DNA of 64,000 nt from Bryopsis sp. KO-2023 (Eukaryota; Chlorophyta; Ulvophyceae; Bryopsidales; Bryopsidaceae), in NCBI GenBank assembly GCA_030272585.1, contig BSYQ01000003.1, forward strand, positions 124,001-188,000, given 5' to 3'. The position numbers and the translations under genes are program-made. This document shows positions 1-64,000 of the stretch, piece after piece; the stretch's first letter is position 1; each line of letters starts with the position of its first letter. The notes beneath the pieces were generated by a model that was given only the letters and a program-made list of their open reading frames with translations, searched no databases and was not told the DNA's origin.

Positions 1-2747
1 TTTTGATCTTGGGGTGGAGGTGGTGGTTGCGGTTGCTGACCTTGCATTTGCTGGTTCTGATCAGCTTTGGGCTTGTTTTTCCAATTCCAGTTCCATCGCC
101 CTCGTCCGCGACCACGTCCGCGGTTGTTTTGAGATTGGCCACCCAACGAATCGATTCTTTCGGCAGTGACTATCGCCGCTTCCACTCCTTCTGTCACCAT
201 TGTAACAACTTGATGTCGGATCTGGGGCCGTAATCCGTCAACAAATGTCAAGTACTGCTCCTCCTCCGTCATATTCGGAATTCTGAGTATGAGATCCCGA
301 AATGCGTTAATGTAGGAACGAACAGTCCCCGTTTGTTGAAGTTTCCGCAGCTTCCTACGCGAAACATCGGACATTCTTGTTGGTTCGAAAGCAATAGCTA
401 ACTCTTCCACAAGTTGTACCCAGTCCTGGAACATCGGACGAACTCCTTCCCGAATCCGCATCTCTTGCATATTCCGCCATGTGGCGGCTGAACCAGAGAG
501 ATTTGTGCGGAATACTTTAAGCCAAACAGACTCATCCAAATCATAAACTTTACAGAAGTTGGTGAGTTCTGCCTGCCAATCCCGAATCCAGCGATCTCCA
601 GCGCCAGTATACGGTTTCGGCATCGGGAATTTGACCGCATTGGGAATGTGAAGCAAACGATTTTCTGGACGTGCATAGCCCATAAAATCTGGGACCCCAC
701 CTGGGGGACCAGGAGGTCCGCCTCCTCCGCCACCTCCACCACCACCATCTCCAGGACCGCCTCCTGGGTTCCTAGATGGTCCTTCTCCTCCTCCACCAAT
801 ATGTGGTCCAGGTGCAGACCCACGGCCACTTCTGTCCGATGGGCCTCCGCCACTTCCATCACCGGAACCATCATCATCTCCACCTCCGCCTCCTCCGCCT
901 CCTCCGCCTGCGCGTTGAGGAATACGCGGGTAGGATCCCCATCCAACATAGGGGTTTCCGGATGATGGAGCTCCGTATACATTCACGGAGTGACCTAAGA
1001 TAGAAGGCCGAATGTATGATGCTCCCATGGCATAATAGCCGGGTGGTGAAATCATTGATGGATGTGATAACACTGGCTGAGAAACTGGTGGTGGCATGGG
1101 TAATGTTCTAGGTGGCTCGGGTGACGTGGTTGTTGGAGTTGTCAGCGGAACAGTTTGTACCACGGGAGAAGCCTGCGTACGCTGTGGCGGTTGTACTGGC
1201 TGTAATACCGCTGGTGGTCTTGTATTTGGTGTTTGTCCAAACACAGCGCTAGGCCTCACGATCGGCCTAGGTACATTTCCCTGTCCGCTGATTGCACTGC
1301 CTCGCCCCACTCCAGGAATAATGACTGGGGGTGATGCAGGTCGGGTAATCGGTCTATTTGCCCGCGGGAATACTGGTGGTATTGGCGGGAAACCTACGGA
1401 ATCCGGGGCAAAGCCGGATGAGGTTTGGGGAGGTTGCCCAAATGAAACTTGTACTTCGGACAACCTTGGTGGTTGTGCCACCGTTCTGGTTCCCGCTCCC
1501 GCCATAGCAGCCACAAGAGGTGTTTGTTGAGCAGCGGATGCCATTTGTGTGGCAACTGCTGCAGCATCTTTCTTCCGCCAAAACTCAAAATTCGACGTGA
1601 ACTTTGTGTCCGCTACATCCTCAAACACCTTCTTTAGCTCTTGCGCTGCTTCCGGATCTTGTAGCATTTCTTGTAGCATTTCCCGCGGCTCTCTGCTCCT
1701 TGTTGAGCTTCTCGATCTGCTTCTCCTTGAAGACCGACTTTGACTTCTTTTCAACTCCTCCATTTCCATTTGTAATCTAGCCGCCGCTTCTTTCGCAGCC
1801 GCTGCCTCCTTTAACAAATAGGCTACTTCCGCATGATGCTGTGTTTGAAAACTTTCCGCTCTGTCTTTAGTCGCTTCAAGATCATGCTTAACACGAATGA
1901 GTTCTTTGAACTGTTTACTCTGACCCGCGTCCACTAGTGCTTGGGTCTCTCTCAGTTCTTGTTGAACCGTATCCAACCCCCAAAGGGCGTCGGCATGTTG
2001 CCGGTCAAACTCTTCTTCGAGTTTCCTTCTTTGCTCATCCGTGTCCGCTACTTGTTCGGCCAATATCCGCTGAGCCTCTTTGGCTTCGTCCACCTCTTTC
2101 TGGGCGACATCACGGATATTCGCCAAGCCAGCTTCCATTTGGCTGAGCCTCCCCTTGGCTGCAGCATCCAGATCTTGTATCCGCTCATCCAACCTTTCAC
2201 TGAGCTGTCCTTCGATCTGGTGATGGCGGGACTGTAGAGTAGAGTCCAACACATCATGTACTTGGGAAGCCATGCTTGAACAAGCTCCCTCCATCCGACT
2301 ATCAAGGTGCTCGGCGACCTGGGCTGTCCGCTGGGCAGCCTCCTCGGACAATTGGCTGTACAACCGCTCTTGCGATTCATGGAGATCGCGCTCCTGCAGG
2401 CCGTCATTGTGCACGTGCAAAGTCTGGTTATGCACGTTCACTTGGCTCTGTTGCAGGTGCTGCGTTTGTTGATTGATGAAGACTCCCGGCTCTTCCTCCA
2501 TCTCCTCATCAAACTCCGGGCCAATGTCCGCTTCCTCATCGCCTGCTTCCTCCACCATGTCCGGGTGTGCGGGGATACCGTATGCCTGTAATGGCCGGTC
2601 CATTTCTGCCTGTATTGGCAGTCCGACAGCAGGTAATTCCTGGGCGACGATCAGCGGATATAGCGGCGGGCCATCTGGGGCGTCGCGCTCTTGCTGATTG
2701 TCTTCGATACCGTATTCCAGGTATAGCTGCTCGTCGTTTCCGCTCAT
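1..2747 (-). CDS. gag: Gag polyprotein of element B1 (incomplete at window edge)
   Basis: The structural protein that assembles retrotransposon particles. The ATG at 2747 opens a frame matching the 990-residue Gag of B2 almost throughout. It has an acidic N-terminus, a long coiled-coil half (Glu/Gln/Ala heptads), an Arg-Ser dipeptide stretch, a Pro/Gly-rich linker and the retrotransposon gag core ending in the RIDSLGG region. The zinc knuckle expected at the C-terminus lies beyond the edge. I followed the frame by comparison with B2 and saw only in-frame differences, but did not check every codon. Start choice rests on B2, where the ATG is in the same place. Confidence 0.75.
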   Translation of the reverse strand, partial: MSGNDEQLYLEYGIEDNQQERDAPDGPPLYPLIVAQELPAVGLPIQAEMDRPLQAYGIPAHPDMVEEAGDEEADIGPEFDEEMEEEPGVFINQQTQHLQQSQVNVHNQTLHVHNDGLQERDLHESQERLYSQLSEEAAQRTAQVAEHLDSRMEGACSSMASQVHDVLDSTLQSRHHQIEGQLSERLDERIQDLDAAAKGRLSQMEAGLANIRDVAQKEVDEAKEAQRILAEQVADTDEQRRKLEEEFDRQHADALWGLDTVQQELRETQALVDAGQSKQFKELIRVKHDLEATKDRAESFQTQHHAEVAYLLKEAAAAKEAAARLQMEMEELKRSQSRSSRRSRSRSSTRSREPREMLQEMLQDPEAAQELKKVFEDVADTKFTSNFEFWRKKDAAAVATQMASAAQQTPLVAAMAGAGTRTVAQPPRLSEVQVSFGQPPQTSSGFAPDSVGFPPIPPVFPRANRPITRPASPPVIIPGVGRGSAISGQGNVPRPIVRPSAVFGQTPNTRPPAVLQPVQPPQRTQASPVVQTVPLTTPTTTSPEPPRTLPMPPPVSQPVLSHPSMISPPGYYAMGASYIRPSILGHSVNVYGAPSSGNPYVGWGSYPRIPQRAGGGGGGGGGGDDDGSGDGSGGGPSDRSGRGSAPGPHIGGGGEGPSRNPGGGPGDGGGGGGGGGGPPGPPGGVPDFMGYARPENRLLHIPNAVKFPMPKPYTGAGDRWIRDWQAELTNFCKVYDLDESVWLKVFRTNLSGSAATWRNMQEMRIREGVRPMFQDWVQLVEELAIAFEPTRMSDVSRRKLRKLQQTGTVRSYINAFRDLILRIPNMTEEEQYLTFVDGLRPQIRHQVVTMVTEGVEAAIVTAERIDSLGGQSQNNRGRGRGRGRWNWNWKNKPKADQNQQMQGQQPQPPPPPQDQ

Positions 2748-3235
2748 GGTGGATGTCTTGATTCGTCGGCGGTAGAATCACGTGTCCGTTTGGTGGATTC
2801 CGTTGGCGGGTAATCCACGTGCCGAATTGGTCACTCTTTGTCAGCGGTTTCTGGCAGCGGTTTCTGGCACGTAATTTCTGGCGGAAACGTATTCGTCCGC
2901 AGAAACGTCCGCTGGCAGACTCGTTTTGTCCGCTCTGCGGTAACCGCGTTCAGTGTCGACAACTCTCCGACAAACGGAAGTACTACTACGCCGTGCTGTG
3001 GTCGTAGCGTCCAAGGATCTATAGATCCTGTGATTTTGGGAGGGATGATCGAGCGCAGCAACGTGCGTTCTCTTTCGTCCAGCGTTTGGTTGGTGCGCAG
3101 CAACACGAAGTAGGTTCCAGACACGAGGGGAAACCTTCTTCGACCTAGCCGACCCTGATCTTTTGCACCTCGACTGCAAAATCTCCTGTCGATCTCTTCC
3201 ACTAAGTAGACTCGACTTGCAGGTAGGGTGCTTCG
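2748..3235 (-). other. 5' leader of element B1
   Basis: Untranslated stretch between primer site and gag ATG. It resembles the B2 leader (33125-33606) in length and in blocks such as CTACTACGCCGTGCTGTG and GCAGCAACGTGCGTTCT. No ORF or RNA gene is recognised. It probably holds packaging signals (inference). Confidence 0.6.
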
Positions 3236-3247
3236 GCTCCGAAACCA
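3236..3247 (-). other. Primer-binding site of B1 (TGGTTTCGGAGC)
   Basis: On the minus strand, TGGTTTCGGAGC starts 2 nt inside the LTR end. The same 12-mer lies at this place in A2, B2, E and F. It is complementary to a tRNA 3' end reading GCTCCGAAACCA and differs at two positions from the plant initiator-Met primer site TGGTATCAGAGC. Confidence 0.8.
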
Positions 3248-3249
3248 GT

Positions 3250-3401
3250 TGTTAGGTCCCTGTAGGTTTTAGTGAGTCGTTGCTGAAGTTGAGACTGGGG
3301 TCACACACTTTCACAAACCAGAGAATTAATTTTTACAAGTGTTCTCTCTGAACTTAACCCCCTAGAACCCGTACTAACCCGTACTACACACTCGTACTGC
3401 A
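3250..3401 (-). repeat. 5' LTR of element B1 (152 bp)
   Basis: On the plus strand it begins TGTTAGGTCCC next to the primer site and ends GTACTGCA. The outer boundary was set by alignment with the B2 LTR (33622-33790, ending GTACTACA) and by the resumption of the A1 pol frame at 3402. Confidence 0.75.
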
Positions 3402-6327
3402 AAATGAGTGCGACAACGTAGCACCTGCCGAAATTAAAAAGGTGGTAGAAAAACACCGTGGTGTGTTTCCTCGTGATTTACCCCCAGGGATTCCTCCGAA
3501 GAGAAAAGGTCATGAGTTTAAGATAGACCTGGAGGACCCAACACCTATCCATCGTCCAATATACAAGCTTTCACCAGCAGAGCTGGATGAAGTGAAAGCA
3601 CAAGTGGACTACCTTCTGGAACAGAAGAAAATCAAACCATCCGAGTCCCCTTGGGGCGCGCCAATCCTATTTGTACCGAAAAAGGATGGAGGCTTAAGGA
3701 TGTGTGTGGATTACAGGTGGATTAATAAGGTGACGGTGAAAAACCGATATCCTTTACCCCTGCCAGAAGAATTGATGGATAGAGTGTTTAAAGCCAAAGT
3801 GTTCTCAAAGTTAGATCTGCGATCAGGCTACTGGCAATTTCCAGTAAGGCCATCTGATACAGATAAAACAGCGTTCCGAACGAGATACGGTCACTTTGAG
3901 TTTTTGGTAGCGCCTTTTGGGCTAACCAATTGTCCAGCGCAATTCCAAACTCTAGTGCAAGACCTACTCGCAGAGTTTTTAGATGATTTTGTTGTTGTCT
4001 TTATTGATGACATACTCATCTTCTCTGAAAACATGGAACAGCATGCCGAACACTTAGAGAAAGTCTTGTCGCGACTAGCAGAATACCAGCTCTTTGCTAA
4101 GGCAAGTAAAAGTGAGCTGGCTGTCGCAACAGTAGACTATCTTGGCTACCGCATTAGCGGAAGTGGGTTAGAACCACAGGAACAAAAAGTGAAGGCAGTG
4201 AAGGAGTGGAAGGAACTACAGAGTGTTAGCGATGTACGTAGTTTCCTTGGAATGGTTTCATACTACAGGAAATTCATTCCCCAGTTTGCACATGTTGCTG
4301 GACCACTCCATGACTTAGTGAAAAAAGACCATCCCTGGAGATGGGGACAGGTTGAGCGTGGCGCATTCAATGAACTGAAAAAGCGTCTAAGTCAAGCTCC
4401 CGTCCTTATTTTTCCAGATGCGTCACTGCCTTACACTGTGATCACTGATGCGTCGAATGAGGCCATCGGTGCCGTGTTAACACAAAATCACGGAGAGGGG
4501 CTACAGCCAATAGCTTATCTCTCACGTAGATTCAAGCCTGCTGAGCTTAACTATGCACCATACGACAAAGAGTTGTGTGCAATATGTTATGCGATGGTGC
4601 AGTGGAGACATTATCTAGAAGGTTGTGCGGGTGGAGTAACAGTGTTCACTGACCACCAACCTCTGACGCATATTCTGTCGCAGAGGAACCTTTCTAGAAC
4701 CCAAGCAAGATGGCTTGAGGCGGGGTACCTGACTTCGATCAACCCCAAGATCTCCTACATAAAAGGCAAGGCTAATGTGTTAGCAGATGCTCTCTCCCGC
4801 AGTGTTCCTAAGCCCGTGGAAACTGCGATGAACATTTCCACTTGGCAAGTGCATCAAGCAAGCCAAGACGAGTGGAAACAAGCCCTCCAAGCTGATAACT
4901 CCTTGGTGAAGATATTGCGGAAGCTTGAGAGTGGTGAGGAAGTTGAGGGATATTTCCTCAGAGAGGGAATACTTTGGACGGTCCCAAAAAGAGGATTAGT
5001 CGAGAAAGTGGTGGTTCCTAAAGGCCAGCGCAATAAGATCATGAAGGAGTGCCATGAGACACCTTCAGCAGGCCATACAGGACCAGCGCGAACGGGAGAA
5101 ATCCTAGCGCGGCGATATTGGTGGAAAGGGTGGATGAATGAGTTGAAGGCGTTTGTACGCGAATGCCCTGTGTGCCAGCAAATAAAGGCTGACACACAGA
5201 AGCCTATGGGCTTACTTCAACCCTTGCCAATACCTGAGCGGAAGTGGGAGCAGATTACCACTGACTTGGTGACAGATCTACCAGCATCCAATGGGTTTAG
5301 TGCTGTAGCTGTCTTTGTCGATAGACTTACCAAGTTTGTGCATTTCGCCCCATGTACTAAAGAGATTACCGCTGCAGGATACGCCCAACTTTTTATCGAA
5401 CATGTTTACCGCAACCATGGCCTACCTAAAGTGATTGTGTCTGATAGAGACCCTCGCTTTACCAGTAAATTCTGGCAGACGCTTTTTAAAGCTCTGGGTA
5501 CAGAGATTCGTATGAGTACAGCTTACCACCCTCAGACGGATGGGCAGAGTGAGGTTACCATACGTACTCTGGAAAATTTTCTAAGGCCATATGCTGAGAG
5601 GTATCCCCATAAGTGGGTTGAGTATTTACCTACAGCAGAGTTTGCAGCAAACAATGCAGTGAATGCGAGTACAGGGTACGCACCTGCATATTTGATGTAT
5701 GGGTACCATCCAGAAACACCAAACATTGGTGGGACGGCAACGCAATTTCAAGTGGAAGCAATTAAGACTATGGTAGCACGGATGGCACAGGACTTAGATA
5801 CCGCAAAAGCATATTACTCTAGAGCACAACACAGAATGTGTGTAAGTGCAAACAAGAAGAGGAAAGATATTGCTTTTGAGAAAGGGGATAAAGTCCTGAT
5901 AAAAAGCCGTTTTATTCCGTTGGCTGCTTTGAACAAAGTGAGTCCCAAACTGCGCCGTCGATTTGTGGGTCCCTTTGAAATTGTGGAGAAAATATCAAAG
6001 GTGGCTTACAGAGTTCAACTTCCGGAAACATGGCTCATTCACCCAGTGTTTCATGTTTCTAAGTTCAAGCGTTATCACGCCTCGAGTGATAACAGCAGGC
6101 AAATACAACCTCCAGAAGGAGAGTTGATTGGTAGCGAAGTAGAGTATGAGGTCGAAAATATCCTAAGGGCTAGAGGTAAACGCAATCGCGAATACCTAGT
6201 GCTGTGGAAAGGATACGATCTACTTGATGCTACTTGGGAACCTGAAGCTAATCTGGTTAACGCACCAGATATACTTCGCGCATTTAAAGAGAAAGAAAGA
6301 AAAGAGTTGCAGAAAGGAAGAGAATAG
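3402..6327 (+). CDS. pol: Pol polyprotein of A1 (5'-truncated): RT, RNase H, integrase, chromodomain
   Basis: Copies element RNA into DNA and integrates it. The frame is open from 3403; the protease is lost with the missing 5' part. Reverse transcriptase carries FIDD at 3999-4011. RNase H begins near TDASNEAIGAV. Integrase has an HHCC zinc module (HETPSAGH, then CPVC), then catalytic Asp in TTDLVTD, Asp in VSDRD and Glu in TDGQSE. The C-terminal chromodomain includes YLVLWKGYD and TWEPE, typical of chromoviruses that target chromatin marks. No stop or frameshift is seen in the part present. There is no natural start: the protein should be made as a frameshift fusion with the missing gag. Confidence 0.93.
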
Positions 6328-6778
6328 GGAAACAGAGTGTTTGATGGCTAAGGTGGAACTCCTTATAGCAAGGGGGCGCGAAAAAGGATACCTTAGAAAA
6401 ACTCTGTCAACTTCCAAACCAACTCTTTAACTTTAATGCGTTAGGTGCCTAAGTTATTTGGCTGGCGCAGTAAGTGTAGCTTCAGTAGTACTTTAGAAAC
6501 CGGGCAAACGATGTCACATTCGAGATAGTGTGGTTGTTCCGAGAAAACCCCTATCAAGTGACGTGTTGAGGTGGTCTTGACGAGACTCCAACCGAGCGAA
6601 ACGTTGGTGTCTCACCCCAATAACCCAACGAGGAAAGTGTACGAGTCACCCAGCCTTATAAGCGCAGCCCTCGAACCATTTTGCCCTAGTGTTTGTGTGA
6701 ACGGAGCGAGCTCCTGAGTGAAAAAGAGTCTAAAGACGCACAAAACCGTTGTTTATTTCTTTCTTTCCGACGAACATA
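6328..6778 (+). other. Spacer between pol and ORF3 of A1
   Basis: 451 nt with no long ORF. It includes a TATA-like CCTTATAAGC near 6655, about 120 nt before the ORF3 ATG. This could mean an internal promoter, or a splice acceptor for ORF3 could lie here. Neither is proven by sequence. The C spacer is similar in size. Confidence 0.4.
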
Positions 6779-8593
6779 ATGGCTGCCGACACACCCGCCG
6801 CAATTATTGCGAGGTTGGAAGCGGAGGTAGCTCAAAAAGAAGAGGAGCTGCAGCACTTTGTTACGACCGCAGAGGAAGTGCTGCAGAACAATGAGGCCTT
6901 AACCCGGCAGCTCTCAGAGTTGAGTGACCGGACGAAAGCAGCTGAGGCTGCGAAGGAGGCAGCGGAGAAAGCCAAGGAAAAGGCGGAGGCGGAAAAGAAA
7001 GAAGCGGAGGACAAGACTAAGGTCTTGGAAGAAAAATTGGAAGCCATGAAGCTGAAAAAGCAAAGGTTCCAATCTCACATGATGGCTAACCATCGTGAGA
7101 ACGACCTCCGCAAACAAGCTCTCGGGGGAATAGTGGATCGATTTACCGCGGTAGAGGAAACGCTGCAGCAAGCTGTAGCAACCGCGTGGAATGCAGCAGC
7201 CAACAACCTTAAGAAGGAATTGGCAGAACAAGAGCTGCAGATCGATTTGCTGGGAGAGTCCCTCAGAGACGGCTCTGAAAAATTATCAGTGCAGAGCGAA
7301 ACAACGGACAAGATGCTGCGTTTGAACCCGGCGGTGCCAGCACCACGGGTGCGGGAAGAACTGGATCGCCAAGTCCAAGTTCTGTTGTCAAACGCAACAC
7401 TTGATCTGGAACCGTCCAAGGACGGTGATGCGGGAGGCTCAAGCAAGGGCAAGGGGAAAGGGAAAAACAAACGCCCAAGCTCGCCGTGTAGGGATGAAGA
7501 TCCACACGGAAAGAGAAGGCGAGAGGACGGTGACGATGAAGGTGGTGAGCCACCGAGGAATCGTAGGCCTGGAGATGCAGCAAGAGCCAACTTGTTACTC
7601 AAGTTAAAGGCTGCCGCAGTAAAAACTCCAGCCCCCTCACAACCAGCACCAACAGTTCAGACTCCCGGGGATGAGGCTACCGCAATAGCACCGGGGGAGG
7701 ACCTCTTCGACATGAGAGAGGAGGAGCTTTTGGACTTGGATTTCAACGAAGAACTTGACTTCGGTAATCCACCTCCTAGGCTCGAGGGTCCTAGTTCTGA
7801 ACTGGAGGACGGGGAAATAAGGAATGATGAAGGGCCAAGCCAGGTGACAGAGGTTCAGCGTGCGGTCCATCCACCGTTGGAGTTAGCTCCAACAGAAGCA
7901 GCACTTCGGGCTTTCCGAGAAAAGGTTAAGCTCAGAAGGTTAAAGGCGGCTGCTCAGGACAAAGTGGATGCTGCACCCAGCGAAGTGAACCTGTCACGGG
8001 AGGATATCGAGGAGGCTTGCAACCCCATCACTGCGTCAGAGAAATGGCCGAAGGTCCAATATACTAACCCCAGGGACCGAGCCTTGCAAAATTACCGCGG
8101 CAACCGGCACTTTCACGAGTTGCCCATGTGCATTTGGTGCGGGAGAAGCCCAATGCAAGCAAGTGCTCAGCGGCTGACGCAGAAGAAGTATTCCGTCCTT
8201 CCTTGTGGGTATCACCTTGTGTGTGATGCTCACTGGTTGGCATACTCGATGCTGGGGCGCATCGTTACCGCGGTACAAAAAGTCGCCGAAGTGGACAACA
8301 AGTCCATTGCCACCGTCTCCCCATTCTCTCTACCTGCCCATATGATGAAGCTGACACGCTCGACGTTCGAAGAAATCCCTCCATTCCCAGCTGAGCACGA
8401 GAAGTTGCCACACTGCCATATGTGTGTGAAGCGGCAGCTTAAGGTGTCCGGCATCACAAGGGATCTGCCATTCCTTAAGTCCAAGAGGGTGGCTGCCGCA
8501 TTTGATCCCTGTGTCCGGTATCGTGCAGTGCAGCAGGCGCATGCGCAGGAGCAGCGTGCTATACAGCAGGCGCAAGCGCAGGAACAGCGTTAA
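6779..8593 (+). CDS. ORF3 of A1: coiled-coil protein with RING-like Cys/His module
   Basis: 604 residues from ATG 6779 (MAADTPAAIIARLEAEV). The frame is open to a TTG at 6749, but the ATG fits better. Residues about 5-180 form a Glu/Lys/Ala coiled coil. A basic KGKGKGKNKR segment and an acidic middle follow. Residues 451-549 hold C451-x2-C454-x21-C476-x2-H479-x2-C482-x2-H485-W, then C546-x2-C549. The C-terminus ends in repeated Gln/Ala units (IQQAQAQEQR). The same Cys/His order occurs in C ORF3 (18675-20450). Eight ligands in this order fit a two-zinc cross-brace such as a RING variant, though the last gap is long. There is no signal peptide or membrane segment, so it is not an envelope protein. 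Function unknown. Confidence 0.8.
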   Translation: MAADTPAAIIARLEAEVAQKEEELQHFVTTAEEVLQNNEALTRQLSELSDRTKAAEAAKEAAEKAKEKAEAEKKEAEDKTKVLEEKLEAMKLKKQRFQSHMMANHRENDLRKQALGGIVDRFTAVEETLQQAVATAWNAAANNLKKELAEQELQIDLLGESLRDGSEKLSVQSETTDKMLRLNPAVPAPRVREELDRQVQVLLSNATLDLEPSKDGDAGGSSKGKGKGKNKRPSSPCRDEDPHGKRRREDGDDEGGEPPRNRRPGDAARANLLLKLKAAAVKTPAPSQPAPTVQTPGDEATAIAPGEDLFDMREEELLDLDFNEELDFGNPPPRLEGPSSELEDGEIRNDEGPSQVTEVQRAVHPPLELAPTEAALRAFREKVKLRRLKAAAQDKVDAAPSEVNLSREDIEEACNPITASEKWPKVQYTNPRDRALQNYRGNRHFHELPMCIWCGRSPMQASAQRLTQKKYSVLPCGYHLVCDAHWLAYSMLGRIVTAVQKVAEVDNKSIATVSPFSLPAHMMKLTRSTFEEIPPFPAEHEKLPHCHMCVKRQLKVSGITRDLPFLKSKRVAAAFDPCVRYRAVQQAHAQEQRAIQQAQAQEQR

Positions 8594-8787
8594 GGAGGAG
8601 GGAAAAGGAGTTATCGTCGACCAAGTGTGTGCGTGCAGCAGCTGTCAGAGCCGTCAGAGCAAGAGACAGGTCCAAGACAGTTGGGTGTGGGTATGGGAGT
8701 GGGTTAGTTTTGTGTTTGTGTTTTTGTGTTTTGTTTTTCTTTGTGTTTCGGTGTGCGTGGGCGCCCACTTTTTGCGGGGGGGGCGTA
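8594..8787 (+). other. 3' untranslated region and polypurine tract of A1
   Basis: GT-rich stretch ending in GGGGGGGGCGTA (8776-8787) directly before the LTR start. That is the position of the plus-strand primer in LTR elements. C has an equivalent G-run at 20716-20727. Confidence 0.7.
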
Positions 8788-9218
8788 TGTTAGTATTTTC
8801 TAGTACTTAGCGCTGTACGAGGTAGTCTGGGATAGAGTCTAGGGTGGCTGACGCATGTGGGTTCACGAGTAAGACAGATTAGACCCAGAGTTTGGGCATG
8901 CGTCAGCGTACTACACTTAGGGGTACTTAAGAGGCCCACTCGTTGTTTTGACACTCTTATTCTTTTGTAAGAACTCGGGATTCGTGGGATTGGTGTGTTC
9001 CCGCTTGTGTGTGTGTTTGTGTGTGTGTGTGTGTCTAAGTGTTTGCCTGACGCAATCACTTATCCAACCAAGTGCTCTAGTAGCGTTCACAACCGCGCTA
9101 GCTAGAGAGTTGTCTAAACCAACAAACCCCACAAGTATACTTGCGTTAGCCAGCAAGTTATCACGAATCCAACCAACACAGCCAACCACTATTGCGCCAC
9201 CCACAAGCTTCACTATCA
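8788..9218 (+). repeat. 3' LTR of element A1 (431 bp)
   Basis: Begins TGTTAGTATTTTC and ends TTCACTATCA. An inverted near-copy lies at 14974-15411 as the 5' LTR of A2. It contains a GT microsatellite near 9005-9035 whose length differs between the copies. The boundary is exact on both sides: polypurine tract on the left, A2 pol codons on the right. Confidence 0.92.
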
Positions 9219-11702
9219 AACACTGCGGGAGAGAGCATCTGCTAACACATTAGCCTTGCCTTTTATGTAGGAGATCTTGGGGTTGATCGAAGTTAGGTAC
9301 CCCGCCTCAAGCCATCTTGCTTGGGTTCTAGAAAGGTTCCTCTGCGATAGAATATGCGTCAGAGGTTGGTGGTCAGTGAACACTGTTACTCCACCCGCAC
9401 AACCTTCTAGATAATGCCTCCATTGCACCATCGCATAACATATTGCACACAACTCTTTGTCGTATGGTGCATAGTTAAGCTCAGCAGGCTTGAATCTACG
9501 TGAGAGATAAGCTATTGGCTGTAGCCCCTCTCCGTGATCCTGTGTTAACACGGCACCGATGGCCTCATTCGACGCATCAGTGATCACAGTGTAAGGCAGT
9601 GACGCATCTGGAAAAATAAGGACGGGAGCTTGACTTAGACGCTTTTTCAGTTCATTGAATGCGCCACGCTCAACCTGTCCCCATCTCCAGGGATGGTCTT
9701 TTTTCACTAAGTCATGGAGTGGTCCAGCAACATGTGCAAACTGGGGAATGAATTTCCTGTAGTATGAAACCATTCCAAGGAAACTACGTACATCGCTAAC
9801 ACTCTGTAGTTCCTTCCACTCCTTCACTGCCTTCACTTTTTGTTCCTGTGGTTCTAACCCACTTCCGCTAATGCGGTAGCCAAGATAGTCTACTGTTGCG
9901 ACAGCCAGCTCACTTTTACTTGCCTTAGCAAAGAGCTGGTATTCTGCTAGTCGCGACAAGACTTTCTCTAAGTGTTCGGCATGCTGTTCCATGTTTTCAG
10001 AAAAGATGAGTATGTCATCAATAAAGACAACAACAAAATCATCTAAGAACTCTGCGAGTAGGTCTTGCACTAGAGTTTGGAATTGCGCTGGACAATTGGT
10101 TAGCCCAAAAGGCGCTACCAAAAACTCAAAGTGACCGTATCTCGTTCGGAACGCTGTTTTATCTGTATCAGATGGCCTTACTGGAAATTGCCAGTAGCCT
10201 GATCGCAGATCTAACTTTGAGAACACTTTGGCTTTAAACACTCTATCCATCAATTCTTCTGGCAGGGGTAAAGGATATCGGTTTTTCACCGTCACCTTAT
10301 TAATCCACCTGTAATCCACACACATCCTTAAGCCTCCATCCTTTTTCGGTACAAATAGGATTGGCGCGCCCCAAGGGGACTCGGATGGTTTGATTTTCTT
10401 CTGTTCCAGAAGGTAGTCCACTTGTGCTTTCACTTCATCCAGCTCTGCTGGTGAAAGCTTGTATATTGGACGATGGATAGGTGTTGGGTCCTCCAGGTCT
10501 ATCTTAAACTCATGACCTTTTCTCTTCGGAGGAATCCCTGGGGGTAAATCACGAGGAAACACACCACGGTGTTTTTCTACCACTTTTTTAATTTCGGCAG
10601 GTGTGTCTGAACGAATAAGTTTGCCAATCTCATCCTCAGTGTTGAATGGCTGTGTTCGCTCTATTGCGTCAGGCAATTCATGTTGGCCTAAAGCTTTATC
10701 TTCAGACTCTTGCACTACAACCATGAATGCTGTCTCTGTTTTGAGATGACGCATCATTCTCTTAGCAGAACACTCAGTCACTGGCACTTTCTGCAGTATC
10801 GACTGTACTTTTCGTTCAGGTTCAATACTCTCTTGGGTTGGATGACGCAACGGGAGATGAAACACTTGGCTGTTTTTACAAACTGAAATCTCATTTTGCT
10901 GAAAGTCTATGCGGGGGTTTTCTTTCTGCAACCAAGGCATGCCCAATATTAGGTCATAACCAAGGTCTGGAAACAGATCCGCTTTCATTTTGCATTTCAG
11001 CCCTCCTATCTTAACTCGGAGGTTGTTACAGCTGCCAGCCAATTCTTTGATATCTCCGTTTGCCAACATCGCTCTCTTTGAGCTTGGTGTAATCGACAAC
11101 CCAAGATCACGCGCTACCTTATCATTGATATAGTTTGCTGTACTTCCACAATCAATGAATGCATAAAGGTCCGTGGTCTTGATCCGTGCTTTTACTTCGT
11201 ACCCTCTCACAGGCACTTCTTGAATTTTTAACAGAGGGCATGTGTCACCCTTGGTTGACGAAGTTGATCGAACTTCTGACACATTAACTCGCTCTGTGGT
11301 AGACTGCTGGGTTGTTTCTGACCCACTATCGTCTACGTCTGCAGGCAGGGACTCCTGTAGACTACTCTGCGACTCCAATGAGCCCACAGATTCACTAACA
11401 GAGGGAAGAGATGCAGAGGACGCATGAGGCGCATCCATCTCATCCGGTGTGCTTTCCTTCTGTTCATTTTGCCAATCGCAGTTGTCATGTGCCGATTGGG
11501 TAGATGTGGAGAGTGTCTCTGTTCTCTCTTCACGCGGTGTACTAGTCCGCTCCTCAGGTTTTCCGCTGTGAGTACAAACCTTTTTCGAGGCACCTACTTT
11601 TGATCTTAGCTTCCTACGCCGCCTACGAACTCTATTTCGCTTACGACGTTTGCGTCGGCCAGGCTCAGACGAAGCAGTTTCCTGCCTGGCGGTCAGTTTA
11701 AC
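9216..11702 (-). CDS. pol: Pol polyprotein of A2 (3'-truncated by insertion of A1): protease, RT, RNase H
   Basis: The frame lies -1 to gag and opens at the frameshift heptamer 11702-11696; the first ATG in frame is at 11438. A basic Arg/Lys-rich start is followed by a Ser-rich linker. The aspartic protease has DCGS in FIDCGSTANYIND. Reverse transcriptase carries FIDDIL and RNase H ends at ADALSRSV. A stop codon is then supplied by the A1 LTR (9216-9218). Integrase and chromodomain are absent from this fragment but present in A1. The part shared with A1 differs at very few residues. The remaining frame is intact. Confidence 0.92.
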   Translation of the reverse strand, partial: VKLTARQETASSEPGRRKRRKRNRVRRRRRKLRSKVGASKKVCTHSGKPEERTSTPREERTETLSTSTQSAHDNCDWQNEQKESTPDEMDAPHASSASLPSVSESVGSLESQSSLQESLPADVDDSGSETTQQSTTERVNVSEVRSTSSTKGDTCPLLKIQEVPVRGYEVKARIKTTDLYAFIDCGSTANYINDKVARDLGLSITPSSKRAMLANGDIKELAGSCNNLRVKIGGLKCKMKADLFPDLGYDLILGMPWLQKENPRIDFQQNEISVCKNSQVFHLPLRHPTQESIEPERKVQSILQKVPVTECSAKRMMRHLKTETAFMVVVQESEDKALGQHELPDAIERTQPFNTEDEIGKLIRSDTPAEIKKVVEKHRGVFPRDLPPGIPPKRKGHEFKIDLEDPTPIHRPIYKLSPAELDEVKAQVDYLLEQKKIKPSESPWGAPILFVPKKDGGLRMCVDYRWINKVTVKNRYPLPLPEELMDRVFKAKVFSKLDLRSGYWQFPVRPSDTDKTAFRTRYGHFEFLVAPFGLTNCPAQFQTLVQDLLAEFLDDFVVVFIDDILIFSENMEQHAEHLEKVLSRLAEYQLFAKASKSELAVATVDYLGYRISGSGLEPQEQKVKAVKEWKELQSVSDVRSFLGMVSYYRKFIPQFAHVAGPLHDLVKKDHPWRWGQVERGAFNELKKRLSQAPVLIFPDASLPYTVITDASNEAIGAVLTQDHGEGLQPIAYLSRRFKPAELNYAPYDKELCAICYAMVQWRHYLEGCAGGVTVFTDHQPLTHILSQRNLSRTQARWLEAGYLTSINPKISYIKGKANVLADALSRSV

Positions 11703-13213
11703 ATTTTTTTTACATCAGGGAGGTTTTTCACCTCCTCTAATCTAGGACATTGCCTCACGGGATGACCCTTCTTTCCACAAAGGTAACAATTATATCCCCC
11801 TCCCCCCTGGGGGTTCTGTCTTCCCTGATTGGCTTGTCCTCTTCCACGGTTACCACCACCGCGTCCACGTCCACCACCACCACGTCCTCCTCCTCTGCCT
11901 TGTTGCTGTTGCTGCTGCTGTACTCCTGCGGCAGCTTGTGGTGGTGCTTGGGCTGGTGGTGTAGGGTTCTGCTGCTGCTGACCCTGATTCTGGCCTTTTT
12001 TCTTTCTTCCACCACGCCAGACTCCTTTCTTTTTCTGATTGGTCTGCCCTCCTTGGCCTTGTGTTCCAACTCCAAGGGCTTCCAATCGTTCGGCGGATAT
12101 GATGGCAGCCTCGACATCTCGAGGTACCGTTGCTGTGACTAACTTCTGAACTTCACTTTTAAGTCCATCCACGAAGAGCAAATACTGGTGATCCTCTTCG
12201 AGGTCTGGAATCCTCAAGACTAACCGCTGAAACTCTTTTACAAACTGTTTCACAGTTCCAGTCTGCTTGAGTTTGTGGAGGTCACGCCACGCTTCATCTC
12301 GATCACTAGAGAATTCGAAAGCAGTAGCTAAGCCATCCATGAAGTCCATCCAGTCACGGAAGGGTGGTCTTTCACCTCGGTGAATTTTCAACTCTTGCAT
12401 CGTTAACCAATCCGAGGCAGCCCCATAAAGGTTAGTGGCCATCACAGATTGCCACTGTGCTTCATGCACTCCGCAGGTTCTTAAGTACCGCGTCATGAGC
12501 ACTTGCCATTTACGGGCTTTTGGTTCGCCACTTCCGTTAAATGCACGAGGCATTTGCAACTTGACGGTGCTAGGCAACCACTGTCCTTGCCTAGGAGGTC
12601 CTGGCCCTGCTGGTCCAGCGCCACCTCCACCTCCACCTCCTCCAGGAGGTCCACCGGGAGGTCCACCGCCTCCACCATCTCCACCACCGCCACCACCCCC
12701 ACCGCCATCAGGCGCACCTGGAATGCGGGAAGGTGGGCGGTTTCGTCTGTCGCGGTAATCATCACCGCCATCATCATCTGGATCATCATCACCAGGGTCT
12801 CCAAAATTTCCACGCATACGCGGAACTCGACTGGGTCCACCAGTAGACTCATACGAACCAAGTGCAGCAAAGGGGTTGTTTTCTACCCTTGCTCCCAAAG
12901 CACTTAACCCAAGTCCCAATCTCCCAGTACGTGTGGGGAGCTGCATGGGTTCTTTTCCTTTCTCTTCTCTGACCTGTGCCTTAGCACGCTCAAGGTCAAT
13001 TTGGTATAACACCTCTGCTGAGGAGAGAACTCTTGGGTCAGTTCGTGTGGGTCTACGTGATCCATCGGCAGAGTCGGGTTCTGAGATGCGTACTCCAGGC
13101 TGAGCTCTTGTACTTGGAGGTATCAGTTGAGGGAATGTGAAATCAGCGTCTGGTGCGCTATCCATTGCAGTGCATGGTGGTGCTTCTGCAGCAACGGTTT
13201 CACCCTCCTCGAC
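11693..13213 (-). CDS. gag: Gag of A2, C-terminal part (downstream of the insertion)
   Basis: About 506 residues in frame with the N-terminal part at 13688-14826 once the insertion and one duplication copy are discounted. It has a Pro/Gly-rich linker and a retrotransposon gag core (from STVKLQMPRAF to AERLEALGV). A Gln/Gly/Arg-rich tail follows, then a zinc knuckle CYLCGKKGHPVRQC (C-x2-C-x4-H-x4-C) that binds nucleic acid. It stops at 11693. An ATG at 13234 inside the inserted DNA could start this part alone, but that is probably accidental. Confidence 0.9.
   Translation of the reverse strand, partial: VEEGETVAAEAPPCTAMDSAPDADFTFPQLIPPSTRAQPGVRISEPDSADGSRRPTRTDPRVLSSAEVLYQIDLERAKAQVREEKGKEPMQLPTRTGRLGLGLSALGARVENNPFAALGSYESTGGPSRVPRMRGNFGDPGDDDPDDDGGDDYRDRRNRPPSRIPGAPDGGGGGGGGGDGGGGGPPGGPPGGGGGGGGAGPAGPGPPRQGQWLPSTVKLQMPRAFNGSGEPKARKWQVLMTRYLRTCGVHEAQWQSVMATNLYGAASDWLTMQELKIHRGERPPFRDWMDFMDGLATAFEFSSDRDEAWRDLHKLKQTGTVKQFVKEFQRLVLRIPDLEEDHQYLLFVDGLKSEVQKLVTATVPRDVEAAIISAERLEALGVGTQGQGGQTNQKKKGVWRGGRKKKGQNQGQQQQNPTPPAQAPPQAAAGVQQQQQQQGRGGGRGGGGRGRGGGNRGRGQANQGRQNPQGGGGYNCYLCGKKGHPVRQCPRLEEVKNLPDVKKMLN
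11696..11702 (-). promoter_or_regulatory. Candidate -1 frameshift heptamer GTTAAAC at the gag stop of A2
   Basis: Gag ends ATG-TTA-AAC-TGA. GTTAAAC therefore lies as G-TTA-AAC in the gag frame, directly before the stop, and slipping by -1 enters the pol frame. The pol frame has its own TGA only a few codons upstream, so the overlap is about 20 nt and the switch must happen here. An A8 run just upstream is a second possible slip site. Confidence 0.65.
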
Positions 13214-13687
13214 CAGAGATAGGACTTGGGCCAAATTTTTGGTCCGACTCCGGTCCGGTCCGGTTACGGTCGGGTTACGGTCACCGTACTACGGCCGTAA
13301 CTCCGTACCGTAACCGGAGTAATATGTTGTTTTTACGGTACGGAACAGGTACGGTATAACTACGGTAGGCCCTAAATCACCGTGAAGTAGCGTGGTTCAG
13401 TGCTAAAGTGTTAGGCTGCAGTCAGTAGGGTCGCGGGTTCGAATCCCCCTGGGTTCCTTTGGAATCGCGGGACCCTGCGGGGGTCACTTTCTACGGTTTA
13501 CGGTTGTTACGGCCGTTACGGTCGTTACGGTCGTTACGGTCCGGTACGGAGCGGTACGGAGTGGTACGGTGCTACGGTTACGGCCGTAAAAGTACGATTT
13601 TCTGACGAAAATTGTACTCCGGTTACGGTCCGGTTACGGTGGTTACGGTCCGGTTACGGTGACCGTAACCGTAAAGTCCTATCTCTG
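13214..13687. mobile_element. hAT-like non-autonomous element (MITE) inserted in A2 gag
   Basis: 474 bp with perfect 14-bp terminal inverted repeats CAGAGATAGGACTT (13214-13227 and the complement at 13674-13687). It is flanked by 8-bp direct duplications TCCTCGAC (13206-13213 and 13688-13695). Eight-base duplications and CAG-starting ends fit the hAT superfamily. The inside is packed with short repeats of GGTTACGGTC on both strands and carries no transposase. Removing it with one duplication copy restores the gag frame, which confirms the borders. Confidence 0.9.
13384..13457 (+). other. tRNA-like segment inside the hAT-like element
   Basis: Contains GCGGGTTCGAATCCCC, a perfect B-box (GGTTCGAATCC), and upstream GTGGTTCAGTGCT resembling an A-box at tRNA-like spacing. 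I could not fold a full cloverleaf. It is more likely a tRNA-derived pol III promoter remnant than a working tRNA gene. Confidence 0.35.
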
Positions 13688-14826
13688 TCCTCGACCTGTA
13701 CGGCTGGTGGAGCTGGAATTGTTGAAGTTCCTGCCCCAACCATTCCTACCGCGAAGCTCTGGTCTAGTGGCGGCCATGATGCAGCCAACTGCTTTACTGA
13801 TTTCTTCGGCAGCGGCATCCCAAAGGCTGAGTCCTCAGGCTCAGGAGAATCAACTTCCCCTTCACGTCCCGGTGATACTGCACGAGCATCACTTCCACTT
13901 TGGGCACTCTGACTTCCGCCACTCACATCTTCCATGCTTCGTTCCAGGCCAGATAACCTTAAGGCAACCACATCAGCTGCATCTTGCTGCTGATCCCAGG
14001 TTTTGGATGCCTTTTTCTCCAAGGCAATCAAATCTTTTTGAATTGCTACTCTTGAGCTCTGCAAACGCTTCACCTCAGCACCTTGTTTGTTCAAGGACTC
14101 CCGAAACAATTCTAGAGTCCGTTCAACTTTTTCGTTGGAATCCGCAACAGTGCCTAATAAGCCTTCAATTCTCCGCCCTTGTACAAGGGATAGCTCGGAG
14201 AGTTGTTTTAACTGAAGTGCTGATGCTTCAGTTGCTTCTTTTAGGTCAGCAAAACGAGAGTCCGCTAGGACATCTGCGGCATCCATTCTCCTCGTTATTG
14301 CATCCACAGAAGCTTTGATTTCGGCTCTTTCTTTTCTATGTTCGATATCCTGGCGCAATAGCCTTTGCTCATATCGACCATGTTGAGCCACCACTGTATC
14401 CAGCTTCTCCTGTTGCGACACCACCGCATGCTGTGTGGCCTCAACCTGTTGCGCATGCTGGTGCTGTGTTTCCAGCGCCTGCCCGATCACCTCTGATGCA
14501 CCAGCCAGTTGGTTCGACACAGAGGCTTCAGTATGGGCGAGCCTCTGCCCCAGTGTCTGGTCAACTTGCTGCAGGTGACCCCTTAACCCGTGGGTTAAAT
14601 CGTCCACACGGTCATGGACCGCATCCACATCCTCTCTTAAGGCTTCCGCATCAGCTCCCATGTCTATGTCGACAGCTGCTTGCTGGACATTGTGGATGTT
14701 CTGGACGTTTATTTGTTGGTACACCACATTGGGTGCGTCAGGCAATTCCTCGTCGAACTCAGGTTCAATCCCTGGCTCTTCAACTTGAGGCTCGCGCACT
14801 TCCAATGCGTGTTCACGGTCAGCCAT
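13688..14826 (-). CDS. gag: Gag of A2, N-terminal part (upstream of the insertion)
   Basis: Starts at ATG 14826 (MADREHALEVREPQVEEPG). About 379 native residues precede the insertion; with inserted DNA the frame reads to a stop at 13654. Acidic first 60 residues are followed by a long coiled coil rich in Gln, Ala and Glu (roughly 75-310). B-family Gags have the same plan of acidic start, coiled coil, linker, core and knuckle. The insertion would remove the gag core and knuckle from the product, so this copy is disabled unless the insertion excises. Confidence 0.88.
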
Positions 14827-14973
14827 GGTCTCTCAGCCACTATTTGGGAGTACTCAACAACCACGGTTGGAGTTTCTCTACCAAACAAACAAACAAACAA
14901 ATGTGTTTGTTACACCACGTTCACAAGTTTCGATCTCAAGAACTTAAAGTTCTTGCCTCGCTCCGAAACCAAT
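14827..14973 (-). other. 5' leader and primer-binding site of A2
   Basis: The primer site TGGTTTCGGAGC is at 14971-14960, 2 nt from the LTR. The rest is a short leader including a CAAA/TTTG tandem near 14881-14901. The gag ATG follows at 14826. Confidence 0.8.
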
Positions 14974-15157
14974 TGATAGTGAAGCTTGTGGGTGGCGCAA
15001 TAGTGGTTGGCTGTGTTGGTTGGATTCGTGATAACTTGCTGGCTAACGCAAGTATACTTGTGGGGTTTGTTGGTTTAGACAACTCTCTAGCTAGCGCGGT
15101 TGTGAACGCTACTAGAGCACTTGGTTGGATAAGTGATTGCGTCAGGCAAACACTTAG

Positions 15158-15188
<31 letters not shown>

Positions 15189-15411
15189 AGCGGGAACACA
15201 CCAATCCCACGAATCCCGAGTTCTTACAAAAGAATAAGATAAGTGTCAAAACAACGAGTGGGCCGCTTAAGTACCCCTAAGTGTAGTACGCTGACGCATG
15301 CCCCAAACTCTGGGTCTAATCTGTCTTACTCGTGAACCCACATGCGTCAGCCACCCTAGACTCTATCCCAGACTACCTCGTACAGCGCTAAAGTACTAGA
15401 AAATACTAACA
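14974..15411 (-). repeat. 5' LTR of element A2 (438 bp)
   Basis: Inverted near-copy of the A1 LTR at 8788-9218, with the same TGTTAG/CTATCA ends. Small differences include the CA repeat length and a few substitutions. Its outer end abuts C pol codons at 15412. Confidence 0.92.
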
Positions 15412-18055
15412 GAATGTGTGTGGATTACCGTTGGATCAACAAATTCACGGTAAAGAATAGGTATCCACTCCCTCTTCCTGAGGAGTTAATGGACCGTCTC
15501 GCCAGAGCGAAGATCTATACGAAGATCGACCTCCGCTTAGGCTACTGGCAGTTTCCCGTTCGACCCAAGGATACTCCCAAGACGGCATTCCGGACGAGAT
15601 ACGGACATTTCGAGTTTCTGCCAACTGCCCAGCCCAGTTCCAGACCATGGTTCAGGATTTGCTGGGGGAGTTCCTTGATGAGTTTGTAGTGGTGTTTATC
15701 GACGACATTCTGGTCTTTTCCAACTCGGTGGAAGAGCACGTCGAGCACCTAAAACTGGTCTTTGAACGATTGCGGAAACATAAGTTATACGCAAAAGCCA
15801 GTAAGTGCGAAGTAGGGGTAGCAGAGACGGACTACCTGGGGTATCATTTGTCGGAAAAAGGCCTTCAACCGATGCAGGATAAGGTTAAGGCTATTCAACA
15901 ATGGAAGGAGTTAACTTCGGTCACTGATGTGCGAAGTTTCCTGGGAATGGTATCTTACTATCGTAAGTTCATTCCTGAGTTCGCTAGGATTGCGAGTCCC
16001 TTGACAGATCTAACCAAGAAGGATACTGTCTGGGAATGGGGGCTGAACCAACGCAATGCCTATAACGAACTTAAGGATCGGATTAGCCGCGCACCGATCT
16101 TACTCCTTCCTGATCCGGCTAAGGAGTACACCGTAATAACGGATGCATCTGGAACTGCATATGGAGCGGTTCTTACCCAGGATCACGGGAAAGGTTTGCA
16201 ACCAATTGCATACCTTTCCAGACGATTAAAACCAGCTGAAACGCGATACTCCGCATATGAGCGGGAGCTGGGGGCAATAGCATATGCTTTAGCCCAGTGG
16301 CGACACTACCTTGAGGGATGCGATGGGGGTGTGAAGGTGTTGACGGACCACAAACCGATCACCCACTTCATGAACCAGAGCACGTTGTCGCGGACCCAAA
16401 CCCGGTGGTTAAACTCAGGGTTTTTCCAATCCATAGGTCCAAAAATCGTCTATATCCAGGGGAAAGCCAATGTATTGGCTGATGCGTTATCCCGGAGCCT
16501 TCCTGGTCCGCCAGACCAGCTCAATAACCTCTCCACTTGGGAAGTGGCAGAGAAGGAGGCGTGGAAAGAGGCTTTGAGAAATGATGAACAACTCAAGCCT
16601 ATCTTTGAAAGGATGGAACGAGGGGTTTCTCCGCAATACAAGCTGGACGACGGGTTCTTGTATTATACCAAGACAGACCCAGGTCCTAGTTTGCTTGTGG
16701 TCCCTGCTTCTTTCCAGAAACGGATTCTGGAAGAGCATCACGACGTTCCCAGTGCAGGTCATGTTGGAGCAGACCGCATGACCGAAGTACTTACCCGCAG
16801 TTACTGGTGGAAAGGCGTTGGGTTAGCCATAAAGGCATACGTGAAAACGTGCCCAACTTGTCAACTAAACAAATCGGACTTGCAAAGACAGAAAGGTCTT
16901 TTGCAGCCGTTGCCTATCCCAGACCAGAAATGGGAACAGATCACGACGGACTTGGTTACCGACCTACCGTCTTCCCATGGCTTCACAGCAATCGCTGTCT
17001 TTGTAGACCGATTGACGAAGTATGCGAGGTTCGTACCCTGTAACAAAACTATCACGGCGCCAGAATACGCAAAGCTGTTCGTGGAGAACATATACAAACA
17101 CTACGGGCTGCCTAAAATCATAGTTTCGGATCGGGATCCAAGGTTCACAAGTTTGTTCTGGACCTCCCTTTTCAAACTTTTAGGTACCCAGCTCCGGATG
17201 AGCACTGCATACCATCCTCAAACGGATGGGCAGTCGGAAGTCACCATCCGGGTGCTGGAGGATTTCCTGCGTCCGTATGTGGAACGGTACCCAGACCGTT
17301 GGGTGGATTATTTGCCGACCGCGGAATTTGCCGCAAATAATTCACGGAATGTCTCCACAGGCTACGCGCCAGCCCATCTTCTGTATGGCCAGAACATGGG
17401 GCAGATAGTTGTTGCCAGGAAGGGAGTTCGGACGGGCGATGAATCGGAAATGGCGGCTGAGATGGGACGTCGAATGGACGACCAAATGCGAAACGCTAAG
17501 GCGAAATACGCAGAGGCACAGAACCGCATGTGCACCTCAGCAAACAAACGTCGAAGGAAAGTGGATTTTCAGGTTGGCGATGAAGTGCTGGTACAAAGCA
17601 AGTATATTCCCCTTGCTTCACTTCAGAAAATTCCACCGAAAATCCGCCGGCGATTTGTTGGACCTTTCCGGGTGGCTAGCCGAATTGGGGCTGTCGCCTA
17701 CCGTCTTGACCTTCCCGATCACTGGAAAATCCACCCAACTTTCCATGTGTCGAAATTGAAGGCTTACTCTCGGCTTGATGACGATCAGCGAGAGATAGAC
17801 GCTCCAGAGGGGGAGCTAGTGGATGGAACCATCGAATTCGAGGTCGAGCGCATCCTCAGAGATCGGGGCACTACTCGCAAGGAGTACCTGATCCTTTGGA
17901 AGGGCTACGATTTGATGGAATCCACCTGGGAGCCAGAAAGCCACCTGGCCAATGCCCAGGACTTGCTTAAGGAGTACTTAGCCAACAAACCGGAGAATAA
18001 ACAAGTGACCCAGTCTAAGAAAAAGACTAGGGCCCAACGCAGAACTCGAACCTAA
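15412..18055 (+). pseudogene. pol: Pol of element C, 5'-truncated and frameshifted in RT
   Basis: Begins at the RT core and continues through RNase H, integrase (HHCC, DDE) and chromodomain (YLILWKGYD, STWEPE). Compared with B2 pol, exactly 19 nt are missing after 15620. This removes the VCPFGM region of RT and shifts the frame: the first frame stops at 15689 and the second runs from about 15621 to 18055. FIDDIL lies just downstream in the second frame. All later domains are uninterrupted, so the deletion may be fairly recent. Protease and the RT start are off-window. Confidence 0.9.
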
Positions 18056-18674
18056 ACAGGGATCATTACCACTCTGTTCACGCTCGACTTAATACTATCC
18101 TTCCAGCTGGGGGAAAATATTAAGCCGAGAAAGTCGATTTGGAACGTTATCCAGATGGGATACCAAAAAGACTTAGGAAAAGAGCACCAAGTAGAACTCC
18201 CGGAAAAGCCTAGGGAAAGTTTCCATCTTTTCCTAGGGAAAGTTTCCATCTTTTCCGGCGAACGGGTTGCTATCTTTTCCCGTGACAGAACTGTGGACGG
18301 TTCGCAGGACGGGCTAGGGGTCAGTTTTCTTTCCGGGGAGGTTTACCTAACGCACAACTCACACGCTCATAGCGACTGACAACAGGTGATGGGGACATTG
18401 GATCAAGTGATGGGTTAATGTCCGACCTGGAGGTCACGTGATTGCGCCGCAGGTGGAACTGAGTTGACATAAGCAAGTTAGGGTAAAATCAAATAGGCAC
18501 AAACCCGTGTGGTGACGGCGACCTCCATAGAGTGTCACGTTACCGAGGTACGTTAGCTAATACGCCTAGCGTATCTTAAAGCGGACTTGCGATCATTTTG
18601 TCCTGGTTATTCTCGGCGCGCATACGGAAAAGTCGGAGACTAGTCGGAGAACTAAGCGCAGCCAGAAAAAGAGA
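18056..18674 (+). other. Spacer between pol and ORF3 of C
   Basis: 619 nt without a convincing ORF. It contains a short tandem duplication of CCTAGGGAAAGTTTCCATC (18210-18255). It occupies the same place as the A1 spacer and may carry the ORF3 promoter or splice acceptor; I could not identify either. Confidence 0.4.
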
Positions 18675-20450
18675 ATGCCAAAGCACAGCCCGATCATGTG
18701 GCGCAGTGGTGATAAGGCGGTTGAAGGAAAGGAGTCTAGTGGAAAACAACTGGGTGGAAGCGGAAAAACAAAAGGCAGTGGCGGCGAGAAAAGCGGAAAG
18801 GAACAGAGTGGAAGTCTCGCCGACGCTCGCCCACCCAGAGGGGAACCCAAACCACTTATCACACCACCTAAGGCGAAGCTCATGAAAACTCTCCCACCTC
18901 CTTCGGTGCTTTCGAAACTTCGGAACTTCGAAACATCGCTGCTGAAAGGAACCTCAAAGATCGTGATCCGCCCACCGACAGAGTTGCCGGAAAAACTGCC
19001 GGAAAAACCTAGTTCCAGAACAGGAAAAACACTCGACCGAGACGCCGACCCAGCTACTCTCCAAGCTAGGTGTCAACGGTTACAAGACGATGTGTTGGAA
19101 CTCCGTGCAGAACGCGACGCACAACGCGCGCGGGCGGATCAGGCAGAGAAGCACTTGAGAAAGTTCGAGGGTGCAGCACAACGACTCTGCGATCAAGTAA
19201 CGAAGCTTGAACACGATCTGGAAATCGCCCGGCAGGCGAGAGGAACCGCTGAGCAGGAGGTGAAACAGCTTCAAAAGGAGCTCGATTCTGCGAACCAGAC
19301 GCAGAAAAAGCTGAAAGCGCAGCTGACGAAACAGCAGCCGCACCTGACGTCCACAGACGAAAGGTCGGCCTGGCAAACGGCTGTGTACTCGTCTGAGGCA
19401 CAGTCCGGGTTGATGAGCCGGTTGCTCCACAGCGTTCCCGCACGTCTTGGGGACTACGTGGAAAACCTTTGTCGGGCGACGATGGACGATATCCTTGAAC
19501 AGGGTGCTGGAGCTGCTGCTGCGATCAGAGACGGAGAGGAGCCTGTCTACTACGGCAAAGGGAATGTTCCGGTGAACCACCGGCTAGCCGGGTATGACTA
19601 TACGCAGGTGGACAGAACGCTGGAGAGAATCAGAAGTCGTGCACCGGGGCACTTTGAAATTCCCGACGTCGCCGACGATATGATCTCAGAGCCACAACCA
19701 AGGAGAATCCGCGATCTGACCGGGGAACAGACCGGTGGAAAGACCGACGAAAAGTCGGCGCCCAAGAAAAGGAAGGAGAGAGAGGAAGAGGAGGCGCTCG
19801 CCGACATGTCAAAGAGATTCAAGGACAGGCGTGGGGAAAAGCCGCCGATCTGTTTGTGGTGCTATTCGCCGCCGGCTCTGGCGGATAGCTACGTGATCAC
19901 CACATGCACGAGCCACACGGTGTGCCGAACCCACTGGAATCTCATGATAATCCTCGTGCGCTTATACGGGGTGTGGCAGGAACAGCGAATAGATCCGCCA
20001 CAGGTTCAGCTGAAGGACCTTCATTTGGACATGCGCGAGCCAGACTTCCAGCCACTCCTTCAGGCTCCACCCACGACCCAGACTCTAACCGAGTGCTATC
20101 AGTGCTTGAGAAGGGACATGGGCTTTCCGAAAGGCCTTGCCCTGAAGCGCTTGGGTCCGTTGGTGAAAAGGTGGGCGGAGGAGTATGAGAAGCAGGAAAA
20201 AGAGAGAACACCCGAACCAGAAACAAAAGGAGAACAAGACCCAAAACAGGACGAAGGAAAAAGTCCTTCCGTGTCCAGCAGGAGTCCATCCTCGGAGCCC
20301 TCGTCTTTGGGACCTCTTCCTCCACCTTTGGATGAGGATTTCCCTCCTTTGGATGTGGATGAGGACGAGCCTCCGATCGACTTGGTGGCAGAACCAGTCG
20401 ATGAACCAGCTGCGGAACCAGCTGAGGCACCAGCCATGGGTGCTGACTGA
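18675..20450 (+). CDS. ORF3 of C: coiled-coil protein with RING-like Cys/His module
   Basis: 591 residues from ATG 18675. Basic Lys/Ser/Gly-rich first 60 residues are followed by a coiled coil at about 150-230. Residues 393-477 hold C393-x2-C396-x14-C411-x2-H414-x2-C417-x2-H420-W, then C474-x2-C477. This is the same order, the same inner spacing and the same Trp as ORF3 of A1. The N-terminal sequences hardly resemble each other, so the Cys/His block is the conserved part. An acidic Pro/Ser-rich tail ends in Glu-Pro-Ala repeats. No signal peptide, membrane helix or known enzyme motif is seen. A zinc-binding adaptor or ubiquitin-ligase-like role is possible but unproven. Confidence 0.8.
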   Translation: MPKHSPIMWRSGDKAVEGKESSGKQLGGSGKTKGSGGEKSGKEQSGSLADARPPRGEPKPLITPPKAKLMKTLPPPSVLSKLRNFETSLLKGTSKIVIRPPTELPEKLPEKPSSRTGKTLDRDADPATLQARCQRLQDDVLELRAERDAQRARADQAEKHLRKFEGAAQRLCDQVTKLEHDLEIARQARGTAEQEVKQLQKELDSANQTQKKLKAQLTKQQPHLTSTDERSAWQTAVYSSEAQSGLMSRLLHSVPARLGDYVENLCRATMDDILEQGAGAAAAIRDGEEPVYYGKGNVPVNHRLAGYDYTQVDRTLERIRSRAPGHFEIPDVADDMISEPQPRRIRDLTGEQTGGKTDEKSAPKKRKEREEEEALADMSKRFKDRRGEKPPICLWCYSPPALADSYVITTCTSHTVCRTHWNLMIILVRLYGVWQEQRIDPPQVQLKDLHLDMREPDFQPLLQAPPTTQTLTECYQCLRRDMGFPKGLALKRLGPLVKRWAEEYEKQEKERTPEPETKGEQDPKQDEGKSPSVSSRSPSSEPSSLGPLPPPLDEDFPPLDVDEDEPPIDLVAEPVDEPAAEPAEAPAMGAD

Positions 20451-20733
20451 GATGGCTTCTGGAGTGACAACGAAAAGCAGACCAAGCCGGAGACCAAGCT
20501 ACCGTCCAAGCCAGAGACCAAGCCTCAAGACAGAACGGGGTTTTTCTGTGGGGTTGAGCATGGGTTTGGTTTGGGATTTTTCATGGGTTTGTTTGGGGTT
20601 TGTTTATCGTTTAGTTGGGGTTTTTGTTGTGGGTTTGTTTGGGGTTTCTTTTTCTTCTAGTTCGACCTTTTTCTTTCTTTCTTTCCAGGGTTGTGACGGG
20701 TGTGGACACCCTCTCGTGGGGGGGGGGCCAAAT
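20451..20733 (+). other. 3' untranslated region and polypurine tract of C
   Basis: TG-rich stretch ending in a long G-run (20716-20727) six bases before the LTR. It matches the layout after ORF3 in A1. The ORF3 end and the LTR leave no room for a further gene. Confidence 0.65.
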
Positions 20734-20836
20734 TGATAGTAGCACTCGGGTTTAGGGTGATGTTGTAGTACAATTGGGAGTACGACAGGGTTTATAGGGC
20801 AGGGGGCCCTCCTGTAAAAATTAATCTTCCCAGTGA

Positions 20837-20869
<33 letters not shown>

Positions 20870-20901
20870 CTTGTGTCTCGGGGTCCTAGACCCCCTTATC
20901 A
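20734..20901 (+). repeat. 3' LTR of element C (168 bp)
   Basis: Begins TGATAGTAGCAC and ends CCCCCTTATCA, so the ends are inverted (TGATA/TATCA). It contains a CT/GT microsatellite near 20839-20869. Only one copy is in the window; the right border is set by B2 pol codons resuming at 20902. Confidence 0.7.
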
Positions 20902-23259
20902 CTCGGCACATCATGAAATTCCCCCATCACCTTTTCTCGGTATCCGTTCGGTACCACTATTACTTTGTCGGAGGTGGGTGTTGCTTGATAGTACAACCAG
21001 CCATCCTCTAGAGAAAGTTTCGTGGGTTTACCCTCTTGGATTTTCTTGACTTCCGCTTGCAGTTTCTGATCTTCTGCAATAGCGGTCTTCCATGCATCTG
21101 CTTCATCTACCACCCAGGTCGACAAAGCATGAATTTGATCCTTAGCATCAGGAAGGCTTCGGGATAACGCATCCGCCAGCACATTGGCTTTGCCGGGAAC
21201 ATAGACGATTGTTGGACCTATGGAATCGAAAAACCCTGACCTCCACCATCGGGCTTGGGTCCGCGACATTGTTGCTTGGGTCATGAAGTAGGTTAACGGC
21301 TGATGGTCCGTCATAACCGTAACCTCCCCAGGCGCTCCTTCGAGGTAATGTCGCCATTGGCTAAGCGCATATGCTATAGCCCCCAGCTCTCGCTCGTAAG
21401 CGGAATATCGTGTCTTAGCTGGTTTTAGTCGTCTTGAAAGGTAAGCTATTGGTTGTAGCCCCTTTCCATGGTCCTGACACAAAACTGCTCCATATGCAGT
21501 CCCTGATGCGTCCGTTATTACGGTGTACTTGAGCAGCGGATCGGGCAGGAGAAGGATCGGTGTGCGGGTAATCTTTTCCTTGAGTTTGCCGAAAGCTTCC
21601 CGTTGCAGAGGTCCCCACGTCCACACATGATTCTTTTTGATGAGATCATGCAAGGGTCCTGCAATTCGAGCAAACTCTGGTATAAACTTACGATAGTAAG
21701 ATACCATGCCCAAAAAACTTCGCACATCCGTCACTGAGCTCAGCTCCTTCCACTCTTGTATAGCCCGCACTTTGTCACTCATTGGCTGCAGGCCTTTTCC
21801 CGACAGATGATACCCCAAATAGTCGGTCTCGCTGACCCCTACTTCGCACTTGCTTGCTTTGGCGTACAATTTATACTTTGCAAGGCGTTCGAATACTTGT
21901 TTCAAATGATCGACATGTTCTTCCACTGAGTTGGAAAACACCAAGATGTCGTCAATGAAAACAACCACAAAGTGGTCCAAAAACTCGCCCAACAAATCCT
22001 GCACCATTGTCTGAAATTGGGCTGGACAGTTGGACATTCCGAAAGGACAGACGAGAAACTCGAAATGTCCGTATCTTGTTCGGAAGGCGGTTTTTGCAGT
22101 ATCCTTCGGGCGAACTGGAAATTGCCAGTACCCCGAACGTAGGTCGATCTTCGTGTAGATCTTTGCTTTAGCGAGCCGATCCATCAATTCCTCCGGAAGT
22201 GGAAGTGGATAGCGGTTTTTGATTGTGTACTTGTTGATCCATCGATAATCAACGCACATCCGCAATCCGCCGTCTTTCTTTGGGACGAAGAGTATGGGAG
22301 CACCCCAGGGACTCTCTGACGGCCGTATCTTCCGTTGTTCCAGTAGGTAGTCCACCTGTGTCCGTACTTCATCCAATTCTGCTGGAGAAAGTTTGTACAA
22401 CGGACGGTGGATTGGGCTCATACTCTCATCCTCCAGGTCAACTTTGAATTCGTGACCTTTACGAACTGGAGGGATGCCAGGTGGGAGATCTTTGGGAAAA
22501 ACGTGGCTGTATTCCTCCACCACAGAACGGATTGCCGGATGCATCTTGTCATGCAAAAGCCGTGGAAGATCCGTCTGTATTGGTGCGTGATTGTCGGCCG
22601 AGGTCTTTAGACTATCAACCTGGAGGCCCTCATATGGATATTGCATCAAATGGTTGCTATCCATAGGGTCGGATTCACGAACCACCACCAAGTAGGCCAG
22701 GCTATCTTTGTCGGCCTGTTTGCCTATATGGCGGAATACTTTCTTGTGGGACAGAATGGGGATAGTTTCTTCCGTCAGTTGGAGATAATCAGTCGGTTTC
22801 TCTTTAACCGGTACTGTAATCCAACGATTTCCCTGACGGATGTTGATGGTTCCTTGTGCAAAGTCTATGGACGGGTTATTAGCGATGAGCCACGGTAACC
22901 CTAACACAATGTCATATGTGAGATGAGGGAATACATCTGCAGAAAACTGGGTTTTGTAGTCACCCAGCTGCATCTTGATGTTCCCACATCGTTTGTCCAC
23001 AGTGCAAACAGCCCCATTCGCTAATGACACTGTCTTATTACACGAGGAGAACTCTAACCCAAACTTGTCCACCAGTTTTTGTGCCACGTAATTTTCTGTA
23101 GCTCCACAGTCTACATAAGCGGAAATTGCCGCTCCCCCTATCCGCCCTCTAAGCTCATATCCCATGAACTTGAGGTGTTTATTTTGAACTAACGGATTAA
23201 AACTGTCTTGGAGGTAATCCCATTCTCCTTCCGTTGTTCGCTTTCTACGGTCCGGTACC
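20902..23259 (-). CDS. pol: Pol of B2, main part: protease, RT, RNase H, start of integrase
   Basis: Continues in frame from 29738-30173 when F and one GTACC copy are discounted. The protease has DCGA in YVDCGATENYVAQ. Reverse transcriptase carries VFIDDILVF and RNase H has ITDASGTAYGAV. Integrase stops after HDVPS of its zinc module, where the C LTR begins and adds a few foreign codons to a stop at 20886. The N-terminal ATG at 23165 is internal, not the true start. No other lesion is seen. This intact copy shows that 19 nt are missing from C pol. Confidence 0.92.
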
Positions 23260-23579
23260 TGTGACGGTTTCCTTGGGGATGGGAGCGGACCTTGTCTCGC
23301 ACAATTTTACAACCTTCGACAAGATGATAACAAGACCCTTTCATCGGAATAAATAGCCCAAAGAGTCCTGCTGAGTCAACCTACCCTAACCTTCGCCCAT
23401 ACAAACATCAAGATCGGTTAACTCCATCTAACCACCCCTGGATCAGATTGTCCCAATTATAAATCTAGCCACTCCTGGACTAAACCACCCCATGGTAGGC
23501 CCAAAGTCGATCAATCAACCCCCACAAATGCTTTCCTCTAATCCCACTAATCCTCTACCACCATTGAACTACTGTTACA
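23260..23579 (-). repeat. 3' LTR of element F (320 bp)
   Basis: Plus-strand ends TGTGACGG and CTGTTACA. By eye it is identical to 29418-29737, which implies a recent insertion. The polypurine tract CTGGGGGAGTT lies beside it on the minus strand. Confidence 0.93.
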
Positions 23580-23590
23580 AACTCCCCCAG

Positions 23591-26500
23591 GATCCTATAT
23601 ATTGGCCTCACTTTTAGGATCCTCACCTTGTGCGCAATACTCATGATCATTATCCCAAATAGAAACCGAAAACACAATGACCACCCCTGGTCCGCAGAAA
23701 TCCAAACTTCATATCCCCTGCAACCCCCGTCAGGATAAATTCAAAGCACGGTTCTTTCCCATATAAAAAGATAATTTTTCATGTACCAACCCCTCTATGA
23801 TCTTTGTCTCTGTCCTGTCTTGAGCTTTTGCTTGGTCCGAGCTAACCGCTTCTGCTCCAAATTCCATTGATGCCCCCATACCATCCACATGGATGTCATA
23901 TGAGCCAGCCATCCAATAATCTCCCTCCAAACAGATTTCAAAATGCGATTGTGGCTGCAAATCAGGTAGCACCACACCTCTCGAAGATAACACACACGAT
24001 AATCGGCTCCATCTCATCACGAATTCTGGCACACCATTTATTGGTCTTTGCCTTTCGCACCGCCTTGAACCTCTTGTGTATGGCTATTGCGCAAGAGAAT
24101 CCTTCTCCCACTCGCCATATTTCTGTCGTCTGTACACATCCAGTCGTTGCATGTGGCTACCTCATACAACTCAACATGCCATACAATCTCTCGGTGATAC
24201 TCGTCACCTCAGGTTGCCCTGGGATCTAGGTCATGATTGGTTGACTTCTGCACACTTTCAGAGCTCCAGTTGTAGCATGCCCATCTCGTCCATCCTCCTT
24301 GCACTCCCTACGTGAACACTCCTAGCAATCGATTACGTATACGGTTTTCGCCATCTCTGGGCTGCAGATCTTCCAACTCTGAAAATCCCCTGCCGGCCCC
24401 CAACAAGATTTGTGGCTTTGTTAGCTTCTGAGTTGCTCCTTCAAGCTTCCTCCTTCAATATCCAATATAGGACTTTGAAACCTCTCGTTGATGATTGCTT
24501 TCACAAGCACCTTCTCAATATGTTCAGTCCAACTCCGGTCACTTGGCTGCACATCTCTCACAAATTTCAGGTCCTCTCATCATGCTTCTTCAGAAATCAG
24601 TTTTCGCCCATCAACACCTTTTCATATTCAGAGCTTTGGAGAAAGATTTAGCTTGCACCATTCCTCCCCCGTCTTTCTAAACTGTCACCACAACTCCGGA
24701 AAGGTACTATAAAAAAACTCTTCCCCATCATGGCAACTGAATCTCATCAACAGCTCCAATAAAAAGTTCATCTATATCCCAACTAATCAGATGGAAAACT
24801 GTCCACATGTCTATATTCTCTTAGAACCTAGTCTCTTTCTGCCCCAGCAACAGCCTTTGTTTGATGCACTCTGAAAAATCAAATATTCAATTCTCCGTAG
24901 CACCAAAACTTCTCAACAAACCAACCTTTTTATCAAGTTCCAACAATTGAAAGCTTTCTTATCAAAGGTTTACCTCAGATCCCAATGTTCCTTCCCACCT
25001 CAGAACTTCTAGGAATCGAATCCTTGAAAAGCTCCTTTATCAAATCTTTACCTCAGATCCCAGTGGTCTCAGTCTGAGACTCTCAGAATTTTCCAGGAAT
25101 CTTCCAAAAGGAATTGATGACTGTTTAATGTTCCCTTTGGCACAACAGTTGGGTCTCCTTGAGTCATTCCTTATTAGCTTCATGACTGAACTTCAGCTGC
25201 ACAAATCATCCACCTCAGTTCCCCACACCAGGATGATCCCATCCATGTGGTTAGTAGGTTGTAGATATCCTCTGATTTTGCTGCCCACACTTTTCTCCAG
25301 GTTTGTTGCTTGTTGTGACCTTCATTTTTCAGTACCCCAAGTGGTACCTGGCAACCCTCTCCATGCTTTGCTTTCACTTGCTCCACACTTGACGGCCATG
25401 CTTCCTAGCCTCCAGAATTCCAGCACTAGGTAAGCATCCTCCCAAACATTGTATTCAATTGCAATTCAGTCTTTTGTCGACCAATGCTTCTCTTGCCCGT
25501 TTGTTTGTTCGAAAGTGTCCTCTGTGGTCATGTATGCTGGCCCCAACCAGCCATACGAGAGAGTATAGGTTTTGTCATTGGTTCACAATCAATTAATGCT
25601 TAAAGCTCAGCCGCATCTCTCAGCCGCATGTCGCACACATGATTGTGATTTGGTTCACTGTCCATCGATGCTCATCGCTTTGTCGCATGCCTCACACATA
25701 ATCTCCCCCTCCACAACCAATTTCGCTGACCTTGCGTTGTGGATCAATGTAGTAGAGGCACAGCCAATCACATGCATGTGAACCAGTCCAAAACCCTGCC
25801 CAATAGGTAGTGAAGACTTGCCTCCTGGCTACACTCAGCCCAATTTCTGAATCCGCCTCACTCCTATGTTCCTCCACATCCTGGCCCTCGATTCCTGGGC
25901 TGACAACTGCATATTCCATTCTCCAGCTTGTCTTTCAGATTTCTCCACCCTTCCAACTGAGTGGCACAATATCTTGGACAATTCTTGCAGAAGAACATCA
26001 TTGGAAATCAGTGTCTTGGTTGACTTGGTGTCCGGCCAGCCTGCCTGACTCCCCCAAAGTTCAACCTGCGGGTCTTTTCGCCCCTTCTGAACCGAAAAAT
26101 TCTCGTGCACAGTTGGTGGTAATCCACCGAGCATCCATGCTCTGCCACAGTCGTTCTCCCTTGCTTTCTTCCATGAAAAGAAAGTCTGGATCAAGGGGAA
26201 CCTCGCTTCAAGGCCATCCCTTCAAGTTGATCACACTGGGGTCTCCTATCTTGTGCATCAAACTTGACCTTACTCCATCCTTACGGAAAATTCAGTGTAA
26301 TTCTCCATAAAACAGCTGAGCAATCTATTGATAGTCAGCCCCTTTTTTTTTTTTTTTTTTTTTTTTCAATTGGATTCACTTCTCATGAATTTTTGCTGAG
26401 CTATCCATGTACTATCCAGCCCCTTTTCTCACTTTCAAGTGGATTCAATCCTCATGAATTTTGCTGAGATATCCATGTACTATCCAACCCAGTCCATTAT

Positions 26501-29403
26501 CACAAGAAATCCATATCCTTCGGTTGAATACTCAAGAAAATTTCCGTATGGTACCAACCCAATTGCAAACCCAATTCTGATCAGAAATGGCTCAACTCTT
26601 CAAGTGATATCCAGCCCATTGTTCAATGCAATTCTGAATATTTCCCACCTGTGGGTTCCCTCATTTCTTGCTTCGAATTCTCCAAAAATTCCGAGCAATT
26701 GCTCAGCTCTTGTGTTGCACATTGTGTCTCAGGTGTATGTGTGTATGTTCATCCTTGATTGGTCATCTCATCCTTCCATTCTCCTCCACATCCATGTGTC
26801 CATCTCAGTGGCCACTCTCGAATTGGTCTCCATAGTCCATGTAATTGATCCACCCATCCAACAGTTCCTTTGGTGCCTCAAATCAAATTTCTTCACATCC
26901 TTTGGTCATGGTCCCACCAAAAAAAATCAGGGATCAGATAATAATCCCATATTTTTTTTATTTTTTTTTTTCAAAACATGTGAATGATGCTAGCTTTCCA
27001 CCTGAAAATTTCAATATGCCCTCTTGGAAAATCTGCCACCACCTTTCAATGAATTCTTGGTCCACATCTCCCTACTCACAAATGTTCCACAACACTTTGA
27101 TTGAATCTAGATCACGCCTCAGGTGGTCATGCGTCAAGAATAATTTTGTCCACCATCCATTTTCCTTAGAACATCTCTCCCGAATTCACTTACTGGGATT
27201 GCTCTTTCACAGTTCCAAAATGAATCAGAGTAACCTTAGTGATGCTATCTATTGCATCTCTTGCCTTTGCAAGTTCCACTCCTCTTGAAATAATATCACG
27301 GGAACCAGTAATCTAGCTGTCTTATCCACTCTCCAAGAATTTGGATCAATTTTCCCCAATCATTGATATTCCTAAAAAAAATAATTCCCTGACCGAATTT
27401 CTTTCACACCTATTACTGGAAATCATAAACTGTTGCCATGTTTTCTTGTATCCACCTCTTGACCACTTAAGCAATCCTTTTTTGATCACACCACCAATCT
27501 TTTTCAGTGATACTGGAGCCCTTTTTCCGACTTGCATCGCCTGCATGGGTCGAATCGACCACAGTGCTCTTTTCTTGTTTCCGAGTTCCAAGCGTTGGGT
27601 CTCATTGGCGACGTGACACTCAGGCCTGCGTCCACGCCAATCCAGTTTTGCTAGCGTCTTTTGTATTCCAACGCCTCCCCTTTCACAACACTTCCTCAGT
27701 AGATTTCCAGCTCCACCTCCTGGGTCAAATCAACGCTCGAGTAGCATAACTCTCGGCCACTTCCAACATGGTCGCACCAAACCCTTCCTCTTCTCGTCTG
27801 GCACGCTACCTTTTTTCTCCTCTTCGTACCAGCAGGCCTTAATGCCTTTTTCTGTCGTTATTGCATCATCACCCGTCGCACGCTCTCTGGCCATTTTGGT
27901 TCTCATTCTTCCTTTCGGCTTCAGGCGCCCTCACTTCCAATGTGGTCGTCACTGTGTCACTTGGTTCGCCACTGCATCGCCAGATTCGTTACTCCCATTC
28001 TCGTCCTCGCAGTGGGGTCACACTTTCGACCTGAGGCCCCTAAAGTCGTCGTAATCGGCACACACCTTAACCCACTGTCTCCTTGCACTGCTTTTTTGGT
28101 AGTCTAGGACGCACTCGACTGTTGGCTCCTTTCGACCTTGTTCTTCTCTTCGTTTTTCTGTCTTTTCATGAACTATCCGACATCCATTTATTTTCCAGTC
28201 CGTAAAACCCCAAGTGCGTCTGACACTCTCTGTCGTCAACTCGACCTTCTTGGCCCCGTGTGCGCTTCTCTGTTCTTGTGATCAGGAGTGATCCTCCGTT
28301 GCAAAAAGGTTGGGTGAAGCGCCATCCTCTCCAAGGCGTTCGTTCCGTTCCAACACCTCCCCCAACGCACAGAATCGATCTCTCCCTTTCTCTCCGTTCG
28401 TCCGCACTAGCATTCGCAGATCAGCTTTGAGATCCGACTCGCCACCACTTTTATTTTCTTCGAAAACCACTTCCAGAAGTGACTTTTCAAGTTCTACGTG
28501 CCCTGGTTAGAAGTCCGTGCTAAGGCCACCTTCGTTGTATTGCTCACTCTCTTCTCGGTAGGATGCATTTCTGACTCGCGACTTCCGACCATTCTTATCA
28601 ATCTCAGCGCCTCGTGCAGTAGACTTTGCTTTTCCTCGTTTTTACCAAAACTTAGACGTCATCCTCTTAACACACCCCGACGGAACACCATTTTCCGCTC
28701 GAACTTCGCTCGTTCCTTTGGACGACCTTTCATCTCCCCACCAGTGTCTTCTTTCACAGTGATCGTCCTCACCAAGCGAAAACTTTGGACTGCTTAGCAA
28801 AGTCTGCCACACCCCTCCGTTGCTGAGCATTCTCCACCGATCCTGGCGTCCTTCCTTCCTATGCGATTCGACTTGTCGTCTGCCTCGCGGACGTCTGTCC
28901 TACACTTTGCGTTCCCAACGATCTCAGGTATTCAGGCTCGACCACGCAACCTTCAACCAGCGATTCTTTAAGAGTTTGTACCTCTTCCGCCTTTTCCAAC
29001 ACTCGCTGCAAACTTTCTCCTCGTTCAAGGGATGGACAGGTCCTCGGAAAGTCTCTTTTTTTTTCCGCCTAGAAAACTTTTCCCTTCTGTCACGCACTGA
29101 ACAATATTGGGAAGCGTCGCTATTTTCTTTTCTTTCGTGTCGGTGAAATAACTAAGGTTCAAAATCCCGTCACGTCCACGTTCCAGTTTCTCTCACAACA
29201 TCCGTTTCAACTCAAATAGACAACGTAGCTTCTCTTCTCAAGAGGCACTCCCTTGACTTCGAACTCTGGAGATAGTTTGTTCCTTGCACACAGCACGAGG
29301 TTCGGACTCGGTCAACACACCACTTCTTCCACACAATCCACACGCGCTCCTCCCCACAAGGTCCCCTCAACTTCCACGACCTCCATCGCTAAGGACGGCC
29401 TAC
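23591..29403 (-). other. Internal region of F without recognisable gag or pol
   Basis: 5.8 kb. The sense strand is purine-rich, like D and E. The longest sense ORF is about 119 codons (26194-25835) and matches nothing I know. I looked for RT, RNase H, integrase and chromodomain signatures and found none. A short coiled-coil-like stretch near 29000 may be a gag remnant. T-runs lie at 26342-26366 and 26951-26970. This resembles large non-autonomous LTR derivatives (LARD-like). Confidence 0.6.
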
Positions 29404-29415
29404 GCTCCGAAACCA
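29404..29415 (-). other. Primer-binding site of F (TGGTTTCGGAGC)
   Basis: Identical to the primer sites of A2, B1, B2 and E and 2 nt from the LTR. It shows that F kept the reverse-transcription signals although coding capacity is lost. Confidence 0.85.
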
Positions 29416-29417
29416 CT

Positions 29418-29737
29418 TGTGACGGTTTCCTTGGGGATGGGAGCGGACCTTGTCTCGCACAATTTTACAACCTTCGACAAGATGATAACAAGACCCTTTC
29501 ATCGGAATAAATAGCCCAAAGAGTCCTGCTGAGTCAACCTACCCTAACCTTCGCCCATACAAACATCAAGATCGGTTAACTCCATCTAACCACCCCTGGA
29601 TCAGATTGTCCCAATTATAAATCTAGCCACTCCTGGACTAAACCACCCCATGGTAGGCCCAAAGTCGATCAATCAACCCCCACAAATGCTTTCCTCTAAT
29701 CCCACTAATCCTCTACCACCATTGAACTACTGTTACA
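29418..29737 (-). repeat. 5' LTR of element F (320 bp)
   Basis: Copy of 23260-23579. It starts 2 nt from the primer site and ends at the GTACC duplication that leads back into B2 pol. Confidence 0.93.
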
Positions 29738-30173
29738 GTACCCCTCTTGCACCGGCGTCAAACGGAACTCTTGGACTAGTCCGGCTTGAACTTTTAACAC
29801 TTCCTTCCGAAGCCTGTTTCTCTCCACAAGGTAGGACAGATTCCAGGTTGCTATCTTCGGAGGAACTTCCAGAGTCTTCACATACTGAACCAACACTTTC
29901 CGGCAATCCTTTGTCGGAAGTGCTTTGGGCGATCGTACTTGAATCGTCCATCCGCTCTTTGTCCCCAAGTTTTGTACTCATTAGCGGATATTCAGCCCTC
30001 TGGGCGGGATTACTTGACTCTTTCTCTGGCTTCTTATTCTGTTTCCCCTTCCGTTCTCGTTCTCGTGACTCCCGGAGCTTCTGACGTTTGCGATGTCGAT
30101 ATCTTCTGCGTCTGGCTCTTTTCCTTCTGGCCGCATGGAGTGGAATCGCCTCTATGCGCCGTGATCTTTTAAC
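29738..30173 (-). CDS. pol: Pol of B2, N-terminal part (upstream of F)
   Basis: About 145 residues in the -1 frame to gag, entered at the heptamer 30173-30167; an ATG at 30176 overlaps the gag end. Very basic start (Arg/Lys/His-rich), then an acidic Ser/Glu linker before the protease. The frame runs into F and would end within its LTR. With F removed it continues into 23254 downward without a break. A2 pol starts in the same basic way. Confidence 0.85.
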
Positions 30174-33124
30174 CATTTCTGAAAAGATGGGCCTTTAGGA
30201 CATTTCCCAAAGCCATGACCCACTTCTCCGCAGATATAACATGCGCCTCCGCCTCTAGCTCCACCTTGCTGCTGCCTTCCGCCTCCGCCTCGATTTCGTC
30301 CGCCACCTCTGCCTCCGCCTCTTCCACGGCCACGGCCGCCGCCACCTCTGTTGCCTCCCCCCATTTGTTGATTTTGATCTTGAGGTGGAGGTGGTGGTTG
30401 CGGTTGTTGCTGACCCTGCATTTGCTGGTTCTGATCAGCTTTGGGCTTGTTTTTCCAGTTCCAATTCCATCGCCCTCTTCCGCGACCGCGTCCGCGGTTG
30501 GTTTGAGTCTGGCCACCCAACGAATCGATCCTTTCGGCGGTGACTATCGCTGCCTCCACCCCTTCTGTCACCATGGTGATGACTTGATGTCGAATCTGGG
30601 GTTTCAGTCCATCAACAAACTGTAGGTATTGTTCCTCCTCCGTCATATTCGGAATCCGCAGTATCAGATCCCGAAATGCGTTGATATAGGAGCGAACATT
30701 CCCCGTCTGTTGCAGTTTCCGCAGCTTCCTACGCGAAACATCGGACATCCTTGTGGGTTCAAAAGCGATTGCTAATTCCTCCACAAGTTGAATCCAGTCC
30801 TGGAACATCGGACGGGCTCCTTCCCGAATCCGCATCTCTTGCATGTTACGCCATGTGGCTGCTGAACCAGAGAGATTTGTGCGGAATACTTTTAACCAAA
30901 CATACTCATCCAAATCATATACTTTGCAGAAATTGGTGAGCTCTGCCTGCCAATCCCGAATCCAGCGTTCACCGGATCCTGTATAGGGTTTTGGCATCGG
31001 GAATTTGACCGCGCTAGGGATGTAGTGCACGCGATTTTCTGGACGTGCGTAGCCTAAATAATTTGTGTCCCCATCTGGGGGACCAGGAGGAGGTCCACCC
31101 CCACCCCCTCCGCCACCTCCACCACCACCATCTCCAGGTCCGCCGCCTGGGTTCCTAGATGGTCCTTCTCTTCCTCCACCAAAATGTGGTCCAGGTACAG
31201 ACCCACGACCACTTCGGTTTGGGTCTCCGCCACTTCCACCACCAGAATCATCATCATCTCCACCTCCTCCTCCTCCGCCTCCTCCGCCTGCGCGTTGAGG
31301 AATCCGCGGATAGGATCCCCATCCTACGTAGGGATTGCCGGATGATGGAGCTCCGTATACATTCACGGAGTGACCTAATATGGAAGGCCGAATGTGTGAT
31401 GATCCCATAGCTTGGTAGCTGAATGGTGGAATCATTGATGGATGTGATAACATTGGTTGAGAAATTGGTGGTGGCATGGGTAATGTTCTAGGTGGCTCGG
31501 GTGACGTGGTTGTTGGAGTTGTCAGCGGAACAGTTTGCACCACGGGAGAAGCCTGCGTACGCTGTGGCGGTTGTATTGGCTGTAGTACCGCTGGTGGTCT
31601 TGTATTTGGTGTTTGTCCAAACACAGCGCTAGGCCTCACGATCGGCCTAGGTACATTTCCCTGTCCGCTGATTGCACTGCCTCGCCCCACTCCAGGAATA
31701 ATGACTGGGGGTGATGCAGGTCGGGTAATCGGTCTATTCGCCCGCGGGAATACTAGTGGTATTGGCGGAAAACCTACTGAATCCGGGGCAAAGCCGGATG
31801 AGGTTTGGGGAGGTTGACCAAATGAAACTTGTACGTCGGACAACCTTGGTGGTTGTGCCACCGTTCTGGTTTCCGCTCCCGCCATAGCAGCCACAAGAGG
31901 TGTTTGTTGGGCAGCGGATGCCATTTGTGTGGCAACTGCTGCAGCATCTTTCTTCCGCCAAAACTCAAAGTTCGACGTGAACTTGGTGTCCGCTACATCC
32001 TCAAACACCTTCTTTAGCTCTTGCGCTGTTTCCGGGTCTTGTAGCATTTCTTGTAACATTTCCCGCGGCTCTCTGCTCCTTGTTGAGCTTCTCGATCTGC
32101 TTCTCCTTGAAGACCGACTTTGACTTCTTTTCAACTCCTCCATTTCCATCTGTAATCTAGCCGCCGCTTCTTTCGCAGCCGCCGCCTCCTTTAACAAATA
32201 GGCTACTTCCGCATGATGCTGTGTCTGAAAACTTTCCGCTCTGTCTTTAGTCTCTTCGAGATCATGCTTAACACGAATGAGTTCCTTGAACTGTTTACTC
32301 TGACCCGCGTCCACCAATGCTTGGGTCTCTCTCAGTTCTTGTTGAACCGTATCCAACCCCCAAAGGGCGTCGGTATGTTGCCGGTCAAACTCTTCTTCGA
32401 GTTTCTTTCTTTGCTCATCCGTGTCCGCTACTTGTTCAGCCAATATCCGCTGAGCCTCTTTGGCTTCGTCCACCTCTCTTTGGGCGACATCACGGATATT
32501 TGCCAAGCCAGCTTCCACTTGGCTGAGCCTTCCCTTGGCTGCAGCATCCAGATCTTGGATCCGCTCATCCAACCTTTCATGGAGCTGTCCTTCAATCTGC
32601 TGATGGCGTGACTGCAAAGTTGAGTCCAGCACATCATGTACGTGGGAAGCCATGCTTGAACAAGCTCCCTCTACCCGACTGTCAAGATGTTCAGCGACCT
32701 GGGCTGTTCTGTGGGCAGCCTCGTCCGACAATTGGCGATATAACCGCTCTTGCGATTGTTGGAGATCGCGCTCCTGCAAACCGTCATTGTGAACGTGCAG
32801 AGTTTGATTATGTACATTCACTTGGCTTTGGCGCAGGTGCTGCGTTTGCTGATTGATGAATACTCTTGGCTCTTCTTCCATCTCTTCATCAAATTGCGGG
32901 CCATTGTCGGCTTCCTCATCGCCTCCCTCTTCCACCATGTTCGGTTGTACGGGTATGCCATACGCTTGTAGCGGCTGACCCATTTCTGCCTGATAGGGCA
33001 GGCCGACAGCAGGTATGTCGCCAGCGACGATAATCGGATATAGCGGCGCGCCAGCTGGGGCATCGCGCTCTTGATTGTCGTCCTCGATTCCATACTCCAG
33101 GAATAACTGCTCGTCGTCCCCCAT
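30152..33124 (-). CDS. gag: Gag polyprotein of B2 (990 residues, complete)
   Basis: Starts at ATG 33124 (MGDDEQLFLEYGIEDD). Acidic N-terminus, then a long coiled coil (about 110-340). An Arg-Ser dipeptide stretch around 340 resembles SR splicing proteins. A Pro/Val/Thr-rich region and poly-Gly linker follow, then the retrotransposon gag core (from SAVKFPMPKPY to AERIDSLGG). A Gly/Arg/Gln-rich tail ends in a zinc knuckle CYICGEVGHGFGKC (C-x2-C-x4-H-x4-C). At 990 residues it is much longer than E Gag (522). No internal stop. Forms the particle and binds RNA. Confidence 0.93.
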   Translation of the reverse strand: MGDDEQLFLEYGIEDDNQERDAPAGAPLYPIIVAGDIPAVGLPYQAEMGQPLQAYGIPVQPNMVEEGGDEEADNGPQFDEEMEEEPRVFINQQTQHLRQSQVNVHNQTLHVHNDGLQERDLQQSQERLYRQLSDEAAHRTAQVAEHLDSRVEGACSSMASHVHDVLDSTLQSRHQQIEGQLHERLDERIQDLDAAAKGRLSQVEAGLANIRDVAQREVDEAKEAQRILAEQVADTDEQRKKLEEEFDRQHTDALWGLDTVQQELRETQALVDAGQSKQFKELIRVKHDLEETKDRAESFQTQHHAEVAYLLKEAAAAKEAAARLQMEMEELKRSQSRSSRRSRSRSSTRSREPREMLQEMLQDPETAQELKKVFEDVADTKFTSNFEFWRKKDAAAVATQMASAAQQTPLVAAMAGAETRTVAQPPRLSDVQVSFGQPPQTSSGFAPDSVGFPPIPLVFPRANRPITRPASPPVIIPGVGRGSAISGQGNVPRPIVRPSAVFGQTPNTRPPAVLQPIQPPQRTQASPVVQTVPLTTPTTTSPEPPRTLPMPPPISQPMLSHPSMIPPFSYQAMGSSHIRPSILGHSVNVYGAPSSGNPYVGWGSYPRIPQRAGGGGGGGGGGDDDDSGGGSGGDPNRSGRGSVPGPHFGGGREGPSRNPGGGPGDGGGGGGGGGGGGPPPGPPDGDTNYLGYARPENRVHYIPSAVKFPMPKPYTGSGERWIRDWQAELTNFCKVYDLDEYVWLKVFRTNLSGSAATWRNMQEMRIREGARPMFQDWIQLVEELAIAFEPTRMSDVSRRKLRKLQQTGNVRSYINAFRDLILRIPNMTEEEQYLQFVDGLKPQIRHQVITMVTEGVEAAIVTAERIDSLGGQTQTNRGRGRGRGRWNWNWKNKPKADQNQQMQGQQQPQPPPPPQDQNQQMGGGNRGGGGRGRGRGGGRGGGRNRGGGGRQQQGGARGGGACYICGEVGHGFGKCPKGPSFQKWLKDHGA
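30167..30173 (-). promoter_or_regulatory. Candidate -1 frameshift heptamer GTTAAAA near the gag stop of B2
   Basis: Lies as G-TTA-AAA in the gag frame, a few codons before the TAG at 30154-30152. A -1 slip enters the pol frame. It has the same position and nearly the same sequence as GTTAAAC in A2. Re-initiation at the overlapping ATG 30176 is an alternative. Confidence 0.55.
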
Positions 33125-33621
33125 GGTGGATGTCTTGACTTGTTGGCGGGCTGATCACGTGTCAGTTCGGTGAATCACTTGATCGGTAATCCACGTGACT
33201 AATTAGTCACTCTTTGTCGCGCAATTTCTGGCAGCGTAACTTTTGGCGGAGCTCCGTTTCCGTCTAAAGACGTCCGCTTAGCGGTTCCGCTTCGTCTGCC
33301 TTTCTGTTTAACCACGTTTAGCGTCGACAACGCTGTGACGAACTGAAGGTCTACTACGCCGTGCTGTGTGGTCGTAGAGTCCGAGGATCTACAGATCCTG
33401 CGCGATCTTCGAGGGAATGATCAGGCGCAGCAACGTGCGTTCTGTGTCGTCCAGCGTTGGGTTGGTGCGCAGCAACACGAAGTAGGTTCCAGACACGAGA
33501 GGAAACCTTCTTCGACCTAGTCGACCTGATCTTTAGCAACTCGACTGCAAAATTCCCTGTCGATCTTTTCGAAAAGAAGACTCGACTTGCAGTAGGGGTT
33601 GCTTCGGCTCCGAAACCAGTT
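33125..33621 (-). other. 5' leader and primer-binding site of B2
   Basis: Primer site TGGTTTCGGAGC at 33618-33607, 3 nt from the LTR. The leader to the gag ATG is similar to that of B1 (2748-3235). No gene within. Confidence 0.75.
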
Positions 33622-33790
33622 TGTTAGGCCCTGTTTAGCTAGGCTTTCACTGGGAGGTTGTGTGCACACTTGAGTTTGAGAAACGAGTGAACAGGGGTGA
33701 AACTCGACACTCAGAGATAATTAATTTTTACAAGTTCTCTCTGAACTTAACACCCTAGAACCCGAATACCCGTACCACGACTGTACTACA
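33622..33790 (-). repeat. 5' LTR of element B2 (169 bp)
   Basis: Plus-strand start TGTTAGGCCCTG and end GTACTACA. It is partly diverged from the B1 LTR but shares the AATTAATTTTTACAAG and CTCTCTGAACTTAA blocks. The D gag frame resumes at 33791. Confidence 0.78.
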
Positions 33791-34230
33791 ATTCTAAACG
33801 TTCGTATCAACTACTTAAACGTTCGTATCACAGTTTACGAGACCACATGGCTCAGTTTCAGAAGCTCCTGCTCAGAGTTCCGACGATGGGTTCAGACGAC
33901 CAGACTCATATATTCGTGAACAGCCTCACCGGGAAAATACGTAGCCACGTCTTTCTGCAGGATCCCCGTAACCTGGAGGACGCAATGCACTACGCGTTGC
34001 AGGCTGACCGGGCGTCAGGAAGAAGTGGAGGAGGTAACGAGTACAATCGTCCGAACCAACAGCAGCAGCAGGGAGACCCAATGGACCTCGGCGCAGCAGC
34101 ATCTAAAAAACACGAAAAAAGGAAAAAAGATGTCTGCAATTATTGTGGCAAGGTGGGACACTGGGCTGCACAGTGCAGGAAGAAACAGAAGGACGGAAAA
34201 GGAAAGCAGCAGGGAAACGGGAAGAACTAG
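33791..34230 (+). CDS. gag: Gag of D, C-terminal fragment
   Basis: The frame is open from 33793 and aligns with the end of E Gag (QLL, LRDH, QKLLLRVPTM against QLF, LREH, SKLLIKTPTM). It continues to LQADRASGR and the zinc knuckle CNYCGKVGHWAAQC (C-x2-C-x4-H-x4-C), with a Lys-rich tail to TAG at 34228. The N-terminal ~360 residues lie beyond B2. The stretch AAACGTTCGTATCA occurs twice near the junction (33796-33809, 33817-33830), still within the gag-like frame. Confidence 0.8.
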
Positions 34231-37200
34231 GCCTGGTTCGGGGGCCTAGTGACGAAGATACTAACCCGGATGCAGAGCAGAACGAGCGAGTACAGGCAGA
34301 GACGTCAGAGCAGTCCAAGCTGTCCAAGCCGTCAGAGCAGACCAAGCCGTCAGAGCTGTCGAAGCAGTCAGAGACGACCAAGGCAGAGACAGTTTCGGGG
34401 GACCTTAGTCAAAAGAGTCGTTACTGTACCGGGGAAGTTTTGAATAAGCTAGAGGAAGTTTTAGAGAAGTTTGGGGGAGGATCTTTGAGTCAGGGTGCTG
34501 TGACCAGACCCTTAGTAGCTACAAGGGACAGCACTGGGCAGTGGGTGAAAATCAGACCTGATCTGGATCATCCAAACTCATGTTCTACACCTTCAGTAAC
34601 ACAGCCCCAGCAGCTAGGTACTGTCCAGACTGGAAGTCAGTCTGAAGCTTCTGTTCAGGTTCCTGGGAGGGTGTATTTTTCAGACAGGATAGGGGATCCA
34701 CAAGAAAAATTACAGACTACAGGGGAAAAAGAATCAAGTACAGAAAAATCAGAACAGAAAGAAAACCTGAAGGGTGTAGAAGATCAGGAAATAGGGGGAA
34801 CACTGAAGTTGGGGTCAGTAGGAAGTTTGAGTATCAGGAACACACTCCTGTACATCAGAGGTAAGCTGCCCCAGACATCAGTTCAATGTCTTATAGACAG
34901 TGGGGCTACAGCAGATTTCATAGATGCTGAATTAGCTCACCAGAATTCAGCCAAGATTTTCTCAGTCTCACCTATTGCAGTTGAATTAGCAGATGGGTCA
35001 GAATTGACCTTAAAGAAACAAGCTTTGGTTAGGATTAGGCTGGGGGACTGGGTGATAAAAAGAAAATTCTGGATGATGCCAGACCTCAAGCACAGGGTGA
35101 TTTTTGGGAAGCCCTGGCTTGTGGATTATAACCCCCAGATTGACTGGAGGTCACATGTAGTTTCTGTGAAAAGAGAAGGGAGACCAGTGCTGAGGCTGCA
35201 AGGTTTTGTAGCTCAGTCTTCTGCTCTAGCAGCTGAGTCTGCTGGGGTGGAATTAAATCTGCTGACAGCAAATCAGGCTAAGGATTGTTTAGCTGATCCT
35301 GTGCAGAGGTCTCAGGCTTTTCTAGTCTTGGTTAGGAAGGTCAGAACTGATGGAAAAGAGCAGGTAAATTCAGGGGGAAAAGAGCAAAGTTTGGGATTAG
35401 GAAATCAGGCAGATCTGGCTACAGTTTCAGGTGTTTCTCATACCAGTCCAGCTAGGAATCCAGGGGAATCCACTCCTGTAGATGCCACTGAGGATGGTGT
35501 TGATTCTAAGTTGCAGGAAATGGTGGATGGCCTGGATAGTGAGCTGGCAGATTTGAGGGAAGTGCTGCTGGAATACAAGGATGTATTTCCAGCTGATTTA
35601 CCTAGCACCCTGCCACCCCATAGGGACTTTGATATGAAGATACCTTTGAAGGAGGGTAGTAGACCCATTTTTGGACCTTTATATAAGCAGAGCCCAAAAG
35701 AATTAGATGCTCTTAGGCAGCAGTTAGACTATTTATTAGAGAAAAACATGATTAGACCCAGTCATAGTCCTTTTGGGTCACCTGTTCTTTTTGTCCCAAA
35801 ACCTGGGGGGGCACTTAGATTTTGTGTTGATTTTAGGGCCCTTAATAAGGCCACCAAGGTTACTCAGTTTCCCATCCCTAGGATGGATGAAATGCTGGAC
35901 AGGATGTCCTCTGCTAGATTTTTCAGTAAGGTAGACTTAAGGGCTGGGTTCTGGCAGCTAAGGGTAGCTCCAGAGGATGTAGAAAAAACATCATTTAGGA
36001 CTAAATATGGGCAGTTTGAATTCTTAGTGATGCCCATGGGATTAAGTGGGGCACCTGGCCATTTTATGCACATGATGAATGAGGTGCTGGCCCCTTATAT
36101 AGATAAGTTTGTGCAGGTGTTTTTAGATGATATTCTGATTTATTCAGAGACCCCACAGCAGCATGCAGAGCACATGAGGTTAGTATTGGCAGCCCTGAGA
36201 AAATACAGGTTGTATGCAAAATTAGTGAAGTCAGCAGTAGGGGTAAAAGAAGTAGATTTTCTGGGGAATTGGATCTCCCCAGCAGGAGTTCAGCCCATGG
36301 CTGACAAGCAAACAGCAATCAGGGATTGGCCTGTACCCAGGAATGTACATGACATTAGGTCCTTCCTGGGACTTTGTTCTTTTTACAGAAGGTTTGTTCC
36401 ACAGTTCAGTGGGAAGGCAGCAGCCTTAACTAACCTTACTAGAGCTCAGCAGGATTGGATTTGGGGGGAGGCAGAACAGAAGAGTTTTGCTGCTCTAAAA
36501 CAGGCTCTTATTTCTGCTCCAGTTTTAGCACATCCACAGGAAGGTTTGCCTTGGGTAGTAGCAACAGATGGAAGTCTTACTGGGGTAGGGGGAGTACTGA
36601 TGCAGGAGCATCCAGATGGGTTGCATCCTGTGGCTTTTGAAAGCCACAAACTTTCTGATGCAGAAACTAGGTACCCAGTTCATGAGATTGAACTGCTAGC
36701 AATAGTCCACTGTCTTAGGAAGTGGAGGGCCTATTTAGAGGGGAGGGAATTTATTCTCAGAACTGATAATCAGTCTTTAGTCTGGTTAGATAGTCAGCAG
36801 CATCTCAGTAGAAGGCAGGCCAGGTGGGTAGAATTCTTAGCTCCATATAGATTCACAACAGTCCATGTGCCTGGTAAGGACAATGTTGTAGCTGATGCAC
36901 TGTCCAGATGTCCACATGCCTCTCCTGATTCTCAAGGCAGTGGAGGGGGAGGTGTGGGACAGGCATCAGGCTGTTCTACAGAATCAAAGGAACCTCTTTC
37001 TAGCCAGCTGGATGGGGACCAGCAGGCTGCAGTTCAGAAATACCAAGGTTTTGGGGCTTGGGGTGATGACCCAAATGAGGAGCTGAATTTTGGGGATACC
37101 CTCTATAAACCATTGGGCTCCAGGTTGGTGTTGGGTTCTGGGAATCAGACTGGAGGGAAAACAGGATTGATGACATCAAGGGATGTCAAGACAGAAAGAG

Positions 37201-38780
37201 AAGGTATTCAGGGGAATACAGGACAAGGGAAATCACAGATCAACAGCTTAGAGTCTTCTACTCTTCAGCCTGTGTCTCAGTGGGGTGCTGAGGCAATGAT
37301 CAAACATCAACAGGAGGATGAAAAGTGCAAGGCTATACTGGACAGGTTAGTCACTGACACCCAGACACAAGCAGTTTATAAAGTGTGTGATGGAGTTTTA
37401 CAGACTGCTGAAAACAGGATTGTTCTGCCAAAGGTTTTGAGGCAGACAGTGTTAAAAGAATGCCATGACAATCCTCTAGGGAGTCATAAGGGCAAAGAAA
37501 GAACCCTTAGCACAGTCAGTCAGTATTTTTGGTGGAAAGGCATCAGTCAGGATGTGGGGCAGTACTGTAGAACTTGTCCCATTTGCCAGAGGGTAAAAAG
37601 TTCTACTCAGCAGGTAGCAGGGGATCTCCAGCCTCTTCCTATTCCAGAGAGGAGGTGGAGTAGTGTCAGTTTAGATCTAATTACAGGCCTGCCCAGGACA
37701 GCTAGGGGAAATGATGCTATAGTAGTGTTTGTGGACAGAATGAGCAAGATGGCTCATTTCTGCGCTACTCAAGGAACTATAGGGGCTCAGGGCATTGCAG
37801 AACTTTTCTTTAGTCAGGTCTGGAGGTATCATGGGATGCCCCAAAATCTAGTGTCAGACAGGGATGGGAGATTTATTTCTGCCCTGTGGAAATCTTTGAT
37901 GAGCCTGGCTGGAACTGAATTACATATGTCCAGTTCCAGGCACCCACAAACTGATGGGCAAACATAGAGGCTCAATAGGGTGTTAGAGGAGAGTTTAAGG
38001 GCCTATGTGGATCATAGGCAGAAGGAGTGGGACTTAAAATTAGTTGCTGCAGAATTTGCCTATAACCAGGGGAAGCAGTCCTCTACTGGTTATAGTCCTT
38101 TCTTTTTGAATACAGGGGAAGAACCTCTGGTGCCAGTTGCACTTTTAGGAAGGAAGCAAATCCAGTCCCCAGTGGTGGGGGCTGAAGAGCTGTTAAGGAA
38201 TCTCAAGGTGGATTTGGAAGATGCCAAATGCCACATCAAAAGAGCCCAGGTGAGACAGAAAACAAATGCTGATCAGAATAGAAGAGTGGATTCATTTGCA
38301 GTTGGGGATCAAGTGCTGTTGAGCACTAAGGATCTAGAGCTAGCTGGTGGAGGGGTTAGGAAACTGATGCCCAGATTTATAGGGCCATTTCCAGTCTTAG
38401 AAACTGTGGGTCAGGTTGCTTACAAAATTGATTTACCTCTTCACTGGAAAATCCATCCAGTATTCCATATTTCAAAGCTCAGAAGGTATTTTGTGGATGA
38501 TCAGTTTGGTGAGAGAGAAGAGGTTCCTCCTCCACCTGATTTGGTGGAAGGGGAGGAAGAATTCCAGGTTCAGGAATTCCTCTCTCACAGAAATGTTTCT
38601 AGAGGCAGAGGGAGGGCTAAAAGAGAATTTCTGATCAGATGGTTAGGATATGACAGGGCCCATGACAGTTGGGAGCCTGTCAAGAATTTAGAGAACTGTG
38701 GGGAGGTGGCAGCAGAGTATTTCCAGCAGCACCAGTTGGTGCCCACAGATTTAGAGAAGCAGGTCTGGGGGTGGACTTAG
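34143..38780 (+). pseudogene. pol: Pol of D, complete domain set with a nonsense codon at the integrase catalytic Glu
   Basis: The frame lies -1 to gag and is effectively entered at 34218. A Ser/Thr/Glu linker is followed by a protease with DSGAT (CLIDSGATADFID) and RT with VFLDDILIYS. RNase H has TDGSLTGVGGV. Integrase has an HHCC module, LDLITGLP and VSDRDGRF. At 37965-37967 there is TAG where E has GAG in GQTERLN, i.e. the Glu of the DDE triad. The frame then continues open from 37968 to 38780 with the rest of integrase and a chromodomain (FLIRWLGYD, SWEP). One substitution explains the break. Readthrough would not normally restore Glu, so integrase is probably dead. Confidence 0.93.
34212..34218 (+). 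promoter_or_regulatory. Candidate -1 frameshift heptamer GGGAAAC before the gag stop of D
   Basis: In the gag frame it reads G-GGA-AAC, a canonical X-XXY-YYZ slip site, 9 nt before the TAG. The pol frame is -1 to gag. The same heptamer is at the same place in E (47688-47694). Confidence 0.7.
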
Positions 38781-39021
38781 AGGAGAACTGGGAAGTGTTA
38801 GTCAAGGATTTTGCAGATTCAGATGAGGGCTAGTTTCGCTTCGAGCTACTAGGTAAGAGGGGCTGAGGGAACACCAGGGGATTTTGTGTTGTGGCTGGGA
38901 GTTGGGCCTCCTCTAGGGCCAGTTGTTGTTTTTGTTTTTCTTGCTTTCAAGGTTTGTTGTTTTGAACTGCTTTGTTAGTGACCTGCAGCCCTAGGGCAGT
39001 TACTTCAGGTCAGGGGGAGTT
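38781..39021 (+). other. 3' region and polypurine tract of D
   Basis: T/G-rich stretch without an ORF, ending in CAGGGGGAGTT (39011-39021) at the LTR border. Same arrangement as in E (52248-52568). Confidence 0.7.
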
Positions 39022-39062
39022 TGTAGCAGTTCTTTAGGTGTGGGATTAGTGGTGGTAGTGGC

Positions 39063-39140
39063 TGAGATTCGAACTCAGGTCACCTGGGCCAGAATAGATG
39101 TAATCTACTCTGAGCCGGGTGTCCTGAGTTCGCTTCTTAT
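39063..39140 (-). other. tRNA-like module in the D LTR, antisense (first of two)
   Basis: The minus strand has CTGAGTTCGAATCTCAG, a perfect 5-bp T-arm with B-box. About 50 nt upstream lies CGGCTCAGAGTAG, resembling an A-box. A complete cloverleaf was not found. Could be a pol III promoter remnant or a tRNA mimic. Confidence 0.4.
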
Positions 39141-39330
39141 TTTAACTTGGGGGAGAGGGCGCCTATATACCGGATTAGGTAATAGGTGTCGCTCTCGGGA
39201 GATTCGGGAGTAATGGGAGGGGATTGAATTGACTCACGATGTGACCCGCGGGGTGACTAGTGTGACGTGAGTGTGAGGTTAGAGTGGAGTCGAGGGAGGG
39301 GTACAGGAGGTGTAGAATGGGGCAGTAGTT

Positions 39331-39395
39331 AGTGGGATTTGAACCAGGGACATCCGCGGCTGGAGTCCTAGGCACTACGTCAGGGCCGCGGATTA
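39331..39395 (-). other. tRNA-like module in the D LTR, antisense (second of two)
   Basis: The minus strand has CTGGTTCAAATCCC (B-box). It is preceded by GGCCCTGACGTAGTGCC, which looks like a D-arm with A-box. Lies about 265 bp from the first module. Confidence 0.4.
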
Positions 39396-39504
39396 GGCTT
39401 GCTTGGGGTTTAAGGAGTCGGCGGCGGTTGTCTTGTTGTTGGTGTTCGTGTAAGGTTTCGTTTTGTTTCGTGTGTCGAAGTGTTTTCCCCTTGTGACTGT
39501 TACA

Positions 39505-39866
39505 CCCATTCGGACGGTCGTTTTGAAAGCTTGATGCACCAAAGCTTATCAAGATGGTTCGAAATGGCAGGGGGTACATATGTACCCACACGTGCTGCAA
39601 TGAAAAGGGCTGAATTTTGGAAAGGATGGGACCAAAAAAAAAATGGAACCTTGGGCAGAACGCTTCCTAGATGTTGCTGATTCGGTTTCACAAGCAGTTG
39701 GTGCAATCAGGAAAAAGGTGCATCCCTTTCTCTCACCGTTTTGCGAAGTCTGATCATTAGGGCATTCTAAAAACATCACCCTAAAAATTCTATGAAGTTT
39801 GCATCCCAAACGGTGAGGACGTGTGATATGAAACACCTTGGGTTATTGTGGTTTTGTGCTAGCAAG
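39505..39866. other. Intergenic stretch between D and the fold-back element
   Basis: No gene recognised. It holds a perfect 16-bp palindrome GGGTACATATGTACCC (39572-39587). This is the host flank of D, so its first five bases CCCAT should recur left of D's missing 5' LTR. Confidence 0.4.
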
Positions 39867-41426
39867 CAGAGTTGTGCGTCGTTGCAACGGCGCCGTTAAC
39901 GGTAACGGGCCGTTGCCGTTCCGTTGTCGCGAGCGTTAAAACCCGTTAATTGACCGTTAACAATCACACGGCCGTTATTAACGGCACCTGCCGTTGCCAT
40001 CGATTACAACGGTCAATGTTACTAAATTAAGAGTACAATCCACCCCGTCCCGTTCGTGTCTCGCTCGTTTCGCGGGTGAGGAAAGTAGTGAACCCGTTTG
40101 GGGAGAAAACCAAACGAAAGAAGATAACTTTTCGAGCACGTCGCACTTTGTCGCGTGCGAAACGAGCAAGAAACGAGGGAGATATCCCAGTTTCTGTATT
40201 TTCCACATAAACTGGGATATCTCCCTTATTAAGGGATATCTCCCTTATTACGAACGTTTTCTAGCGTTTTTTTATTGGATTAGGTAAGCTGTGATAAGGG
40301 TTTGACGTGGTAGGTGATGTGTAGTTGTGAAATAGGTAGTCTGGGTTAGAAGAGATTAGGTACGATTATGTAAGGGGTAGTCAGGTTCCTGGGAGCTTCA
40401 TCTCACTGTGAAGTTCCCAAGGAAAGAAGGTTCCAGAGAGTTCCTGGAAGGGGTTCGCCCAAGTATATAAGGGCATTGTTTTGGACACTCATTGTAACTT
40501 TTTCCGACTTCGTTTATCCTTGTTCCAACGTCCTTTACGCCCCTAGGTGTAACATCCCTCGTTTCTTGGTCGTTTCACACGCGACAAAGTGCGACGTGCT
40601 CGGAAATATTTTTTCTTTTGTCTTAGCTGCCTTATACAGGTCGAAGACGACTCTTTAACTAAAACAACCGATGGTGTGAGTGAAGATCTGTATTAGATCT
40701 ATTTTTAAGTTGATAAGAACTTTCGTCGTTGTGACGTTTTCACTGCCGCCAAAGTTCCTAAAAAAGCGGAACTTCCATGGGTCTTTTCACGAAGAAGAGG
40801 GCGAGAGAGAGCAAGTTCTGCCTTTTCCAAATGCTATTTTCAGAATTAGAACCAACTGAAATAAAAAATTTAAGGAGGTATTTGGAAAAGGCGGAACTGG
40901 CTATGTTCACCCTCTTCTTCGTGAAGAGACCCGTGGAAGTTTCGCCTTTTGCGAAACGAAAAGCAGTGAAAGCGTCACAACGACGAAAGTTCTTATCAAC
41001 TTAAAAATAGATCTTATTAGATCTCGAGGTACAGAACCGGAACTTCCCTTCCAAGAGGTCTTTTTTGACGTGTTAACGTGACTAGACTGAAGAAAAACGT
41101 TTTCCGAGCACGACGCACTTTGTCGCGTGCGAAACGAGCGAGAAACGAGGGAGATGTCCCAATTTCTGTGGAAAATACAGAAACTACAGAACGTGGAAGG
41201 CATGGTGGATTCTACATTAATCATACTTTTACTAAGGCTTTCAAGTACACACGAAGCGACGTTAACGGGGGCCGTTGCAACGGCCGTTAAACGACCGTTA
41301 ACGGCCGTTAAACCGTTGTGCATCGACGGAACGGCAACAGTTTTCACGGCAATTAACGGCCGTTAATTGCCGTTGCCGTTGCCATTCCGTTGTCGTTAAG
41401 GAAAATCGGCCTGGCGCACAACTCTG
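39867..41426. mobile_element. Fold-back element with CAGAGTTGTGCG ends and CGTTAACGG repeats
   Basis: 1560 bp with perfect 12-bp terminal inverted repeats (39867-39878, 41415-41426). About 150 bp at each end is packed with CGTTAACGGC and GCCGTTGCCGTT motifs. The centre is a long imperfect inverted repeat (arms about 40550-40850 and 40865-41160, turning near 40858). A TATA-like TATATAAG lies near 40460. There is no transposase. The flanking octamers do not match, so no target duplication supports the borders. A hAT-like non-autonomous element is likely because it resembles the element at 13214-13687 in style. Confidence 0.65.
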
Positions 41427-42454
41427 GTTAGTATCTACTTTCTGAGGTTCTTCAATTTTTTGGTTTTTTGTCGTACATTTTTTAGTAAAGTTGCCATGAG
41501 TAAAGATGTCATGACTAATAGACGTCATGACCAAGGTTTTTTTTGGAATTTGCTATTTCTAGGGGTCGTTTTTGAGTTAGTTATTTTTCGGGACATTTTG
41601 ATCTATCAACAGCTTCGATAGTAGTCAGGAAACGTGGTTTGGTACGACCAGAGTCGGATGAATAGAAGGTTCGAGATCTCTCGTAGACTGCCAGCCTGTA
41701 CGGGCCTCTGACGAGATTAAGGGTATATATTTGGTACCTCAGGACTATTCTGCAGGTTATCGAAACACGTGTAAGGCTCGTTTTCCCTGTTTTCGACCTA
41801 TTCTCTATGCAAAGGCTCGTTTTCCATGTTTTTGACCTGTTCTCTGTGCAAACCGTCTCCTTCAGTCTCGTTCTTCGCCGACCTCGGTCGTTGGACCGTG
41901 TACTCTTCCTCCGTAAGGGGGAACCCACCCAAAAACCTAAACCCGACAAGGTACCTGGGGACCTAGTTGTGGTTAAGTGGAGATGCTGCTGTTTTGTTGT
42001 TTTGTTTCTTTGTTGTTTTCTTGTTTCTCCGGTTTCGCTGGTCTTGTTTTGCTGCGCGGCTCTTTTTCCGTAGCTGCGACCAGTCGTTGTTTGTCCTTTG
42101 TTTTGTTCCGTTTCGTTCTCGTTGCTGTTTGCGGTTTTGCCGTACGGTTCTGGTTAACCTTCTCTTTTCCTACTACACAACTCTTGTTTAGTTGCGGCCA
42201 GTCGTTTTCTCGTCGTCTGGTTTGTTGTTGTTTACGGTCTTCGCTACGACCCATCTTTTTCTCGTCGACTGGTTGGTTGTTTGTTGCTTGCGGTTTTGCC
42301 GTACTCTTTCCTCTTCGCTGTTCGCTGCTTCATGTTTGTTGTTTTGCTGTGCTGTGTGCGGTTTCGCCTCACCTCTCTTTTCTAGTTTGCTGTTTGTTGT
42401 TTTGCTGTGCTGTGTGCTATTTTTCTTGAAGAGAAAAAAACACTGTAACATTGG
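41427..42454. other. Stretch without a gene; degenerate T/G-rich repeats
   Basis: No gene recognised in 41427-41960. From about 41990 to 42440 the plus strand has loosely repeated units such as TTGCGGTTTTGCCGTA and TTTGTTGTTTTGCTGTGCTG, giving spurious Leu/Phe/Cys-rich frames. Confidence 0.4.
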
Positions 42455-42579
42455 GGTACCGTTAACGGCGGCCGTTGGTCATCGTTATTAACGCTCAACA
42501 ATGGTCGTTAAAACGCCGTTAACGGCAGTTAAATCGTTGTGCAACAGTACGGTTTTCATGATAACAACGGCGTTGTTAA

Positions 42580-42616
<37 letters not shown>

Positions 42617-42663
42617 CACCGTACCGCCGTTGTTGTCGAGAATCCGACGAGCACACAACTCTG
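42455..42663. mobile_element. Right end of a second CGTTAACGG element
   Basis: CGTTAACGG repeats, a tandem GCCGTT run (42581-42616) and the terminus ACACAACTCTG (42653-42663), matching the right end at 41426. No matching left end is close by, so it is a truncated copy. Confidence 0.5.
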
Positions 42664-44556
42664 CTTCAGACTTTCTGGCTCGAAGATCTTTTCTTTCTCG
42701 ACTTTAGTCAAATTTCTTAGATTTTTCCGCTTGCTCTTGCATTTAGTTAACACCCCAAACCTTGAACCCCTAATCCCATGAGCGCAATCACAAGATGTTT
42801 AAATGAAGTCATATATTCAGAGTGAGCGCTACTGATAAACTGACAACATTCACTTTAACCTCTTGGAAAAAAAGAAGAGAAAGGTTACGAGATCGTCGTT
42901 GGCCCTTGGATATATACTCTTGGCCTTGTAGGTACGGGATGGTGAGGGATTGTCACATCACCACATGTTTGGTATTGCAGTAGTCTAACCCACATGAATT
43001 GGCGTCTCGAAAGCCACATTCTTAAGATATTAGAGTAATTATTCGAGTTTTTCTTTAGTTGCCACGCCCCTTGCTAAGAGAAGAAAAGCTTACCCTTTCT
43101 TTGTGGTCAGTATGCAAGGTCAGGTCGTTGTTATCAATAATAAAACGCCATTAAGGGGTCTTCCAAAAGATTGGAATCCTCCATATTCACGAATTCTCGA
43201 TACTTCTTCCAAAAAGTCTTGGAAACAAATATTCTTTCGGAGGGAGACGAAGTTATCCCGGGGGATTGGTTGGATTGCTCCAATATTGTTTGGCCCTCCG
43301 CTAGTGCGTTCTTTTCCTAGTGATAGTGAGTAGGTGGCAAACGGATGGTTGGATGGTTAGACCCTCCCCTCTTATTGGACTTTAGAAATGATCTATCCCA
43401 TGTTTAAGGGTAAAGGGCCATTTAGTCACCATATTTTTTTATTTAGTCAGAATGTATCCTATTGCACTCGGTACCGTTGTCTACAAGTGGATTGCATCTC
43501 TTGCCCTTCACCGGATCCCAGAAGCTCAAAATATACACTTACGATGAATCACAATACGATGTTTCGGACACCTACAACATCTTGGTACCTTATCAACTAT
43601 CAAGGGATTATTGTTTTAAGCGAGGGGACATTGTCTCACATGTTATAGAGATATATGTTGACGTCGCTAATCTCTAGGGCATCCATCGTGGATACGCACT
43701 TTTGAGAGTTTTCCGAAGAGTTGTTTGGTGATATGGAGTCTTGGCAGTTATTTGATTCCCAGGTTGACGTCTTGTCCCGTTGTTGAAAAAGATGTCGGAT
43801 TTAATCTTGATGTCGACGAATTTTGCACTGTTCAGGTCGTTCTCCAACGACGAGGTAGAGAAGAGAAAGATCCTAGCCCAACGACGACTGGCGGACCAAA
43901 AGAGCATACTTTTGTGCACGCCAAGATGTTTCAAGTCTAGCATCACAGGGCCCTCAAGCAGATTGATAAGCGTGCCGCTCAAGCAGACTTGCAGATATGA
44001 GAGAATCAACACGTACGTTCGATAACGAGTGCTTTTCTTTCTCCTATTTTTTTTTTCCTCACACAATGAAGTTAGGTTTAGTATCGCTTCGTGTTGTTGG
44101 CCGATATGATCGTGCATTATGCCTTGACACTACGTGCGCCCTTTATAAAGGTCCCCGATTTAGACCTGGCTCGCGTGCACCTCCTTGACAATATGTGTGG
44201 GCGTGGAGAGGCGTGGGTACAACGTAACGCAAGCGTGGGTTTTTTTTTGTCGATGGGAGAGATATTCGAACTTGGTTCGAACTCTCAGACCTTACCGGTG
44301 GAGGAAAAGAAAGAAGACGACTTCAACATAGATGTAACAGCTGCGAGGAAAAGAGGGTGGAGCACACTGGGTGCAGAGCGTACAGGAGGAGGGCGTTGGC
44401 GTTAACAATAGACATATTTGTTGCGCTTTCAGAAAGACAACGAACGCCATGTTCGCGGCTCGCTCCCCACGGGAGGTTTTCTCAGACGATGGACTTATGG
44501 GACTTCCGTATCGCCCGCATAGGAGACCTTCACACAGAGCAGACATGGGCTGAGAC
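42664..44556. other. Unassigned region, possibly holding gene fragments
   Basis: Short plus-strand frames at 43103-43333, 43462-43677, 43780-44025 and 44091-44405 read like protein but match nothing I recognise. They lie in different frames. One segment reads TYDESQYDVSDTYNILVPYQ. They could be exons of a decayed gene or chance. Confidence 0.25.
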
Positions 44557-45178
44557 CAGAGTTGTGCGCCGTTGCAACGGCTCCGTTAATAACGGCGCCG
44601 TTAACGGTAACGAGCCGTTGCCGTACCTTTACCGTAACGATTGTTCTGTCGCCGTTAATGGCCGTTAAAACGCCGTTAACGGTCAAAAAGCCGTTGCAAC
44701 GGCGCTCGCCGTTGCCACCGATTACAACGGTCGTAATTACCATTAGTAAACAATTTTAATCCCTGTCGAGCTTGCCTGCTTCGTTTTCGCAAGTGAAGAG
44801 GGTCGTAAAATGTTGAAAACAGGTTCTCAAAGCAAAGTTAAGCGTTTTCCGAGCACGGCGCACTTTGTCGCGCTCAAAACGAGTGAGAAACGAGGGAGAA
44901 AAGGCAGTTTTTGTGGAAAAAACAAAAACTGGCTTTTCTCCCTCGTTTCTCACTCGTTTTGAGCGCGACAAAGTGCGTCGTGCTCGGAAAAGGGTCGACT
45001 TTTATCCCAGCTGCTTTTCTTACGTCGAAAACATCTCTTCAACAGAAACGACCGATGGTGTGGGAAAAGATCTGTGTTAGATCTATTTTTAGGTTAGTAA
45101 AGTTTCGGTGTGTGTTCCGCTTTCAGTGCCACTGAAGTTCCGCTTTTTGGCGGAACTTAGAAGGGTCGTTTCGAGAAT
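44557..45178. mobile_element. Left part of a third CAGAGTTGTGCG element, containing a long hairpin
   Basis: Starts CAGAGTTGTGCGCCG and has CGTTAACGG repeats, as in the element at 39867. It includes the palindrome 44845-44991. The segment after it (GATCTGTGTTAGATCTATTTTTAGG) matches the arms of the first element. The right end is not found; 45178 is approximate. Confidence 0.5.
44845..44991. repeat. Near-perfect palindrome: 70-bp arms, 7-nt loop
   Basis: Arms 44845-44914 and 44922-44991 are reverse complements with two mismatches by eye; the loop is GGAAAAA. The arm contains the module CGCACTTTGTCGCGCTC, also present at 40140-40180, 40580-40600 and 41105-41140. Because of the symmetry both strands encode frames starting MSRSKRVRNEGEK, which is not evidence of coding. 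Confidence 0.9.
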
Positions 45179-45454
45179 AGACTGCTGAAAGAAAAAAACA
45201 GGTGGTGTTGTGGAAATTATGTTGGCTGAGAATCTGTCCCTGCAGCTATGGATCAACTGTAACTGTAACCACGACTCGCTACTTCTGCATAACTCAGTCG
45301 CAAATACATTCACATTGCGTTACATAACAATCTCCCCTCCCCACTCCCGACTCTTGACTCACAAATTGGCTTTCCTTTCGACTTCACACACCGCAGCAGT
45401 GCGAACGACCAGTGCACCTAAACTTGATTGTTGGAAAACTACAGAAAACAAATG
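45179..45454. other. Intergenic stretch, nothing recognised
   Basis: About 275 bp with no ORF of note and no repeat link that I could see. Confidence 0.3.
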
Positions 45455-45670
45455 ATAAATTATCATTATACGGGTCCGGCAATTACCCGGTAATTATCCA
45501 CCTATTATCCAGGTCCGTGGATAATGGGTTCAACGGATATCCGGTATTGCCATTATCCGTGGATAGTCCACCTGGAGATATCCGGATCCGGTCTGACGGG
45601 GTCAAAAGTGATATCCGCACAACACTGGTCTGGACAGGCGGCCCACCTGTCCAGACCGACTTGGAGTCGG
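45455..45670. repeat. Inverted-repeat DNA that E inserted into (left flank)
   Basis: Repeats of GGATAATGG and GGATATCCGG motifs and a hairpin with 12-bp arms (45627-45638, 45646-45657). Motifs of the GGTCTGGACAGG type continue right of E at 52938-53180. The target duplication GTCGG is 45666-45670. Confidence 0.5.
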
Positions 45671-46039
45671 TGTGACAGTTCCAAAGTGCGAGAGGTGGGA
45701 TTTGATCCCGGGACCTCTCAGTATCAAGTATAGTAACGGTCGCACTAGCGAACCAGTGGGCGACGGTGGTTACAGAGGTCAGATCGGTTATGTAGCCGTC
45801 TGACGAGTGACGTAATCGGGATGAGTGATACAGAGTGTGATGGTGTGATGTGAGTGACTGTATCTGGACGGTGTAGTCCAGGGTCACGTGAGTGAGAGTT
45901 ACAGCCAGTTACGGTTGTGACCGTTGACGGGATTCGAACCCGGGTCAACGGTTGGCCGGTCTTAAGGCTCTAGGCCTTTGGGCCAGTTGTTCACGTTTTG
46001 TAATATTCCTTAAGTCTTTCCATTCCCCGCGTCCTTACA
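45671..46039 (+). repeat. 5' LTR of element E (369 bp)
   Basis: TGTGACAG to GTCCTTACA. It carries two antisense tRNA-like modules: a hairpin AGAGGTGGGATTTGATCCC with its return arm (45691-45718) and one with a perfect B-box (45921-45995). Confidence 0.95.
45921..45995 (-). other. tRNA-like module in the E LTR, antisense, with perfect B-box
   Basis: The minus strand has GGGTTCGAATCCC inside an 8-bp hairpin (CCGTTGAC/GTCAACGG). Upstream lie TGGCCCAAAGG, near the A-box of a type-II tRNA, and CTTAAGA, the anticodon loop of tRNA-Leu(UAA). The cloverleaf is not complete. Repeated in the 3' LTR at about 52819-52893. Confidence 0.45.
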
Positions 46040-46041
46040 AG

Positions 46042-46053
46042 TGGTTTCGGAGC
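46042..46053 (+). other. Primer-binding site of E (TGGTTTCGGAGC)
   Basis: 2 nt after the LTR, identical to the sites in A2, B1, B2 and F. A 78-nt leader follows to the gag ATG at 46132. Confidence 0.9.
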
Positions 46054-46131
46054 GAAGTGTACAGGGCTACACCCAAACGATCGGGCAGCCTGTGATATTG
46101 GGTTCATCGTAAAGACCGGGGAAGAACCAGG

Positions 46132-47700
46132 ATGTCGGCGGAGGACTTTAATAACTTGGTGGAGTCGGTGGCGGCACTAAAGACGGGGTGCAAAGCACTG
46201 GAAGACCGAATCGGGGAACTCGAAGGGTTGGAGATAAAGACAGAAATCGCAAATATCCACAAAGCAGGACAGAACGTGGAGAAACTGGTGAATAAGCATG
46301 GCGACGAGTTCGCAAAGGTTCACAAAGCAGGCTTGGCAGTCGAAAAACTGGCGAATAAGCATGGAGAGTCCTTACAGAAACTGTCGAAAGCGGTCGGCAA
46401 GCTCGATGAAGCGGGAGCCGGGCTACAGGACAAAGTCAAAGCTGTAAAGGAGAAGGTTGCTGAGCTTGGAACCACGAACGAAACCAGACATGTCGAGACT
46501 ACCGGAAAACTGGAGTTGTTGGAAAAATCGGCGGGCGAGATCCGCGCGGACATGCTGAAAGTTCGACAGGGAGGCACGAAACTGGAACAGAAGGTGTCCA
46601 AAGTGAGCCTCGAAAGCCAAGCGAACCACCAGAAGCTTATGCAGAAGTTGGACGAACTGACGCTGAGCCAAACCCTACGAGAAACCCAGGCGATGGAGTT
46701 TCGGACGGAGACGGACACGAAGTTTGCCACGGTGCTGGCAACGATGACGGAACTTACGGAACAGCAGTCGACGGCGCAGTCTGCTGCAGGTCATACACTG
46801 GAGGCAGGCTCAGGCCTGCACAAGAAACTATTGGACCTGCAAGAACAAATGGCGAACCAGAAGCTCGAACTGCAGGCATCGTTACTGGCAGCAAAACACG
46901 AAATGGAAGAACGGGTACGGCAAGCAAGAACAACGGCGGGAGCAACGAGTGGAGGCTCCGCTGCAGGGCCGTCAATACCTGATGCGTGGAACTTCGCGCC
47001 TATACGGCTGGGGAACCCTCCTCAGTTCTTCGGAAAAACCGGAGAAGGAGCTTCAGACTGGGTGGAGAGCATGGAAACCTATTTTGTGGCGTCCGGGTGT
47101 CCGGTTGGGAAACGGGCACTGCTGGCGTCAACGGTGTTGAGAGGAGCTGCACAAGAGTGGTACACGGTGAAGAAAGCGTCAAACCCGATGGTGATGGCGA
47201 GCTGGGATGTGCTGGGGCAGGAGCTTATCGAATACTTCGACCCCTTTGACAAGGCAGAGACGGCCAGAGACCAGCTATTCAGGCTAACGCACAAGAAGGG
47301 CACGCTCAGGGAGCACATCTCTCTGTTTTCCAAACTCTTGATCAAGACTCCAACTATGGCAACGGAAGACAAAATACATCTCTTCACGCACAGCCTGCAG
47401 GCGAAGATAAAATCTCACGTCTTCTTAAACCGTCCTCAGACATTCGACGAGGCTGTTCAGTTGGCACTGCAAGCAGACCGGGCTACAGGCCGAGCAGGAA
47501 ACGAGCAGACTCCTTGGTACCCAAAGCAAAACCGACAGTATGACGATAAAATGGAGATCGGCGCAGTGTCTGGAGAAAAGTGGAACAAGTCGGCGCCCAA
47601 GAAAGGGAAATGTCATAACTGCGGAAAGTTCGGGCATTTTGCGAGAGAATGTCGATCGAAGAACAAGGGTGGCCAGAACAAGTCGTCGGGAAACGAGTAA
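46132..47700 (+). CDS. gag: Gag polyprotein of E (522 residues)
   Basis: Starts at ATG 46132 (MSAEDFNNLVESVAALKTG). A long coiled coil fills the first ~270 residues, including two similar units around VEKLVNKHGDEF and VEKLANKHGESL. The retrotransposon gag core spans about 290-450 (from NAPIRLGNPP-like FAPIRLGNPPQF to LQADRATGR). The zinc knuckle CHNCGKFGHFARECRS (C-x2-C-x4-H-x4-C) is near the end. Stop TAA at 47698. The short leader and single ATG support the start. Assembles the particle and packages element RNA. Confidence 0.95.
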   Translation: MSAEDFNNLVESVAALKTGCKALEDRIGELEGLEIKTEIANIHKAGQNVEKLVNKHGDEFAKVHKAGLAVEKLANKHGESLQKLSKAVGKLDEAGAGLQDKVKAVKEKVAELGTTNETRHVETTGKLELLEKSAGEIRADMLKVRQGGTKLEQKVSKVSLESQANHQKLMQKLDELTLSQTLRETQAMEFRTETDTKFATVLATMTELTEQQSTAQSAAGHTLEAGSGLHKKLLDLQEQMANQKLELQASLLAAKHEMEERVRQARTTAGATSGGSAAGPSIPDAWNFAPIRLGNPPQFFGKTGEGASDWVESMETYFVASGCPVGKRALLASTVLRGAAQEWYTVKKASNPMVMASWDVLGQELIEYFDPFDKAETARDQLFRLTHKKGTLREHISLFSKLLIKTPTMATEDKIHLFTHSLQAKIKSHVFLNRPQTFDEAVQLALQADRATGRAGNEQTPWYPKQNRQYDDKMEIGAVSGEKWNKSAPKKGKCHNCGKFGHFARECRSKNKGGQNKSSGNE

Positions 47701-50700
47701 GGCCTCCCTGGACCAGGCCAGGAGGGGCGTCAAAGAAACCTGGACATGCAAATGTGATGTCGGAAATGTCGTCGGAAAGTCGTCAGAATGGTTCTCAAGA
47801 CAAGGAAGGATTACAAGGAAATCAGAGGAATGTCAGTGATGGGAAGGTGCTAGTGGTTGATAAGGTTGAAGGGGGAACATCTAAAGGATCTCCTGAGAAT
47901 GGTGCTCAGGCAAAGGCAGGATCCAGATGTAAATCATCTTCATCTTATTTGGGAAGGTTTGGGGGAGGGAAGCTTGCCAGATCCAGTACCTCAGATTCGA
48001 GGCCTGGCAAAGGGGATCCGGTCAGCAACAAAGCTAAGGGATCCATCCCCACAGTGTTGGGACAATCCATACAGAAAACCCCTGAGATGGAAGGGATAAC
48101 AAAGGACAGTCTACAGTCCTCCCCTCCAAAAGGATCAGTGGTGATGCAGACACAGATACAGACAATCAAGGAATCCATCTCTAAGCCCAGAGAGGTTCTC
48201 ACAGCCTCAGGAGTATGGAAATCCATACATGCAAAAGAGGAATCAAAAGGGAATCATGGGATTCACAAGCAAGTCAGATTCTCATCATCAACTGAGACAC
48301 ATTGTCCAACACCAAACCAGGATACAGAGGAGAAAATGGTGACAGGGAAATTGGGATCAGTGGGTCAAGGAGACCTGGGATCCACCCTGCTATATGTGCC
48401 TGGAAAATTGAAAACACAGACAGTCAAATGTCTTATTGACAGTGGAGCTACTGGTGATTTTATGGATGTCATCACTGCCCAAGAGAATGCATTGAAAATC
48501 ATCAAAAATGAACATCTATCAGTGGAGTTAGCTGATGGATCCAGAATCCTACTAAAGGAGAAAGCCTTGATCAGACTCAGATTGGGTCCATGGGTGATAA
48601 AGAGGACCTTCTGGATGGTGCCAAATCTAAAGCATAAGATCATACTGGGAAAAGCTTGGCTGGTTGACCACAATCCACACATTGACTGGAGGAGTCATGT
48701 GATCACCATCTGCAAGCCTAACAAAGTCCCAATCAGGCTACAAGGATTCCATCCAAAGGTAGCAGCAGTCCAGGATCCACAAGAGATCAATCTCCTCTCA
48801 GCCAGTGAGGCTAAGAAATGTTTGAAGAACAGAGATGGAGAGGCTTACTTGGTGCTGGTCAGGAAAGTTCAGGATCCCCAGGAATCAGGGGAAATCAATG
48901 CAGCCAAGCAAATCAGGAACCCTGGTGAAGCAAAGGCAGTCAAGGGTACAGAGGATGGTACAGATGCAAATTTCAAAGGCATGGTCGATGGATTGGATGA
49001 TGAACTACATGAGCTGAAGGATGTCCTTAATGAATACAAGGATGTCTTCCCAATGGACCTACCTGATCATCTACCACCTCACAGACCATGGGATATGAAG
49101 ATTCCATTGAAAGATGACACTAAGCCAGTGTTTGGCCCACTATACAAGCAGTCCCCAAAAGAATTGGATGCCTTAAAGGAGCAACTGGATTATTTACTGG
49201 AGAAAGGGATGATTAGACCAAGCCACAGCAATTTTGGAGCACCTGTGCTCTTTGTTCCCAAACCTGGAGGAGCATTGAGATTCTGTGTGGACTACAGAGC
49301 ATTGAACAGGGCTACCAAGATCACCCAATTTCCCATCCCCAGGATGGATGAGATGTTGGACAGGCTGGGGCATGCAAAGTATTTCAGTAAGGTGGACCTA
49401 AGGGCAGGATTCTGGCAGTTGAGAATGGCTCCAGGGGAGGAGGGAAAAACAGCTTTCAGAACAAAATATGGCCAATATGAATTTTTGGTCATGCCTATGG
49501 GGCTGAGTGGATCTCCTGGGCATTTTATGTCTATGATGAATGAGATCCTGGCTCCCTACATAGACAAATTTGTTCAAGTGTTTTTAGATGACATCCTCAT
49601 CTATTCATCCTCACCTGAGGAGCATGCCAGACACATGAAGCTGGTGCTGGAGGCCTTAAGGAAGCATCAACTGTATGCCAAGTTGGTTAAGTCTGTAGTG
49701 GGAAAAAAGGAAGTGGATTTCTTGGGTACTTGGGTCACTCATCAAGGAGTTCAGCCCATGGCTGACAAGCTGGATGCTATCAAACAGTGGCCTACACCCT
49801 CAAATGTCCATGATGTCAGAAGTTTCCTGGGATTGTGCTGCTTCTACAGAAGATTTGTGGCCAATTTCAGTGGAAAAGCTGCTGCACTGACCAACCTGAC
49901 TAAGGGAAACCAACAGTTTATATGGGGAGATGAGGAAAAACAAGCATTTGAAGATCTCAAGGAGGCATTGTGCTCAGCACCTGTCCTGATCCATCCAAGG
50001 GAAGAGTGGCCCTGGATTGTGGCTACTGATGGCAGTCAAACAGGAGTGGGGGGAGTGCTAATGCAAGAGGGACCAGATGGACTACATCCTGTGGCTTTTG
50101 AATCCCACAAGCTGACAGATGCTGAGTCCAGGTACCCCATTCATGAGATTGAGCTGTTGGGAATTGTACATTGCTTGAAGAAGTGGAGAGCATATCTGGA
50201 AGGAAGGGAATTTGTCCTCAGGACTGACAACCAGTCCTTAATTTGGCTGGATTCACAACAACATCTGAGCAGAAGACAAGCCAGATGGGTGGAGTTCCTA
50301 GCTCCCTTCAGGTTCAAGACTGTGCATATCCCAGGAAAAGATAATGTGGTGGCTGATGCCCTTTCTAGATGTCCACATCCAGTGGATCCAAGGGATTCTG
50401 GAAGTGGAGGGGGAGATTTGAAGGCATCTGCACCAAATGGCACAACCAAAACTCTTGTGAAGCATGATGGCAAGGTTCAGAGGTACCAAGGCTTGGGGGC
50501 CTGGGGAGAGAATCATCCACAGGATCTTGTGTTTGATGAACAACCAGGAGAGCCATTGGGTTCCAGATTGGTGAAGGTTACTGGATGCCAAACTGGAAAG
50601 CTGCCTGAGAGACTGAAAACAGATGTGATGCCAAATGATGCAAGAGGAGGTACCAAAAGGGGTACTGTAAATGAATTGTCAAGATCTGATGAACAAATCA

Positions 50701-52247
50701 ATGCACTGGAGAAGTCATCCATGGAACCTATGGCTCAAGGGAGTCCACAAGAGGTTGCTGATGCCCAAAAGAATGATGTACATTGCAAAGAAATCCTGAA
50801 GAGATTGGATTCTGACATCCAGACCCAAAGGGTGTTCAAGATGTCTGCTGATGGAGTTCTACAGACTGTGGAAGGGAAGATTGTTGTGCCACAGAGTCTA
50901 AAAGCAATGGTGATGAAGGAAGGGCATGATAGTCTGATTGGAGGACACAAAGGGAAGGAGAGAACACTAGCTGTGTTACAACAGCATTTCTGGTGGAAGA
51001 AGATGTCCCAAGAGGTAGCCCAATACTGCAGGAGCTGCCCAGTGTGCCAGAAGACTAAATCATCAACCCAGAAGTTGGCTGGAGACCTACAGCCTTTGCA
51101 AATCCCAAACAGAAGATGGAGCTCTGTGAGTTTGGACCTAATCACAGGACTGCCAAGGACATCAAGGGGAAAGGATGCCATTGTGGTGTTTGTGGACAGG
51201 ATGTCAAAGATGTCCCACTTTTGTGCCACTGAGGGAACCATTGGAGCTGTTGGGATGGCAAGGATGCTGTTTGATGAAGTTTGGAGGCATCATGGAATGC
51301 CTGAGGATCTGGTGTCTGACAGGGATGCCAGATTTACCTCTGAATTGTGGAAGGAGTTGATGAAGCTGGTGGGTACCACATTGAAGATGTCATCTGCCAG
51401 GCATCCACAATCAGATGGCCAAACAGAGAGGTTAAACAGGATACTGGAAGAGAGCTTGAGAGCTTATGTCAGCCATGCCCAAACAGATTGGGATTTGAAA
51501 TTAAGTGCAGCTGAGTTTGTGTACAACCAAGGGAAGCAGTCAAGTACTGGGTATAGCCCATTTTACTTGAACTCTGGAGAGGAACCTTTGGTGCCTGCAG
51601 CCTTGTTGGGGAGAAAGAAGATTGAGACACCCATCAGAGGTGTAGATGAGATACTGAATGATCTGAAGATGGATGTGGAAGTGGCCAAGACATGCCTTGC
51701 TAGAGCTCAGAATAGACAGAAGCAAAGTGCAGACAAGCACAGGAGAACAGATGAGTTCAATGTGGATGACATGGTCCTTCTCAGTACTAAGGACTTGAAG
51801 CTGGCTGGAGATAGATGCAAGAAGCTTGGACCCAAATATGTGGGACCATTCAGAGTGCTGAAGAGGGTGGGCCAAGTGGCCTATGAATTGGAGGTACCCC
51901 AGCAGTGGAGTCTACATCCAGTGTTCCACATATCCAAGTTGAGAAGATTCCACCAGGATGGACAGTATGGGGAAAGGGAACCCAACCCAGTTCCACCTGA
52001 GGTCATTGATGGAAACACAGAGTTCCATGTGGAGAGGATATTGGATCACAGAGAAGTCAAGAGAGGCAGAGGCAGGGGGAGAATTGCAAGGGAATTCTTA
52101 ATCAGATGGCAAGGATATGACAGGGGCCATGATAGCTGGGAGCCTATCAGGAACCTGGAGAACTGTCCAGATGTTGCAGCAGCATACTTCCAGCAGAATC
52201 ACTTGGAAGCAACAGAGCAGGAGAAGAAGGTTTGGAAGTGGAGATAA
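47649..52247 (+). CDS. pol: Pol polyprotein of E: protease, RT, RNase H, integrase, chromodomain
   Basis: 1532 codons from the first ATG in frame (47649); frameshifting at 47694 would fuse it to Gag. A hydrophilic Ser/Lys/Gln-rich linker of ~230 residues is followed by protease with DSGAT (CLIDSGATGDFMD). RT has VFLDDILIYS and RNase H has TDGSQTGVGGV and ADALSR. Integrase has H-x-H with CRSCPVC, LDLITGLP, VSDRDARF and DGQTERLN, so the DDE triad is complete. The chromodomain (FHVERIL, FLIRWQGYD, SWEPI) closes the protein. No lesion seen. Related to D pol and more distantly to A, B and C. Confidence 0.96.
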   Translation: MSIEEQGWPEQVVGKRVRPPWTRPGGASKKPGHANVMSEMSSESRQNGSQDKEGLQGNQRNVSDGKVLVVDKVEGGTSKGSPENGAQAKAGSRCKSSSSYLGRFGGGKLARSSTSDSRPGKGDPVSNKAKGSIPTVLGQSIQKTPEMEGITKDSLQSSPPKGSVVMQTQIQTIKESISKPREVLTASGVWKSIHAKEESKGNHGIHKQVRFSSSTETHCPTPNQDTEEKMVTGKLGSVGQGDLGSTLLYVPGKLKTQTVKCLIDSGATGDFMDVITAQENALKIIKNEHLSVELADGSRILLKEKALIRLRLGPWVIKRTFWMVPNLKHKIILGKAWLVDHNPHIDWRSHVITICKPNKVPIRLQGFHPKVAAVQDPQEINLLSASEAKKCLKNRDGEAYLVLVRKVQDPQESGEINAAKQIRNPGEAKAVKGTEDGTDANFKGMVDGLDDELHELKDVLNEYKDVFPMDLPDHLPPHRPWDMKIPLKDDTKPVFGPLYKQSPKELDALKEQLDYLLEKGMIRPSHSNFGAPVLFVPKPGGALRFCVDYRALNRATKITQFPIPRMDEMLDRLGHAKYFSKVDLRAGFWQLRMAPGEEGKTAFRTKYGQYEFLVMPMGLSGSPGHFMSMMNEILAPYIDKFVQVFLDDILIYSSSPEEHARHMKLVLEALRKHQLYAKLVKSVVGKKEVDFLGTWVTHQGVQPMADKLDAIKQWPTPSNVHDVRSFLGLCCFYRRFVANFSGKAAALTNLTKGNQQFIWGDEEKQAFEDLKEALCSAPVLIHPREEWPWIVATDGSQTGVGGVLMQEGPDGLHPVAFESHKLTDAESRYPIHEIELLGIVHCLKKWRAYLEGREFVLRTDNQSLIWLDSQQHLSRRQARWVEFLAPFRFKTVHIPGKDNVVADALSRCPHPVDPRDSGSGGGDLKASAPNGTTKTLVKHDGKVQRYQGLGAWGENHPQDLVFDEQPGEPLGSRLVKVTGCQTGKLPERLKTDVMPNDARGGTKRGTVNELSRSDEQINALEKSSMEPMAQGSPQEVADAQKNDVHCKEILKRLDSDIQTQRVFKMSADGVLQTVEGKIVVPQSLKAMVMKEGHDSLIGGHKGKERTLAVLQQHFWWKKMSQEVAQYCRSCPVCQKTKSSTQKLAGDLQPLQIPNRRWSSVSLDLITGLPRTSRGKDAIVVFVDRMSKMSHFCATEGTIGAVGMARMLFDEVWRHHGMPEDLVSDRDARFTSELWKELMKLVGTTLKMSSARHPQSDGQTERLNRILEESLRAYVSHAQTDWDLKLSAAEFVYNQGKQSSTGYSPFYLNSGEEPLVPAALLGRKKIETPIRGVDEILNDLKMDVEVAKTCLARAQNRQKQSADKHRRTDEFNVDDMVLLSTKDLKLAGDRCKKLGPKYVGPFRVLKRVGQVAYELEVPQQWSLHPVFHISKLRRFHQDGQYGEREPNPVPPEVIDGNTEFHVERILDHREVKRGRGRGRIAREFLIRWQGYDRGHDSWEPIRNLENCPDVAAAYFQQNHLEATEQEKKVWKWR
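47688..47694 (+). promoter_or_regulatory. Candidate -1 frameshift heptamer GGGAAAC before the gag stop of E
   Basis: Reads G-GGA-AAC in the gag frame, one codon before TAA. Pol lies in the -1 frame, which opens only about 70 nt upstream, so the slip site sits inside the overlap. Same heptamer and place as in D. Confidence 0.75.
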
Positions 52248-52568
52248 GAGGACTTCAAGAGCTGAATAGTGAGTAAATGAGAGATATCTCTGAAGAGACA
52301 TGGGAATGAGAGAAGGATTTCAGTCTATGATTGTTGGGGGTTCAGGGGAGATGGTGTTAGTGCTGAGACCAGATCAGCTGTTTCTTTTTCTACTGTCTTT
52401 GGGATGGTCTTTCAGATGGGGCTTTTCCTTTTTGCTTTCTGGAGGGTCTTTGGGATTTTTCCTTTTAGCTTATGGGGGAGTGCTCTATTCTTTTCTTGCT
52501 GGAGTCTGTATGTGCTTATTTGGTGACCTTAGGTCTGGGGTCCAGATTTCTAAGGTCAGGGGGAGTCT
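52248..52568 (+). other. 3' region and polypurine tract of E
   Basis: 321 nt, T-rich then ending in CAGGGGGAGTCT (52557-52568) at the LTR. A hydrophobic frame starting at 52300 runs into the LTR and is not considered a gene. Confidence 0.7.
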
Positions 52569-52937
52569 TGTGACAGTTCCAAAGTGCGAGAGGTGGGATT
52601 TGATCCCGGGACCTCTCAGTATCAAGTATAGTAACGGTCGCACTAGCGAACCAGTGGGCGACGGTGGTTACAGAGGTCAGATCGGTTATGTAGCCGTCTG
52701 ACGAGTGACGTAATCGGGATGAGTGATACAGAGTGTGATGGTGTGATGTGAGTGACTGTATCTGGACGGTGTAGTCCAGGGTCACGTGAGTGAGAGTTAC
52801 AGCCAGTTACGGTTGTGACCGTTGACGGGATTCGAACCCGGGTCAACGGTTGGCCGGTCTTAAGGCTCTAGGCCTTTGGGCCAGTTGTTCACGTTTTGTA
52901 ATATTCCTTAAGTCTTTCCATTCCCCGCGTCCTTACA
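52569..52937 (+). repeat. 3' LTR of element E (369 bp)
   Basis: By eye identical to 45671-46039, followed by the duplication GTCGG (52938-52942). Confidence 0.95.
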
Positions 52938-53200
52938 GTCGGTCTAAAATAGGTCACACTGGGCGTCACACCGGTCTAAAACAGGTCACACGAGTATGAC
53001 CGTACTAGATAGGCGACAACCTGTCTGGAAAGGTGAAATCCGGTTTGGAAAGGTCAAATCCGGTCTAGAAAAGGTGGCCTTTACTAGACCGGATTTGACC
53101 TTTCTTGGACCGGATTTCACCTTTCCAGACCGGATTTGACCTGTCTAAGAAAGGTCAAATCCGGTCCAAGACAGGTTTTCCGATCCGATCCGATCCTTTA
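52938..53200. repeat. Inverted-repeat DNA right of E
   Basis: Multiple copies on both strands of AAGGTCAAATCCGGTCTAG, including a hairpin with perfect 21-bp arms (53048-53068, 53084-53104) and a 15-nt loop. It continues the repeat DNA left of E, so E split a palindromic repeat element. Confidence 0.6.
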
Positions 53201-56090
53201 AAAGTTGCCGGCGCCCAGGTCTGGGTGTGAATATCCCTTCATCAGAACGACATATCCTTGCAGTGTGCGTCACAAACCGCTTCATGATTTGGTGGTTCGG
53301 TTCACAAAGTATTGGTGGGTTTCTAGAAGTACACGAGAGAGTATACTTGCCTCGAGTTTGTAGAGGGATTTCTTTTCGCAAAAGTAGCGGGTTACTGGGT
53401 TGGGAACGTGGGTGGAACAATTTAAACTTGATTTTTTTTGAAACATAATAAAAGCTTTGCTCGCGTAAGTGTTGGTGCTTCGCACTCGCAGCACCCAGTC
53501 CGACTGGAAATCATGGATCGGGCGCTGATTCAATATAGTGCCGGTTTCGATATAGTGCCGCTTTTTCGCTGGGGCGCAAGGCGACACTATGTCGGAATCA
53601 CTACTGTATTATTAATTTTACTTTTCAAGGGTTGGGTGGGTGACAGAGGATAATATCACATGTATTTAAGCGTAGACATTGTTCTCAACCTTCACTCAAT
53701 CTTAATTGAATTATTGGGTAGTTGACTGTAGTTGGAATATGACATATATCATATATCATACATTATATCATCCGTTCCAATTACGGGTCACATCAATAGA
53801 TTAGGAATTTAGAGATTACTTCCAAGCTCGATATGAATGATGATTTTGTGCGACATTTGGTTGACACTTATTGTGATACACAAATCTCGAAAGTATTACA
53901 ATAAATAGCATCATATGATAATCTCATCGAAATCCTAGATGACTCAATCAAGTCTATCTCATCTTAAGAAGAGCTCACAATAAGAAGAAGAAGAAGACAG
54001 TAGTAAAGTAGCCGCTTGAAAGTTTTGCGAACTACATGTACTTGTAACTTTGATTGTCCACATTTATGGGTGTAAGTGACATAGAAAGAAATATCGACCC
54101 AAGAAGAAGTGATATAGGTTTGCAAAAAGCTTATGAGGAGAGATGATATATCCTCTAATCAACAAAAATATAGTAACATCCAACTAACATGTCGAAAAGA
54201 TGTTCATTTTCGTCGAAATCCAATATACTTCTACCTTTATTTTCAAGTAATTCCCAGATAAAATTTCGTTATCTTAAATTTTCTTAGAATTTCCTACTAC
54301 CTATTTTGATGTGCGAATATTTTTACATTCAAAGGCTAGATTTTGCCTTGCTTCCAACTTTGGGACACGATTCACCCATGTATGTCGTTGCAACAGGGCG
54401 GTTTGCCTTACGCAACTTGTAATCCTTGTTTCCTTGTTATCCAAGAGCACCCAAGGCGCAATTCATTGTCGCATTTCGCGACAACCCTAGTCAAAAATTA
54501 GGTCTTTGAAAAGTTGGGACTAACTTCGATCATCTCATCTAACTTATCCCAACTGAATGTCGTATGAAGAGGTTAGAGGATGGTACATAATTGTACAAGA
54601 TGACAAAAGATTATGTGAATTTCAAATGTGTTTTCTATGTAAGAAAACACAACTATTGATTATGGTTTAATCGCATTATTTAACCTAAGAATGGACGAGT
54701 GGGGGAAAAAGGATGGTTTATTATAAGAGAATTCCGATATAACGGATTATTTCAACCCAGTTTTCAACGGTTTGTTATAACAGAAGTGGACAATAAGCCG
54801 TTCATGTGACGAAGATAGGAACATCAATCATCCAACCTATATTGAACATATCCTCTTCCGAAATCTAACTATATCAAAAGACACGTAGAAAGGGAAAAAA
54901 AGACGTTTTCATGTGAAAGTTTTAACGTGAACAATGTGTTACCTTGGAACCAATACAATCTTCCGCATAAGTGGCGTTCATATCCTTGGTGCAATAATGC
55001 ATAACTCATGTCGTCCTTGGATACACAAATCAAAACTCGTGACCGAAAAATCGTAGAAAAACACATTTTGCTTTTTGACGCCTAATTCTCACATGAAATA
55101 CGTCCACCATGAATTTATTTTTATTTATTGCAATTTTGCTGCTATACAACCAGTCCAGCTACATGGTGGAGTTTTTGGCACAAACATATCCCTCAACATA
55201 GTATCAAACAATTGGGCTATTCATTCGCACCTGGGGAAAAAACTACAAGGAGCAGGAAAATACCAAGAAGCATCTTCACATGTACACGTGTAGTGCAATA
55301 AAGTGGCAAGAAATTTATTCTCTAGATTGCCATGCACGAAAAGGAATGAGTGACGTTGGCTGCCCGCTGCCCCCTGACTGTACTACCTGTCCGCAATAAA
55401 TTTTCAGTAAAACAGGCAAAAAGGTGCATTGAATTTATTTTCTGCGTGTGGGTATATTAAAACAAGCAACAACTCAGGCACAGTTTAAGACAGTGTAAAC
55501 TGTGGCTATGAATGCCACACCACAATCCCAATATCTTCTGACTGCAGCCAGAAGATATATATATATATATATTTCTGCATTTCAATGGGGTGATGGCAGC
55601 AATGCACTGCTTGAACTTCTTGAGGAATAATCCAGAAATACCTCAGCATTGCTCTCCGTTTCTCTTCTTTCCCGAGGATTCCCTCCAGGGTTTCTGTGAG
55701 AAAATAGTGAAAGATTTAAAAAAACAGAAAAAAAACAGAAAAAAAACAGAAAGTGTGCAGAAAGAAAGCAATCATCCGGTGGTTGCCACGATACTGCTGA
55801 CGTTCAGCTTGGAGGCGGCCCAGTCGCGTGTCTTGTCGGTGATCCCTCCAGGGAAGAAGCTTCGAAATCTATCAGGGTTCGTCATTACCTTTCCGGTCAA
55901 ATAAGCAGCCAGCACCACAGCAGGGCGCGCTGTTTGTGAAACCAGGGCACACATCAATGTTCCTGTTGTGGACCCGGCGCCAGCGCTCTGGTTTCTTCCA
56001 GAGAAGATCTTTCGATTTGATTGTGGTGACGCCAACTGCCACACTTGCCACTAATGAGCTGCAGAATGAGGGACACGCCAATGATGCTTT
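53201..56090. other. AT-rich intergenic DNA, no gene recognised
   Basis: 2.9 kb. Contains a duplicated ATATAGTGCCG motif (53533-53563), a TA microsatellite (55556-55571) and A-rich AAACAG repeats (55721-55752). A minus-strand open stretch at 56044-55772 reads ARPAVVLAAYLTGK before a GTAATG that could be a splice donor. It might be an exon of an unknown membrane protein, but I cannot support a gene. Confidence 0.4.
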
Positions 56091-56223
56091 TATTTGGTGA
56101 CGTTTTAGTCACCGTTATTATCTGTTAACAGTTCGTATGGGTGGGTGTTTTGGTTGACCATTGCTGGCACCTGTCCAGCTAGTACTTAGAGAACAGATGC
56201 ACTTGAGCATTTGTATTTTCTTC
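56091..56223 (+). repeat. Split direct repeat A, first copy (element N)
   Basis: 133 bp from TATTTGGTGACG to TGTATTTTCTTC, by eye identical to 60009-60141. It contains the inverted motif GGTGACGTTTTAGTCACC. Confidence 0.92.
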
Positions 56224-56289
56224 TTTCGTCGTCTCTGTAAGACCACCTTGCCCAGAAGTCGGGCGATCCCCTTCGGGGCGTATTTCTGC

Positions 56290-57000
56290 ATGGACAGAAT
56301 TTCTGCCGACCTTATTGAACTTTGTCTTCGTCTCACTGGTGAACGCCCCACGCGTCCAGTGCAAACCTATTTTCTCGAGAACCCTGCACACATCGCGCAC
56401 GTCGCTGGTCGGAACCCTGTTCCCCGTCCTATTGGAGTGGAGTTTGGCCGGTGGTTTGACGTCACTGACACCACCCCTGGAGCTCGGCTCGCTACCCAAT
56501 TGAAGGACGCGCCTGGGTTTCTACAAGAATACATCTCGTGGGCGCCCACTGTCTCTCTGCTGTTCGACTGGACAGCCAGGTTCGCATCATTGGTTGCGCA
56601 TGAGAACACGCATCCAAGTCTCAAGGAGGCCCTGTACCCATTCCTTGCCGCCCTCTACCAGATCATTGAGCTGCAGACAACCCTTGTCAAAGTGCGTCAA
56701 ACTCAAGCACAGTACGCTAACACAGCCCACGCAGGCTACTGGAAGGTCTTGCAGACAAACCTCAGGCTCCAGCACCACCTGGGCGAGTTCGACAGTTCAC
56801 TCTCCAGAGAAACATTTGACAAGCTCAAGAAAGACCTCCTGGCGCAACAACTCAAGCAACTCGCCAAGGACGCTCAGAGATCTACCAATCAGAGAGGCTC
56901 AGGACACGGAAACAGAGGCTACCAGGGTCAACAGGGTCAAAGCAGTCAACAGGGTCAACAGTCGGGTCAGTCGTCCAAGCGAGGTCCCAAAACCGAATAG
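56290..57000 (+). CDS. Gag-like ORF of element N
   Basis: 236 residues from ATG 56290 (MDRISADLIELCLRLTGE); the frame is open further upstream through repeat A, with another ATG at 56197. Helical, with a Gln/Ser/Gly-rich tail (repeats of QGQQSGQ). No zinc knuckle. Position before RT and composition match the first ORF of Ngaro/DIRS elements, presumed Gag. It ends at 57000, where the RT frame takes over at +1. Confidence 0.7.
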   Translation: MDRISADLIELCLRLTGERPTRPVQTYFLENPAHIAHVAGRNPVPRPIGVEFGRWFDVTDTTPGARLATQLKDAPGFLQEYISWAPTVSLLFDWTARFASLVAHENTHPSLKEALYPFLAALYQIIELQTTLVKVRQTQAQYANTAHAGYWKVLQTNLRLQHHLGEFDSSLSRETFDKLKKDLLAQQLKQLAKDAQRSTNQRGSGHGNRGYQGQQGQSSQQGQQSGQSSKRGPKTE

Positions 57001-57001
57001 T

Positions 57002-58588
57002 CCAGCCCAATGGCTTCGGACTCGCCCAGACGTACTCTACCACAGGGTGCGCGCGTCGCTGGCGACTTGGAGGCGCATCAACGCTCCACGCAAGGTCATG
57101 AACTGGATCTCCAACGGCATTCGACTCCCTTGGGTCAACCGCCCACCACCTCCCTTTTTTCATGGGGCCTTTCGGGTCCCAGAGGCGAAGGCGACCGCGT
57201 GGAGGGACTCGATCCAGGACTATTTACAGAAGGGAGCTATCAAGGAGATCCCTTTCTCGGAAGCAACACACCTTTCTCGTTGTTTTCTCGTCCCCAAGCA
57301 CAACTCGACGGCGTGGCGACTCATCGTGGATCTGCGTCACATCAATTCGTACCTCGAGAAGAGACCGATTCGTTACGAATCCCTCCGTCAATTTTCCCAT
57401 CAGCTCAAACGAGGGATGTACACCATTCAATTCGATCTCCAGGATGCGTACCACATCTTGAGGATCCAACCTCAAGAGGCCCAATTCCTCCAATTTTCGG
57501 CAATTTTACCCAACGAGACGCAACCTCGGGCTTTTCAATGCGTAGCCCTACCATTTGGGCTATCAGTCAGCCCCTACTATTACGTGACTACCATGAAGCC
57601 CGTCACGAGGTTTCTCCGCAGCCCCCAGGAAGCTACTGGCCACAAGACACCGGCCTTTTTCCTTGGAGCACTACAGCGAGAAAGCGCTCTGCACGATTTC
57701 TGGAGATGGAACCCTACCACGGCGCAGATCCCATACATAGACGATTTCCTGGTGGCTCAGGCGCTATTCAAGGACCTCCAACGTTGGGGATCACTCGCTC
57801 AGCGGATTTTGGATCTCCTTGGACTGAAGGTGCAGGAGGCCAAGAGCGACTGGACCCCCAAACAACAGCGCGCGCACCTCGGGATCGTCATCGACACACA
57901 GCGTGGGATTTTTTTGGTTCCCCCTCAACAGTGGGACAGGATTCTCTGTTTGGGTCGCGAGCTGCTCAGCATGCATCGCGAGGGACTCAAGATCCCAGTT
58001 CGTATGCTGGCGCGATTTTGTGGAAAATGCCAGTCTCTGGCATTGGCGATTCCTCACACACCAGTTTTTCTAATTCCGTTACACCAATTGATTGCGCAGA
58101 AGAAGTCATGGGCAGATCGTCTGCGTTTGGATGGGGACTCAGTGGAAGCGCTGAAACTGTGGATCGCATTACCCCGACGGTGGCGCAGCAGAGTGTGGTA
58201 CCCCGATTTGTGCCCTCTGATGGGAGACATCGCGACCGACGCGTCGAATATTGGATGGGGGGCGACACTCACACTCACGAACCCCCAGCCTCAACGCATC
58301 CACTCTTCAGCTATGGATCAGACCTCGAACCAGATGTTCATCGCCCGAGGCTTCTGGGATTGCCAGGACCAACTCCTCCATATCAACGTGAAGGAATTCA
58401 AGGCGTTGCGGCTCGCCCTACAGGCGTTCGCCCAACTCAACCTATTTCCGGTAACGCATCCCACAGAACACAACCAGTTCATGCGGTTACTGACCACGGT
58501 GGACTCCACAGTTGTCTACCACCTCCTCCGCCGGGGTCACACATTGGCCCCTGCGCTGAAACGAGAACTCCAGTCGGTAGTCTGGTAG
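57002..58588 (+). CDS. Reverse transcriptase/RNase H of element N
   Basis: The frame is open from 56594, but similarity to RT begins near 57000 (WLRTRPDVLYHRV). RT blocks: FLVPKHNSTAWRLIVDLR, IQFDLQDAYHI, VALPFGLSVSPYYY and the catalytic YIDDFLV (near 57740). A downstream TPKQQRAHLGIVID block follows. RNase H has GDIATDASNIGWGA and continues to LRRGHTLAPALKREL. The frame stops at 58588, before the usual end of this protein; the expected tail is in another frame (58589-58797). A small deletion or frameshift in the RNase H end region is likely, so this copy may be defective. Confidence 0.88.
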   Translation, partial: PAQWLRTRPDVLYHRVRASLATWRRINAPRKVMNWISNGIRLPWVNRPPPPFFHGAFRVPEAKATAWRDSIQDYLQKGAIKEIPFSEATHLSRCFLVPKHNSTAWRLIVDLRHINSYLEKRPIRYESLRQFSHQLKRGMYTIQFDLQDAYHILRIQPQEAQFLQFSAILPNETQPRAFQCVALPFGLSVSPYYYVTTMKPVTRFLRSPQEATGHKTPAFFLGALQRESALHDFWRWNPTTAQIPYIDDFLVAQALFKDLQRWGSLAQRILDLLGLKVQEAKSDWTPKQQRAHLGIVIDTQRGIFLVPPQQWDRILCLGRELLSMHREGLKIPVRMLARFCGKCQSLALAIPHTPVFLIPLHQLIAQKKSWADRLRLDGDSVEALKLWIALPRRWRSRVWYPDLCPLMGDIATDASNIGWGATLTLTNPQPQRIHSSAMDQTSNQMFIARGFWDCQDQLLHINVKEFKALRLALQAFAQLNLFPVTHPTEHNQFMRLLTTVDSTVVYHLLRRGHTLAPALKRELQSVVW

Positions 58589-58797
58589 GCTTCCTCAGTC
58601 GGGACCGACGGATCCGAGGCTTGCTGGTCACACCTTTTTGGCCCCACTCGACATGGTTCCGTATGCTGAACAACATGGCAGCCGATCGTTGGATGATCCC
58701 AGCTCGACGGGTCAAGTTTGTGCCCCCTCGTCCATCTCCCTCCCAGTGGGATCTGATCGTTTGGGCAGTAGGACGACCTCTGAAGGGACGGAACTGA
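58589..58797 (+). pseudogene. Displaced C-terminal tail of the N reverse transcriptase protein
   Basis: In the frame of a stop at 58797 it reads FLSRDRRIRGLLVTPFWP and then HSTWF. That is the Trp-Pro-x3-Trp type motif usually found after RNase H in DIRS-order elements. It is out of frame with the RT body, and the residues between HTLAPAL and FLSR seem fewer than in relatives. Confidence 0.5.
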
Positions 58798-59828
58798 GCG
58801 AGGAAACGTATTCAGCAGAGGAGGCGCTGTGGTTGCAGACGTCAGTAATGGATTCCTCCGCTAACCCCACGGACATTTGTCGGAAATTTGCTAAGTTCCG
58901 TATATTTTGCGCGGACACACATCGCCAGGCCTTCCCTGCATCAAAGGCTGCGATCTACATGTACCTGCGACATTTGCGCGAATCGGGGATCAAGAGCTCG
59001 TCGGGGCGAACGTACCTCTCGGCCATATCGACATATCACCAGATTCATGGCCTTCACAATTTTTCCGCCCATGACGCTCTTACCAAGAGGCTTTTTCGTG
59101 CTTGGGAGAATAACACCCCGGTGGACACTTTCTCCCCCCAGGAGAGAGACGTTCCGGTTCCGGTGTTTTGGGCCATTCTGGATGTGGGCATCACCTCGTC
59201 GGAGTTGAAGATTGTACGCGCGGCAGTCGAGACATGCCTCGCCTATGTATTTTTCTCGAGGAGCTCGTCGCATCACAAGATGCTCGTGGGTGATCTGCGG
59301 TGGGATCAGACCAACATTTCGTTTCAGGAACGACATTTCAAAGGAAAGACGGCACAGACACAACGGATGCGGCAAAGAACATTTGATGCGCGTGGAGTTC
59401 CCAGTTTGATCACGCTGCTGGGCTTATACCGACAACACATGATTTCCGAATGGGGAGGCACATGGCCTGATTCGGCGTCATTCTGGCAACTGCCACAGGA
59501 AGCGCAACCTACAGCTGTGGGCATCTCGAAGATGTTCACTTTTCTCAAGGACTCGACACCATCCATTTGGCCCCCGGGTGACTGGCGGCACCACGATCTC
59601 CGCGCAGGAGGAGCTAGCAGCATGCTGGCATTGGGAATCGACGAGGATAAGGTGAAGTCGTGGGGAGGTTGGTCTCTCAGAAGCACGGCGTTTACTCGCT
59701 ACATTAACCCCAGTCGCATTCCCACTGCGGGTGATTTTCGTTTGTTTGGCTGGTTACTCATGGGGGGACAGGATTTTATGGCTAGGCTGGGCCATTTATT
59801 TTCGTCAGTTCCGGATCCAGGGGTGTGA
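58653..59828 (+). CDS. Tyrosine recombinase of element N
   Basis: About 391 residues from ATG 58653; clear similarity starts near ATG 58848 (MDSSANPTDICRKF), which may be the real start. N-terminal SAM-like core-binding region (IYMYLRHLRESG, TYLSAISTYHQIHG). Catalytic domain with Arg in VFFSRSSS, HHDLRAGG (H at 59592, R at 59601), GGWSLRS and the nucleophile Tyr in TRYIN (codon 59700-59702). This is the R-HxxR-Y set. It would integrate circular cDNA in place of a DDE integrase. It overlaps the displaced RT tail in another frame. Confidence 0.9.
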   Translation: MVPYAEQHGSRSLDDPSSTGQVCAPSSISLPVGSDRLGSRTTSEGTELSEETYSAEEALWLQTSVMDSSANPTDICRKFAKFRIFCADTHRQAFPASKAAIYMYLRHLRESGIKSSSGRTYLSAISTYHQIHGLHNFSAHDALTKRLFRAWENNTPVDTFSPQERDVPVPVFWAILDVGITSSELKIVRAAVETCLAYVFFSRSSSHHKMLVGDLRWDQTNISFQERHFKGKTAQTQRMRQRTFDARGVPSLITLLGLYRQHMISEWGGTWPDSASFWQLPQEAQPTAVGISKMFTFLKDSTPSIWPPGDWRHHDLRAGGASSMLALGIDEDKVKSWGGWSLRSTAFTRYINPSRIPTAGDFRLFGWLLMGGQDFMARLGHLFSSVPDPGV

Positions 59829-59944
59829 TTTTCTCTTTTTTCATGTGAGGTCCAGTTCTCGGGTGTTGTATGCTGGGGACATTGTTTTTTTTTTCGGGAC
59901 AAACATGATTTTGGGGTCTTTCAGTGACTCCGGTTTTTGATTAT
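59829..59944 (+). other. Short spacer after the recombinase
   Basis: T-rich 116 nt between the recombinase stop and repeat B; no gene. Confidence 0.4.
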
Positions 59945-60267
59945 GGGCAATTGTATGCTCAAGTGGTTGCTCTCAGGGTTTGGGAGAATCGATCTGTGGG
60001 TTAGGTAATATTTGGTGACGTTTTAGTCACCGTTATTATCTGTTAACAGTTCGTATGGGTGGGTGTTTTGGTTGACCATTGCTGGCACCTGTCCAGCTAG
60101 TACTTAGAGAACAGATGCACTTGAGCATTTGTATTTTCTTCCCCACCCTGGCCCGCCCTGTTATGTGAACACGTGTTTTGATGTAAGAGATGAAAGTTGA
60201 AAGGGCAATTGTATGCTCAAGTGGTTGCTCTCAGGGTTTGGGAGAATCGATCTGTGGGTTAGGTAAT
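59945..60267 (+). repeat. Split repeat block B1-A2-B2 of element N
   Basis: B1 (59945-60009, 65 bp) is fused to A2 (60009-60141). A 61-nt spacer with an unrelated sequence follows, then B2 (60203-60267). B copies run from GGGCAATTG to TTAGGTAAT and look identical. Confidence 0.92.
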
Positions 60268-60402
60268 TCGCATAATTCAACAACGCGCGTTTTTGTTCAT
60301 GACGTATCTAAAACAACATCAGATGTCCGACATCCCTAGAAAACACCTGACATTTTGCACCACTCCCCTCAGTCAACCCATCGCAGCGCTTCTCTCAGCC
60401 GG
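60268..60402 (+). other. Upstream flank of the transporter gene
   Basis: 135 bp between element N and the chosen ATG. No clear TATA box. N therefore ends just upstream of the gene and may have displaced its promoter. Confidence 0.4.
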
Positions 60403-63332
60403 ATGAACTGGCTCCGAGAACAATACAGAGAGCCCGCCACACCTGTCATTCATTTTGCATTCATCTTTGCAACATGGTTGTATTCTGGGATGCATGGTAG
60501 GAGCTTGCACCGGCAAATCTGTTGGGTCATAGCATAGTTGGGTTCAGGAATGTTTGCAAGCTGGGGATGTGCAATGCTTTCATCATTGCACACAGAATGA
60601 TCTTAAGTTTTTGATGTGGGAAAGAAATTATGTGCATGGTCATTTCATAGTTCGGTGCGATTAATGGAAAACTAGTCGCTGTGTTTGCTGCACTCAATAG
60701 GCTTTTTGGACCTACCCCTTTCTTCAGTTAAAGCTGGTTTTGGATGTAGATTCTGTTTCTGTAGTTTTTGTTATTATCCATGATGGAATCAGTGGGGAGA
60801 AGCGGATTCGATTGGGCTGATATGTGTCGATGAGTGACATTGTTTTTCTTTGGTATTTCCAGTTCTGTCAAAGCCGGCACTGAGTTATGTACCCCCATTC
60901 GTGTTTGCTACGATTCGAGTTTTGATGGGGCTACCCTTCATGTACCTCATCTCCAGAATGGTCAGTGTTCCGTGCATACTTTCGATGATTTGAATTGTAG
61001 AATGCTGGCGATGGGCACCTATGAGCCACTCATAGCATCAAAATCATCGCACAAATGTATAATTTTGTTCCAATAGAAGTTCAGTGGTGTTAAATGTGCA
61101 TCTTCGCCCACTGATCATCGGGAAATGCAAAACAAAATCATCTGGAGATATCAGAGTAACTGCAGGCCCTCTTCGGAACACATGTTGAAATGATATGCTG
61201 TTCTCCCAGGAAGAAAGGGTGGAGCTGACATGGGCAGATAGTGGGCTTTTGATGGTGATTGGACTGGTTGGAATAGGAGTTGGGCAATCGGTTATTTTCG
61301 TTGTGAATCAGCTAGTTGGCGCTGGTATTTTGGCCATGATGATTCCCCTCTCCACGATTCTAACGGTGGTCATGTCAGCGATATTGGGGATGGAGAAAAT
61401 CGGCCTGTTGAAGGTACATCAAATTTTCAAGAGTTTGAAGAATCCTCTTCAGAAAACAATAAAAAAACCAAAACAAACCACAAAGACAGTTGAACTGCTT
61501 CTGAGTTGCTTTTTTCTCTCTCTTTACCAAACGAATCCATTTTCCGGGCTTGACCGTGTGGATTCTGCTGTTCAGCGTGGGTTGATATACTAAGGCTTTC
61601 GTTTTCAACTTGTTCAAGGGCATTGGAGTCACACTGACTGTTGCTGGATCCGCCGCGATTGCACGGGTCACTGAGAAGGATTTTCACAGCGATACAGTCT
61701 GGGGGGTGGCTCTGATGTTTCTCATATCAATCGCCGCAGCCACATATTTTGTAAGCAAAAATTTAATTCTGAATGTGCTGAGAACTCCCACCTGAGGTGA
61801 TTTTTTTTTTCGGATGGATTTGATTTTGGGGACGAGTAGAACCCACCTGAACAAGAGGTGGCTGTACAATGCCAATCTATGGCTGTACAGTCGTTTCGCT
61901 TTTTGTTTACATTATGCATATGCACCCACCTCTGCTCCGTTTCTTCCTGTTTCGGCTTGATGACTGGATGTTGCTACCCTACAATGCTCCTCGGTCAAGC
62001 ACAATGCTCAATCCAGTTCTTGTTTTTGAATTTTTGTAGATTTTGATGGGCAAGTTTTTGAAAAGGAGACCTATCCCAATGTACGCTTATTTCAGAGCAT
62101 CGCTTTGGGGCCTCCTGTTGATGTTACCTCTCGGAGCATTGCAACTTTCTGATGTTGAATGGGCTGAAATTCCCAATTGGGTGTGGCCGGTGGAGGTGTA
62201 CTCTGGAGTTGTGGTTTCTTCCGGAGCACATTTGATAATGTCGTGGCTGGTGTGTTCTCCGAGAAGAAAACGTATTTTTTTTATGTCTTTCAACAGAATT
62301 CTGTTTGCTGGAAGTCAATTCAGAAGATGGACTGCCTTGATGTGGGCATCTGGAAAACAGCTAGCTCTAAGATATACTCATATATATATTTCTGTTGCCA
62401 TCAGTTGAACCTTAGCAAAGCGATTTGATGCCATTTGATATATTTACTATCATGACTCGCAGAGGACCCTCTATTCAAAGTGTGATGGAGCTGTTGGAGT
62501 CTCCTCAACTGTGTGTAAACTTTAAAATACTGTGAATATTTGCACAGAACTTACACAGAATAAGCGCTTACTCTGCTGAAAATCTTGGAATTTTTTTCGC
62601 TGCGGATTCCCTGCCTTATTCAATTTGTGCTAGGAGGGGCGACCATCGAGTCCCTGCTACAATATGACAGAGCAGCGGTTTTGTTTGTTTGTGTTGTGAT
62701 AGATCAAGCATTGTGCTGCATTCTTGCCGGCAGTGTATACTTCCCTCCAGTCAGTGACAACAGTGGTGCTGGCGACCTTGATTCTGGGCGAAAGCTTCAA
62801 TGTTTGGTCGATGCTTTGCATGTGCACCATTCTTTGTGGACTGTTCCTGGTCATTGTCGTGCGAGTCAGGGAGGAAAAACAGGTGCTGATCGAGTGGTGC
62901 AACAAAAAAACTTTCTTTTCCCCACTAGGGGTTTTTCTGGCTCATTTTAAACATCAGAAAGATTATTCAGAAGAGAAGGGTACACCGCCCCTTTTCTCTA
63001 TGCATTAAATGAGTCAATGATGGAGAGAAGCGACTTCGTGTTTTTGAAAAGACACTGAGGATTTATTGCTTTATCATTAGGAGACGCTAGGTCCCACAAC
63101 GTTGGGAGTTAACTGTACTCTTTTTGTACTAAACAAATGTCACGCACTCCACACACTGAAATTTTGTGTTTGGAGGAGTTGGGAATGCCAAAATTATTAG
63201 TATTCAAGTATTCTCTTTTGGCCCGTTCAGGCGAGCCTTGTATCTTCTGACACCGTAGATGATCAAGACGAAAACCAAGAGGAGGGTGCAAAGGCGCCAC
63301 TACTGCCTGTACATTCCATTTCAAATGCATAG
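60403..63332 (+). CDS. EamA/drug-metabolite-transporter family protein, eight exons
   Basis: Exons 60403-60496, 60863-60960, 61210-61413, 61619-61750, 62040-62249, 62463-62514, 62734-62882 and 63231-63332 give 1041 nt, 346 residues and stop TAG. All introns are GT-AG, and phases join without error. A TACTAAG branch-like site lies at 61588. Ten hydrophobic helices at about 15-33, 40-62, 75-96, 101-123, 133-147, 161-178, 194-210, 224-246, 259-283 and 288-307 form two EamA halves, each with the LG-x-E type turn (ILGMEK, LILGES). The hydrophilic C-tail ends KAPLLPVHSISNA. Length and topology fit plant and algal DMT proteins of the WAT1-related kind; substrate unknown. Exon 6 (52 nt) is the least certain. 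An exon upstream of 60403 cannot be excluded. This is the only clear host gene. Confidence 0.85.
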
Positions 63333-64000
63333 GCTCATGGTTCTGAGTCAACATTTGAAATATGGCACTCGAGGGGCTATTTTTTCGTTTTCCTTTGAGG
63401 ATTTGGGGTGGAGTGACAAGCTATATTGTTTGATTTTTTTTAGTTTTCTGACAATGCACATTTGCGAAAAGAATTTTTTTCATTGTTTTTGTTATGGTTA
63501 AAGATCTTATCAAAATTTTTTCTTTGAAATTTGGAACTGGGGCTTTGGAGCTTGGGGACAGGTGAAATGGACTGGGTTGTGTACAGAGAGTGAGTGAATT
63601 GAGTTTGGGAATTACGGTGAGAAATCAAGTAGGATCGTTTAGTATGGTGGGTGAAAGTGTAAGGATGTCGATTATCTCTTGTTGCCGTTTCCTAACGCTG
63701 TGATCCCGAGTGCACGCCTACCCTGTTCTTGGTGACCAATGCAGTTAGTCATGCAATCATGGCTTCCTTCACTTGCATGCTATCAATCCAGTCCATCATG
63801 TCAGCGTAACAGATATATAGATAAGAAAAAAACAAAAAAACAAAAAAAACAGAAAAAAAACTGGTGTTATATGAAGGTAAAACAAATGTCCAAGAACCTT
63901 GCCTGGGCAAATATACCCAGGGGTTTCGCCTACTGAAACCTTATTTCCCTAGAAACTTCCTGATGAAGCGAAGTGATGCAGTGACAATAATCACAAATTG
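63333..64000 (+). other. 3' flank of the transporter gene
   Basis: No further gene recognised. A-rich AAAAAAC repeats occur at 63826-63860. The first part will hold the 3' UTR. Confidence 0.4.

Follow-up and report, generated by a model that had tools for sequence, protein, structure and literature searches.

A third gene with a conserved Cys/His module in a clade of Ty3/gypsy retrotransposons of the green alga Bryopsis

What kind of protein is encoded by the extra open reading frame that two retrotransposons of the green alga Bryopsis sp. KO-2023, an organism described as long maintained in culture (PMC12509668), carry between pol and the 3′ LTR? We analyzed a single stretch of 64,000 nucleotides from this alga, hereafter the window, in which both carriers, A1 and C, are 5′-truncated. 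The relevant parts of the window, with the extra frame termed ORF3, are the following:

3442..6327, + strand: pol of A1, 5′-truncated, coding for RT, RNase H, integrase, SH3-like domain and chromodomain; the protease part is absent
6779..8593, + strand: ORF3 of A1, a 604 aa accessory protein
8788..9219, + strand: 3′ LTR of A1, matching the A2 LTR at 14973-15411
9216..15411, − strand: A2, an inverted, 3′-truncated copy of family A without ORF3 (5′ LTR 14973-15411; gag frames 13654-14826 and 11693-13234; start of pol 9216-11438)
15647..18055, + strand: pol of C, its frame starting inside RT, with RNase H, integrase and chromodomain (Pfam; Chromo 4.1e-12)
18675..20450, + strand: ORF3 of C, a 591 aa accessory protein
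45671..52868, + strand: comparison element F, a chromodomain Ty3/gypsy element without ORF3 (pol ending at 52247; a second copy of the LTR is present from at least 52569)

A1 retains the region from RT to the chromodomain and lacks gag and the protease; its pol is matched in Pfam by RVT_1 (2.4e-33), RT_RNaseH, Integrase_H2C2, rve, SH3_Tf2-1 and Chromo (1.2e-12), and its best PDB match is the Ty3 Gag-Pol (E 4.8e-145). Over 785 aa, the pols of A1 and C share 59% identity, and both display the Ty3-type order with the chromodomain following the integrase (Pfam RT, RNase H, Integrase_H2C2, rve and Chromo). These coordinates confirm an earlier note on this DNA, which had placed an extra ORF after pol and before the 3′ LTR in A1 and C. 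That note also spoke of two chromoviruses: the chromodomain is indeed present in both, but the count was too low, as an ORF3 with the same Cys/His module is found in at least four Ty3/gypsy families of this alga, namely A, C and, in copies elsewhere in the genome, D86 and D98. Chromodomain-bearing Gypsy elements are also reported outside the chromoviruses (PMC5348765, PMC12477816). The chromodomain was examined in A1, C and D86, the pol end of the last showing an integrase and Chromo by Pfam. ORF3 was not seen in the two more distant chromodomain elements of the window, one of which was checked in full.

The gene is preserved in many copies. All 73 scored genomic matches to the A ORF3 (from 299 candidates) are free of stops within the match, while the C ORF3 has 76 genomic match rows and a frame that runs uninterrupted through the module in 27 of 30 fetched loci. 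The D98 module, searched against its own genome (150 of 153 candidates scored), returned 148 rows: 21 at 94-100% identity (one being a 21-residue fragment), 57 at 46-57%, 63 at 31-35% and seven weak or partial, with no stop within the match in 139 of them. Homology between the D86 and D98 ORF3s extends along most of the two proteins (35-37%, best E 2.5e-46). Family A was not among the matches to the D98 module query at E ≤0.01 in the same genome, and we therefore treat it as a distant member, tied to the other families by the A–C match and the ligand pattern. An absence of ORF3 from other family members, which the earlier note had named as evidence against its proposal, is not what the genome displays; rather, one Ty3/gypsy clade, chromodomain-bearing where checked, has in ORF3 a genuine third gene.

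What these proteins have in common is a compact block near their C-termini:

8129..8425, + strand: Cys/His module of A1, residues 451-549
19851..20105, + strand: Cys/His module of C, residues 393-477

BLASTP of the A against the C ORF3 gives one significant stretch, which is this block (22% over 113 columns, E 7e-9), in keeping with the prior description of the two proteins as diverged outside it. The pattern proposed there holds in A1 and C, but its C2–C3 gap of 14-21 widens to 12-21 with D86 and D98, giving C-x2-C-x(12-21)-C-x2-H-x-V-C-x2-H-W-x(52-59)-C-x2-C for the four families, with 53-60 residues between H6 and C7. Seventeen columns are invariant among the four (one sequence per family), including all eight Cys/His positions. 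Within the window, the pattern matches the A1 and C blocks only (six frames, stop-to-stop, at least 100 aa), and it appeared in none of 100,000 shuffles each of the A and C ORF3 proteins. The module is an eight-ligand Cys/His unit that probably binds two zinc ions. A derivation from the integrase H2C2 finger was rejected on inspection, the order and spacing being different.

Among loci chosen by ORF3 protein score, a choice that lowers pN, the pN/pS of ORF3 is 0.123 in A (22 of 30 fetched loci; bootstrap interval 0.080-0.175) and 0.151 in C (24 of 30; 0.118-0.189), as against permuted-site controls with means of 0.716 and 0.714 and minima of 0.491 and 0.528, respectively (40 trials each), and 1.8-2.5 in shifted frames. 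The pol end of the same loci, which was not a criterion of choice, gives a pN/pS that is equally low or below that of ORF3 (0.045 in A, 0.088 in C). The module itself gives 0.031 in A (residues 446-560) and 0.081 in C (residues 386-500), the latter hardly below the 0.085 of residues 236-385 of the same protein, whose tail reaches 0.332. The ORF3 copies are under purifying selection, with the ratio lowest in the module; the earlier proposal of a gene kept under selection, against which a dN/dS near 1 would have spoken, is thus upheld at 0.12-0.15. A chance frame is ruled out by the pN/pS, the copies and the shuffles. Selection keeps ORF3 intact, and therefore it probably helps the jumping genes.

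Ahead of the module, the proteins are built from parts of distinctive composition:

6779..7288, + strand: N-terminal part of A1 ORF3 (approximately residues 1-170), of coiled-coil-like composition
19053..19370, + strand: coiled-coil-like part of C ORF3 (residues 127-232), from Pfam matches below cut-off and composition
19764..19775, + strand: KKRK basic cluster in C ORF3 (residues 364-367), nuclear-localization-like

In the A1 part, E/K/A/Q/L/R make up 0.56-0.84 and P+G 0.00-0.10 per 50 residues, a call made from composition only; the C part has sub-cut-off matches to Pfam coiled-coil families, the best being Dynamitin (5.5e-5). In C, D86 and D98, basic clusters are found ahead of the module, whose counterpart in A is preceded by a linker containing one such cluster (residue 245). 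The usual occupant of a third-gene position would be an envelope-like or particle-surface protein, and ORF3 shares with the plant sense aORFs described in PMC7264820 the sense strand and the site between pol and the 3′ LTR. However, 19-residue Kyte–Doolittle means peak at 1.01 (A) and 0.93 (C), indicating no membrane helix, and the first 20 residues of both proteins are neither hydrophobic nor signal-like. The hydropathy scan, which bears out the earlier observation that ORF3 has neither signal peptide nor membrane helix, led us to reject this option as extremely improbable.

Two-zinc finger folds such as RING, LIM and their kin have eight Cys/His ligands in four pairs. In RING domains, the last gap spans 4-48 residues and position 6 is usually a Cys, and in RING E3 ligases the E2-contact residues include the proline of C7-P-x-C8. 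ORF3 could accordingly be a TRIM-like ubiquitin ligase, combining a coiled coil with a RING, whose module brings in an E2 so that silencing or restriction factors of the host, or the element's own proteins, are tagged for degradation. The ligand order and first spacings fit in all four families, as do most of the spacings, and a putative oligomer-forming part resides in the same protein. Moreover, A reads LPCGYHLVC, close to RING cores, and the first half of the C block is covered by a sub-cut-off match to PF14634 (zf-RING_5; E 0.034, 14.6 bits against a cut-off of 27.9), the best obtained. Yet no RING profile, nor any other Pfam family, scores above its curated cut-off, and Pfam lists no RING family for the A, D86 and D98 stretches. 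Position 6 is a His and the last gap is 53-60 residues in all four families, and the E2-contact proline is absent from each C7-x2-C8 (CHMC, CYQC, CQVC, CQIC). Among PDB sequences, queried with the A ORF3 and a module profile, no relative was found and no profile match was better than E 3.3. Two AlphaFold2 models with two alignment rows are uninformative, with mean pLDDT of 47.2 and 43.1, i.e., of very low confidence. The spacings overlap those of both RING and LIM, while the His at position 6, the long last gap and the lack of a profile over cut-off set the module apart, and we consider the ligase unlikely. Hence, of the zinc-binding, possibly ubiquitin-ligase-like transposon protein postulated at the outset, the element-encoded, selected and non-envelope-like character stands while a RING profile above cut-off is wanting; the structure prediction suggested with it yielded two models whose low confidence (mean pLDDT 47, 43) lets them speak neither for nor against a zinc cross-brace.

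Relatives outside Bryopsis sp. KO-2023 were likewise found neither in a set of 5.8 billion proteins nor in PDB sequences, viral contigs or Pfam, in agreement with the earlier statement that no described chromovirus protein was known with this layout. In the protein set, none of 883 candidates passed at E 0.01 in one search and none of 172 at E 0.1 in another, and in a third the single match among 1015 candidates was a gene model of Bryopsis sp. KO-2023 itself, built from a piece of the A ORF3. Light-harvesting genes (107 match rows) also show the host to be an alga. Scans of IMG/VR with two alignments gave four and five pattern stretches, none of which was confirmed.

The combination of a coiled-coil-like part, basic stretches and a probable zinc module is also what one would expect of a nucleic-acid chaperone or packaging factor, which would bind element RNA or cDNA via the module and basic clusters in the manner of a second nucleocapsid or a LINE ORF1. 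We hold this to be distinctly unlikely, given that a CCHC-like knuckle is already present in the Gag of A2 (match to PF00098 at E 0.024, below cut-off) and that, His aside, the only basic residue among the invariant ones of the module is a single Arg.

We rather favor ORF3 as a nuclear, oligomeric coiled-coil accessory protein made by the element and furnished with a RING-like zinc module, with the countering of host control as its likeliest role, a reading that we regard as fairly probable. Such a protein would comprise an N-terminal or central helical oligomerization part, probably a coiled coil, then a low-complexity linker with basic nuclear-localization-like clusters and, C-terminally, the eight-ligand module with probably two zinc ions. 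It may enter nuclei and act there as an oligomeric scaffold, the module gripping one conserved partner, for which a host or element protein appears likelier than a specific nucleic acid. Outside the module, the protein diverges fast, as would be expected of a conflict with host silencing or of service to the element's RNA or integration complex; of the proposed roles, opposing host control of the element seems the likeliest.

The translation of ORF3 would proceed from a separate mRNA, most likely initiated at an internal TATA-like promoter some 100-120 nt 5′ of the ATG:

6328..6778, + strand: A1 pol–ORF3 spacer, with less variation between copies than is seen at synonymous sites
6657..6662, + strand: TATA-like hexamer TATAAG of A1, 122 nt 5′ of the ORF3 ATG, candidate internal promoter
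18576..18581, + strand: TATA-like hexamer TTAAAG of C, 99 nt 5′ of the ORF3 ATG, candidate internal promoter

D86 has TATAAA at -117 from its ORF3 ATG. The A1 spacer has a pi of 0.013 vs a pS of 0.040 at the pol end and 0.055 in ORF3 (22 of 30 fetched loci), and the C spacer is also less variable than synonymous sites. Perhaps, then, ORF3 is made from an internal promoter at these hexamers; this is a lead only, because the A and C spacers align no better than shuffles (score reached by 78 of 200; for the last 150 nt, by 13 of 200) and the TATA/TTAAA scan has further matches at -415 (A) and -20 (D86). When the promoter zone was compared with the element's own LTR, 4 of 200 shuffles reached the score in A and 199 of 200 in C. 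A bolder version, which we regard as doubtful, would make ORF3 an anti-silencing factor born within the retrotransposon: a third gene of old standing with its own promoter, whose product would oligomerize in the many nuclei of the coenocyte and, through a two-zinc fold not previously described, put a conserved control protein of the host out of action or divert it, whether by transferring ubiquitin or by simply capturing the protein.

Extra genes of LTR retrotransposons are mostly without known domains (PMC9289625), and an extra ORF between pol and the 3′ LTR is already known; ORF3 with its Cys/His module is a new variant. Like the plant sense aORFs of PMC7264820, it shares position and strand and is present in most copies of a family; unlike those proteins, which are described as envelope-like and some of which have membrane segments, it lacks such segments and has a conserved Cys/His module. 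The aORFs of Retand and Grande are described as antisense, with a TRP28 domain in Retand (PMC11963269), whereas ORF3 lies on the opposite strand and has another domain. The orchid Ty3/gypsy ORF for an AlkBH5-like 2-ODD (PMC9289625) resembles ORF3 as an extra ORF acquired and kept through rounds of replication, but it is a recognizable captured plant enzyme, while for ORF3 neither the host nor the databases yielded a source. The oomycete Chronos elements (PMC5348765) have their chromodomain after the integrase, as in the Bryopsis elements; they differ in an extra RNase H, of which Pfam finds none in the A1 pol, and the passages on them that were consulted mention no ORF3 of the Bryopsis kind. 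Four families of multi-copy elements, whose ORF3s are otherwise far diverged (A–C beyond BLASTP recognition), retain this small module with every ligand in place, and it may be a new zinc fold. The conserved module offers a defined set of residues to mutate and a protein for partner pull-down, and therefore the function of a Ty3/gypsy third gene becomes testable.

The window also contains a relic of the D lineage:

20886..23165, − strand: pol fragment of D, from the clade of A and C, without an ORF3 in the window

This fragment and a gag at 30152-33124 are probably one element, split by an inserted repeat element. It ends against C, and the apparent common truncation point of the D98 copies is that very point. 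One D86 copy, L062, is cut off after residue 483; a longer D86 copy has the module.

The extra frame between pol and the 3′ LTR of these Ty3/gypsy elements (ORF3) is a real accessory gene under selection, and no fewer than four families, all of a single clade, have it. In the window it is carried by two elements:

6779-8593: ORF3 of element A1, open over 604 codons
18675-20450: ORF3 of element C, open over 591 codons

When these two proteins are compared by BLASTP, a Cys/His block (the module) is the sole common stretch (E 7e-9), which bears out the claim of the earlier note that they have diverged almost completely except in this block; its pattern turns up in no shuffle of either protein (100,000 each) and in no other window frame of at least 100 aa. 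Given that the A and C pols are 59% identical over 785 aa, ORF3 outside the block has evolved much faster than pol.

The earlier note had attributed the module to two elements, which it took for chromoviruses; its presence in A1 and C holds, but two falls short as a total, which is at least four families (A, C, D86 and D98). When the pol fragment of D (20886-23165) was used as a DNA query, two related groups were recovered among the best 40 of 440 candidates, D98 (rows 97–100% identical) and D86 (86–87%), and one D86 copy, shortened at its 3′ end, has an extra ORF downstream of pol. With that ORF as a protein query (88 rows from the best 87 of 130 candidates), D86 copies were found mostly in frames of 617–680 aa, extending some 140 residues past the point where the query copy stops, along with a second set at 35–37% identity, mostly in frames of 419–633 aa, whose example on contig C9 lies downstream of a D98 pol; the remaining rows are single and intermediate. 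The module is present in the C-terminal part of the one D86 and one D98 copy compared, and an alignment of one sequence per family from A, C, D86 and D98 has 17 invariant columns, including all eight Cys/His (C22, C25, C47, H50, C53, H56, C117 and C120, numbered along the A stretch), giving the signature C-x2-C-x(12-21)-C-x2-H-x-V-C-x2-H-W-x(52-59)-C-x2-C. On the minus strand at 20886-33124, the D pol and the B gag are separated by a repeat element that lacks any frame of 200 aa and whose ends, at 23257 and 29415, are identical over 300 nt; pol and gag look like one element that it has split.

The A, C and D pols are 58–75% identical to one another and 36–46% identical to those of two more distant elements, E (34143-38780, two frames) and F (47649-52247), which are 59% identical to each other and likewise have chromodomains. 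In F the pol ends at 52247 and the second LTR copy starts from at least 52569, leaving no space for ORF3. Element E has no frame of 200 aa between pol and 45671; as its LTRs were looked for and not found, F is the only clean ORF3-negative element. In F (45671-52868) the LTR sequences at the two ends are identical over at least 300 nt and both gag and pol are open, and hence its insertion is probably recent.

The host is the green alga Bryopsis sp. KO-2023 (Chlorophyta, Ulvophyceae, Bryopsidales), the window being positions 124001-188000 of its contig C3; 107 match rows for the light-harvesting family PF00504 are in keeping with an alga, as the earlier note had guessed. We searched this genome (91.1 Mb, 28 contigs) for further copies, the counts being lower bounds because the best candidates alone were scored. 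Family A gave at least 73 matches from 299 candidates, all 73 scored being full length without a stop, and the module is kept in all 30 fetched loci. Family C gave at least 76 rows (74 of 385 candidates scored), fragments and rows with inner stops included; 27 of its 30 fetched frames terminate at residue 585–595, past the module, so that the TGA reported for many C loci is the normal end, and three stop early. The D98 module as query returned at least 148 rows: 21 at 94–100% identity, 57 at 46–57%, 63 at 31–35% (the C family, including the window's own copy) and seven others; nine of the 148 have a stop inside the match, the four weakest of all rows (E 9.7e-5 to 7.5e-3) were given no family, and family A is absent among the rows listed. 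None of these 148 rows was recognized as an intact host gene containing the module, although one split by introns could escape such a search. Three A-family ORF3 copies on the same strand at about 3.6 kb spacing (G000:C3:81967-94016; L002, L004, L006), separated by an LTR and then a pol that in each case starts at one internal position (window 5602), are a tandem array of 3′ halves. At G000:C2:1215272-1218454 a D98 pol broken at query nt 1411 is followed by ORF3 within one 1273-aa open frame, possibly an in-frame fusion through deletion.

The proposal that ORF3 is kept under selection is upheld by pN/pS, computed on 22 of 30 A and 24 of 30 C loci (8 and 6 being left out for partial or rearranged flanks). 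In family A it is 0.123 for ORF3, 0.031 for the module and 0.045 for the pol end; in family C the values are 0.151, 0.081 and 0.088, with 0.085 for residues 236–385 and 0.332 for the tail. An ungapped comparison of all 30 A loci yields 0.127 (module 0.049). When the variable sites were relocated to other same-base positions, the ratio averaged 0.716 in A and 0.714 in C, with minima of 0.491 and 0.528, over 40 trials each, and other reading frames give 1.8–2.5. Because the loci were picked by how well their ORF3 protein scored, broken copies are under-represented; the pol end, not used for picking, is as low as ORF3 or lower. Running counter to a simple story, synonymous divergence in family C is 0.114 in ORF3, three times the 0.034 of the pol end; this suggests that subfamilies have exchanged 3′ halves. 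At 17175-20901 and in C loci L031-L060, ORF3 and the 3′ end are about threefold more variable than the pol end belonging to them, which points to mosaic elements.

With regard to expression, the pol–ORF3 spacer has a pi of 0.013 (A) and 0.016 (C), against 0.034–0.114 at synonymous sites, and the stretch after ORF3 lies above it (0.025 and 0.037). TATA-like hexamers precede the ORF3 ATG by 122 nt in A (TATAAG), 99 nt in C (TTAAAG) and 117 nt in D86 (TATAAA). However, the same scan gives further matches, in A at −415 and in D86 at −20, and the A and C spacers align no better than shuffles, of which 78 of 200 equal or exceed their score (13 of 200 for the last 150 nt); hence a putative internal promoter is a lead, not a result. 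When the promoter zone is aligned with the element's own LTR, the score is reached by 4 of 200 shuffles in A and 199 of 200 in C. Alternatively, ORF3 might be expressed by splicing, which is reported for barley Bagy2 (PMC7264820).

As to the protein itself, a hydropathy scan of the A and C ORF3s detected no membrane segment, in line with the earlier view that they are not envelope-like. Charged, proline-poor, helix-favouring stretches occupy the N-terminal third in A and residues 127–232 in C, and basic clusters lie in the A linker (residue 245) and, in C (364), D86 and D98, ahead of the module. The RING-like reading of the module survives in part: the ligand order fits, but position 6, the last gap, the profile score and the E2-contact proline do not, and LIM-like sequential zinc sites match the spacings equally well. 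A ubiquitin-ligase role is a minority hypothesis. Two AlphaFold2 models of the module are of very low confidence (mean pLDDT 47 and 43) and uninformative on zinc sites.

At the level of sequence, the module is without a match in the libraries searched: neither for ORF3 nor for the modules does any Pfam family score above its cut-off, PDB yields no relative by sequence and viral contigs none of the module, and protein-database searches, which need common five-residue words and limit length, gave one match, BSKO_12060, from the same alga, and no relative outside Bryopsis sp. KO-2023. That deposited gene model (P0004; 194 aa), a spliced-looking fragment of A ORF3 omitting the first Cys pair, is likely an annotation artefact. 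Among the open PMC papers listed by full-text searches for a RING or zinc protein encoded by an additional ORF of chromovirus or gypsy elements, none describes a protein of such layout in its title or the opening of its abstract, as the earlier note had supposed. An ORF between pol and the 3′ LTR is an already known kind of extra gene, of which the version with this module is a new variant. Elsewhere in the window, 56161-59828 has frames of RT/RNase H-like and tyrosine-recombinase-like look by eye, which, together with a pair of direct repeats (56091 and 60009), resemble a DIRS-type element.
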